In this document: positions 1 to 64,000 of the stretch, piece by piece
How the letters are laid out: each line of letters begins with the position of its first letter
Position numbering within the stretch: position 1 is the first letter of the stretch
Assembly: GCA_964019415.1 (NCBI GenBank)
Contig: OZ025888.1
Location: 616,001 to 680,000 of the forward strand
DNA: 64,000 nt
Direction: 5' to 3'
DNA from: Ianthella basta
Lineage: Eukaryota > Porifera > Demospongiae > Verongiida > Ianthellidae
Translations under genes and position numbers: made by a program
Notes under the pieces: model-generated
Told to the model about the DNA's origin: nothing
The model's database searches: none
The model's input: only the letters and a program-made list of their open reading frames with translations

Positions 1-2099
1 GTGGGCGCCGGGCAACCATCTGGTAGAGCACCATCCCAAAGGAGAATGTGTCCACTGACTGGTCATATGCGGGGTGCTCACTGCTCACCACTTCTGGTGC
101 CATGAAGCCAGCAGTGCCACAGTGACTCTTTGCTCCACTTGGTGCTGCCTCTATCACCAAACCTAAGTCAGCAACCTTACAGTTGACCAGGTTGTTGGCC
201 CGCATTGACCACAGCAAGACATTGTCTGCCTTCAGGTCACGATAAATGTAGGACTTTTGGTGAAGGAAGTCTAATCCAGCAGCAATCTGGGCCGCCATGC
301 GAAAGAGGACGACGCGTGGCAGAGGTGCAGTCTTCTGTACTAGGGGGTCTTCAGGGTTCCCCCTGGAGCATACTCGAGTACTAGTGCAAGATGGGGTAGC
401 TCTACAATCACTCCCAGCATTCCAGTGAGGGACGGGTGGTGGCATCTCTGGAGGATGATGGCCTCATTTCACAGCTCTCTCAGCGATTCACTCACACCCT
501 TGATATACAGCTTGACTGCCACATCCTTCTCCTGATATGTACAAAGGTGAACTTCACTAAAATATCCACGCCCGAGCAACTGGCCATCTGTGTACACCAC
601 TTCTGAGTGTGGGAGTAGGAAATCTCGGTGCAGGTCACCAAGGAGGATGTCTGGTGCCACCTCAAGAAGAGGAATGCTGTGCCCATTGCCGCATGAGAGA
701 ATGAAAGGGTTAATTTTGGTTGCTGCATCTTCAGCAGAGCTATGTCCCACTTCCTCCACAGTGTGGTCAATCTGCTCCATGAGAATGTCCTTCTGGAAGA
801 GAGCTGGTCTATAATGTTTCTCTTGCAGGCATGAGTAGCATGGGATCTGCTGTTTTGTGTGCTCCATGATTTCTGGATACCACTCAATCAGGAGCTTCTC
901 ACAGAGGTCAATGATCTGGCCATAAATCCTCACACCCTCTGTAGTTGGGCTGGTTGTGATGCAGACACCGCTCCTTGGTGGGGAAGCTACACCCAAGACT
1001 TTCACATCCGCTGACCTTTCCTGGACCACTTCCTCTAAACCTTCAATACCTTCTAAAGACTCCACTCGGAAGAAGAGAGATGGACCTGTCACCTGCTCTG
1101 ATTCTACCAATGCAACACCCTGCCTTGGTCCCTGATAGAATATCCCTTTCTTCCAATACTTGAGGATGCTATCTCCGTCAGTGATGCTACACATGGGTGT
1201 AAAGGGGTATAGCTGCTGTGCCTCTCCCACCAGACCAAGAGAGCGCTGATAACTGTCATCGGAAGGAGACTGGATGCTGACTTTTTCCCATGGTGAGCTG
1301 GATAACTGCAGATCTATCTGTGTGTAGAGGTCAAGTAAGGCCTTCACACAGGGCACAAAGTAGAGTATGTGCACAAGGAATCGGCTCCAGAAGCCAGGAG
1401 GAGTCACGTGGCCAGGAGGGAAGATGAGGAGCCGTTGCCGGCACACCATGCCAGGAGGGTCACTGATGTCTGGTGGTTGCCCATCCGGTAGCATTGATGG
1501 GATGAGCAAGGAGTGCTTATCGACAGGGAGGGCCACCTCAAAGCGGTCCAGAAGAGCCATAAACTGGTCCAGAAACCCACTGTCTCTCCCTTTCATGAGG
1601 TCCTTGTAGAGGATGCCAAGGCACTGAATCCCCAGCACCCCATGCTTGATGTAAGGATTCTGCTTATGCACTGTGACAATGGCAGACATCATGTCAAACA
1701 GCCAGTGTGGGTCGATGAAGTAGAGGTCATCAAGGTTATTCTTGCGGTCATTGAAGTGCAGAATGGAGCCCAAATCATGGAGGAAAGTAGTTACTCTGTG
1801 TATGTCATCATCTGTGTACAAGTCGGCTTGCCCTAGGCTACTGATAAACTTCTTGTACTCAGTGCCATGCATCACTGCAGACAAGGCCCCCATCTTCACC
1901 TTCTTGTGCAGTGAGAGAAGGTGCTCATCCACAGCTTGGTACCTAGCAGGAATGGGCTGCTCCAGCAAAAGGTGAGGGTTTTCCAGTTTCTTGAGGAAGT
2001 GCTCCGGTTCAATGTACTTCCTTGCCTCCTCGTAGATGGAAGTGATCACGTTGTCCAAGTTGATCTTCTCCACAAGCCCAACATATGTGACTTTATCAA
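1..2099 (-). CDS. ROCO (LRRK1-like) kinase, exon with COR and kinase domains, 3' end outside window, interrupted
   Basis: Third visible exon of an ankyrin-LRR-ROC-COR-kinase gene. It begins at 2099 after a CTTCTAG acceptor and joins in phase 1 to the ROC exon. The first ~250 codons read as a COR domain (for example LHDLGSILHFND and LYFIDPHWLFDMM). The kinase domain follows: glycine loop LLGRGYFSEVHL near 570, VAVK lysine near 515, YRDLKADNVLL near 240 (YRD instead of HRD, as in LRRK proteins), ADLG in place of DFG near 175, and GTAGFMAPEV near 115. The family is a GTPase-regulated Ser/Thr kinase. The frame is broken twice: TGA at 469-471 and a one-base shift at the C run 359-363. The sequence on both sides still aligns to the kinase fold, so these are recent lesions, alleles or assembly errors. 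Family identity is strong; function of this copy is uncertain. Confidence 0.85.
359..363 (-). other. One-base frameshift at a C/G homopolymer in the kinase domain
   Basis: On the minus strand the reading ...LVLEYAPGG changes frame at a run of five G. The following sequence (NPEDPLVQKTAPLPRVVLF, then YRDLKADNVLL) is open only in the shifted frame. One more G in the run would keep a single frame. Homopolymer position makes a sequencing or assembly error a real possibility. Confidence 0.75.
469..471 (-). other. In-frame TGA inside the kinase N-lobe
   Basis: On the minus strand the codon order is CTG TGA AAT GAG GCC, and the same frame continues as NEAIILQRCHHPSL, which fits the expected helix C region of an LRRK-type kinase. 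A single C-to-T change in a CGA arginine codon would explain it. A GTGAAA donor overlaps the stop, but I see no acceptor that would skip it and keep the domain. Confidence 0.8.
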
Positions 2100-2267
2100 C
2101 TAGAAGTGAAAAGTGAACAGACAATGACAAGAGTGAATTAGGTGTTACTGTATGTTGTGCAAGTCTAGCAAGTTGTGCAAATGAAGAAAGTGAATTCCAC
2201 AATATGTCACGTACATAAAGGAGAATGCAGCAAAATCTAAAAATTCACAAGTACAAAATCCACTCAC
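2100..2267 (-). other. Intron between ROC and COR exons
   Basis: 168-bp intron on the minus strand, donor GTGAGT (2262-2267), acceptor CACTTCTAG (ending 2100). It is phase 1: joining gives ...HTKLQ-I-DKVTYVG, linking the end of ROC to the start of COR without a break. Confidence 0.85.
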
Positions 2268-3791
2268 TTTGCAGTTTTGTATGCTGGGCTGCTAGGTCTG
2301 CAACCTCCTGGAGGTAGTCAGGCACTTTCTCCCTCTCCTCCTCCGACAGCCTGTCATAGTGAGTACCAATGATGACTACTCTAGACCCAGGGACACGTGC
2401 TGCAATATTGTCCAGCCAGGGCTTCAGCTCTGCAATGCCCTTCCTCTTATCTGTCATCTTCCAAAGCAGGAGGTAGAGGGAGCGCTTGGTGAAGAAGCAC
2501 TGGTAGGTAGCGTAGTACACATCTTGACCACCGAAGTCCCATAGTGTGAACAGAATGGGAGGACCAGCATCACCTTTGCAAGTCCATTCATTCACTTCAA
2601 TGCCAACTGTTGACTGGTTGTCAGCCTCTTTGACTCTCTTCCCAAGGAGACGTTTCATAAAAGTGGTCCTGCCACTTGCTGCCTGGCCAACAAGCATGAG
2701 CTTTATCCGGTAGTAAGGCTTCGTACCTTTGAGCAATGTTTCCAAGTACCCAATGCAGGCCTTGACATCTGCAGTAACTGGTTTGGGGGGATCAATGAGG
2801 TTGCCCAGTCCTTCGAGCTTCAGTGTGTGCAGGTTTTTCAAGCGACCCATCTCCTTAGGGAGCCTCTCAATGGCAGGGTTATTCTCAAGACTGAGGTACT
2901 CCAACCTTATAAAGCCCCCAAGACATTCCAGGTGTGTGGATAGCTGGTTGTGGCCCAGGTCGAGCCACTTCAAGCAATGTGCCTCTACCATGGGTGGAAG
3001 TGAATGGATCTTGTTGTGGGCAAGGTTGAGCCATTGCAGCTCAAATGACCACGCCTGGAGCTTCGGCAGGCTTGTGATGCGGTTGTGCAAGAGATTCAGC
3101 TCTTTGAGACTGGGTAGCGCAAGAAGTGCGGAAGGGATGGTGCAGAGCGAGTTGTGCTCCAAATTGATTACCACTGCATACCTCAGAAAGGCGCCCACGT
3201 CATCAGGGAGGCTGCAAATCCTGTTGTAAGAGAGGTAAAAGCGCTCCACAAAGATGATGCGACGCAGCCATGATGACTTCACAGACTCAATCTGCAGTCC
3301 CTTCCACTCAATAATATAGCTGTCTACATCCACCTTAGTGCGAACCAGTATTTCTTCATATACGCGTGAGTCCTGTATGTCCGAGGCCTGAAGGACGGCA
3401 TACTCGGTTGGGATCTTGCCTTCAGATACACGCTCTTGTACCAGTGGGAAGTCGGCATCCTGAATATCGGGGTTCTGGTATTGGCTGAGCTGGTGGCCAT
3501 ACAGCCACAGAACCAGCTGATAATCTCTGGTTTTGATAGCTTTAAGCATCAGCAACATGGCTCGAGCTGAGTGGCGCCTGCCCTCCAGGGAGTGGGAGAG
3601 GGCTAGCTCTAGGCTTATCTCCTTCCTGCTCTTCCCTTGCTCAATCATTAGGGCCACTGTCTCTGGGTTGTCTCGTTTAACTGATATGATGAGAGCTCTC
3701 TGCATGCATCCTGATTCCACTGGGAGGTCACTTCTCTCAAACAGCATCTTCATCAGTGGAGCATCATCTTGACTAGCAGCTCGGAGCACAG
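2268..3791 (-). CDS. ROCO (LRRK1-like) kinase, exon with leucine-rich repeats and ROC GTPase domain
   Basis: Second visible exon, entered after an ACATAG acceptor at 3792 in phase 1. The first ~190 codons are helical and ankyrin-like or spacer sequence. Then come at least five leucine-rich repeats (NLEHNSLCTIPSALLALPSL, LNLLHNRITSLP, LNLAHNKIHSLPP, LDLGHNQLSTHL, LSLENNPAIERLP) at about 2830-3230. A Ras-of-complex GTPase domain fills about 2268-2720: P-loop GQAASGRTTF, WDFGGQDVYYATYQCFF (switch II, DxxGQ type) and IGTHYD (G4, THxD). The P-loop has Arg where the family has the phosphate-binding Lys, so nucleotide binding may be altered. Order LRR-ROC-COR-kinase with ankyrins upstream matches LRRK1 better than LRRK2. 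Confidence 0.9.
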
Positions 3792-4646
3792 CTATGTTCA
3801 TAGGTAGAGAGGAGAGATGACACCGTTATACACCCTTACTGTATCACCTACTCATGAGTGCAGTCATTAATTTCATACAATAGTGTCATTAACCTGGCAG
3901 AATGGTAGGTGTGTTACTCGGTGATACCCTCCCATCAATTTTGCCTCTGCAGTGGAGTGATCACTGGTTGCCATTCATTGGGCTTCAAAGCTCAGCCTGC
4001 AGAGGCACTAATTCCAGTGTTACACTGTAACTGGCTGGTAGGCAGAATGCCCAGTAAACAATTTTGCCTCTGCAGTGGCTTACTGCAAGTATAACTGCCT
4101 CCTTTCAAAAATTTAACTCTGTACGTCAGCAGTTCCGTTTGCTACAATCACTAGACACACACTTCTGATTTTTTGGGGTGTTGTGACCATGGAGAATGTC
4201 TACAGCAAATCCATGCAGAACACAACATTACTGAATGGCTCCATAAAGAGCCTTCCCAAAGGCAAAAATATACGAGACAAACCTCACAGACACTCCAAAA
4301 CACAACCAATGGCAAGGCAACCAATTCACAATCACCCAAATATTATACACTAATCCAGGTAAATACTGTTTAGGACTTGCTGCAGTCGCTAAGGGGCGCC
4401 CAACTATGCATGGTGAAGGCTGTAAAGTAGCCTTTAAAGCAGTCCTACCCTACACACTAACCCAGGCCAGAGCAGAGAGACCCACCATAGCCTGGCCTCT
4501 CTGCTAATACATACAACTGCATTACCAACTGAACAATGGCAAACAGCAAACCAGACGAAACCCAGGCTACCCGAGCAGAACCCAACCCACTCCTGACCCC
4601 CCATCTATCCCTTTTATTGAAGTACTGACATACGCATATCCCTCAC
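3792..4646 (-). other. 855-bp intron of the ROCO gene, with a repeat at 3905-4100
   Basis: Donor GTGAGG at 4641-4646, acceptor ACATAG ending at 3792, phase 1 (joins ...RVMFSA-A-VLRAAS). Inside, the motif TTTTGCCTCTGCAGTGG occurs twice (near 3939 and 4062), with an inverted CTGCAGAGGC near 3997. This suggests a small foldback-type repeat. I see no coding signal in the remainder. Confidence 0.75.
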
Positions 4647-5160
4647 CTGCTGAAAACATTACACGCAGAGTCTCAAATCTTGCAGCTATCTCCGAGCTTC
4701 CAAGAGGAGTCTTCCCAAATTCATCTTCACAGTCTAGTTCCGCGCCCTGCTCAATGAGGAACTTGGCTACCATGGTGTGCCCTCCTGCCGCTGCCAGGTG
4801 CAGAGCACTGTACCTATTCTTAGTCCTGACATTCACGTAGCCGTTGTCTGAAGGGATGTACTGGTCGAACCCCAGTAGCATCTGGATCATGTCCAAGCGT
4901 CCTTCACATGCTGATTCATGCAGGGGTGTGTAGCCAAACAGCCCACCAGGCTGGAGTAGTAAGATGGGTATTTGGCCTGGGTTGCTCTCCTTCAAGTCTT
5001 CGAGATATGTTCTCGCCTCTTCAACCTTCCCTTCGTGGCAAAAGCGATTCAAGAGCTGCTCATCTGATAAAGAAATGGGTGCTGGGCTCTCTTCCTTAGC
5101 GTCAAACGATGTGTTAGAGGGTCGGAGAGGCATGCTCTCCACAAATTCCGTACCTTCCAT
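4647..5160 (-). CDS. ROCO (LRRK1-like) kinase, first visible exon with ankyrin repeats and likely start codon
   Basis: 171 codons from ATG at 5158-5160 to a phase-1 donor at 4646. The chosen start lies in a good context (ACAATGG) and gives MEGTEFVESMPLRPSN. An upstream in-frame ATG at 5313 would add about 50 residues of low-complexity sequence. Ankyrin repeats are clear: GYTPLHESACEGRLDMIQML (near 4880) and RYSALHLAAAGGHTMVAKFL (near 4780), followed by a third partial repeat (FGKTPLGSSEIAARF). Ankyrins before LRR and ROC are the LRRK1 arrangement. Further 5' exons cannot be excluded. Confidence 0.8.
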
Positions 5161-5623
5161 TGTACTAGAGAGGCAGCGGGAGGAACAACTAGGCTGATTC
5201 ACAAGAGACTGAAAGACATCCACTGTATTCCTTTTATGGTGCTGTTGCTCACCAAGGACACTGATTGGAGGGGAATACAGACAGAAACAGAATATAAGGG
5301 CCTGCCCATGCACACTTGCCCATGAATGCGCATTGAATGTACATTCAATTAACTATGTACAATGCAAGTCACGCAAAATGTTATGGTGAAGCCATATATA
5401 TTATGATGATGTAATGCAATGTTAATGTTTTGGTAGTTCGGATGTCCTGAGGTACAGACGATTGACAAGATATGAAACATATGGAAATTTAATGGATTTT
5501 AAGACAATTTTAAGGCCTTCACTTCATGAAGGTGCAGCCAAAGTTGGAAATATAAATGCAATAGCACCTTATCATTGCCATGACACATGTTATTGCTGTC
5601 ACGTGATACATTTGTGCCACCAT
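5161..5623. other. Intergenic stretch between ROCO gene and CARD gene
   Basis: 463 bp between the proposed ROCO start (5160) and the stop of the upstream CARD gene (5624), both minus strand. It must hold the 3' UTR of one and the promoter or 5' UTR of the other. I see no clear poly(A) signal, TATA box or coding frame. Confidence 0.5.
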
Positions 5624-8600
5624 CTATATTACCCCTACATATCTCTGCATAATAACTAGATCCAACTTCTCACAGCTAGACCATACCCCCCCTACACGTA
5701 CATTTATGCCAACCGTCCTGAGCAGTCCAGGGTACCGTAAATGAACTGCAAGCACTTCCATCTCCCACAGAGCAGCCAGTACTGGAGCGGACCTGCACTG
5801 GTTCACGATCCTCAAGCCTGTGTCACGTGATGCTAGCCATGTAACCATGAGGCTGTTGCATATGACAGCACTGAGGTACTCAATGTGTTCTGGCTCTACT
5901 TCAAACCGATCACGTAAGAATTCCATACAGGCAAGGACCTCCTTCACCAGCTTGCCTTCTTCCTTGTCACTGAAGACAAGTTGGATGATGCAGCTGTTGG
6001 CATCGGGGCGAGAGCAGGTGCCATTAGTGGACACATCCACCAGGTGAGCAACTGCCATGTGGACATTTGTCTTAAGGAATTTTTGGTATTTTGCTAAGAT
6101 TTTAACAGCTCGTTTGTTTTTTGAATCCTTCACCATCTGTTCAAGTGAATATATGTCTACCCAGTTTCTGTGGATGTGCAGATGACAGAAAAGTTGTCAA
6201 ACATTTTCAGCGTTATTGACATCTGCTTCATGGGGAGGGGATTATACATTGAAACTGCTGTCATTTTCAAGAATGCTTTTTTGCCATCAAGCTCCAAGAC
6301 AATATGTCCAACTGTGGTCTCAATTTTTTATCACTGCGTGAAGATTCTTAAATTCTCCCTTTGTAACTCGCACCTCTTGTGCCTTGTCCCTTGCACTGGA
6401 GGATGAGCTAGCCACTGCAAAGGGAACAGAACATGGACAGCACTCACAACAAAATCATACTCTATTTGATGCGTCATGCGTCAATCAACAATGCATTTTT
6501 ACTTGTGCTCTTGTATGCATGTATAGGAAGTATAAGAATTAATTGCACTTTTCACTGAAATTCTGTGCAGACCATAAGTAACTGAAGAATTATAACATTC
6601 ACAATGCACAACCAGCCTATTTGGGTTCAATTATAGGGCTGTATAGCTATTGTTTGTAAGATCCACAATTTTGCTTCTCTGTGTCTGCAGTTAATAGCTA
6701 CTTCCTATTTATAATCATCTGCGGGAACTCCATGGGGGTAATTATCATTGTAATATATATGACGTCATTCATGTGTACACCGTCAAGAAACGAGAGGAAG
6801 GCGAAATGATTGGGTAAGTGAACAGATCTGGATCTATATCACTTAAATGGCGACCAATCGGTGTCTCTATGTGATTTAGACGACTCAGCACTCGAGCACT
6901 TCGTGCCCTCAAGCTTCATGCTCTAATTCACTAAACCTCTTGGTCGGCATTCAACTATTACACAAAATTATAATGTATCATACTGCCAAATATATTATAG
7001 TTCATTAAGACAGCTAATTATAAGCTATAATAAACTAGCAATGTCAATAAAATTAAAATCAAAATTTATTGATGGTGCACTCATGCATGTGTGCCCACAT
7101 ACGTATATACATACATTACATACGTACCTGTGCTTTTTCCAACATTGTTAATGTTTCATAATTATACATACTATAGCAGACCATGTGCTTGTGCTAAATG
7201 ATTGGCTTTCATGCATGATGAATTAGCCACAGTAGACATTCCCCTAGCAGAACATAAGACCTCACAAGTGAGGGGACTGTATGGAACACTACTGCTGGAG
7301 CACCAGTGATGGCTCCTCAGTGAGTTTCCCTTGACACATACAAAGGAGAGATGCTGTCTTGGTGTGAACACTGGAGGGAACTACTAAAGGCTATAGTTGG
7401 TGGGATATGCTACTGACAGTAAATGAAGCCAAGGTTGATGGTAAATCAGTTTGATCATGGCGCTTTACTGCAAAGTACTTTGTCTGTTAATGAAGGTCTA
7501 CACAACCAAAACGTCCTCATCAAGTATTATGTCTTCCCCTCAAAAGCCAGAGCACGTGCCCATTGGTATACCTGCATGTAGCCATGAGTGTCAACGATAT
7601 ACGTACTGTACATGATCATGAAGGCAGTGAACAAGTGTACCTATAATGTGCTACATGGTCTTGCAAACAAAGGTGCATTACATCATTGCCTGATACCTCT
7701 AGTGTAGCTTGTGAACATACGTAGATGCTCAAAGAGGGTGTCATTGGCATCATCCATTGCTTCTGCTGCAAGGATTTTGTTTCGAACTTTCTCCGAAATT
7801 ACATCACGTCTTTTTGCCACTCGGGCAATGGCTTGGGCATTAACATTATTCATAAATTCACTCCGTACTTCTCTCAGTACATCTTCTGAAAAGCAAGAAT
7901 AAGAAAGTTGTCAAGGCTAGTTTGAGAGAGATCAGATTGCATGTCAATGTGTAGACAAGTACTAATCTAAGGTAGCTAAACCAGGGTGATTTCGTCACTA
8001 TTCCCATATTGAAAACCTGCCGGAAAAACTGTAGGAACAAGGAGGAGCGCCGGTCCATGCAAAGAGGGGGACCAGCCTGTCCCTGCAAACCCATGCAGAT
8101 CATTAACACTCACTGATTTGAATACATTTGCACCATCCCTACATCTGGCAACATTTTGCCACGCCTCCTAGCTACTACTGCACAACCATTCCGGCTATTC
8201 AGCTTCCCTTTTGCACCTACAAGTACAGCCTTACCATTCACCCATCTCTCTGTTTTGCTGTGCTCTATCTTCTCTTTCCAGAAGGTTTATCCCTGCAAAT
8301 TAAACTGCAATCTACTTTGCTGCGCTAAGCTCAAATGCAGTGTCAATACTTACCATAGCTACTCCATACAAGGAGGATCTATGCTATGCTGTTTCAAACC
8401 GGGGTAGCTACGTATTCCGTCACGTGTTCCTGTATCGAGCACAAAGGACGCAGCTAGGCTGTCTATTAGCGGTGTACTGAAAACACAGTGTTGTAAAAGG
8501 AGAATTAAGACCATATTAAAGTGATGAGATTTACTAGCTAGCTAGCTACCCTGGTATAGCTACCCAGTCTAACATACACATTGGGTGACGAACCATGGAG

Positions 8601-8703
8601 CTAGCTAGTTAGCTTCACCGCATACGTAGCTAATACCTTGGATATATAGCAGAGTACTATCCATGCTATACTCACCGGGTGTCTTTGCAATTGGTTTGGC
8701 CAT
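5624..8703 (-). CDS. CARD-like protein with unknown C-terminal helical region, three exons, 241 aa
   Basis: Exon 1 is 8676-8703 (ATG at 8701-8703, MAKPIAKTP, donor GTGAGT). Exon 2 is 7721-7885 (acceptor TTTTCAG, donor GTATGT). Exon 3 is 5624-6156 (acceptor GGGTAG, stop at 5624). All junctions are phase 1, and together they give one frame of 241 residues. Residues ~10-100 look like a death-fold, probably CARD: EDVLREVRSEFMNNV, IARVAKRRDVISEKVRNKIL, DDANDTLFEHLHIYSLEQMV. The pattern of helices and the spacing LFEHL...SLEQMVKD match the clearer CARD at 62427-62708. The C-terminal ~140 residues (with FLRDRFEVEPEHIEYLSAVI and LRYPGLLRTVG) I do not recognise. The exon 3 acceptor has a weak pyrimidine tract; CCACAG at ~6170 is an alternative but gives the wrong phase. 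Confidence 0.65.
6157..7720 (-). other. Intron 2 of the CARD gene
   Basis: About 1.56 kb of AT-rich non-coding sequence between exons 2 and 3. No convincing coding frame, RNA gene or complete repeat was seen on either strand. Confidence 0.55.
7886..8675 (-). other. Intron 1 of the CARD gene
   Basis: 790-bp intron with donor GTGAGT at 8670-8675 and acceptor CTTTTCAG at 7886-7888. It contains AGCTAGCTAGCT-type tracts near 8535-8560 and 8590-8610. Nothing else is recognisable. Confidence 0.6.
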
Positions 8704-9291
8704 TGTCTCCCCCTGCAATTGGCTTACACGCGGATGCCCCCGAAGACCGATTGCTCAGACGTCACCTTCCACGCCCTTGGCTTCACACCGTAAGGTAGAC
8801 TGACTATGATCGTCCTAAGCCAGGGGGGGTCGCACAAGGTCCTGGAGTTGCGCAAGACCAAGCCAATTTTAATTACATTCCTGACATTCCAATCGTGTCC
8901 CCGTGTATCGTGTATAGCTCCCTGTGATCCAAGGCCGATCGTGTGTCTACCCTGAGCGATGCCAGTGCCTTGTGCTTCTTTTGCGCCCCTGGCATGACCC
9001 ATACGCACGTTGCGGAGGGGCCAGACGATGGATTAGGCTTACCTGTTGGACTGATTTCACGATTTAGGAGTCACAAGTTTTGGGAACGTTTCTTGGGGAT
9101 TGCCAATACTAACTATAGCACTTCAGCCATTTCTGGCATCCCTGCTGGCTGTCGTAAGTGTGTACGGATCCCAAACGATTGTATGTTATTGTACGTGGCT
9201 GCCGATTATACTCCCTTTGCAGAAGCAGTCAACTTATCAGTCTTGCAGTCCTGAAGTGGTCAACGAGAACTCGCTACCAGCTTTCAAGGAG
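8704..9291. other. Upstream region of the CARD gene
   Basis: 588 bp upstream of the CARD gene start codon, expected to contain its promoter. There are medium-length open frames on both strands but none resembles a known protein or has splice-site support. The left part is less AT-rich than its surroundings. It may also hold the end of the LINE remnant that follows. Confidence 0.35.
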
Positions 9292-9730
9292 TCACTTCCC
9301 CAGCAGCGCTTGCTCTGTCCTATCAACTTCATCATGGACAACTTTGGCTTTTCGTGCACTTCCTTCCTCCATTCGTCCTTTACATTTCTCCAAGCCACAC
9401 TCAGCAACATACATTTTCACTTCCGCCTCTGACAGCTCCCAGACCACACCACCACTCATGTCCTGCCACCCAAATCTACCAATACACCTGCCAATGCTTC
9501 TCATCCAGCTTCCCTACCACACTCCACTGCCTGCAACACGACCTTCCTCAGCAGTCTGCCTTCATATATCTTACTTGTCAACACCTTATACCAGAACTGC
9601 ACGCACCTCACTCTTACCTCCCACACTACTGGTAGAGATTCCAACTCCATCATCAATGATACCTTTGGGTGTAAGGTACCCACCCCAAAGAACAAGCAGA
9701 AGGCACACATCTGTACTTGTTATAAGATTT
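9292..9730 (-). mobile_element. Decayed non-LTR retrotransposon tail (LINE-like)
   Basis: Minus-strand frames 9710-9501 and 9504-9292 read MELESLPVVWEVRVRCVQFW, YKVLTSKIYEGRLLRKV, then WMRSIGRCIGRFGW and related sequence. This style (xLxFWYKVL..., long Trp/Arg-rich helices, GW motif) resembles the region after the reverse transcriptase of many invertebrate LINE ORF2 proteins. The two frames are offset by one base around 9500-9510, so the copy is broken. No polymerase core and no poly(A) tail are visible. Family assignment is from memory of such tails and is tentative. Confidence 0.45.
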
Positions 9731-10630
9731 GCATAAAATCAAACCATCCACAGAGAATACATTAATAATGTGTGCCTAATACATGTAATGTATTACAGCT
9801 GTGCATGTGATAAGCAGAAGAGATCACTCGGTCAAGCTACTAGTCTACTGTGCAATCCAGGTTGATGAGCTACCAGTTATAGCATTAGGATGAAGCCAAC
9901 ACAGACCGGAAGAGGGGTTAGGAATCTGAAGAGAGGTGAAACAGGAGGAAGTGTCAAGACCAGTAGTCACATGCTATTCTAGTCTCGCATCCAGCCCCCG
10001 GTTCTCTGTCAGCCTATATATTATTGCGCAGGAACGTCTGGATTCGAGACTAATACTATATAGCTAGCTACCCCTATGATATTGAAGAGAATGCAATACC
10101 ACTGCAAGCTACAAATAAATATATAGAAGACATGTACACATGCACACTGTGCACGTGCTCATCCAGTATTGGATGTGAAAAGAAAGCTATATAATCATAT
10201 GGTGAAGGTTCAGGATACTAGCCAAAAATTGACATATATTCTAATATCTCCAACATTAATTTTTGGTAGCATGCAGCTATCTTTAAATAGGGAATGATGC
10301 CCAGTGCATTGAGCACTCACTCATCTATAAAGATTATGGTAACAGAGCATGATGTGATACATGCACTAAAGTGCACATGTACAGTTTCAGGTGCATATGA
10401 GTACATATGCATGTGTCACCATTTGACACTCTCACTTCACTAAAGGTACATACGTATGCAGACTAGTCCATGAATCCATGTATCATGCAGTCAATCACAC
10501 AAAATGTATGAAATTTCATTGCACAATTATAACAATAAAATCGAGTAGCTATATATATAGCTAGAGTGTGTTAGCTAACAAAGTTTGACAGCTATTAGCT
10601 AGCTGGACTACTTGGTAACTAGCTAGCTAG
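9731..10630. other. Non-coding AT-rich stretch
   Basis: 900 bp without a supported gene. It holds a small foldback at 9980-10052 (listed separately) and several TAGCTAGC/ATATAT tracts around 10545-10635. Nothing else is recognisable. Confidence 0.5.
9980..10052. repeat. Short foldback repeat with 15-bp inverted ends
   Basis: TAGTCTCGCATCCAG at 9980-9994 pairs with CTGGATTCGAGACTA at 10038-10052 with one mismatch, around a 43-bp centre. This has the form of a very small MITE-like or SINE-derived foldback. No duplication of the target was identified. Confidence 0.5.
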
Positions 10631-10993
10631 CTATATAACTAGATGAACATTTCCACTCTTTCTCCGCTGGAACTGCCTGAGGCCACATTTAGAAGCAACC
10701 AAACCAGATACATGCACAGCTCCACTGCCTAAAGTAGTGCTAGAGGGCACTTCAATGGTGTCCACAGGACTAGCTATACTGATGCATGTGTCTGGGATCA
10801 AAACCTGATCACAACAGAAAGAATGAGAGCAGTAGATTGATGTGAATAGCCATAACAAAGAGACTCAGCCTTGACTTGCACAAGCACATGAGAAAGTCTA
10901 TAACTACAAGCATATACCACCGCAACACCCTCCACCCAAGAAACAGAATTAACAAGATCCATACTCGATCCATACCTTTGGTGGAGATGCCAT
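10631..10993 (-). pseudogene. Truncated, frameshifted copy of the neighbouring NHL-like gene
   Basis: Exon 1 copy at 10976-10993 encodes MASPPK and ends in donor GTATGG. The intact gene upstream has MASLPK and GTATGC. The exon 2 copy starts at 10804 (acceptor GATCAG) and contains PVDTIEVPSS...SGLVASKCG, matching PVDTIEVPYS...SGLVASSCG of the intact gene. Near 10677 one base is missing relative to the parent (CTCAGGCAG against TTCATGGCAG), shifting the frame. Similarity stops near 10640, where AGCTAGCT tracts begin, and the rest of the propeller is absent. It looks like an incomplete tandem duplicate. Confidence 0.75.
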
Positions 10994-11494
10994 TTTTCGT
11001 TGCAAAAATGGCTGCTAATTGGAAACCTTCTCATCAGGAAATGCCACGAGTTGTATTATTTAGTAATTAATTAGATAATCACACCAAAATTTTATTTTGT
11101 ATGGAATTTCAGTGTTATACTGAATTCAAAGAATGGACTAAATTCATTTCATTTAGCTAACTAGCTGTTAGCTAGGTAAATTGAATTTGTAGCTACAAAC
11201 ATAATTTTACAATTTCAAGGGCTGCATAGTTGAATAATAGTAAATAATTTTTATGTACACTTTCGAAAATAGTAATGTATAATAAAATGACATAAAATGA
11301 AACTCATAGTAGCTAGCTATAATATAATCATTGCTAAGTGACAGGGAAAACTATAGCAAGAAAAAGAGAAAAAACAGCTGTACAGATCATATAGATATAA
11401 ACATAATCATATAATTACACAAACATAATGATAACAATTTTAAAACAATGCTATCTTATTATTACAGTACAGTTAACTAAAGTTTAGTAATTAT
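10994..11494. other. Spacer between NHL-like gene and its pseudogene
   Basis: About 500 bp of AT-rich sequence downstream of the NHL gene stop. A TTTATT at 11091-11096 is AATAAA on the minus strand and could be a distant poly(A) signal for the intact gene. No coding frame. Confidence 0.4.
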
Positions 11495-12770
11495 TTAAAA
11501 CACTTTAATATTACTATCCCCAGAATCAGAAATACACAAATATCCATCACAATCTACCGCTATTCCAAACGGTTCTGCTTCATCCCATGAAAACTTGTTG
11601 ACATAATCACCATTACTTTTAAACACGTGGATGCAATTGTCGTCACTGCTTAAGAATAGGTAATCATCTCCTGTTAAACAGATTGAAATCACTCGTGCTA
11701 TCACTCCATCCCTGTACTCATCACATCCAATCTGTCTCTTCAGTGTACCATCAAAAGTACTTAACACATTAATGCAGTTGTCAGCGGCAACAAACAGCTC
11801 ACCACCACTGCCAACAAACATCTGGCCTGGTGTAAATCGTTTGGGGTCAAAGTCCATGTCATCATTATCATCCTGATACTCATCATAGTCATCTTCATCA
11901 TCCTCATCATCTTGTCCGCAATAGATGGTCACCCACTCCGATTGTCCCACTGACTTCTTCACAATGGTATCCACATGATCATTGGATGAGACAAAAATGT
12001 CACCTTCGGGACTGCAAGCAACCCCAATTGGGTTGTCCACTGGCACCTCAAGGTGGGGTAGTGCCTTACCATTCATATTGAAACGCAGCAAGGAGTCCCG
12101 ATCACGCATGGCAATGATGATGTTGTTATGTCTATCAAAGGCCATCTGGAAGACGTAGGAGAACTTAGGACAGTTCAGTGGGAAATTGAGCACATGTTTT
12201 CTCTCGTGGTTGTAGATAAACATCTTCTCATCATTCTCCTCCAGAACTGCCATGAAGCCACAACTAGAAGCCACTAAACCAGACAGACTCCCTCGGCCTG
12301 GTCCATCGCTGTAGGGCACTTCAATGGTGTCCACAGGTTCACGGATGCGGCTGGGGTCAAGACCTGCTCGCAACTGCAAGGAGTAAGATTAGAGGAAGGA
12401 TTCTGGCATTCCGTTAGCTAGTGAATAACACACTCTCAAAGCGCATGCATCCCGCGCTCACACGCACACACACATGCACGCACACACACCAAACGAATTA
12501 CTTAACCACAACGTCTGTATCACTGGATAGCCTGCACAGAGACGTACTCCGTTGGACAAGGATGAATTTTAGCTATCTGAATAAGGGACGAAAACTATCC
12601 CTTTACGAACACGCGAATAGGCGCGTGTCACTTGGAAATACAGGGGAAAGGGAGATTTTTTAATGCAGGTCAAGTAGTATAGATCAATATACAGCCTGTA
12701 CCGCATCACATCCTGCCCAAACCACAGAACAAATAATTCCGTTACGGCATACCTTCGGTAGAGACGCCAT
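11495..12770 (-). CDS. NHL-repeat / beta-propeller-like protein, two exons, 298 aa
   Basis: Exon 1 is only 18 nt (12753-12770, MASLPK, donor GTATGC); exon 2 is 11495-12373 (acceptor CTCCTTGCAG), joined in phase 0. The protein has repeated beta-propeller strands of NHL type: FQMAFDRHNNIIIAMRDRDS, PIGVACSPEGDIFVSSND, FVGSGGELFVAADNCINVLS, ICLTGDDYLFLSSDDNCIHV and PFGIAVDCDGYLCISDSGD. A very acidic insertion at about residues 158-182 (QDDEDDEDDYDEYQDD) separates blades. There is no RING, B-box or membrane segment, so it is the propeller alone, about the size of one six-blade domain. NHL propellers bind proteins or RNA. The partner here is unknown. A degenerate duplicate lies downstream. Confidence 0.8.
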
Positions 12771-13491
12771 GGGTAGCTAGCTTGTAAAAATGCCTGCCAA
12801 TAACAGCAGTGATCTTTTATAGATGCATGTGTGGAAAGTTCTAGACAAAGTGACACTACACATTGTTACATGACAGCAGGTGATCGGAGCCTCTGGGAGA
12901 CGTGCCTTCACAACACAATTTTATTCAACCTCATGAGGGTGACAGCTCATGATTGCTTATGTCACGCGGGTTTTAATGGCACAGATAATAAGAAATCGAG
13001 TCGAAATGTATAGAAATGGTAAGTCTACTTTCCTTGAATAAAAGATAATTATAATTATAATACAGTAACTATGAGCAATGCATATATCACTGTAAAAATT
13101 GATGTGCTAAAACAGCACACTTAGGTGTGCTGTTTGCATGCATGTCTCCCAAAATAGCACATTTTTGCTGTGCTGTTTCAAGGTTTCAAGGCTCTATACA
13201 GAATTACAACGGACATGACACGAGCATACAAAAACTACGGAAGGAAAAGATGTGAATGTCCCACTGAACAACTTCTTTGCTTATTGCCGAGCTATTTGAA
13301 GGCATCCAAGAGACCTCAGTCAAACTGGAAATGAAACAATAGAAGCTTTTCTTCTAAAGTTTGGCAAAGGGCTCAATGATATATTGTAAGATTTAAAGCT
13401 GGGACTAGATCAGCCGACTGCATGATTTTCACACGATGAATACACAGCAACTGTTTTGGGTTTTGGTCGATAGGCTGACCCATCTTGTCTA
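12771..13491. other. Unique sequence between NHL gene and satellite
   Basis: 720 bp that should include the NHL gene promoter. It contains a perfect hairpin at 13110-13135 (listed separately). The last 250 bp before the satellite have short interrupted frames and no recognisable protein. Confidence 0.45.
13110..13135. repeat. Perfect 11-bp inverted repeat (hairpin)
   Basis: AAACAGCACAC and GTGTGCTGTTT flank a TTAG loop. A second copy of the GTGCTGTTT motif lies at about 13170. The hairpin could be a foldback remnant; there is no downstream T run or other evidence for an RNA gene. Confidence 0.6.
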
Positions 13492-16400
13492 ATCTTACCT
13501 CTTACCTCTTCATATCCTGCCAGATCTTACCTTGTCATATCTTGCCTTATATTACCTTGGCGTATCTTGCCAAATCTTGCCTAATCTTACCTTGTCATAT
13601 CTTGCCAAATCTTGCCTAATCTTACCTCTGTCATATCTTGACAAATCTTACCTAATCTTACCTTGTCATATCTTGCCAAATCTTGCCTAATCTTACCTTG
13701 TTGTATCTTGCCAGATCTCACCTTGTCGTATCTTGCCAGATCTTACCTTGGCGTATCTTGCCAAAACTTGCCAAATCTTACCTTGTCATATCTTGCCAAA
13801 TCTTGCCTGAATTTACCTCGTCATACCTTGCCAAATCTTGCCTAATCTTACCTCTTCATATCCTGCCAGATCTTACCTTGTCATATCTTGCTAAATCATG
13901 CCTTATTTTACCTTGGCGTATCTTGCCAAATCTTGCCTAATCTTACCTTGTCATATCTTGCCAAATCTTGCCTAATCTTACCTTGTCATATCTTGCCAAA
14001 TCTTGCCTAATCTCACCTTGTCGTATCTTGCCAGATCTTACCTTGTCGTATCTTGCCAGATCTTACCTTGTCTTATCTTGCCAAATCTTGCCTAATCTTA
14101 CCTTGGCGTATCTTGCCAAATCTTGCCTAATCTTACCTTCAGTTGTTGCATCTTGCCAAATCTTGCCTAAACTTACCTTGTCATATCTTGCCAAATCTTG
14201 TCTAATCTTACCTCTTCATATCCTGTCAGATCTTACCTTGTCATATCTTGCCAAATCTTGCCTAATCTTACCTTGGCGTATCTTGCCAAATCTTGCCTAA
14301 TCTTACCATGTCATATCTTGCCAAATCTTGCCTAATCTTACCTCTGTTGTATCTTGCCAAATCTTGCCTAGTCTTACCTTGTCATATCTTGCCAAATCTT
14401 GCCTAATCTTACCTCTGTCATATCTTGTCAAATCTTGCCTAATCTTACCTTGTCATATCTTGCCAAATCTTGCCTAATCTTACCTTGGCGTATCTAACCA
14501 GATCTTACCTTGTCGAATCTTGCCAGATCTTACCTTGTCATCTCTTGACAAATCTTACCTCGTCATATCTTGCCAAATCTTGCCTAATCTTACCTTGGCG
14601 TATCTTGACAAATCTTGCCAAATCTTCCCTCTGTCATATCTTGCCAAATCTTGCCTAATCTTATCTTGTCGTATATTGCCAAATCTTGCCTAATCTAACC
14701 TTGTTGTATCTTGCCAGATCTTACCTTGTCGTATCTTGCCAGATCTTATCTTGTCATATCTTGCCAAATCTTGCCAAATCTTACCTTGGCGTCTCTTGCC
14801 AAATCTTGCCAAATCCAACCTTGTCATATTTTGCCTAATCTTACCTTGTTGTATCTTGCCAAATCTTACCTTTTCGTATCTTGCCAGATCTTACCTTGTC
14901 AAATCTTGCCAGATCTTACCTTGTCGTATCTTGCCAGATCTTACCTTGTCATATCTTGCCAAATCTTGCCTAATCTTACCTTGGCGTATCTTGACAAATC
15001 TTGCCAAATCTTACCTTGTCATATCTTGCCAAATCTTGCCTAATCTAACCTTGTCGTATCTTGCCAGATCTTACCTTGTCGTATCTTGCCAGATCTTACC
15101 TTGTCATATCTTGCCAAATCTTGCCTAATCTTATATTGGCGTCTATTGCCAAATCCTGCCAAATCTTACCTTGTCATATTTTGCCAAATCTTGACTAATC
15201 TTACCTTGTCGTATCTTGCCTAATCTTACCTTGTCATATCTTGCCAAATCTTGCCTAATCTTACCTTGTCATATCTTGCCACATCTTGCCTTGTCATATC
15301 TTGCCAGATCTTACCTTGTCATATCTTGCCAAATATTGCCTAATCTTACCTTGGCGTATCTTGCCAAATCTTGCCAAATCTTACATTGTCATATCTTGCA
15401 AAATCTTGCCTAATCTTACCTTGTCGTATCTTGACAAATCTTGCCTAATCTTACCTTGTCATATCTTGCCAAATCTTGCCTAATCTAACCTTGTTGTATC
15501 TTGCCAGATCTTACCTTGTTGTATCTTGCCAGATCTTACCTTGTCATATCTTGCCAAATCTTGCCTAATCTTACCTTGGCGTCTCTTGCCAAATCTTGCC
15601 AAATCTTACCTTGTCATATTTTGCCAAATCTTACCTTATCATATCTTGCCAAATCTTGCAAATTCTTACCTTGTCATATCTTGCCAAATCTTGCCTAATC
15701 TTACCTTGTCGTATCTTGCCAAATCTTACCTTATCGTATCTTGCCAGATCTTACCTTGTCGAATCTCGCCAGATCTTACCTTGTCGTATCTTGCCAGATC
15801 TTACCTTGTCATATCTTGCCAAATCTTGCCTAATCTTACCTTGGCATATCTTGACAAATCTTGCCAAATCTTACCTTGTCATATCTTGCCAAATCTTGCC
15901 TAATCTAACCTTGTCGTATCTTGCCAGATCTTACCTTGTCGTATCTTGCCAGATCTTACCTTGTCATATCTTGCCAAATCTTGCCTAATCTTATATTGGC
16001 GTCTCTTGCCAAATCTTGCCAAATCTTACCTTGTCATATTTTGCCATATCTTGACTAATCTTACCTTGTCGTATCTTGCCAAATCTTACCTTGTCATATC
16101 TTGCCAAATCTTGCCTAATCTTACCTTGTCATACTTTGTCAAATCTTGCCTAATCTTACCTTGTCATATCTTGCCACATCTTGCCTTGTCATATCTTGCC
16201 AGATCTTACCTTGGCATATCTTGCCAAATTTTGCCTAATCTTACCTTGGCGTATCTTGCCAAATCTTGCATAATCTTACATTGTCATATCTTGCCAAATC
16301 TTGCCTAACCTTACCTTGTCGTATCTTGCCAAATCTTGCCTAATCTTACCTTGTCATATCTTGCCAAATCTTGCCTAATCTTACCTTGTCATATGTTGCC

Positions 16401-19400
16401 AAATCTTGCCTAATCTTACCTTGTCATATCTTGCCAAATCTTGCCTAATCTTACCTTGTCATATCTTGCCAAATCTTGCCTAATCTTACCTTGGCGTATC
16501 TTGCCAAATCTTGCCTAATCTTACCTTGGCGTATCTTGCCAAATCTTGCCTAATCTTACCTTCAGTTGTTGTATCTTGCCAAATCTTGCCTAAACTTACC
16601 TTGTCATATCTTGCCAAATCTTGCTTTATTTTACCTTGGCGTATCTTGCCAAATCTTGCCTAATCTTACATTGTCATATCTTGCCAAATCTTGCCTAATC
16701 TTACCTTGTCGTATTTTGCCAGATCTTACCTTGTCGTATCTTGCCAGATCATACCTGGTCATATCTTGCCAACTTGCCTAATCTTACCTTGTCGTATCTT
16801 GCCAAATCTTGCCTAATCTTACCTTGGCGTATCTTGACAAATCTTGCCAAATCTTACCTTGTCATATCTTGCCAAATCTTGCCTAATCTAACCTTGTCGT
16901 ATCTTGCCAGATCTTACCTTGTCGTATCTTGCCAGATCTTACCTTGTCATATCTTGCCAAATCTTGCCTAATCTTATATTGGCGTATCTTGCCAAATCTT
17001 GCTAAATCTTACCTTGTCATATTTTGCCATATCTTGACTAATCTTACCTTGTCGTATCTTGCCAAATCTTATTTTGTCATATCTTGCCAAATCTTGCCTA
17101 ATCTTACCATGTCATACCTTGCCAAATCTTGCCTAATCTTACCTTGTCATATCTTGCCACATCTTGCCTTGTAATATCTTGCCAGATCTTACCTTGTCAT
17201 ATCTTGCCAAATTTTGCCTAATCTTACCTTGGCGTATCTTGCAAAATCTTGCCAAATCTTACATTGTCATATCTTGCCATATCTTGACTAATCTTACCTT
17301 GTCGTATCTTGCCAAATCTTACTTTGTCATATCTTGCCAAATCTTGCCTAATCTTACCATGTCATACCTTGCCAAATCTTGCCTAATCTTACCTTGTCAT
17401 ATCTTGCCACATCTTGCCTTGTCATATCTTGCCAGATCTTACCTTGTCATATCTTGCCAAATTTTGCCTAATCTTACCTTGGCGTATCTTGCAAAATCTT
17501 GCCAAATCTTACCTTGTCATATCTTGCCAAATCTTGCCTAACCTTACCTTGTCGTATCTTGCCACATCTTGCCTAATCTTACCTTGTCATATCTTGCCAA
17601 ATCTTGCCTAATCTTACCTTGTCATATCTTGCCAAATCTTGCCTAATCTTACCTTGTCATATCTTGCCAAATCTTGCCTAATCTTACCTTGGCGTATCTT
17701 GCCAAATCTTGCCTAATCTTACCTTCAGTTGTTGTATCTTGCCAAATCTTGCCTAGTAAATTTATCTTGTAATATCTTGCCAAATCTTGCCTAATCTTAC
17801 CTTTGCGTATCTTGCCAAATCTTGCTTAATCTTACCTTGCCATATCTTGCCAAATCTTGCCTAATCTTACCTCTGTTGTATCTTGCCAAATCTTGCCAAA
17901 TCTAACCTTGTCATATTTTGCCAAATTTTGACTAATCTTACCTTTGCGTATCTTGCCAAATCTTGCTTAATCTTACCTTGCCATATCTTGCCAAATCTTG
18001 CCTAATCTTACCTCTGTTGTATCTTGCCAAATCTTGCCAAATCTAACCTTGTCATATTTTGCCAAATTTTGACTAATCTTACCTTGTCGTATCTTGCCAA
18101 ATCTTACCTTGTCATATCTTGCCAAATGTTACCTTATCATATCTTGCCAAATCTCGCGAAATCTTACCATGTCATATCTTGCCAAATCTTGCCTAATCTT
18201 ACCTTGTTGTATCTTGCCAAATCTTACCTTATTGTATCTTGCCAGATCTTACCTTGTCGAATCTTGCCAGATCTTACCTTGTCATCTCTTGCCAAATCTT
18301 ACCTTGTCATATCTTGCCAAATCTTGCCTAATCTTACCTTGGCGTATCTTGACAAATCTTGCCAAATCTTACCTTGTCATATTTTGCCAAATCTTACCTT
18401 ATCATATCTTGCCAAATCTTGCAAAATCTTACCATGTCATATCTTGCCAAATCTTACCTAATCTTACCTTGGCGTATCTAGCCAGATCTTACCTTGTCGA
18501 ATCTTGCCAGATCTTACCTTGTCATCTCTTGACAAATCTTACCTCGTCATATATTGCCAAATCTTGCCTAATCTTACCTTGGCGTATCTTAACAAATCTT
18601 GCCAAATCTTTCCTCTGTCATATCTTGCAAAACTTGCCTAATCTTACCTTGTCGTATCTTGCCAAATCTTGCCTAATCTAACCATCTTGTATCTTGCCAG
18701 ATCTTACCTTGTCGTATCTTGCCAGATCTTACCTTGTCATATCTTGCCAAATCTTGCCTAATCTTACCTTGGCGTCTCTTGCCAAATCTTGCCAAATCTT
18801 ACCTTGTCATATTTTGCCAAATCTTACCTTATCATATCTTGCCAAATCTAGCAAATTCTTACCTTGTCATATCTTGCCAAATCTTGCCTAATCTTACCTT
18901 GTCGTATCTTGCCAAATCTTACCTTTTCGTATCTTGCCAAATCTCACCTTGTCAAATCTTGCCAGATCTTACCTGGTCATATCTTGCCAGATCTTACCTT
19001 GTCATATCTTGCCAAATCTTGCCTAATCTTACCTTGGCGTATCTTGACAAATCTTGCCAAATCTTACCTTGTCATATCTTGCCAAATCTTGACTAATCTA
19101 ACCTTGTCGTATCTTGCCAGATCTTACCTTGTCGTATCTTGCCAGATCTTACCTTGTCATATCTTGCCAAATCTTGCCTAATCTTATATTGGCGTCTATT
19201 GCCAAATCCTGCCAAATCTTACCTTGTCATATTTTGCCAAATCTTGATTAATCTTACCTTGTCGTATCTTGCCAGATCTTACCTTGTCATATCTTGCCAA
19301 ATCTTGCCTAATCTTACCTTGTCATATCTTGCCACATCTTGCCTTGTCATATCTTGCCAGATCTTACCTTGTCATATCTTGCCAAATATTGCCTAATCTT

Positions 19401-19965
19401 ACCTTGGCGTATCTTGCCAAATCTTGCCAAATCTTACATTGTCATATCTTGCCAAATCTTGCCTAATCTTACCTTGTCGTATCTTGCCAAATCTTGCCTA
19501 ATCTTACCTTGTCATATCTTGCCAAATCTTGCCTAATCTAACCTTGTTGTATCTTGCCATATCTTACCTTGTCGTATCTTGCCAGATCTTACCTTGTCAT
19601 ATCTTGCAATATCTTGCCTAATCTTACCTTGTCGAATCTTGCCAAATCTTACCTTTTCGTATCTTGCCAGATCTTACCTTGTCAAATCTTGCCAGATCTT
19701 ACCTTGTCGTATCTTGCCAGATCTTACCTTGTCATATCTTGCCAAATCTTGCCTAATCTTACCTTGGCGTATCTTGACAAATCTTGCCACATCTTACCTT
19801 GTCATATCTTGCCAAATCTTGCCTAATCTAACCTTGTCGTATCTTGCCAGATCTTACCTTGTCATATCTTGCCAAATCTTGCCTAATCTTATATTGGCGT
19901 CTATTGCCAAATCTTGCCAAATCTTACTTTGTCATATTTTGCCAAATCTTGACTAATCTTACCTT
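13492..19965. repeat. Satellite block 1
   Basis: First uninterrupted block, starting after unique sequence at CCCATCTTGTCTAATC. The first ~150 bp contain the most diverged units, as expected at an array edge. The block ends in TAATCTTACCTT, which is repeated on the far side of the first insertion. Confidence 0.9.
13846..14470. repeat. 625-bp satellite segment duplicated at 49843-50467
   Basis: The series of variant units (CCTCTTCATATCC, then GCTAAATCATGCC, TAATCTCACC, TTGTCTTATC, TTCAGTTGTTGCATC) occurs in the same order at both places, 35,997 bp apart, with only a few differences. Shared rare variants mean recent copying over a long distance inside the array. Confidence 0.8.
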
Positions 19966-20034
19966 TGTTGCTTGAAGGATCACTGGGCTTATACCACCAA
20001 CCAACTACACCAGTATTGGTGTTACAGTTGGTTG
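19964..20034 (+). repeat. Left inverted arm of insertion 1
   Basis: 71 bp, the inverted counterpart of 20242-20312, with a single G/T difference at about position 19986. It ends internally at CAGTTGGTTG. Confidence 0.85.
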
Positions 20035-20115
20035 CTTCTATGTGTTGAAACCACAAGTGTTTTAGCTTGTGGTGAATACATATGGAGGTGGCATTCATCC
20101 TATTACCATCAGTAC

Positions 20116-20160
20116 GCCACACTGATGAGCCCCAATCAGGGCGAAACAGCTGTCTGTGGC
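20116..20160 (+). ncRNA. Type I hammerhead self-cleaving ribozyme
   Basis: All parts of the catalytic core are in order. Stem I 5' strand GCCACA (20116-20121); CTGATGA (20122-20128); stem II GCCC/GGGC (20129-20132 and 20139-20142) closed by CAATCA; GAA (20143-20145); stem III ACAG/CTGT (20146-20149 and 20150-20153) with no loop; cleavage-site C (20154, GTC triplet); stem I 3' strand TGTGGC (20155-20160). Predicted cleavage is between 20154 and 20155. Stem I continues outside an internal loop as CATCCTA (20096-20102) with TAGGATG (20174-20180), as in natural hammerheads that use loop contacts. The very short stem III is the form seen in Penelope-like elements and animal retrozymes, which may act as dimers. 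Activity is inferred, not shown. Confidence 0.9.
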
Positions 20161-20241
20161 TCTTCCATCTTTGTAGGATGTTAGGGGGAAGGGAATCACT
20201 GGCTGCCAACTTACCAACTTAATAGGGCCTTTTGGGCCTCC

Positions 20242-20312
20242 CAACCAACTGTAACACCAATACTGGTGTAGTTGGTTGGTGGTATAAGCCAAGTGATCCT
20301 TCAAGCAACAAA
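20242..20312 (-). repeat. Right inverted arm of insertion 1
   Basis: 71 bp starting CAACCAACTGTAACACC and ending GCTTGAAGG-type sequence in inverted form (CCTTCAAGCAACAAA). Pairs with the left arm along its whole length. Confidence 0.85.
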
Positions 20313-20354
20313 CCTAGCCTTTGCAGGGGCCTAACTGCAAGAGTCACTTTTGAA

Positions 20355-23300
20355 TAATCTTACCTTGTCGTATCTTGCCAAATCTTGCCTAATCTTACCT
20401 TGTTATACCTTGCCAAATCTTGCCTAATCTTACCTTGTCATATCTTGCCACATCTTGCCTTGTCATATCTTGCCAGATCTTACCTTGTCATATCTTGCCA
20501 AATATTGCCTAATCTTACCTTGGCGTATCTTGCCAAATCTTGCCAAATCTTACATTGTCATATCTTGCCAAATCTTGCCTAATCTTATCTTGTCGTATCT
20601 TGCCAAATCTTGCCTAATCTTACCTTGTCATATCTTGCCAAATCTTGCCTAATCTAACCTTGTTGTATCTTGCCAGATCTTACCTTGTCGTATCTTGCCA
20701 GATCTTACCTTGTCATATCTTGCCAAATCTTGCCTAATCTTACCTTGGCGTCTCTTGCCAAATCTTGCCAAATCTTACCTTGTCATATTTTGCCAAATCT
20801 TACCTTATCATATCTTGTCAAATCTTGGAAATTCTTACCATGTCATATCTTGCCAAATCTTGCCTAATCTTACCTTGTCGTATCTTGCCAAATCTTACCT
20901 TATCGTATCTTGCCAGATCTTACCTTGTCGTATCTTGCCAGATCTTACCTTGTCGTATCTTGCCAAATCTTGCCTAATCTTACCTTGGCGTATCTTGCCA
21001 AATCTTGCCAAATCTTACCTTGTCATATCTTGCCAAATCTTGCCTAATCTAACCTTGCCGTATCTTGCCAGATCTTACTTTGACGTATCTTGCCAGATCT
21101 TACCTTGTCATATCTTGCCAAATCTTGCCTAATCTTATATTGGCGTCTCTTGCCAAATCTTGCCAAATCTTACCTTGTCATATTTTGCCATATCTTGACT
21201 AATCTTACCTTGTCGTATCTTGCCAAATCTTACCTTGTCATATCTTGCCAAATCTTGCCTAATCTTACCTTGTCATACCTTGCCAAATCTTGCCTAATCT
21301 TACCTTGTCATATCTTGCCACATCTTGCCTTGTCATATCTTGCCAGATCTTACCTTGGCATATCTTGCCAAATTTTGCCTAATCTTACCTTGGCGTATCT
21401 TGCCAAATCTTGCCAAATCTTACATTGTCATATCTTGCCAAATCTTTCCTAACCTTACCTTGTCGTATCTTGCCACATCTTGCCTAATCTTACCTTGTCA
21501 TATCTTGCCAAATCTTGCCTAATCTTACCTTGTCATATCTTGCCAAATCTTGCCTAATCTTACCTTGTCATATCTTGCCAAATCTTGCCTAATCTTACCT
21601 TGGCGTATCTTGCCAAATCTTGCCTAATCTTACCTTCAGTTGTTGTATCTTGCCAAATTTTGCCTAATCTTACCTTGGCATATCTTGCCAAATCTTGCCA
21701 AATCTTACATTGTCATATCTTGCCTGATCTTGCTTATAATATTACCTTGTCGTATCTTGCCAAATCTTGCCTAATCTTACCTCTGTCATATCTTGCCAAA
21801 TCTTGCCTAATCTTTCCTTGTCATATCCTGCCAAATCTAGCCTAATCTTACCTTGTCATATCTTGTCAAATCTTGCCTAATCTTACCTTCTCATATCCTG
21901 CCAAATCTTGCCTAATCTTACCTTGTCATATCTTGCCAAATCTTGCCTAATCTTACCTTGTCATATCTTGCCACATCTTGCCTTGTCATATCTTATTAGA
22001 TCGTACCTTGTCATATCTTGCCAAATTTTGCCTAATCTTACCTTGGCGTATCTTGCCAAATCTTGCCTAATCTTACATTGTCATATCTTGCCAAATCTTG
22101 CATAATCTTACCTTGTCGTATCTTGCCAAATCTTGCCTAATCTTACCTCTGTCATATCTTGCCAAATCTTGCCTAATTTTACCTTGTCATATCTTGCCAA
22201 ATCTTGCCTAATCTTACCTTGTCATATCTTGCCAAATCTTGCCTAATCTTATCTTGTCATATCTTGCCAAATCTTGCCTAATCTTACCTTGGCGTATCTT
22301 GCCAAATCTTGCCTAATCTTACCTTCAGTTGTTGTATCTTGCCAAATCTTGCCTAAACTTACCTTGTCATATCTTGCCAAATCTTGCTTTATTTTACCTT
22401 GGCGTATCTTGCCAAATCTTGCCTACTCTTACATTGTCATATCTTGCCAAATCTTGCCTTGTCATATCTTGTCAGATCTTACCTTGTGATATCTTGCCAA
22501 ATCTTGCCTAATCTTACCTTCTCATATCTTGCTAAATCTTGCCTAATCTTACCTTGGCGTATCTTGACAAATCTTGCCTAATCTTACCTTCAGTTCTTGT
22601 ATCTTGCCAAATCTTGCCTAATCTTACCTTGTCGTATCTTGCCAAATCTTGCCTAATCTTATCTTGTCGTATCTTGCCAGATCTTACTTTGTCGTATCTT
22701 GCCTTATCTTACCTTGGCATATCTTGCCAAATCTTGCCTAATCTTACCTTGGCGTATCTTGACAAATCTTGCCAAATCTTACCTTGTCATATCTTGCCAA
22801 ATCTTGCCTAATCTAACCTTGTCGTATCTTGCCAGATCTTACCTTGTCGTATCTTGCCAGATCTTACCTGGTCATATCTTGCCAACTTGCCTAATCTTAC
22901 CTTGGCGTATCTTGCCAAATCTTGCCTAATCTTACCTTGGCGTATCTTGACAAAATCTTGCCAAATCTTACCTTGTCATATCTTGCCAAATCTTGCCTAA
23001 TCTAACCTTGTCGTATGTTGCCAGATCTTACCTTGTCGTATCTTGCCAGATCTTACCTTGTCATATCTTGCCAAATCTTGCCTAATCTTACATTGGCGTC
23101 TCTTGCCAAATCTTGCCAAATCTTACCTTGTCATATTTTGCCATATCATGACTAATCTTACCTTGTCGTATCTTGCCAAATCTTACCTTGTCATATCTTG
23201 CCAAATCTTGCCTAATCTTACCATGTCATATCTTGCCAAATCTTGCCTAATCTTACCTTGTCATATCTTGCCACATCTTGTCATGTCATATCTTGCCAGA

Positions 23301-26300
23301 TCTTACCTTGTCATATCTTGCCAAATTTTGCCTAATCTTACCTTGGCGTATCTTGCCAAATCTTGCCAAATCTTACATTGTCGTATCTTGCCAAATCTTG
23401 CCTAACCTTACCTTGTCGTATCTTGCCACATCTTGCCTAATCTTACCATGTCATATCTTGCCAAATCTTGTCTAATCTTACCTTGTCATATCTTGCCAAA
23501 TCTTGCCTAATCTTACCTTGTCATATCTTGCCAAATCTTACCTTGGCGTATCTTGCCAAATCTTGCCTAATCTTACCTTGGAGTATCTTGCCAAATCATG
23601 CCTAATCTTACATTCAGTTGTTGTATCTTGCCAAATCTTGCCTAAACTTACCTTGTCATATCTTGCCAAATCTTGCTTTATTTTACCTTGGCGTATCTTG
23701 CCAAATCTTGCCTAATCTTACATTGTCATATCTTGCCAAATCTTGCCTAATCTTACCTTGTCGTATCTTGCCAGATCTTACCTTGTCGTATCTTGCCAGA
23801 TCTTATATTACCTGGTCATATCTTGCCAACTTGCCTAATCTTACCTTGGCGTATCTTGCCAAATCTTGCCAAATCTTACATTGTCATATCTTGCCAAATC
23901 TTGCCTAATCTTATCTTGTCGTATCTTGCCAAATCTTGCCAAAGGTAATCTTACCTTGTCGTATCTTGCCAGATCATACCTTGTCATATCTTGTCAGATC
24001 TTACCTTGTCATATCTTGCCAAATTTTGCCTAATCTTACCATGGCGTATCTTGCCTAATCTTGCCAAATCTTGCCAAATCTTACATTGTCATTTCTTGCC
24101 AAATCTTGCCTAATCTTACCTTGTCGTATCTTGCCAAATCTTGCCTAATCTTACCTCTGTCATATCTTGCCAAATCTTGACTAATCTTCCCTTGTCATAT
24201 CTTGCCAAATCTAGCCTAATCTTACCTTGTCATATCTTGTCAAATCTTGACTAATCTTACCTTGTCATATCTTGCCAAATCTTGCCTAATCTTACCTTCT
24301 GTTGTTGTATCTTGCCAAATCTTGACTAATCTTACCTTGTCATATCTTGCTACATCTTGCCTTGTCATATCTTCCCAGATCTTACCTTGTCATATCTTGC
24401 CAAATTTTGCCTAATCTTACCTTGTCATATCTTGCCAAATCTTGCCTAATCTTACCTTGTCATATCTTGCCAAATCTTGCCTAATCGTGCCTTGGCGTAT
24501 CTTGCCAAATCTTGCCTAATCTTACCTTGTTGTATCTTGCCAGATCTTACCTTGTCGTATCTTGCCAGATCTTACCTCGTCATAACTTGCCAACTTGCTT
24601 AATCTTACCTTGGCGTATCTTGCCAAATCTTGCCTAATCTTACCTTGTCATATCTTGCCAAATCTTGCCAAAGGTGATCTTACCTTGTCGTATCTTGCCA
24701 GATCTTACCTTGTCATATCTTGCCAGATCTTACCTTGTCATATCTTGCCAAATTTTGCCTAATCTTACCTTGGCGTATCTTGCCAAATCTTGCCAAATCT
24801 TACATTGTCATATCTTGCCTAATCTTGCCTATAATCTTACCTTGTCGTATCTTGCCAAATCTTGCCTAATCTTACTTCTGTCATATCTTGCCAAATCTTG
24901 CCTAATCTTTCCTTGTCATATCCTGCCAAATCTAGCCTAATCTTACCTTGTCATATCTTGTCAAATCTTGCCTAATCTTATCTTGTCATATCTTGTCAAA
25001 TCTTGCCTAATCTTACCTTGTCATATCTTGCCAAATCTTGCCTAATCTTACCTTGTCATATCTTGCCACATCTTGCCTTGTCATATCTTATTAGATCGTA
25101 CCTTGTCATATCTTGCCAAATTTTGCCTAATCTTACCTTGGCGTATCTTGCCAAATCTTGCCATATCTTACATTGTCATATCTTGCCGAATCTTGCCTAA
25201 TCTTACCTTGTCGTATCTTGCCAAATCTTGCCTAATCTTACCTTGTCATATCTTGCCAAATCTTGCCTAATCTTACCTTGTCATATCTTGCCAAATCTTG
25301 CCTAATCTTACCTTGTCATATCTTGCCAAATCTTGCCTAATCTTGCCTTGTCATATCTTGCCAAATCTTGCCTAATCTTACCTTGTCATATCTTGCCAAA
25401 TCTTGCCTAATCTTACCTTGGCGTATCTTGCCAAATCTTGCCTAATCTTACCTTCAGTTGTTGTATCTTGCCAAATCTTGCCTAAACTTACCTTGTCATA
25501 TCTTGCCAAATCTTGCTTTATTTTACCTTGGCGTATCTTGCCAAATCTTGCCTACTCTTACATTGTCATATCTTGCCAAATCTTGCCTTGTCATATCTTG
25601 TCAGATCTTACCTTGTCATATCTTGCCAAATCTTGCCTAATCTTACCTTCTCATATCTTGCCAAATCTTGCCTAATCTTACCTTGGCGTATCTTGACAAA
25701 TCTTGCCTAATCTTACCTTCAGTTCTTGTATCTTGCCAAATCTTGCCTAATCTTACCTTGTCGTATCTTGCCAAATCTTGCCTAATCTTATCTTGTCGTA
25801 TCTTGCCAAATCCTACTTTGTCGTATCTTGCCTTATCTTACCTTGGCATATCTTGCCAAATCTTGCCTAATCTTACCTTGGCGTATCTTGACAAATCTTG
25901 CCAAATCTTACCTTGTCATATCTTGCCAAATCTTGCCTAATCTAACCTTGTCGTATCTTGCCAGATCTTACCTTGTCGTATCTTGCCAGATCTTACCTTG
26001 TCATATCTTGCCAAATCTTGCCTAATCTAACCTTGGCGTCTCTTGCCAAATCTTACCTTGTCATATTTTGCCAAATCTTACCTTTTCATTTCTTGCCAAA
26101 TCTTGCGAAATCTTACCATGTCATATCTTGCCAAATCTTACCTTGTCATATCTTGCCAAATCTTACCTTATCATATCTTGCCAAAATCTTGCGAAATCTT
26201 ACCATGTCATATCTTGCCAAATCTTGCCTAATCTTACCTTGTGGTATCTTGCCAAATCTTACCTTATTGTATCTTACTGGATCTTACCTTGTCGAATCTT

Positions 26301-29300
26301 GCCAGATCTTACCTTGTCATCTCTTGCCAAATCTTACCTTGTCATATCTTGACAAATCTTGCCTAATCTTGCCTTGGCGTATCTTGACAAATCTTACCTC
26401 TGTCATATCTTGACAAATCTTGCCTAATCTTACCTTGGCATATCTTGCCAAATCTTGCCTAATCTTACCTTGGAGTATCTTGCCAAATCTTGCCTAATCT
26501 TACCTTCAGATGTTGTATCTTGCCAAATCTTGCCTAGTATACTGACCTTGTCATATCTTGCCAAATCTTGTCTAATCTTACCTCTTCATATCCTGCCATA
26601 TCTTACCTTGTCATGTCTTGCCAAATCTTGCCTAATCTTACCTTGTCATATCTTGCCAAATCTTGCCTAATCTAACCTTGGCATCTCTTGCCAAATCTTG
26701 CCTAATCTAACCTTGTCATATTTTGCCAAATCTTGACTAATCTTACCTTGTCGTATCTTGCCAAATCTTACCTTGTCATATCTTGCCAATTCTTACCTTA
26801 TCATATCTTGCCAAATCTTGCAAAATCTTACCATGTCATATCTTGCCAAATCTTGCCTAATCTTACCTTGTCGTATCTTGCCAAATCTTACCTTATAGTA
26901 TCTTGCCAGATCTTACCTTGTCGAATCTTGCCAGATCTTACCTTGTCATCTCTTGCCAAATCTTACCTTGTCATATCTTGCCAAATCTTGCCTAATCTTA
27001 CCTTGGCGTATCTTAACAAATCTTGCCAAATCTTACCTATGTCATATCTTGCCAAATCTTGCCTAATCTTACCTTGTCGTAACTTGCCAAATCTTGCCTA
27101 ATCTTACCTTGTCGTATCTTGCCAGATATTACCTTGTCGTATCTTGCCTTATCTTACCTTGGCATATCTTGCCAAATCTTGCCTAATCTTACCTTGGCGT
27201 ATCTTGACAAATCTTGCCAAATCTTACCTTGTCATATCTTGCCAAATCTTACCTTGTCGTATCTTGCCAGATCTTACCTTGTCGTATCTTGCCAGAACTT
27301 ACGTTGTCATATCCTGCCAAATCTTGCCTAATCTTACCTTGGCGTCTCTTGCCAAATCTTGCCAAATCTTACCTTGTCATATTTTGCCAAATCTTACCTT
27401 ATCATATCTTGCCAAATCTTGGAAATTCTTACCATGTCATATCTTGCCAAATCTTGCCTAATTTTACCTTGTCGTATCTTGCCAAATCTTACCTTATCAT
27501 ATCTTGCCAGATCTTACCTTGTCGAATCTTGCCAGATCTTACATTACCGTATTGTGCCAGATCTTACCTTGTCATATCTTGCCAAATCTTGCCAAACCTT
27601 ACCTTGTCATATCTTGCGAAATCTTGCCTAATCTAATCTTGTCGTATCTTGCCAGATCTTACCTTGTTGTATCTTGCCAGATCTTACCTTGTCATATCTT
27701 GCCAAATCTTGCCTAATCTTACCTTGTCATATCTTACAAAATCTTGCCTAATCTTACCTTGTCATATTTTGCCACATCTTGCCTTGTCATATCTTGCCAG
27801 ATCTTACCTTGCCATATCTTGCCAAAAATTGTCTAATCTTACCTTGGCGTATCTTGCCAAATCTTGCCTAATCTTACCTTGTCATATCTTTCCAAATCTT
27901 GCCTAATCTTACCTTGTCATATCTTGCCAAATCTTGCCTAATCTTACCTTCTCATATCTTGACAAATTTTTTTAATCTAACCTTGTCATATATTGCCAAA
28001 TCTTGCCTAATCTTACCATGGCGTATCTTGCCTAATCTTGTCATATCTTGTCAGATCTTACCTTGTCATATCTTGCCAAATTTTGCCTAATCTTACCTTG
28101 GCGTATCTTGCCAAATCTTGCCAAATCTTACATTGTCATATCTTGCCAAATCTTGCCTAATCTTACCTTGTCGTATCTTGCCAAATCTTGACTAATCTTA
28201 CCTTGTCATATCTTGCCAAATCTTGCCTAATCTTACATTGTCATATCTTGCCAAATATTGCCTAATCTTACCTTGTCATATCTTGCCAAATCTTGCCTAA
28301 TTTTACCTTGTCATATCTTGCCAAATCTTGCCTAATCTTACATTGTCATATCTTGCCAAATCTTGCCTAATCTTACCATGTCATTTCTTGCCACATCTTG
28401 CCTAATCTTACCTTGTCATATCTTGCCAAATCTTGCCTAATCTTACCTTGTCATCTCTTGCCAAATCTTGCCTAATCTTGCCTCGGCGTATCTTGCCAAA
28501 TCTTGCCTAATCTTACCTTGTTGTATCTTGCCAGATCTTACCTTGTCGTATCTTGCCAGATCTTACCTCGTCATATCTTGCCAACTTGCCTATTCTTACC
28601 TAGGCGTATCTTGCCAAATCTTGCCTAATCTTACCTTGCCATATCTTGCCAAATCTAGCCAAATCTTACCTTGTCATATCTTGCCAAATCTTGCCTAATC
28701 TTACTTTGTCGTATCTTGCCAAATCTTGCCTAATCTTACCTCTGTCATATCTTGCCAAATCTTGACTAATCTTACCTTGTCATATCTTGCCAAATCTAGC
28801 CTAATCTTACCTTGTCATATCTTGTCAAATCTTGACTAATCTTACCTTGTCATATCTTGCCAAATCTTGCCTAATCTTACCTTCTGTTGTTGTATCTTGC
28901 CAAATCTTGACTAATCTTACCTTGTCATATATTGCCACATCTAGCCTTGTCATATCTTGCCACATCTTACCTTGTCATATCTTGCCAAATTTTGCCTAAT
29001 CTTACCTTGGCGTATCTTGCCAAATCTTGCCAAATCTTACATTGTCATATATATCTTGCCAAATCGTGTCTAATCTTACCTTGTCATACCTTGCCAAATC
29101 TTGCCTAATCTTACCTTGTCATATCTTGCCAAATCTTGCCTAATCTTACTTTGTCATATCTTGCCAAATCTTACCTTGTCATTTCTTGCCAAATCTTGCC
29201 TAATCTTACCTTGTCATATCTTGCCAAATCTTGCCTAATCTTACCTTGTCATCTCTTGCCAAATCTTGCCTAATCTTACCTTGGCGTATCTTGCCAAATC

Positions 29301-32300
29301 TTGCCTAATCTTACCTTGTTGTATCTTGCCAGATCTTACCTTGTCGTATCTTGCCAGATCTTACCTCGTCATATCTTGCCAACTTGCCTAATCTTACCTT
29401 GGCATATCTTGCCAAATCTTGCCTAATCTTACCTTGTCATATCTTGCCAAATCTTGCCAAAGGTGATCTTACCTTGTCGTAACTTGCCAGATCTTACCTT
29501 GTCATATCTTGCCAAATCTTGCCTAATCTTACCTTGTCATATCTTGCCAAATCTTGCCTAATCTTACCTTGTCATATCTTGCCAAATTTTGCCTAATCTT
29601 ACCTTGGCGTATCTTGCCAAATCTTGCCAAATCTTACATTGTCATATCTTGCCAAATCTTGCCTAATCTTACCTTGTCGTATCTTGCCACATCATGCCTA
29701 ATCTTACCTCTGTCATATCTTGCCAAATCTTGCCTAATCTTACCTTGTCATATCTTGCCACATCTTACCTTGTCATATCTTGCCAGATCTTACCTTGTCA
29801 TATCTTGCCAAATTTTGCCTAATCTTACTTTGGCGTATCTTGCCAAATCTTGCCAAATCTTACCTTGTCATATCTTGCCAAATCTTGCCTAATCTTACCT
29901 TGGCATATCTTGCCAAATCTTGCCTAATCTAACCTTGTCATTTCTTGCCACATCTTGCCTAATCTTACCTTGTCATATCTTGCCAAATCTTGCCTAATCT
30001 TACCTTGTCATCTCTTGCCAAATCTTGCCTAATCTTGCCTCGGCGTATCTTGCCAAATCTTGCCTAATCTTACCTTGTTGTATCTTGCCAGATCTTACCT
30101 TGTCGTATCTTGCCAGATCTTACCTCGTCATATCTTGCCAACTTGCCTATTCTTACCTTGGCGTATCTTGCCAAATCTTGCCTAATCTTACCTTGCCATA
30201 TCTTGCCAAATCTAGCCAAATCTTACCTTGTCATATCTTGCCAAATCTTGCCTAATCTTACCTTGTCGTATCTTGCCAAATCTTGCCTAATCTTACCTCT
30301 GTCATATCTTGCCAAATCTTGACTAATCTTACCTTGTCATATCTTGCCAAATCTAGCCTAATCTTACCTTGTCATATCTTGTCAAATCTTGACTAATCTT
30401 ACCTTGTCATATCTTGCCAAATCTTGCCTAATCTTACCTTCTGTTGTTGTATCTTGCCAAATCTTGCCTAATCTTACCTTGTCATATATTGCCACATCTA
30501 GCCTTGTCATATCTTGCCACATCTTACCTTGTCATATCTTGCCAAATTTTGCCTAATCTTACCTTGGCGTATCTTGCCAAATCTTGCCAAATCTTACATT
30601 GTCATATATATCTTGCCAAATCGTGTCTAATCTTACCTTGTCATACCTTGCCAAATCTTGCCTAATCTTACCTTGTCATATCTTGCCAAATCTTGCCTAA
30701 TCTTACTTTGTCATATCTTGCCAAATCTTGCCTAATCTTACCTTGTCATATCTTGCCAAATTTTGCCTAATCTTACCTTGGCGTATCTTTTCGTATCTTG
30801 CCAGATCTTACCTTGTCAAATCTTGCCAGATCTTACCTTGTCGTATCTTGCCAGATCTTACCTTGTCATATCTTGCCAAATCTTGCCTAATCTTACCTTG
30901 GCGTATCTTGACAAATCTTGCCAAATCTTACCTTGTCATATCTTGCCAAATCTTGCCTAATCTTACCTTGTCATATCTTGCCAAATCTTGCCTAATCTTA
31001 CCTTGTCATCTCTTGCCAAATCTTGCCTAATCTTACCTTGGCGTATCTTGCCAAATCTTGCCTAATCTTACCTTGTTGTATCTTGCCAGATCTTACCTTG
31101 TCGTATCTTGCCAGATCTTACCTCGTCATATCTTGCCAACTTGCCTAATCTTACCTTGGCATATCTTGCCAAATCTTGCCTAATCTTACCTTGTCATATC
31201 TTGCCAAATCTTGCCAAAGGTGATCTTACCTTGTCGTAACTTGCCAGATCTTACCTTGTCATATCTTGCCAAATCTTGCCTAATCTTACCTTGTCATATC
31301 TTGCCAAATCTTGCCTAATCTTACCTTGTCATATCTTGCCAAATTTTGCCTAATCTTACCTTGGCGTATCTTGCCAAATCTTGCCAAATCTTACATTGTC
31401 ATATCTTGCCAAATCTTGCCTAATCTTACCTTGTCGTATCTTGCCACATCATGCCTAATCTTACCTCTGTCATATCTTGCCAAATCTTGCCTAATCTTAC
31501 CTTGTCATATCTTGCCACATCTTACCTTGTCATATCTTGCCAGATCTTACCTTGTCATATCTTGCCAAATTTTGCCTAATCTTACTTTGGCGTATCTTGC
31601 CAAATCTTGCCAAATCTTACCTTGTCATATCTTGCCAAATCTTGCCTAATCTTACCTTGTCGTATCTTGCCAAATCTTGCCTAATCTTACCTTGTCATAT
31701 CTTGCCAAATCTTGCCTAATCTTACCTTGTCATATCTTGCCAAATCTTGCCTAATCTTACCTTGTCGTATCTTGCCAAATCTTGCCTAATCTTACCTTGT
31801 CATATCTTGCCAAATCTTGCCTAATCTTACCTTGTCATATCTTGCCAAATCTTGCTTAATCTTACCTTGGCGTATCTTGCCAAATCTTGCCTAATCTTAC
31901 CTTCAGCTGTTGTATCTTGCCAAATCTTGCCTAAGGTTACTTTGTCATATCTTGCCAAATCTTGCCTAATCTTACCTTGTCATCTCTTGCCAAATCTTGC
32001 CTAATCTTATATTGGCGTATCTTGCCAAATCTTGCCTAATCTTACCTTGTTGTATCTTGCCAGATCTTACCTTGTTGTATCTTGCCAGATCTTACCTCGT
32101 CATATCTTGCCAACTTGCCTAATCTTACCTTGTCGTATCTTGCCAAATCTTGCCTAATCTTACCTTGTCATATCTTGCCAAATCTTGCCAAAGGTGATCT
32201 TACCTTGTCGTAACTTGCCAGATCTTACCTTGTCATATCTTGCCAAATCTTGCCTAATCTTACCTTGTCATATCTTGCCAAATCTTGCCTAATCTTACCT

Positions 32301-33828
32301 TGTCATATCTTGCCAAATTTTGCCTAATCTTACCTTGGCGTATCTTGCCAAATCTTGCCAAATCTTACATTGTCATATCTTGCCAAATCTTGCCTAATCT
32401 TACCTTGTCATATCTTGCCAAATCTAGCCTAATCTTACCTTGTCATATCTTGTCAAATCTTGCCTAATCTTACCTTGTCATATCTTGCCAAATCTTGCCT
32501 AATCTTACCTTGTTATATCTTGCCAAATCTTGCCTAATCTTACCTTGTCATATCTTGCCACATCTTGCCTTGTCATATCTTGCCAGATCTTTCCTTGTCA
32601 TATCTTGCCAAATTTTGCCTAATCTTACCTTGGCGTATCTTGCCAAATCTTGCCAAATCTTACATTGTCATATCTTGCCAAATCTTGCCTAATCTTACCT
32701 TGTCGTATCTTGCCAAATCTTGCCTAATCTTACCTTGTCATATCTTGCCAAATCTTGCCTAATCTTACCTTGTCGTATCTTGCCAAATCTTGCCTAATCT
32801 TACCTTGTCATATCTTGCCAAATCTTGCCTAATCTTACCTTGTCATATCTTGCCAAATCTTGCCTAATCTTACCTTGTCATATCTTGCCAAATCTTGCCT
32901 AATCTTACCTTGTGATATCTTGCCAAATCTTGCCTAATCTTACCTTGGCGTATCTTGCCAAATCTTGCCTAATCTTACCTTCAGCTGTTGTATCTTGCCA
33001 AATCTTGCCTAAAGTTACTTTGTCATATCTTGCCAAATCTTGCTTCATTTTACCTTGGCGTATCTTGCTAAATCTTGCCTAATCTTACCTTCAGTTGTTG
33101 TATCATGCCAAATCTTGCCTAATCTTACCTTGTCGCATCTTGCCTAATCTTATCTTTTCGTATCTTGCCAGATCTTACCTTGTCGTATCTTGCCTTATCT
33201 TACCTTGGCATATCTTGCCAAATCTTGCCTAATCTTACCTTGGCATATCTTGCCAAATCTTGCCAAATCTTACCTTGTCATATCTTGCCAAATCTTGCCT
33301 AATCTAACCTTGTCGTATCTTGCCAGATCTTACCTTGTCGTATCTTGCCAGATCTTATCTTGTCATATCTTGCCAAATCTTGCCTAATCTAACCTTGGCG
33401 TCTCTTGCCAAATCTTGCCAAATCTTACCTTGTCATATTTTGCCAAATCTTACCTTATTTTATCTTGCCAAATCTTGCGAAATCTTACCATGTCATATCT
33501 TGCCAAATCTTAACTTGTCATATCTTGCCAAATCTTACCTTATCATATCTTGCCAAAATCTTGCGAAATCTTACCATGTCATATCTTGCCAAATCTTGCC
33601 TAATCTTACCTTGTGGTATCTTACCAAATCTTACCTTATTGTATCTTGCCAGATCTTACCTTGTCGAATTTTGCCAGTTCTTACCTTGTCATCTCTTGCC
33701 AAATCTTACCTTGTCATATCTTGCCAAATATTGCCTAATCTTGCCTTGGCGTATCTTGACAAAACTTGCCAAATCTTACCTCTGTCATATCTTGCCAAAT
33801 CTTGCCTAATCTTACCTTGGCATATCTT
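20355..33828. repeat. Satellite block 2
   Basis: 13.5 kb between the two insertions. It contains long second-level duplications, for example about 21,690-22,870 repeated at about 24,790-26,000 (offset near 3.1 kb), and 28,440-29,900 repeated at 29,997-31,657 (offset 1,557 then 1,757 bp, the second copy carrying about 200 extra bases). Confidence 0.9.
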
Positions 33829-33829
33829 T

Positions 33830-34019
33830 TTTTATGAGGCGTTGATGAGCATTCACGTAGCTAAAAAGGAAAGTTCAAGTAAAACGTTTCGACCACGAGG
33901 GTCTTCATCAGTTACAAAACTGAAGTGTACAGGTACAGGGATTGGCTTTATACAGCAGTATGTGTTCAAAAAGGCGGGAAAGTCAGGTGACAGGTGACAG
34001 GTCATGAGTGAATAATAGA
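33830..34019 (-). repeat. Left arm (3' terminal repeat) of the Penelope-like insertion
   Basis: 190 bp, begins TTTTATGAGGCGTTGATGAG on the plus strand and ends GAATAATAGA. Downstream of the remnant ORF in minus-strand orientation, where a Penelope-like terminal repeat is expected. Confidence 0.8.
33879..33915 (-). ncRNA. Hammerhead-like motif in left arm of insertion 2
   Basis: Same motif as at 34420-34456, on the minus strand (TCATCAG at 33905-33911 is the complement of CTGATGA). Here it is in the same orientation as the remnant ORF, downstream of it. Same caveats: one inserted A before stem II and a two-pair stem III. Confidence 0.55.
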
Positions 34020-34145
34020 AATAATAATAATAATAATAATAATAATTAATCATAAGAATAAAATGATAGTAATATAGTAGTATTGATGATAAGTCATAGA
34101 GTTGATATAATGAGAATATGTTGACCTGTCTGTTTTTTGTAATGG

Positions 34146-34316
34146 TCATGGTGGGTTCAATATGGGGTTCCACATTGATGGCAGGCATAGACCACGGTCC
34201 AAGTTCATGGTCTTCTTGTTGCGTTGGATATGGATGGCCTCTGTTGTCTTCCTTTGCCAAAACCCATTGACGCATCTTCTGACCTTGGCTTCATCCCAAT
34301 TGATAGCATGTTTGGT
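34146..34316 (-). pseudogene. C-terminal remnant of a Penelope-like GIY-YIG endonuclease
   Basis: Minus-strand frame from 34316 to a TGA at 34146-34148, 56 codons. It contains HAINWDEAKV, FWQRKTTEAIHIQRN, KKTMNLDRGLCLPSMWNPIL. The pattern H..xIxWxxAxV, RxxxEAxxI and MNxDxGxxLxxxWxPxL is the usual end of GIY-YIG domains carried by Penelope-like reverse-transcriptase proteins. No start codon and no upstream domain: the inverted arm replaces them. Role in this copy: none, it is a relic. Confidence 0.65.
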
Positions 34317-34505
34317 CTATTATTCACTCATGACCTGTCACCTGTCACCTGACTTTCCCGCCTATTTGAACACATACTGCTGTATAAAGCCAATCCCTGT
34401 ACCTGTACACTTCAGTTTTGTAACTGATGAAGACCCTCGTGGTCGAAACGTTTTACTTGAACTTTCCTTTTTAGCTACGTGAATGCTCATCAATGCCTCA
34501 TAAAA
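34316..34505 (+). repeat. Right, inverted arm of the Penelope-like insertion
   Basis: 190 bp, from TCTATTATTCACTCATGACC to GCCTCATAAAA. Inverted relative to the left arm with few mismatches. It abuts the remnant coding sequence directly at 34316, as in 5'-truncated copies with an inverted terminal segment. Confidence 0.8.
34420..34456 (+). ncRNA. Hammerhead-like motif in right arm of insertion 2
   Basis: Stem I GTAA/TTAC (34420-34423 and 34453-34456), CTGATGA (34424-34430), stem II GACC/GGTC (34432-34435, 34441-34444), GAA (34445-34447), stem III AC/GT (34448-34451), cleavage nucleotide T (34452). One extra A (34431) sits between CTGATGA and stem II, and stem III is only two pairs, so activity as a monomer is doubtful. 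This is the reduced form expected in Penelope-like terminal repeats. Confidence 0.55.
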
Positions 34506-34539
34506 CCTGCTAGACAACGTAGAATGAGCCTCTACCACA

Positions 34540-37500
34540 TTGGCATATCTTGCCAAATCTTGCCTAATCTTACCTTGGAGAATCTTGCCAAATCTTGCCT
34601 TATCTTACCTTCAGTTGTTGTATCTTGCCAAATCTTGCCTAGTAAACTGACCTTGTCATATCTTGCCAAATCTTGTCTAATCTTACCTCTTCATATCCTG
34701 CCAGATCTTACCTTGTCATGTCTTGCCAAATCTTGCCTAATCTTACCTTGTCATATCTTGCCAAATCTTGCCTAATCTAACCTTGGCATCTCTTGCCAAA
34801 TCTTGCCTAATCTAACCTTGTCATATTTTGCCAAATCTTGACTAATCTTACCTTGTCGTATTTTGCCAAATCTAACCTTGTCTAATCTTGCCAAATCTTA
34901 CCTTATCATATCTTGCCAAATCTTGCAAAATCTTACCATGTCATATCTTGCCAAATCTTGCCTAATCTTATCTTGTCGTATCTTGCCAAATCTTACCTTA
35001 TAGTATCTTGCCAGATCTTACCTTGTCGAATCTTGCCAGATCTTACCTTGTCATATCTTGCCAAATCTTACCTTGTCAAATCTTGCCAAATCTTGCCTAA
35101 TCTTACTGTGTCATATCTTGCCAAATCTTGCCTAATCTTACCTTATCATATCTTGCCAAATCTTGCCTAATCTTACCTTGGCGTATATCTTGCCAAATCT
35201 TGCCTAATCTTACCTTCAGTTGTTGTATCTTGCCGAATCTTGCCTAAACTTACCTTGTCATATCTTGCCAAATCTTGCTTTATTTTACTTTGGCGTATCT
35301 TGCCAAATCTTGCCTACTCTTACATTGTCATATCTTGCCAAATCTTGCCTTGTCATATCTTGCCAGATCTTACCTTGTCATATCTTGCCAAATCTTGACT
35401 AATCTTACCTTCACATATCTTGCCAAATCTTGCCTAATCTTACCTTGACGTATCTTGCCATATCTTGCCTAATCTTACCTTCAGTTGTTGTATCTTGCCA
35501 AATCTTGCCTAATCTTACCTTGTCGTATCTTGCCAAATCTTGCCTAATCTTATCTTGTCGTATCTTGCCAGATCTTACCTTGTCGTATCTTGCCTTATCT
35601 TACCTTGGCATATCTTGCCAAATCTTGCCTAATCTTACCTTGGCGTATCTTGACAAATCTTGCCAAATCTTACCTTGTCATATCTTGCCAAATCTTGCCT
35701 AATCTAACCTTGTCGTATCTTGCCAGATCTTACCTTGTCGTATCTTGCCAGATCTTACCTTGTCATATCTTGCCAAATCTTGCCTAATCTAACGTTGGCG
35801 TCTCTTGCCAAATCTTGCCAAATCTTACCTTGTCATATTTTTCCCAATCTTACATTATCATATCTTGCCAAATCTTGCGATATCTTACCATGTCATATCT
35901 TGCCAAATCTTACCTTGTCATATCTTGCCAAATCTTGCCTAATCTTACCTTGTCATATCTTGCCAAATCTTGCCTAATCTAACCTTGGCATCTCTTGCCA
36001 AATCTTGCCTAATCTAACCTTGCCATATTTTGCCAAATCTTGACTAATCTTACCTTGTCAAATCTTGCCAAATCTTACTTTGTCATATTTTGCCAAATCT
36101 TACCTTATCATATCTTGCCAAATCTTGCAAAATCTTACCATGTCATATCTTGCCAAATCTTGCCTAATCTTACCTTGTCGTATCTTGCCAAATCTTACCT
36201 TATAGTATCTTGCCAGATCTTACCTTGTCGAATCTTGCCAGATCTTACCTTGTCACATCTTGCCTAATCTTACCTTGTCATATCTTGCCAAATCTTGCCT
36301 AATCTTACCTTGGCGTATCTTGACAAATCATGCCAAATCTTACCTATGTCATATCTTGCACAATCTTGCCTAATCTTACCTTGTCGTATCTTGCCAAATC
36401 TTGCCTAATCTTACCTTGTCGTATCTTGCCAGATCTTACCTCATCGTATCTTGCCTTATCTTACCTTGGCATATCTTGCCAAATCTTGCCTAATCTTACC
36501 ATGGCGTATCTTGCCAAATCTTGCCAAATCTTACCTTGTCATATCTTGCCAAGACTTGCCTAATCTAACCTTGTTGTATCTTGCCAGATCTTACCTTGTC
36601 GTATCTTGCCAGATCTTACGTTGTCACATCTATCAAAATCTTGCCTAATCTTACCTTGGCGTCTCTTGCCAAATCTTGCCAAATCTTACCTTGTCATATT
36701 TTGCAAAATCTTACCTTATCATATCTTGCCAAATCTTGCAAATTCTTACCATGTCATATCTTGCCAAATCTTGCCTAATTTTACCTTGACGTATCTTGCC
36801 AAATCTTACCTTATCGTATCTTGCCTTGTCGAAACTTGCCAGATCTTGCCTAATCTTACCTTGTCATATCTTGCCAAATTTTGCCTAATCTAAACTTGGC
36901 ATCTCTTGCCAAATCTTGCCTAATCTAACCTTGTCATATTTTGCCAAATTTTGACTAATCTTACCTTGTCGTATCTTGCCAAATCTTGCAAAATCTTACC
37001 ATGTCATATCTTGCCAAATCTTGCCTAATCTTACCTTGTCGTATCTTGCCAAATCTTACCTTATAGTATCTTGCCAGATCTTACCTTGTCGAATCTTGCC
37101 AGATCTTACCTTGTCATCTCTTGCCTAATCATACCTTGTCATATCTTGCCAAATCTTGCCTAATCTTACCTTGGCGTATCTTGACAAATCTTGCCAAATC
37201 TTACCTATGTCATATCTTGCCAAATCTTGCCTAATCTTACCTTGTCGTATCTTGCCAAATCTTGCCTAATCTTACCTTGTCGTATCTTGCCAGATCTTAC
37301 CTTGTCGTATCTTGCCTTATCTTACCTTGGCATATCTTGCCAAATCTTGCCTAATCTTACCATGGCGTATCTTGCCAAATCTTGCCAAATCTTACCTTGT
37401 CATATCTTGCCAAATCTTGCCTAATCTAACCTTGTTGTATCTTGCCAGATCTTACCTTGTCGAATCTTGCCAGATCTTACGTTGTCATATGTTGCAAAAT

Positions 37501-40500
37501 CTTGCCTAATCTTACCTTGACGTCTCTTGCCAAATCTTGCCAAATCTTACCTTGTCATATTTTGCCAAATCTTACCTTATCATATCTTGCCAAATCTTGG
37601 AAATTCTTACCATGTCATATCTTGCCAAATCTTGCCTAATTTTACCTTGACGTATCTTGCCAAATCTTACCTTATCGTATCTTGCCAGATCTTACCTTGT
37701 CGAATCTTGCCAGATCTTGCCTAATCTTACCTTGTCATATCTTGCCAAATCTTGCCTAATCTAGCCTTGGCATCTCTTGCCAAATCTTGCCTAATCTAAC
37801 CTTGTCATATTTTGCCAAATCTTGACTAATCTTACCTTGTCGTATCTTGCCAAATCTTACCTTGTCATATTTTGCAAAATCTTACTTTATCATATCTTGC
37901 CAAATCTTGCAAAATCTTACCATGTCACATCTTGCCAAATCTTGCCTAATCTTACCTTGTCCTATCTTGCCAAATCTTACCTTATAGTATCTTGCCAGAT
38001 CTTACCTTGTCGAATCTTGCCAGATCTTACCTTGTCATCTCTTGCCTAATCTTACCTTGTCATATCTTGCCAAATCTTGCCTAATCTTACCTTGGCGTAC
38101 GTATCTTGACAAATCTTGCCAAATCTTACCTATGTCATATCTTGCCAAATCTTGCCTAATCTTACCTTGTCGTATCTTGCCAAATCTTGCCTAATCTTAC
38201 CTTGTCGTATCTTGCCAGATCTTACCTTGTCGTATCTTGCCTAATCTTACCTTGTCATATCTTGCCACATCTTGCCTTGTCATATCTTGCCAGATCTTAC
38301 CTTGTCATATCTTGCCAAATTTTGCCTAATCTTACCTTGGCGTATCTTGCCAAATCTTACCTAATCTTGCCTTGTCATATCTTGCCAAATCTTGCCTAAT
38401 CTTGCCTTGTCATATCTTGCCAAATCTTGCCTAATCTTACCTTGTCATATCTTGCCAAATCTTGCCTAATCTTACCTTGGCGTATCTTGCCAAATCTTGC
38501 CTAATCTTACCTTCAGTTGTTGTATCTTGCCAAATCTTGCCTAATCTTACCTTGTCATATCTTGCCAAATCTTGCTTTATATTACCTTGGCGTATCTTGC
38601 CAAATCTTGCCTAATCTTACATTGTCATACCTTGCCAAATCTTGCCTTGTCATATCTTGTCAGATCTTACCTTGTCATATCTTGCCAAATCTTGCCTAAT
38701 CTAACGTTGGCGTCTCTTGCCAAATCTTGCCAAATCTTACCTTGTCATATCTTGCCAAATCTTGCCTAATCTAACCTTGCCATATGTTGCCAGATCTTAC
38801 CTTGTCGTATCTTGCCAGATCTTACCTTGTCATATCTTGCCAAATCTTGCCTAATCTTATATTGGCGTCTCTTGCCAAATCTTGCCTAATCTTATATTGG
38901 CGTCTCTTGCCAAATCTTGCCAAATCTTACCTTGTCATATTTTGCCATATCATGACTAATCTTACCTTGTCGTATCTTGCCAAATCTTACCTTGTCATAT
39001 CTTGCCAAATCTTGCCTAATCTTACCATGTCATACCTTGCCAAATCTTGCCTAATCTTACCTTGTCATATCTTGCCACATCTTGCCTTGTCATATCTTGC
39101 CAGATCTTACCTTGTCATATCTTGCCAAATTTTGCCTAATCTTACCTTGGCGTATCTTGCCAAATCTTACCAAATCTTACATTGTCATATCTTGCCAAAT
39201 CTTGCCTAAACTTACCTTGTCGTATCTTGCCACATCTTGCCTAATCTTACCTTGTCATATCTTGCCAAATCTTGCCTAATCTTACCTTGTCATATCTTGC
39301 CAAATCTTGCCTAATCTTACCTTGTCATATCTTGCCAAATCTTGCCTAATCTTACCTTTTCATATCTTGCCAAATCTTGCCTAATCTTACCTTGTCATAT
39401 CTTGCCAAATCTTGCCTAATCTTACCTTGTCATATCTTGCCTAATCTTGCCTTGTCATACCTTGCCAGATCTTACCTTATCATATCTTACCAAATTTTGC
39501 CTAATCTTACCTTGGCGTATCTTGCCAAATCTTGCCTAATCTTACATTGTCATATCTTGCCAAATCTTGCCTAATCTTACCTTGTCATATCTTGCCAAAT
39601 CTTGCCTAATCTTACATTGTCATACTTTGCCAAATCTTGCCTAATCTTACCTTGTCATATCTTGCCACATCTTGCCTTGTCATATCTTGCCAAATCTTAC
39701 CTGGTCATATCTTGCCAAATTTTGCCTAATCTTACCTTGGCGTATCTTGCCAAATCTTGCCAAATCTTACATTGTCATATCTTGCCAAATCTTGCCTAAC
39801 CTTACCTTGTCGTATCTTGCCACATCTTGCCTAATCTTACCTTGTCATATCTTGCCAAATCTTGCCTAATCTTACCTTGTCATATCTTGCCAAATCTTGC
39901 CTAATCTTACCTGGTCATATCTTGCCAAATCTTGCCTAATCTTACCTTGGCGTATCTTGTCAAATCTTGCCTAATCTTACCTTGGCGTATCTTGCCAAAT
40001 CTTGCCTAATTTTACATTCAGTTGTTGTATCTTGCCAAATCTTGCCTAAACTTACCTTGTCATATCTTGCCAAATCTTGCTTTATTTTACCTTGGCGTAT
40101 CTTGCCAAATCTTGCCTAATCTTACCTTGTCGTATCTTGCCAGATCTTACCTTGTCGTATCTTGCCAGATCTTACCTGGTCATATCTTGCCAACTTGCCT
40201 AATCTTACCCTGGCGTATCTTGCCAAATCTTGCCTAATCTTACCTTGTCATATCTTGCCAAATCTTGCCAAAGGTAATCTTACTTTGTCGTATCTTGCCA
40301 GATCTTACCTTGTCATATCTTGCCAAATTTTGCCTAATCTTACCATGGCGCATCTTGCCAAATCTTGCCAAATCTTACATTGTCATATCTTGCCAAATCT
40401 TGCCTTGTCATATCTTGCCAAATCTTGCCTAATCTTACCTCTGTCATATCTTGCCAAATCTTGACTAATCTTACCTTGTCATATCTTGCCAAATCTAGCC

Positions 40501-43500
40501 TAATTTTACCTTGTCATATCTTGTCAAATCTTGACTAATCTTTCCTTGTCATATCTTGCCAAATCTTGCCTAATCTTACCTTCTGTTGTTGTATCTTGCA
40601 AAATCTTGCCTAATCTTACCTTGTCATATCTTGCCACATCTTGCCTTGTCATATCTTGCCAGATCTTACCTTGTCATATCTTGCCAAATTTTGCCTAATC
40701 TTACCTTGGCGTATCTTGCCAAATCTTGCCAAATCTTACATTGTCATATCTTGCCAAATCTTGCCTAACCTTACCTTGTCGTATCTTGCCACATCTTGCC
40801 TAATCTTACCTTGTCATATCTTGTCAAATCTTGCCTAATCTTACCTTGGCGTATCTTGCCAAATCTTGCCTAATCTTACCTTCAGTTGTTGTATCTTGCC
40901 AAATCTAGCCTAAACTTACCTTGTCATATCTTGCCAAATCTTGCTTTATTTTACCTTGGCGTATCTTGCCAAATTTTGCCTACTCTTACATTGTCATATC
41001 TTGCCAAATCTTGCCTTGTCATATCTTGCCATATCTTGCCTAATCTTACCTTGTCGTATCTTGCCAAATCTTGCCTAATCTTATCTTGTCGTATCTTGCC
41101 AGATCTTACCTTGTCGTATCTTGCCTTATCTTACCTTGGCATATCTTGCCAAATCTTGCCTAAACTTACCTTGGCGTATCTTGACAAATCTTGCCAAATC
41201 TTACCTTGTCATATCTTGCCAAATCTTGCCTAATCTAACCTTGTCGTATCTTGCCAGATCTTACGTTGTCGTATCTTGCCAGATCTTACGTTGTCATATC
41301 TTGCCAACTTGCCAAATCTTACCTTGGCGTATCTTGCCAAATCTTGCCTAATCTTACCTTGGCGTATCTTGACAAATCTTGCCAAATCTTACCTTGTCAT
41401 ATCTTGCCAAATCTTGCTTAATCTAACCTTGTCGTATGTTGCCAGATCTTACCTTGTCGTATCTTGCCAGATCTTACCTTGTCATATATTGCCAAATTTT
41501 GCCTAATCTTATATTGGCGTCTCTTGCATAATCTTGCCAAATCTTACCTTGTCATATTTTGCCATATCATGACTAATCTTACCTTGTCGTATCTTGCCAA
41601 ATCTTACCTTGTCATATCTTGCCAAATCTTGCCTAATCTTACCTTGTCATATCTTGCCAAATCTTGCCTAATCTTACCTTGTCATATCTTGCCACATCTT
41701 GCTTGTCATTTCTTGCCAGATCTTACCTTGTCATATTTTGCCAAATATAGCCTAATCTTACCTTGGCGTATTTTACCAAATCTTGCCAAATCTTACATAG
41801 TCATATCTTGCTCAATCTTGCCTAATCTTACCTTGTCGTATCTTGCCAAATCTTGTCTAATCTTACCTTGTCATATCTTGCCAAATCTTGACTAATCTTA
41901 CCATGTCATATCTTGCCACATCTTGCCTAATCTTACCTTGTCATATCTTGCCAAATCTTGCCTAATCTTACCTTGTCATATCTTGCCAAATCTTGCCTAA
42001 TCTTACCTTGGCGTATCTTGCCACATCTTGCCTAATCTTACCTTGGCGTATCTTGCCAAAATTTTGCCAAATCTTACCTTGTCATATCTTGCCAAATCTT
42101 GCCTAATCTAACCTTGTCGTATGTTGCCAGATCTTACCTTGTCGTATCTTGCCAGATCTTGCCAAAGGTAATCTTACCTTGTCGTATCTTGCCAGATCTT
42201 ACCTTGTCATATCTTGCCAGATCATACCTTGTCATATCTTGCCAAATTTTGCCTAATCTTACCTTGGCGTATCTTGCCAAATCTTGCCAAATCTAACATT
42301 GTCATATCTTGCCTAATCTTGCCTAATCTTACCTTATCGTATCTTGCTAAATCTTGCCTAATCTAACCTTGTCGTATGTTGCCAGATCTTACCTTGTCGT
42401 ATCTTACCAGATCTTGCCAAAGGTAATCTTACCTTGTCGTATCTTGCCAGATCTTACCTTGTCATATCTTGCCAGATCTTACCTTGTCATATCTTGCCAA
42501 ATTTTGCCTAATCTTACCTTGGCGTATCTTGCCAAATCTTGCCAAATCTAATATTGTCATATCTTGCCAAATCTTGCCTAATCTTACCTTGTCGTATCTT
42601 GCCACATCTTGCCTAATCTTACCTTGTCATATCTTGCCAAATTTTGCCTAATCTTACCTTGTCATATCTTGCCAAATCTTGCCTAATTTTACCTTGTCAT
42701 ATCTTGCCAAATCTTGCCTAATCTTACCTTGGCGTATCTTGCTAAATCTTGCCTAATCTTACCTAGGTGTATCTTGCCAAATCTTGCCTAATCTTACCTT
42801 CAGTTGTTGTATCTTGCCAAATCTTGCCTAAACTTACCTTGTCATATCTTGCCAAATCTTGCTTTATTTTACCTTGGCGTATCTTGCCAAATCTTGCCTA
42901 ATCATACATTGTCATATCTTGCCAAATCTTGCCTAATCTTACCTTGGCGTATCTAGCCAGATCTTACCTTGTTGTATCTTGCCAGATCTTACCTGGTCAT
43001 ATCTTGCCAACTTGCCTAATCTTACCTTGGCGTATCTTGCCAAATCTTGCCTAATCTTACCTTGGCGTATCTTGCCTAATCTTACCTTGTCGTATCTTGC
43101 CAGATCTTACCTTGTCATATCTTGCCAAATCTTGCCTAATCTTATATTGGCGTCTCTTGCCAAATCTTACCTTGTCATATTTTGCCATATCATGACTAAT
43201 CTTACCTTGTCGTATCTTGCCAAATCTTACCTTGTCATATCTTGCCAAATCTTGCCTAATCTTACCATGTCATACCTTGCCAAATCTTGCCTAATCTTAC
43301 CTTGTCATATCTTGCCACATCTTGCCTTGTCATATCTTGCCAGATCTTACCTTGTCATATCTTGCCAAATTTTGCCTAATCTTACCTTGGCGTATCTTGC
43401 CAAATCTTGCCAAATCTTACATTGTCATATCTTGCCAAATCTTGCCTAACCTTACCTTGTCGTATCTTGCCACATCTTGCCTAATCTTACATTGTCATAT

Positions 43501-46500
43501 CTTGCCAAATCTTGCCTAATCTTACCTTGTCATATCTTGCCAAATCTTGCCTAATCTTACCTTGTCATATCTTGCCAAATCTTGCCTAATCTTACCTTGG
43601 CGTATCTTGCCAAATCCTGCCTAATCTTACCTTGGCGTATCTTGCCAAATCTTGCCTAATCTTACCTTGGCGTATCTTGACAGATCTTGCCAAATCTTAC
43701 CTTGTCACATCTTGCCAAATCTTACCTAATCTAACCTTGTCGTATGCTGCCAGATCTTACCTTGTCGTATCTTGCCAGATCTTACCTTGTCATATCTTGC
43801 CAAATCTTGCCTAATCTTATATTGGCGTCTCTTGCCAAATCTTGCCAAATCTTACCTTGTCATATTTAGCCATATCATGACTAATCTTACCTTGTCGTAT
43901 CTTGCCAAATCTTACCTTGTCATATCTTGCCAAATCTTGCCTAATCTTACCATGTCATACCTTGCCAAATCTTGCCTAATCTTACCTTGTCATATCTTGC
44001 CACATCTTGCCTTGTCATATCTTGCCAGATCTTACCTTGTCATATCTTGCCAAATTTTGCCTAATCTTAACTTGGCGTATCTTGCCAAATCTTGCCAAAT
44101 CTTACATAGTCATATCTTGCCAAATCTTGCCTAACCTTATCTTGTCGTATCTTGCCACATCTTGCCTAATCTTACCTTCTCATATCTTGCCAAATCTTGC
44201 CTAATCTTACCTTGTCATATCTTGCCAAATCTAGCCTAATCTTACCTTGGCGTATCTTGCCAAATCTTGCCTAATCTTACCTTGGCGTATCTTGCCAAAT
44301 CTTGCCTAATCTTACATTCAGTTGTTGTATCTTGCCAAATCTTGCCTAAACTTACCTATTCATATCTTGCCAAGTCTTACTTTATTTTACCTTAGCGTAT
44401 CTTGCCAAATCTTGCCTAATCTTACCTTGTCATTTCTTGCCAAATCTTGCCTAATCTTACCTTGTCATATCTTGCCACATCTTGCCTTGTCATATCTTGC
44501 CAGATCTTACCTTGTCATATCTTGCCAAATTTTGCCTAATCTTACCTTGGCGTATCTTGCCAAATCTTGCCTAATCTTACATTGTCATATCTTGCCAAAT
44601 CTTGCCTAATCTTACCTTGTTGTATCTTGCCAGATCTTACCTTGTCGTATCTTGCCAGATCTTACCTGGTCATATCTTGCCAACTTGCCTAATCTTACCT
44701 TGGCGTATCTTGCCAAATCTTGCCTAATCTTACCTTGTCATATCTTGCCAAATCTTGCCAAAGGTCATCTTACCTTGTCGTATCTTGCCAGATATTACCT
44801 TGTCATATCTTGCCAGATCTTACCTTGTCATATCTTGCCAAATTTTGCCTAATCTTACCATGGCGTATCTTGCCAAATCTTGCCAAATCTTACATTGTCA
44901 TATCTTGCCAAATCTTGCCTAATCTTACCTTGTCATATCTTGCCAAATCTTGCCTAATCTTACCTTGTCATATCTTGCCACATCTTGCCTTGTCATATCT
45001 TGCCAGATCTTACCTTGTCATATCTTGCCAAATTTTGACTAATCTTACCTTGGCATATCTTGCCAAATCTTGCCTAATCTTACCTTGTCATATCTTGCCA
45101 AATCTTGCCTAATCTTACCTTGTTGTATCTTGCCAGATCTTACCTTGTCGTATCTTGCCAGATCTTACCTGGTCATATCTTGCCAACTTGCCTAATCTTA
45201 CCTTGGCGTATCTTGCCAAATCTTGCCTAATCTTACCTTGTCATATCTTGCCAAATCTTGCCAAGGTCATCTTACCTTGTCGTATCTTGCCAGATCTTAC
45301 CTTGTCATATCTTGCCAGATCTTACCTTGTCATATCTTGCCAAATTTTGCCTAATCTTACCATGGCGTATCTTGCCAAATCTTGCCAAATCTTACATTGT
45401 CATATCTTGCCAAATCTTGCCTAATCTTACCTTGTCATATCTTGCCAAATCTTGCCTAATCTTACCTTGTCATATCTTGCCACATCTTGCCTTGTCATAT
45501 CTTGCCAGATCTTACCTTGTCATAACTTGCCAAATTTTGCCTAATCTTACCTTGGCGTATCTTGCCAAATCTTGCCTAATCTTACATTGTCATATCTTGC
45601 CAAATCTTGCCTAATCGTACCTTGTCGTATCTTGCCAGATCTTACCTTGTCGTATCTTGCCAGATCTTACCTGGTCATATCTTGCCAACTTGCCTAATCT
45701 TACCTTGGCGTATCTTGCCAAATCTTGCCAAATCTTACATTGTCATATTTTGCCAAATCTTGCCTAATCTTACCTTGTCATATCTTGCCAAATCTTGCCT
45801 GATCTTACCTCTGTCATATCTTGCCAAATCTTGACTAATCTTACCTTGTCATATCTTTCCAAATCTAGCCTAATCTTACCTTGTCATATCTTGTCAAATC
45901 TTGACTAATCTTACCTTGTCATATCTTGCCAAATCTTGCCTAATCTTACCTTCTGTTGTTGTATCTTGCCAAATCTTGCCTAATCTTACCTTGTCATATC
46001 TTGCCACATTTTGCCTTGTCATGTCTTGCCAGATCTTACCTCTGTCATATCTTGCCAAATCTTGACTAATCTTACCTTGGCGTATGTTGCCAAATCTTGC
46101 CAAATCTTACATTGTCATATCTTGCCAAATCTTGCCTAATCTTACCTTGTCATATCTTGCCAAATCTTGCCTAATCTTACCTTGTCATATCTTGCCAAAT
46201 CTTGCCTAATCTTGCCTTGGCGTATCTTGCCAAATCTTGCCTAATCTTTCCTTGTTGTATCTTGCCAGATCTTACCTTGTCGTATCTTGCCAGATCTTAC
46301 CTCGTCATAACTTGCCAACTTGCCTAATCTTACCTTGGCGTATCTTGCCAAATCTTGCCTAATCTTACCTTGTCATATCTTGCCAAATCTTGCCAAAGGT
46401 GATCTTATCTTGTCGTATCTTGCCAGATCTTACCTTGTCATATCTTGCCAGATCTTACCTTGTCATATCTTGCCAAATCTTGCCTAATCTTACCTTGGCG

Positions 46501-49500
46501 TATCTTGCCAAATCTTGCCAAATCTTACATTGTTATATCTTGCCAAATCTTGCCTATAATCTTACCTTGTCATATCTTGCCAAATCTTGCCTAATCTTAC
46601 CTCTGTCATATCTTGCCAAATCTTGACTAATCTTACCTTGTCGTATCTTGCCAAATCTTACCTTGTTATATCTTGCCAAATCTTACCTTATCATATCTTG
46701 CCAAATCGCGCGAAATCTCACCATGTCATATCTTGCCAAATCTTGCCTAATCTTACCTTGTCGTATCTTGCCAAATCTTACCTTTTCGTATCTTGCCAGA
46801 TCTTACCTTGTCAAATCTTGCCAGATCTTACCTTGTCATCTCTTGCCAAATCTTACCTTGTCATATCTTGCCAAATCTTGCCTAATCTTACCTTGGCGTA
46901 TCTTGACAAATCTTACCTTGTCATATCTTGCAAAATCTTACCTTATCGTATCTTGCCAAATCTTGCAAAATCTTACCATGTCATATCCTGCCAAATCTTG
47001 CCTAATCTTACCTTGGCGTATCTAGCCAGATCTTACCTTGTCGAATCTTGTCAGATCTTACCTTGTCATCTCTTGACAAATCTTACCTCGTCATATCTTG
47101 CCAAATCTTGCCTAATCTTGCCTTGTCGTATCTTGCCAAATCTTGCCTAATCTAACCTTGTTGTATCTTGCCAGATCTTACCTTGTCGTATCTTGCCAGA
47201 TCTTACCTTGTCATATTTTGCCAAATCTTGACTAATCTTACCTTGTCGTATCTTGCCAAATCTTACCTTGTCATATCTTGCAAAATCTTACCTTATCGTA
47301 TCTTGCCAAATCTTGCAAAATCTTACCATGTCATATCCTGCCAAATCTTGCCTAATCTTACCTTGGCGTATCTAGCCAGATCTTACCTTGTCGAATCTTG
47401 TCAGATCTTACCTTGTCATCTCTTGACAAATCTTACCTCGTCATATCTTGCCAAATCTTGCCTAATCTTGCCTTGTCGTATCTTGCCAAATCTTGCCTAA
47501 TCTAACCTTGTTGTATCTTGCCAGATCTTACCTTGTCGTATCTTGCCAGATCTTACCTTGTCATATCTTGCCAAATCTTGCCTAATCTTACTTTGGCGTC
47601 TCTTGCCAAATCTTGCCAAATCTTACCTTGTCATATTTTGCCAAATCTTACCTTATCATATCTTGCCAAATCTTGCAAATTCTAACAATGTCATATCTTG
47701 CCAAATCTTGCCTAATTTTACCTTGTCATATCTTGCCAAATCTTACCTTTTCGTATCTCGCCAGATCTTACCTTGTCAAATCTTGCCAGATCTTACCTTG
47801 TCGTATCTTGCCAGATCTTACCTTGGCATATCTTGCCAAATCTTGCCTAATCTTACCTTGGCGTATCTTGACCAATCTTACCAAATCTTACCTTGTCATA
47901 TCTTGCCAAATCTTGCCTAATCTAACCTTGTCGTATCTTGCCAGATTTTACCTTGTCGCATCTTGCCAGATCTTACCTTGTCATATCTTGCCAAATCTTG
48001 CCTAATCTTATATTGGCGTCTATTGCCAAATCTTGCCAAATCTTACCTTGTCATATTTTGCCAAATCTTGACTAATCTTACCTTGTCGTATTTTGCCAAA
48101 TATTACCTTGTCATATCTTGCCAAATCTTGCCTAATCTTACCTTGTCATATCTTGCCAAATCTTGCCTAATCTTACCTTGTCATATCTTGCCAAATCTTG
48201 CCTAATCTTACCTGTCATATCTTGCCACATCTTGCCTTGTCATATCCTGCCAGATCTTACCTTGTCATATTTTGCCAAATATTGCCTAATCTTACCTTGG
48301 CGTACCTTACCAAATCTTGCCAAATCTTACATAGTCATATCTTGCCAAATCTTGCCTAATCTTACCTTGTCATATCTTGCCAAATCTTGCCTAATCTTAC
48401 CTTGTCATATCTTGCCAAATCTTGCCTAATCTTACCTTCTCATATCTTGCCAAATCTTGCCTAATCTTACCTTGTCATATCTTGCCAAATCTTGCCTAAT
48501 CTTACCTTGGCGTACCTTGCCATATCTTGCCAAATCTTACCTTATCGTATCTTGCCAGATCTTACCTTGTCGAATCTTGCCAGATCTTACCTTGTCATAT
48601 CTTGCCAGATCTTGCCTAATCTTACCTTGGCGTATCTTGAGAAATCTTGCCAAATCTTACCTTGCCATATCTTGCCAAATCTTGCCTATTAATCTAACCT
48701 TGTCGTATCTTGCCAGATCTTACCTTGTCGTATCTTACCATATCTTACCTTGTCATATTTTGCCAAATCTTCCTAATCTTATATTGGCGTACCTTGCCAA
48801 ATCTTGCCTAATCTTACCTTATCGTATCTTGCCAAATCTTACCTTGTCATATTTTGCCAAATCTTGACTAATCTTACCTTGTCGTATTTTGCCAAATCTT
48901 ACCTTGTCATATCTTGCCAAATCTTGCCTAATCTTACCTTGTCATATCTTGCCAAATCTTGCCTAATCTTACCTTGTCATATCTTGCCAAATCTTGCCTA
49001 ATCTTACCTGTCATATCTTGCCACATCTTGCCTTGTCATATCCTGCCAGATCTTACCTTGTCATATTTTGCCAAATATTGCCTAATCTTACCTTGGCGTA
49101 CCTTACCAAATCTTGCCAAATCTTACATAGTCATATCTTGCCAAATCTTGCCTAATCTTACCTTGTCATATCTTGCCAAATCTTGCCTAATCTTACCTTG
49201 TCATATCTTGCCAAATCTTGCCTAATCTTACCTTCTCATATCTTGCCAAATCTTGCCTAATCTTACCTTGTCATATCTTGCCAAATCTTGCCTAATCTTA
49301 CCTTGGCGTACCTTGCCATATCTTGCCAAATCTTACCTTATCGTATCTTGCCAGATCTTACCTTGTCGAATCTTGCCAGATCTTACCTTGTCATATCTTG
49401 CCAAATCTTGCCTAATCTTACCTTGGCGTATCTTGAGAAATCTTGCCAAATCTTACCTTGCCATATCTTGCCAAATCTTGCCTATTAATCTAACCTTGTC

Positions 49501-52500
49501 GTATCTTGCCAGATCTTACCTTATCGTATCTTACCATATCTTACCTTGTCATATTTTGCCAAATCTTCCTAATCTTATATTGGCGTACCTTGCCAAATCT
49601 TGCCTAATCTTACCTTATCGTATCTTGCCAGATCTTACCTTGTCATATCTTGCCAAATCTTGCCTAATCTTACCTTGGCGTATCTTGACAAATCTTGCCT
49701 AATCTTACATTGTCATATCTTGCCAAATCTTGCCTAATCTTACCTTCTCATATCTTGCCAAATCTTGCCTAATCTTACCTTGTCATATCTTGCCAAATCT
49801 TGCCTAATCTTACCTTGGCGTAACTTGCCAAATCTTGCCTAATCTTACCTCTTCATATCCTGCCAGATCTTACCTTGTCATATCTTGCTAAATCATGCCT
49901 TATTTTACCTTGGCGTATCTTGCCAAATCTTGCCTAATCTTACCTTGTCATATCTTGCCAAATCTTGCCTAATCTTACCTTGTCATATCTTGCCAAATCT
50001 TGCCTAATCTCACCTTGTCGTATCTTGCCAGATCTTACCTTGTCGTATCTTGCCAGATCTTACCTTGTCTTATCTTGCCAAATCTTGCCTAATCTTACCT
50101 TGGCGTATCTTGCCAAAACTTGCATAATCTTACCTTCAGTTGTTGCATCTTGCCAAATCTTGCCTAAACTTACCTTGTCATATCTTGCCAAATCTTGTCT
50201 AATCTTACCTCTTCATATCCTGTCAGATCTTACCTTGTCATATCTTGCCAAATCTTGCCTAATCTTACCTTGGCGTATCTTGCCAAATCTTGCCTAATCT
50301 TACCTTGTCATATCTTGCCAAATCTTGCCTAATCTTACCTCTGTTGTATCTTGCCAAATCTTGCCTAGTCTTACCTTGTCATATCTTGCCAAATCTTGCC
50401 TAATCTTACCTCTGTCATATCTTGTCAAATCTTGCCTAATCTTACCTTGTCATATCTTGCCAAATCTTGCCTAATCTTACCTTGTCGTATCTTGCCAGAT
50501 CTTACCTTGTCATATCTTGCCAAATCTTGCTTTATTTTACCTTGGCGTATCTTGCCAAATCTTGCCTAATCTTACCTTGTCGTATCTTGCCAGATCTTAC
50601 CTTGTCGTATCTTGCCATATCTTACCTGGTCATATATTGCCAACTTACCTAATCGTACCTTGGCGTATCTTGCCAAATCTTGCCTAATCTTACCTTGTCA
50701 TATCTTGCCAAATCTTGCCAAAGGTAATCTTACCTTGTCGTATCTTGCCAGATCTTACCTTGTCATATCTTGCCAGATCTTACCTTGTCATATCTTGCCA
50801 AATTTTGCCTAATCTTACCATGGCGTATCTTGCCAAATCTTGCCTAATCTTACATTGTCATATCTTGCCAAATCTTGCCTAATCTTACCTTATCGTATCT
50901 TGCCAAATCTTGCCTAATCTTACCTCTGTTATATCTTGCCAAATCTTGCCTAATCTTACCTTCTCATATCTTGCCAAATCTTGCCTAATCTTACCTTGTC
51001 ATAACTTGCCAAATCTTGCCTAATCTTACCTTCTCATATCTTGCCAAATCTTGCCTAATCTTACCTTGTCATATCTTGCCAAATCTTGCCTAATCTTACC
51101 TTGGCGTAACTTGCCAAATCTTGCCTAATCTTACCTTCTCATATCTTGCCAAATCTTGCCTAATCTTACCTTGTCATATCTTGCCAAATCTTACCTAAAC
51201 TTACCTTGTCATATCTTGCCAAATCTTGCTTTATTTTACCTTGGCGTATCTTGCCAAATCTTATATTGTCATATCTTGCCAAATCTTGCCTAATCTTACC
51301 TTGTCGTATCTTGCCAGATCTTACCTTGTCGTATCTTGCCATATCTTACGTGGTCATATATTGCCAACTTGCCTAATCGTACCTTGGCGTATCTTGCCAA
51401 ATCTTGCCTAATCTTACCTTGTCATATCTTGCCAAATCTTGCCAAAGGTAATCTTACCTTGTCGTATCTTGCCAGATCTTACCTTGTCATATCTTGCCAG
51501 ATCTTACCTTGTCATATCTTGCCAAATTTTGCCTAATCTTACCATGGCGTATCTTGCCAAATCTTGCCAAATCTTACATTGTCATATCTTGCCAAATCTT
51601 GCCTAATCTTACCTTATCGTATCTTGCCAAATCTTGCCTAATCTTACCTCTGTCATATCTTGCCAAATCTTGACTAATCTTACCTTGTCATATCTTGCCA
51701 AATCTAGCCTAATCTTACCTTGTCATAACTTGTCAAATCTTGCCTAATCTTATCTTGTCATATCTTGCCACATCTTGCCTAATCTTACCTTGTCATATCT
51801 TGCCAAATTTTGCCTAATCTTACCTTGTCATATCTTGCCACATCTTGCCTTGTCAAACCTAGCCATATCTTACCTTGTCATATCTTACCAAATTTTGCCT
51901 AATCTTACCTTGGCGTATCTTGCCAAATCTTGCCTAATCTTACATTGTCATATCTTGCCAAATCTTGCCTAATCTTACCTTGTCATACCTTGCCAAATCT
52001 TGCCTAATCTTACCTTGTCATATCTTGCCAAATCTTGCCTAATCTTACCTTGTCATATCTTGACAAATCTTGCCTAATCTTACCTTGTCATATCTTGCCA
52101 AATCTTGCCTAATCTTGCCTTGGCGTATCTTGCCATATCTTGCCTAATCTTACCTTGTTGTATCTTGCCAGATCTTACCTTGTCGTATCTTGCCAGATCT
52201 TACCTTGACATATCTTGCCAACTTGCCTAATCTTACCTTGGCGTATCTTGCCAATTCTTGCCTAATCTTACTTTGTCATATCTAGCCAAATCTTGCCAAA
52301 GGTGATCTTACCTTGTCGTATCTTGCCAGATCTTACCTTGTCATATCTTGCCAGATCTTACCTTGTCATATCTTGCCAGATCTTACCTTGTCATATCTTG
52401 TCAAATCTTGCCTAATCTTACCTTGGCGTATCTTGCCAAATCTTGCCTAATCTTACCTTGTCATATCTTGCCAAATCTTGCCTAATCTTACTTCTGTCGT

Positions 52501-55500
52501 ATCTTGTCAAATCTTGCCTAATCTTACCTTGGCGTATCTTGCCAAATCTTGCCTAATCTTACCTTGTCAGATCTTGCCAAATCTTGCCTAATCTTACCTT
52601 GTCAGATCTTGCCAAATCTTGCCTAATCTTAACTTGACGTATCTTGCCAAATCTTGCCTAATCTTACCTTGTCATATCTTGCCAAATCTTGCCTAATCTT
52701 ACCTTGTCATATCTTGCCACATCTTGCCTTGTCATATCTTATTAGATCGTACCTTGTCATATCTTGCCAAATCTTGCATAATCTTACCTTGTCATATCTT
52801 GCCAAATCTTACCTTGTCATATCTTGCCACATCTTGCCTTGTCTTATTTTGCCAGATGTTACCTTGTCATATCTTGCCAAATTTTGCATAATCTTACCTT
52901 GGCGTATCTTGCCAAATCTTGCCTAATCTTACCTTGTCATATCTTGCCAAATCTTGTCTAATCTTACCTTGTCATATCTTGCCAAATCTTGCCTAATCTT
53001 GCCTTGGCGTATCTTGCTAAATTTTGCCTAATCTTACCTTGTTGTATCTTGCCAGATCTTACCTTGTCGTATCTTGCCAGATCTTACCTTGTCATATCTT
53101 GCCAACTTGCCTAATCTTACCTTGGCGTATCTTGCCAAGTCTTGCCTGATCTTACCTTGTCATATCTTGCCAAATCATGCCTAATCTTACCTTGTAATAT
53201 CTTGTCAAATCTTGCCTAATCTTACCTTGTCATATCTAGCCAAATCTTGCCTAATCTTACCTTGTCAGATCTTGCCAAATCTTGCCTAATCCTACCTTGT
53301 CATATCTTGCCAAATCTTGCCTAATCTTACCTTGGCGTATCTTGCCAAATCTTGCCTAATCTTACCTTCAGTTGTTGTATCTTGCCAAATCTTGCCTAAA
53401 CTTACCTAGTCATATTTTGCCAAATCTTGCTTTCTTTTACCTTGGCTTATCTTGCCAAATCTTGCCTAATCTTACCTTGTCATATCTTGCCAAATCTTGC
53501 CTAATCTTACCTTGTCACATCTTGCCAAATCTTGCCTAATCTTACCTTGGCGTATCTTGCCAAATCTTGCCTAATCTTACCTTCAGTTGTTGTATCTTGC
53601 CAAATCTTGCCTAAACTTACCTTGTCATATCTTGCCAAGTCTTGCTTTATTTTACCTTGGCGTATCTTGCCAAATCTTGCCTAATCTTACCTTGTCACAT
53701 CTTGCCAAATCTTGCCTAATCTTACCTTGGCGTATCTTGCCAAATCTTGCCTAATCTTACCTTCAGTTGTTGTATCTTGCCAAATCTTGCCTAAACTTAC
53801 CTTGTCATATCTTGCCAAGTCTTGCTTTATTTTACCTTGGAGTATCTTGCCAAATCTTGCCTAATCTTACCTTGTCATATCTTGCCATATCTTGCCTAAT
53901 CTTACCTCTATCGTATCTTGCCAAATCTTGCCTAATCTTACCTTGTCGTGTCTTGCCAAATCTTGCCAAATCTTACCTTGTTGTGTCTTGCCAGATCTTA
54001 CCTTGTCGTATCTTGCCAAATCTTACCTCGTCATATCTTGCCAACTTGCCTAATCTTACCTTGGCGTATCTTGCCAAATCTTGCCTAATCTAACCTTGTC
54101 ATATCTTGCCAAATCTAGCCAAATCTTACCTTGTCATATCTTGTCAAATCTTGCCTAATCTTACCTTGTCACATCTTGCCAAATCTTGCCTAATCTTACC
54201 TTGGCGTATCTTGCCAAATCTTGCCTAATCTTACCTTGGCGTATCTTGCCAAATCTTACCTCGTCATATCTTGCCAAATCTTGCCTAATCTTACCTTGTC
54301 GTATCTTGCTAAATCTTGCCTAATCTTACCTTGTCGTATCTTGTCAGATCTTACCTTGTCGTATCTTGCCAGATCTTACCTTGTCATATCTTGCCAAATC
54401 TTGCCTAATATTACCTTGGCGTCTCTTGCCAAATCTTGCCAAATCTTACTTTGTCATATTTTGCCAAATCTTGACTAATCTTACCTTGTCGTATCTTGCC
54501 AAATCTTACCTTATCATATCTTGCCAAATCTTGCGAAATCTTACCTTGTCATATCTTACCAAATCTTCCCTAATCTTACCTTGTCGTATCTTGCCAAATC
54601 TTACCTTGTCATATCTTGCCAAATCTTGTCTAATCTAACCTTGTTATATCTTGCCAAATCTTGCCTAATCTTACCTTGTCATATCTTGCCAAATCTTGCC
54701 TAATCTTACCTTCTCATATCTTGCCAAATCTTGTCTAATCTAACCTTGTCATATCTTGCCAAATCTTGCCTAATCTTACCTTGTCGTATCTTGCCAAAAC
54801 TTGCCTAATCTTACCTTCAGTTGTTGTATCTTGCCAAATCTTGCCTAAACTTACCTTGTCATATCTTGCCAAATCTTGCTATATTTTACCTTAGCTTATC
54901 TTGCCAAATCTTGCCTAATCTTACCTTGTCATATCTTGCCAAATCTTGCCTAATCTTACCTCTGTCGTATCTTGCCAAATCTTACCTACTCTTACCTTGG
55001 CGTATCTTGACAAATCTTGCCAAATCTTACATTGTCGTATCTTGCCAAATCTTGCCTAATTTTACCTTGTTGTATCTTGCCAAATATTGCCTTATCTTAC
55101 TTTGTCATATCTTGCCAAATCTTGCCAAAGATAATCTTACCTTGTCATATCTTGCCAGATCTTAAATTGTCATATCTTGCCAGATTTTACCTTGTCATAT
55201 CTTGCCAAATTTTGCCTAATTTTACCTTGGCGTATCTTGCCAAATCTTGCCAAATCTTACATTGTCATATCTTGCCAAATCTTGCCAAATCTTACCGTGT
55301 CGTATCTTGCCAAATTTTGCCTAATCTTACCTTGTCATATCTTGCCAAATCTTGCCTAATCTTACCTTGTCATATCTTGCCAAATCTAGCCAAATCTTAC
55401 CTTGTCATATGTTGTCAAATCTTGCCTAATCTTACCTTGTCATATCTTGTCAAATCTTGCCTAATCTTACCTTGTCATATCTTGCCAAATCTTGCCAAAG

Positions 55501-57544
55501 GTAATCGTACCTTGTCGTATCTTGCCAGATCTTACCTTGTCATATCTTGCCAAATTTTGCCTCATCTTTCTATGGCGTATCTTGCCAAATCTTGCCAAAT
55601 CTTACATTGTCATATCTTGCCAAATCTTGCCTAATCTTACCTTGTCGTACCTTGCCAAATCTTGCCTAATCTTACCTTGTCATATCTTGCCAAATCTTGC
55701 CTAATCTTACCTTGTCATATCTTGCCAAATCTTGCCAAATCTTACATTGTCATATCTTGCCAAATCTTGCCTAATCTTACCTCTGTCGTATCTTGCCAAA
55801 TCTTGCCTAATCTTACCTTGGCGTATCTTGCCAAATCTTGCCAAATCTTACCTTGTCATATCTTGCCAAATCTTGCCTAATCTAACCTTGTCGTATATTG
55901 CCAGATCTTACCTTGCCATATCTTGCCACATCTTACCTTGTCATATCTTGCCAAATCTTGCCTAATCTTACCTTGTCACATCTTGCCAAATCTTGACTAA
56001 TCTTACATTGTCGTATCTTGCCAAATCTTACCTTGTCATATCTTACCAAATCTTACCTTGTCGTAACTTGCCAAATCTTGCCTAATCTTACCCTGCCGTA
56101 TCTTGCCTAATCTTGCCTAATCTTACCTTGTCATATCTTGCCAAATCTTGCCTATTCTTACCTTCTCATATCTTGCCAAATTTTGCCTAATCTTACCTTG
56201 GCGTATCTTGCCAAATCTTGCCTAATCTTACCTTCAGTTGTTGTATCTTGCCAAATCTTGCCTAAACTTACCTTGTCATATCATGCCAAATCTTGCTTTA
56301 TTTTACCTTGGCTTATCTTGCCAAATCTTGCCTAATCTTACCTTGTCATATCTTGCCAAATCTTGCCTAATCTTACCTCTGTCGTATCTTGCCAAATCTT
56401 GCCTAATCTTACCTTGGCGTATCTTGCCAAATCTTGCCTTATCTTACCTTGTCGTATCTTGCCAGATCTTACCTTGTCGTATCTTGCCAGATCTTACCTC
56501 GTCATATCTTGCCAACTTGCCTAATCTTACCTTGGCGTATCTTGCCAGATCTTGCCTAATCTTACCTTGTCATATCTTGCCAAATCTTGCCTAATCTTAC
56601 CTTGTCATCTCTTGCCAAATCTTGCCTAATCTTACCTTGGCGTATCTTGCAAAATCTTGCCAAATCTTACATTGTCATATCTTGCCAAATCTTGCCTAAT
56701 CTTATCTTGTCATATCTTGCCAAATCTAGCCAAATCTTACCTTGTCATATTTTGCCAAATCTTGCCTAATCTTACCTTGTCATATCTTGCCAAATCTTGC
56801 CTAATCTTACCTTGTCATATCTTGCCAAATCTTGCCTAATCTTACCTTGACGTATCTTGCCAAATCTTGCCTAATCTTACCTTCAGTTGTTGTATCTTGC
56901 CAAATCTTGCCTAAACTTACCTTGTCATATATTGCCAAATCTTGTCTAATCTTACCTCTTCTTATTCTGCCAGATCTTACCTTGTCATATCTTGCCAAAT
57001 CTTGCTTTATTTTATCTTGGCGTATCTTGCCAAATCTTGCCAAATCTTACCTTGTCATATCTTGCCAAATCTTGCCTAATCTTACCTCTGTCGTATCTTG
57101 CCAAATCTTGCCTAATCTTACCTTGGCGTATCTTGCCAAATCTTGCCAAATCTTACCTTGTCATATCTTGCCAAATCTTGCCTAATCTAACCTTGTCGTA
57201 TCTTGCCAGATCTTACCTTGTCATATCTTGCCAGATCGTACCTTGTCATATCTTGCCAAATCTTGCCTAATCTTACTTTGTCACATCTTGCCAAATCTTG
57301 ACTAATCTTACCTTGTCGTATCTTGCCACATCTTGCCTAATCTTACCTTGCCGTATCTTGCCAAATCTTGCCTAAACTTACCTTGTCATATCTTGCCAAA
57401 TCTTGCCTAAACTTACCTCGTCATATCCTGCCAAATCTTGCCTAATCTTACCTTGTCGTATCTTGCCAAATCTTGCCTAATCTTACCTCGTCATATCCTG
57501 CCAGATCTTGCCTTGTCATATCTTGCCAGATTTTACCTTGTCAT
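34540..57544. repeat. Satellite block 3
   Basis: 23 kb to the right edge of the array. Includes an exact-looking tandem duplication of 796 bp (about 48,033-48,828 and 48,829-49,624), a 724-bp offset copy (about 50,580-50,900 and 51,304-51,624) and a 350-bp offset copy (about 46,900-47,150 and 47,250-47,500). The TTCAGTTGTTG variant unit recurs, for example near 35217, 38514, 40018, 42798, 44317, 53367, 53582, 53762, 54817, 56234 and 56882, usually followed by a unit with GCTTTATTTTACC. Confidence 0.9.
48033..49624. repeat. Two tandem copies of a 796-bp higher-order satellite block
   Basis: Rare variants recur at a fixed distance of 796 bp: GCGTACCTTACC, TTACATAGTC, AATCTTACCTGTCAT (a shortened unit), TTGAGAAATC and CCTATTAATC. 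The order is identical in both copies, with very few substitutions. This is recent unequal exchange or replication slippage at the multi-unit scale. Confidence 0.85.
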
Positions 57545-58702
57545 TATAGTTAGAATGAAAGATGTTGTAGCTGCTTCTAAGCTGAAATGCCACAACTATA
57601 TATAGCTTGAGCGTCTAGAAACAGAGGATTTGCGTGTCAACGGGTTTGTACTACTAACGGCAGCATTGCCAGCGTTGGAGAAGAGAGAACAGTTTCTATA
57701 ATAATATAGTAATTCAATTAAGGAGTACAGGACCTATCCAAAAGCATTTACAAATTATAATCTCAATAATAGCATATTTTTCTGGACTATTAGTTAGTTA
57801 GCACTCTAATGCAACATCTTTTGGCTAGCTACAGCTAGCTATAGTAATTATTATAATTCTGTCATAATCATTCATGCAGTATAGAAGCAATCAGCTCCAA
57901 CCTAAGTGACTTTGTGCACATTAAATCAATAAACCAACAACTATGTAGCTCCATGTAGCTACGTAGCTGAAAGTCCCTTCCTTATATAAACAAACCCGCC
58001 CTGAATTAACAAAACATTTCAATCGTGACGTTACTTTCCCACCCGCCCTAGCAACCATCCATGCATGCAACTGCAAGCCTTTGCACAATTCTGCATGCAG
58101 GGATTTTCATACGCATGTTGTTATCCATAGTGCATTATGCATAGTGCATGTGACAGTCACATATCACAATAATTATATTGAATTTCATGCAGCTTCATCA
58201 AGGGAAGTCCCTGCATACATGATCATGACTGTGTATATATATCTACAGGTAATCTAATCTATAGACACAGGCAATCTTATGCATTTATATACTCTAGCTT
58301 GAATGCTCAGATCACAATTATACATGTGTGCATGCTTCCCTCACAGTTAGCTGTGTTGGTCCATGCACAATAGCACCAATAGGATGCACGCTCTCGGCCA
58401 TAAATACATTAAAAGTTGTTTGAACAGGCACACATGATAACCATATACTACGTCATGTACACTACAGCAGGTAGCTCTCTGTATAAATATGGCAGTGTCA
58501 CACTAAAATGAGTGCTACAAAATCAGTTTAATTACAACTACACACCCAGTGACGTTGTATTAGACAGGTGGTCTTTGAAAGCTAAAATTTAGTACCCTTT
58601 TTGTTACATTTGTATGCTATGACTGTATACACTGCTGGACTCAGTGGTGTCATCGGTGGAGAAGACGGCTGAGCTGCAACTCTCCTCATTAGCAACAGGC
58701 TG
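57545..58702. other. AT-rich flank right of the satellite
   Basis: Unique-looking sequence with TAGCTAGC/GTAGCTAC tracts around 57,820-57,980. A short plus-strand frame from about 57,561 is interrupted by a stop and resembles nothing known. No gene is supported. Confidence 0.45.
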
Positions 58703-58837
58703 TCACTCTCCAGGTCCAGACAGAGGAATGTCTCTAGTTGCTTGAGACACTGTGTTAGGGTTTGGGGGTACTTCACTAGTGTTTGAGGGTGTATCTTTGT
58801 TGGTGCTTTGAGGTACCACACTAGTACTTGGGGATGC
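58703..58837 (-). other. Candidate Ser/Thr/Pro-rich terminal exon
   Basis: Minus-strand frame reading ASPSTSVVPQSTNKDTPSNT, EVPPNPNTVSQATRD and ending LSGPGE-stop. Composition is like the linker exons of the CARD-Death gene at 60,865-63,785, and there is a loose internal repeat (TSVVPQSTN, TSEVPPNPN). It lies beyond that gene's stop and its possible acceptor (AACAG near 58,843) would be phase 0, unlike the phase-1 linkers. It could be an alternative 3' exon, part of another gene, or chance. Confidence 0.3.
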
Positions 58838-60512
<1,675 letters not shown>

Positions 60513-60799
60513 TCAGTGAAGTCCAAGGTCTCTCTTTAGATCTTGAATGTGCCGCTGTGGGACGTTAGCATACTCCATTGCCCTGAGAAGCACCTCCCAG
60601 GTGGGAGGTTGGCGTCCTTGGCCACCACTCCATGCCTTCAGTCCAGCTTGTACTGATTCCATCACATCCCGAGGATGATCCTCGAAACATGTGTTTATTG
60701 TGGCTGTGTCAAGCCACAGCCCTTCGAGAATGGCTCTCCCATTGGATGCAGCTGTTCTGCTCACATGTATTCTAAAGAGCATGAGATGCTCTCGATGTT
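60513..60799 (-). CDS. CARD-Death domain adaptor-like protein: Death domain exon with stop
   Basis: Last exon, entered after acceptor CATTGCAG (60800-60802) in phase 1, 94 codons plus stop. The sequence reads as a Death domain: FRIHVSRTAASNGRAILEGL (helix 1-2), WLDTATINTCFEDHPRDVME, GLKAWSGGQGRQPPTWEVLL (the conserved ALxxW...G..AT...L stretch, here LKAWSGG..PTWEVLLRAM), then HIQDLKRDLGLH-stop. Death domains form homotypic complexes in apoptosis and NF-kB signalling. It is preceded by a linker exon and a CARD exon, giving the CARD-DD order found in CRADD/RAIDD, although the N-terminal linkers are not part of that family. Confidence 0.75.
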
Positions 60800-60864
60800 C
60801 TGCAATGACAGGAAGACTATTCACATTCACATTCATCACAAGCGACATGAACAGACTAACTCAC

Positions 60865-60954
60865 CATACACATTCTGTGACAAGATGGTGTCGGCAGCAT
60901 CACTGCCAGTTGGCATCTCACTCTGGGGTGAATCTGCTGGTGTGGAGGTCGTAA
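60865..60954 (-). CDS. CARD-Death gene: Ser/Thr/Pro linker exon
   Basis: 90 nt, acceptor CCTTTAG, donor GTGAGT, phase 1 at both ends. Encodes ITTSTPADSPQSEMPTGSDA and ADTILSQNVY after splicing. Splicing to the next exon gives ...SQNVYEHREHLM in frame. Symmetric and skippable. Confidence 0.6.
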
Positions 60955-62426
60955 CTAAAGGAATGGAATATGATGTACTGATGCATATGATATTGACCCA
61001 CATCCCACCCACATATTCATGTTCACCATCTGACACATTTCATACACAAGCTTTGGAATGCAAGGCTACACTTCTGAAACATAATATATCCACTGTGAGT
61101 ACAATCATCTGACAATGTAGAATGCTATTACATCACACAGAGGGTGCTATAACAAGTAAAAAACTAGCTATGGCCCTCTCAACATTAGATAGGTACTGTA
61201 TGTACATGTACGAGTCCACAGTCTCTCACACACACAGATCTGTATATAATCTTGCATTGTTAGCAAGGGCGGATCCAGGGGTGTTTCCAAGGCTTCCAGA
61301 AACTGGACAGATCACTTCTGGCTAGTATTTGCATGTACCAGTCTTATAATGTCTATGCTTCCTTATAGCTATACCTTTATGTGTTGGAAACCAGTCATAA
61401 AAGTTTCTCGATCCACCCTAGGTTAGAGCCTTAACCTTCACTTCACCCTGCTCAATAGTGTTAGTGGTGGAAAGGAGTGGCAAGCACAAGCAGCGGCAGT
61501 CCAGGCTTGAGGAGCTTTGGCAGTAACAAACAAGGCCCTTGGCTTCTAAGACAGCTCCAATCTGTAACATCACATTACACTAGTCTACTGGCCACGTACT
61601 ATTCATGCTGCGAGGCAATTCTTATGCGATTAGCGTATGCCTAGTACATTAAGGTGGGATCTGTCCCCTTGCCAAGGTCCGAGGCACAAATTAGCTATAA
61701 CCCACTTCTGAGCACACTGTGTACAGTGTCAATACAGCGGCAACATACATTAAAGTATGCACATGGTGTAGTGGTCATGAACACTGAACGTATGCAATAT
61801 AGCACACTGCCTCCATCACACACACATTACACGCAGGTATACCATCCACACACTTGCACTATATACCACTGCTGAGAACTGACTACATGGTCCCCATCTA
61901 GGGGGTTGGCCAGCAGGTAGCAACAAGACCGGGGACCATGGTGGCAGAAGAGACACCAGCCTCATCACCCCAGTCGCATGTCCCCCTCAGTGCAGTAGGG
62001 GTAGTCATCTATGGGCTTGCAAAACCCATGAGATGAGTGGGGTTGTGTATGGCCTTGAGTTATGGCAGCAGAATATCTGTCCTGGACTCCTGACCATACA
62101 ATTCTCCACTCACACTCTACTCTAGCATATGTTGCACAATCAGTGCTAAACACTGGTAAGTGCAATAGCACCTAAGAGAGAATGTGTTATTGTACCCGGT
62201 GTTTCATGGCCCAAACACACACACACACACGCACACACAGTGTGAGGGAGCAGTGGGAGTAAGAATCTGACACACACAGACACACACACTATGTAACAAG
62301 TTAATGGAAGCATGTACACACACACATGATGTGACCCATATACACACACTGCAGATACGTACACCAACCCATACACACACACACACGCACACACACATAT
62401 GCAAAAAAAAACAGCAGAATACTTAC
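60955..62426 (-). other. Intron between CARD and linker exons
   Basis: 1.47 kb with several CA tracts (about 62,215-62,400 on the plus strand). A GGTCCCC (61891) and GGGGACC (about 61,931) inverted pair gives a small hairpin. No supported exon inside. Confidence 0.5.
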
Positions 62427-62708
62427 TTTTGTGCAGCTGGCATTTCATTTCTCTTCCCAAGGCAGCCATCTTTGGGTTGCCTTGCACAGTAATGATCATA
62501 TCACAGACTCTTGTCAATGTGTCTTCGTCACATTTTCGCTTCAGGCATGCGTGGAGGATCTTATTTTGTATTGTTGTATCAGGAGTTGTGGTGATCTTTG
62601 TCAAATCACCATTGGAAATGATACCCTCGTATTCAAGGTCATAAACCACTGCATCAGCGTCCATGCTTCTAATGAACTGGTCACGAAATTGGACAAGGAA
62701 TTCTTCAG
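62427..62708 (-). CDS. CARD-Death gene: CARD exon
   Basis: 282 nt, acceptor TTTGTATAG (62709-62711), donor GTAAGT (62421-62426), phase 1 at both ends, so 94 codons. It reads as a complete CARD fold: EEFLVQFRDQFIRSMDADAV, VYDLEYEGIISNGDLTKITT, TPDTTIQNKILHACLKRKC, DEDTLTRVCDMIITVQGNPK, MAALGREMKCQLHK. The spacing of six helices and the late LTRVCDMI...GNPKMAALGREM segment match CARD modules of other invertebrate proteins. An alternative acceptor further upstream (TGTACAG at about 62,739) would add ten residues in a different phase and is less likely. Confidence 0.75.
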
Positions 62709-62813
62709 CTATACAAAGGACAATGACCACTTTTGAAACCTGTACACACACACACACACATGTGGAGCATCACATCTGTCCAGCACATGCAGTCATGGCC
62801 GGAGGCTCCTTAC

Positions 62814-62879
62814 CAGTGAGGGTAGCTCTGACATTGGTTTGGACAGGGGCATTGGGAGGATTGGACCCGCTTGGAGCCT
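62814..62879 (-). CDS. CARD-Death gene: second linker exon
   Basis: 66 nt, acceptor CAGTTTCAG (62880-62882), donor GTAAGG, phase 1 at both ends. Encodes EAPSGSNPPNAPVQTNVRAT, then LT before the CARD exon. Pro/Asn/Thr-rich, no domain. Confidence 0.6.
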
Positions 62880-63042
62880 CTGAAACTGCGAACAGTACAA
62901 TATCACAAACACAATTACACATACACCAACACATGGTTGTATGCACACACACTCAACACACACACAGATACACACACACATGCACACACATACATACACA
63001 TCCATACAAACACACACACACGCACGCATGCACGCAAGAACG

Positions 63043-63159
<117 letters not shown>

Positions 63160-63298
63160 CCAGCTCACTATGGACAGCTGGTAGTGATTTTACAATCTGA
63201 TGTGGTGGAATGTACAGTATGTATGTAGTTGGAAACAAGAAAATGGAGAAGTATTTTGCATACATACATAAAACACACACACATTTACATACATATAC

Positions 63299-63574
63299 AG
63301 TACCCAGGTTGTCTGTGATAATCAGCAAGGGACAGCAAGCCTACAGTAGCCTTGTACCCAGGCCTTGTAAATCAATAAGACGGCTACAGGGGAATGAGGC
63401 TAGAAGCTGGGCACCAACACTACCCCCAAACTGGGGATCACTGTATACTTCTGTAACTGCATATATGATGACACATAGGAGCAGGGCAAACTATCCATGG
63501 CCAGAACAGTAACAGACAGTGCTGCCCAGGCTGTCTTTTCTACTACCACAATTATCACAGATAGCCTGGGGACT
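63299..63574. mobile_element. MITE-like foldback, 276 bp, 24-bp inverted ends
   Basis: AGTACCCAGGTTGTCTGTGA at the left (63299-63322 in full) and the inverted form of AGTCCCCAGGCTATCTGTGA at the right (63551-63574) differ at three positions. No coding content. No clear target-site duplication seen. Confidence 0.55.
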
Positions 63575-63677
63575 AGGCTAGGTAGAAGTAACATAATCTA
63601 CTCACAAGGACTGTGTAAAATTACAAGACAAAGCTACGGCTATAGGGGTATGGTCTGAATTAGTATCATGAACTCAC

Positions 63678-63785
63678 CACAGACTGGCTGTGACAAGCTT
63701 TCAGTCTCAACACGACTTGGTCTAGTGGATGACTGAGGCTGGCCCATTAGTTCTGCTGGATGAGTTGGTGCAGCTTCAGCTGAAG
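63678..63785 (-). CDS. CARD-Death gene: first visible linker exon
   Basis: 108 nt, acceptor CTACCACAG, donor GTGAGT, phase 1 at both ends. Encodes SAEAAPTHPAELMGQPQSST, RPSRVETESLSQPVC. Ser/Pro-rich, no domain. The 5' part of the gene, including its start, is outside the window. Confidence 0.6.
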
Positions 63786-64000
63786 CTGTGGTAGAAGGAA
63801 GACACACGAGTGAAATAACAATGAGGATGAAAATTACTTACAGTATGTCAGTGAAATGGACCATTTAATGCCATACAGCATCATACCTTGTAAGCTCTAA
63901 TTTTAAGGGACTATATTTTGCAATTTCGCAAGGCAGCCGGAATTCGCAAAACATTCTCACAAAGATTTCATACTTTACACAACCACTATGTATGAAAATG
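63786..64000. other. Upstream intron at window edge
   Basis: 215 bp with no supported exon. Around 63,900-63,960 the sequence (TATATTTTGCAATTTCGCAA, GAATTCGCAAAAC) resembles a dispersed AT-rich repeat with TTCGCAA motifs; this is only a composition-based guess. Confidence 0.35.

Follow-up and report, generated by a model that had tools for sequence, protein, structure and literature searches.

A hammerhead-bearing repeat family with Penelope-type insertion ends in the sponge Ianthella basta

Type I hammerhead ribozymes within short, tandem, non-coding units of animal genomes are already known as metazoan non-LTR retrozymes (Cervera and de la Pena 2020, PMC7229834), which are described there as having units of 150-450 nt, a GC content below 50%, target duplications longer than 4 bp, and strongly self-paired circles. 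The LTR retrozymes of plants (PMC4918200) are likewise non-autonomous and hammerhead-bearing, but they are distinguished by type III hammerheads, LTRs and 4-bp duplications (PMC7229834). Penelope-like elements (PLEs) were put forward as likely movers of the animal retrozymes on the basis of shared ribozymes and co-occurrence (PMC7761336, PMC7229834), and a review of the field states that retrozyme repeats possess no motif revealing the mobilizing retrotransposon (PMC7761336). The hammerheads of both PLEs and retrozymes are reported to have a weak or missing helix III (PMC7761336, PMC6155905), and dimeric cutting is reported both for related hammerheads that lack the loop (PMC7761336) and for the minimal hammerheads of PLEs (Lunse et al. 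2017, PMC5785218).

The manner in which PLEs insert is illustrated by PAc from Anolis, whose protein cuts and extends both target strands, and whose reverse transcription begins at two adjacent internal sites, such that the stretch between them forms the genomic tail (PMC11167929). Similarly, the PLEs of A. vaga are described with an inverted pLTR, a 31-bp tail that is optionally present on one inverted pLTR, and duplications of 8-10 bp (PMC3846280).

The locus described here lies within 64,000 nt of the Ianthella basta genome (contig OZ025888.1, positions 616,001 to 680,000, forward strand), and this whole stretch is referred to as the window. An initial annotation of the window had claimed a complete type I hammerhead with a loop-less stem III, contained in an insertion within a satellite. 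The relevant features are listed below, where a unit position is the window position minus 19980.

13500..57513, no strand assigned: satellite with a 35-bp unit that hosts the insertion
19954..19965, no strand assigned: left target-site duplication TAATCTTACCTT, an exact 12-bp repeat that shares its final two bases with the element end (microhomology)
19964..20034, minus strand: short inverted arm, unit positions 332 to 262 reversed, ending at the short (no-tail) start site
20033..20354, plus strand: direct arm, unit positions 53 to 374, which bears the hammerhead and overlaps the inverted arm by 2 nt
20096..20180, plus strand: hammerhead including the 7-bp outer helix of the initial annotation, its parts located in the sequence
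20116..20160, plus strand: type I hammerhead core with helix III ACAG/CTGT loop-less (Rfam RF00163, 38.7 bits)
C20154 / T20155, within the 20116..20160 core, plus strand: cut predicted from established hammerhead chemistry
20313..20354, plus strand: 42-nt tail, present at one insertion end only, between the two putative reverse-transcription start sites
20355..20366, no strand assigned: right target-site duplication TAATCTTACCTT

Every part of the ribozyme that had been claimed is found at its proposed position. Helix I is formed by GCCACA (20116-20121) and TGTGGC (20155-20160), helix II by GCCC/GGGC, and helix III by the four base pairs of ACAG/CTGT, which are not closed by a loop; the core pieces of this copy are CTGATGA, GAA and GTC. 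The Rfam comparison that the initial annotation had proposed returned Hammerhead_1 at 20116-20160 (+) with 38.7 bits against a cut-off of 34 (E 3.1e-6), and no second Rfam family exceeded its own cut-off in the 64 kb. The match, which passes the RF00163 gathering cut-off, contains the conserved core CUGAUGA and GAA, an NUH cut site and helices I-III, and is open at helix I. The strands of the outer helix are CATCCTA (20096-20102) and TAGGATG (20174-20180).

The satellite setting was confirmed as well. The window copy of the 374-nt-unit repeat occupies 19964-20354 of a 44-kb array of the 35-bp satellite, between the two copies of the 12-bp duplication, and its 71-bp inverted arm (19964-20034) is 99% complementary to 20242-20312. 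Upon excision of the insert and one duplication copy, the site matches other satellite stretches over 120/120 positions without gaps (95.8%), whereas keeping both duplication copies introduces 13 gap positions into the satellite alignment. Satellite of the same kind also hosts at least five other fetched loci, four of them independent. A second non-satellite insertion in the 35-bp satellite, at 33829-34543, contains a run of AAT, and a short segment of open frame recurs in it in inverted orientation. Elsewhere in the window, at 469-5352 (-), Roc-COR, leucine-rich-repeat and ankyrin segments lie in neighbouring frames and likely belong to one Roco-type gene.

What the initial annotation had missed is the identity of the insertion, which belongs to a dispersed repeat family whose ends are of the Penelope type. 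A search of the assembly (209 Mb in 96 contigs) with the insert as query gave at least 303 family matches genome-wide, with 40 of 809 candidates scored, and 37 family loci (L027-L046 and L053-L069) were fetched. The family unit is 374 nt in length, non-coding and tandem, with a GC content of 48%. Its longest open stretch is 85 aa in the window element and 84 aa in three joined units, and an open reading frame for reverse transcriptase and GIY-YIG endonuclease is absent from the element. As it possesses no long frame, the element is not itself a PLE. One of the fetched loci, L046, is a 5.5-kb array indicative of satellite-like growth, in which there are at least 16 units, most with damaged hammerheads (one Rfam match is above the cut-off), and part of the units have deletions over unit positions 126-175 and 226-250; a satellite-like array of the element is likewise found at C22:2923491-2932669. 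The long array L046 was excluded from the end analysis, which therefore covered 36 loci and the window, or 38 insertions in all, since L030 contains two.

Taken alone, the window copy, bounded as it is by 71-bp inverted repeats and a 12-bp duplication, might be read as a MITE, a DNA transposon that depends on a foreign transposase, whose termini would be the 71-bp inverted repeats, whose target duplication would be approximately 12 bp, and in which the hammerhead would occur by chance. Across the family, however, the inverted arm varies from tens of nucleotides to several units, the units are tandem, the two outer ends are separated by 42 nt of the unit, and 9 of the 38 copies have no inverted arm, so that a MITE is a highly improbable explanation. 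The 38 insertions do not share constant inverted repeats at their two termini, unlike what is expected of a DNA transposon.

The ends instead obey a different rule. Twenty-nine of the 38 insertions are arranged head-to-head, combining an inverted arm with a direct arm on the opposite side, and each arm may be shorter than one unit or extend beyond three. One outer end falls at unit position 374 and the other at unit positions 323-341 in 28 of these 29 copies. The flanks of L030b and L043 repeat those of L030a and L042, and with these duplicates dropped, the independent count is 26 of 27. None of the 29 head-to-head copies has two tails or two short ends, and the one exception to the rule is L069, in which one end is of the short type and the second arm is incomplete. 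An internal copy of the tail is present in 19 of the 27 independent head-to-head copies (counted by hand), and these 19 were thus not sampled for a terminal tail; all of them follow the one-tail rule, for which the chance probability at independent ends is at most 1.9e-6. When all 26 are conditioned on at least one tail, the corresponding probability is 2.6e-5 at equal site use, but would not be small if tails were rare. The nine insertions that are not head-to-head have no inverted arm, and end with the tail in three cases and without it in six (five independent). Exact duplications of 11-16 bp flank 26 of the 29 head-to-head copies; those of L037 and L055 are 8 bp, and that of L069 is 2 bp.

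The inner arm junctions, by comparison, are variable among head-to-head copies. In the analysis of inner cDNA ends, which comprised 33 insertions after exclusion of L030b, L043 and L060 as duplicates and of L056 and L069 as complex, only 1 of 58 ends fell exactly at the hammerhead cut, compared to 0.16 expected; the script had placed the cut at 172.5, and its correct unit position is 174/175. This lack of enrichment implies that the cut linear monomer is not the usual template. Inner ends were seen to cluster at unit positions 300-330 (18/58, 4.8 expected) and 41-53 (6/58, 2.0 expected), and these clusters perhaps correspond to stops of the reverse transcriptase near strong hairpins or at the next start site.

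The PLEs of the same genome have the same outer layout. GIY-YIG matches in the genome often occur as minus/plus pairs; 12 PLE loci were fetched, and the ends were measured at L047-L052, with L070 scanned in addition. Both L051 and L052 contain an 844-aa frame with RVT_1 and GIY-YIG, and 652 relatives were identified among 7,999 scored candidates, including an Anolis protein at 37% identity. Each of the six loci measured (L047-L052) is wholly or in part head-to-head, and has a single 32-38-nt tail together with 9-15-bp duplications. The scan of L070 revealed no convincing target duplication. Together with L074 and L075, this locus represents a further PLE group, in which the arms of L070 are head-to-head over 767 bp and a degenerate hammerhead-like stretch is present.

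A pattern match located a hammerhead-like motif, CTGATGA or CTGAAGA followed by GAAACGTC, in L047-L052, L071 and L073, and this is tentatively regarded as the hammerhead-like motif of the genome's PLEs; Rfam reported no hammerhead in L047-L050 at E values up to 0.5. The element and the fetched PLE loci gave no significant BLAST match. Nor was any of 15 comparisons of element tails with PLE tails significant, the best being equalled by 13 of 1000 shuffles and those of the window copy by 336-783 of 1000.

Head-to-head copies could also have been produced by a different enzyme, should the element be SINE-like and moved by a LINE. LINE twin priming yields inverted copies with target duplications, and the genome contains many RVT_1 loci, at least 150. 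Yet the insertions use two fixed start sites, one per strand, and where their arms overlap, these copy the same stretch of the unit. In addition, a poly-A or simple-repeat 3' end is absent among the listed junctions, and the layout is matched by the genome's own PLEs. Mobilization by a LINE is accordingly judged to be quite unlikely, and insertion by a PLE enzyme is preferred.

In the 20 loci L027-L046, 49 hammerheads score above the Rfam cut-off, on both strands and following the direction of the arms, and all 74 family copies identified by a pattern lack a helix III loop, although that pattern permitted a loop of up to 10 nt. Beyond the family, a genome search with RF00163 listed at least 18 matches, at least 13 of them above the cut-off, with 73 of 23,027 candidates scored. 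Two of the 18 listed matches, L012 and L019, belong to the window family, and the other 16 are divergent.

For L016, L020, L022 and L024-L026, alignment to the window element is confined to the ribozyme region, over 30-51 nt. A comparison of 16 hammerheads showed that these six differ from the window type on both sides of helix I pairs 1, 3 and 4, with GCCACA/TGTGGC in the window type and ACTGCA/TGCAGT in the six. These pairs were counted by script, because MAFFT alignment of looped and loop-less hammerheads misplaced the 3' strand of helix I. As all of the paired changes lie on one split between groups, they amount to few events, and one or two helix I pairs are broken in each of L014, L015, L017, L018 and L021. 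The loci L016, L020, L022, L024, L025 and L026 themselves have a looped helix III, a different helix I, and surroundings that otherwise do not align to the element. A one-sided tail of 41-50 nt with duplications of 9-15 bp also occurs at four independent insertions of the other hammerhead subfamilies, namely L010, L011, L014/L015 (one site) and L021; L023 is the same site as L014/L015, and gave a weaker duplication match of 8 bp. Together, the 49 above-cut-off matches in 20 related loci and the paired helix I changes in divergent copies indicate that the hammerhead is more than a chance occurrence, as had been argued from the window copy alone.

Within the young family, the ribozyme shows no extra conservation, with a mismatch of 2.2% as compared to 1.9% elsewhere in 71 unit alignments from which L046 was excluded, where the ribozyme window was 2 nt off the true one. 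With L046 included, the ribozyme seemed worse conserved than the rest, owing to the deletions in that array. These values raise the question as to whether the hammerhead might be a relic, whereby the element spreads as proposed here with a ribozyme that is inactive in cells, and the tandem units derive from DNA or from read-through RNA. Such a reading would also accommodate the uniformly loop-less helix III and the location of inner cDNA ends away from the cut, and PAc PLEs with hammerhead mutations still insert (PMC11167929). Conversely, the different subfamilies retain the core as well as helices I and II, with paired changes in helix I, the ribozyme is the only aligning part in several divergent copies, and the dimeric cutting reported for related loop-less hammerheads speaks against inactivity for want of a loop. 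On balance, a relic ribozyme is considered somewhat unlikely, though appreciably more plausible than either of the two alternatives above.

The 374-nt unit has a predicted folding energy of -159.7 kcal/mol, compared to -111.9 kcal/mol for shuffled sequences (z -8.4; 0 of 100 shuffles as good). The 101-nt ribozyme region on its own is no more stable than shuffled sequences (z -0.36), although helices I and II and the outer helix appear in its lowest-energy fold. The circular 374-nt unit likewise retains these three helices at lowest energy, and helix III is absent. Tail hairpins folded no better than shuffles in 3 of 3 cases.

The initial annotation had further proposed that the outer helix closes an internal loop at which loop-loop contacts are made. 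This suggestion is supported in part, in that the 7-bp helix appears in the lowest-energy folds of the 101-nt region, the 374-nt unit and the circular unit. However, a scan for the longest outer helix selected a different one in the window copy, of 11 bp with wobbles, which was equalled by 13 of 500 shuffles. In the same scan, a 14-bp outer helix was identified in 5 of 16 copies (L009, L010, L011, L013 and L021; 0 of 500 shuffles for each), and the remaining 10 had unrelated helices. The outer helix is thus general in one subfamily only, that of the 14-bp helix.

Taken together, the results favor the interpretation, to which we assign a probability of roughly 0.7, that the element is a small, non-coding retroelement of the type known as animal retrozymes, inserted into the satellite by a PLE enzyme. 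Insertion by a PLE is the simplest account because the element has the exact PLE layout without coding capacity. In the mechanism that we propose, the 374-nt unit would be transcribed as a multimer or be present as a circle, and its type I hammerhead would cut between units. As helix III is loop-less, this cut would probably require two ribozymes that share an extended helix III, as suggested by the anatomy and by the literature. Such dimeric action would agree with the reviews that describe helix III of PLE and retrozyme hammerheads as weak or missing. A PLE protein with reverse transcriptase and GIY-YIG domains would then cut the target strands approximately 12 bp apart, as the observed duplication suggests.

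Each cut strand would subsequently prime one cDNA on the element RNA, at one of two internal sites that lie 42 nt apart, one per strand; the two fixed ends are observed, and it is from these that we infer the priming. The two cDNAs would finally be joined head-to-head at variable inner points, in keeping with the variable junctions. Because one and the same part of the unit is represented in both arms, the process requires either two templates or adjacent units on a single one. The window copy would be the minimal product of this process, in which the short site would have given rise to a 71-nt cDNA and the tail site to one of 322 nt.

The family resembles metazoan non-LTR retrozymes in having a type I hammerhead in a tandem non-coding unit, and its unit length of 374 nt, GC content of 48% and duplications of 11-16 bp (at 26/29) all lie within the ranges given for that class (PMC7229834). 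The strong self-pairing described for metazoan retrozyme circles has its counterpart in the predicted folding of the 374-nt unit. The principal difference is that the insertions are mostly head-to-head with a one-sided 42-nt tail, and the word "inverted" does not occur in the main text of PMC7229834.

With Penelope/Poseidon PLEs, such as PAc (PMC11167929) and Pen from A. vaga (PMC3846280), the family shares an inverted partial copy, a tail at one end, a short duplication, tandem or partial-tandem units, and a hammerhead in the unit, as those elements are described. Unlike PLEs, the window element encodes neither a reverse transcriptase nor an endonuclease, and shares no significant sequence with the fetched PLEs. 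Its insertions have each mark of a PLE product, namely an inverted partial copy, a one-sided tail of the 30-40-nt class and a short duplication, the tail of 42 nt in the family being slightly longer than that of 32-38 nt in the genome's PLEs. The loop-less helix III is likewise common to the minimal PLE hammerheads of PMC5785218, from which the window ribozyme differs in its four helix III pairs, 6-bp helix I and conserved flank; the pattern-matched motif of the genome's PLEs has ACGT at helix III. Its similarity to the plant LTR retrozymes is confined to the non-autonomous, hammerhead-bearing state. In the open-licence literature, no report was found of PLE-type ends on retrozymes, no paper on a hammerhead ribozyme in Porifera, and none on twin priming or head-to-head insertion with Penelope and a hammerhead.

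The insertions themselves bear a PLE signature, which points to the enzyme that probably mobilizes animal retrozymes. As this genome still holds PLEs with a complete-length frame, the question of mobilization can be tested with one protein and one RNA. The family also preserves, in naturally occurring copies, the way in which the two start sites are employed during PLE insertion. More tentatively, and at a likelihood that we place below even, animal retrozymes in general might be SINE-like parasites of Penelope, in which a paired PLE protein would make one cDNA per strand, one from each of two sites approximately 42 nt apart, in a compact, probably circular RNA generated by the hammerhead. If this is true, the one-tail rule, described until now as an optional feature of PLEs, would instead be mandatory, with the labour divided between both halves of the insertion machinery.
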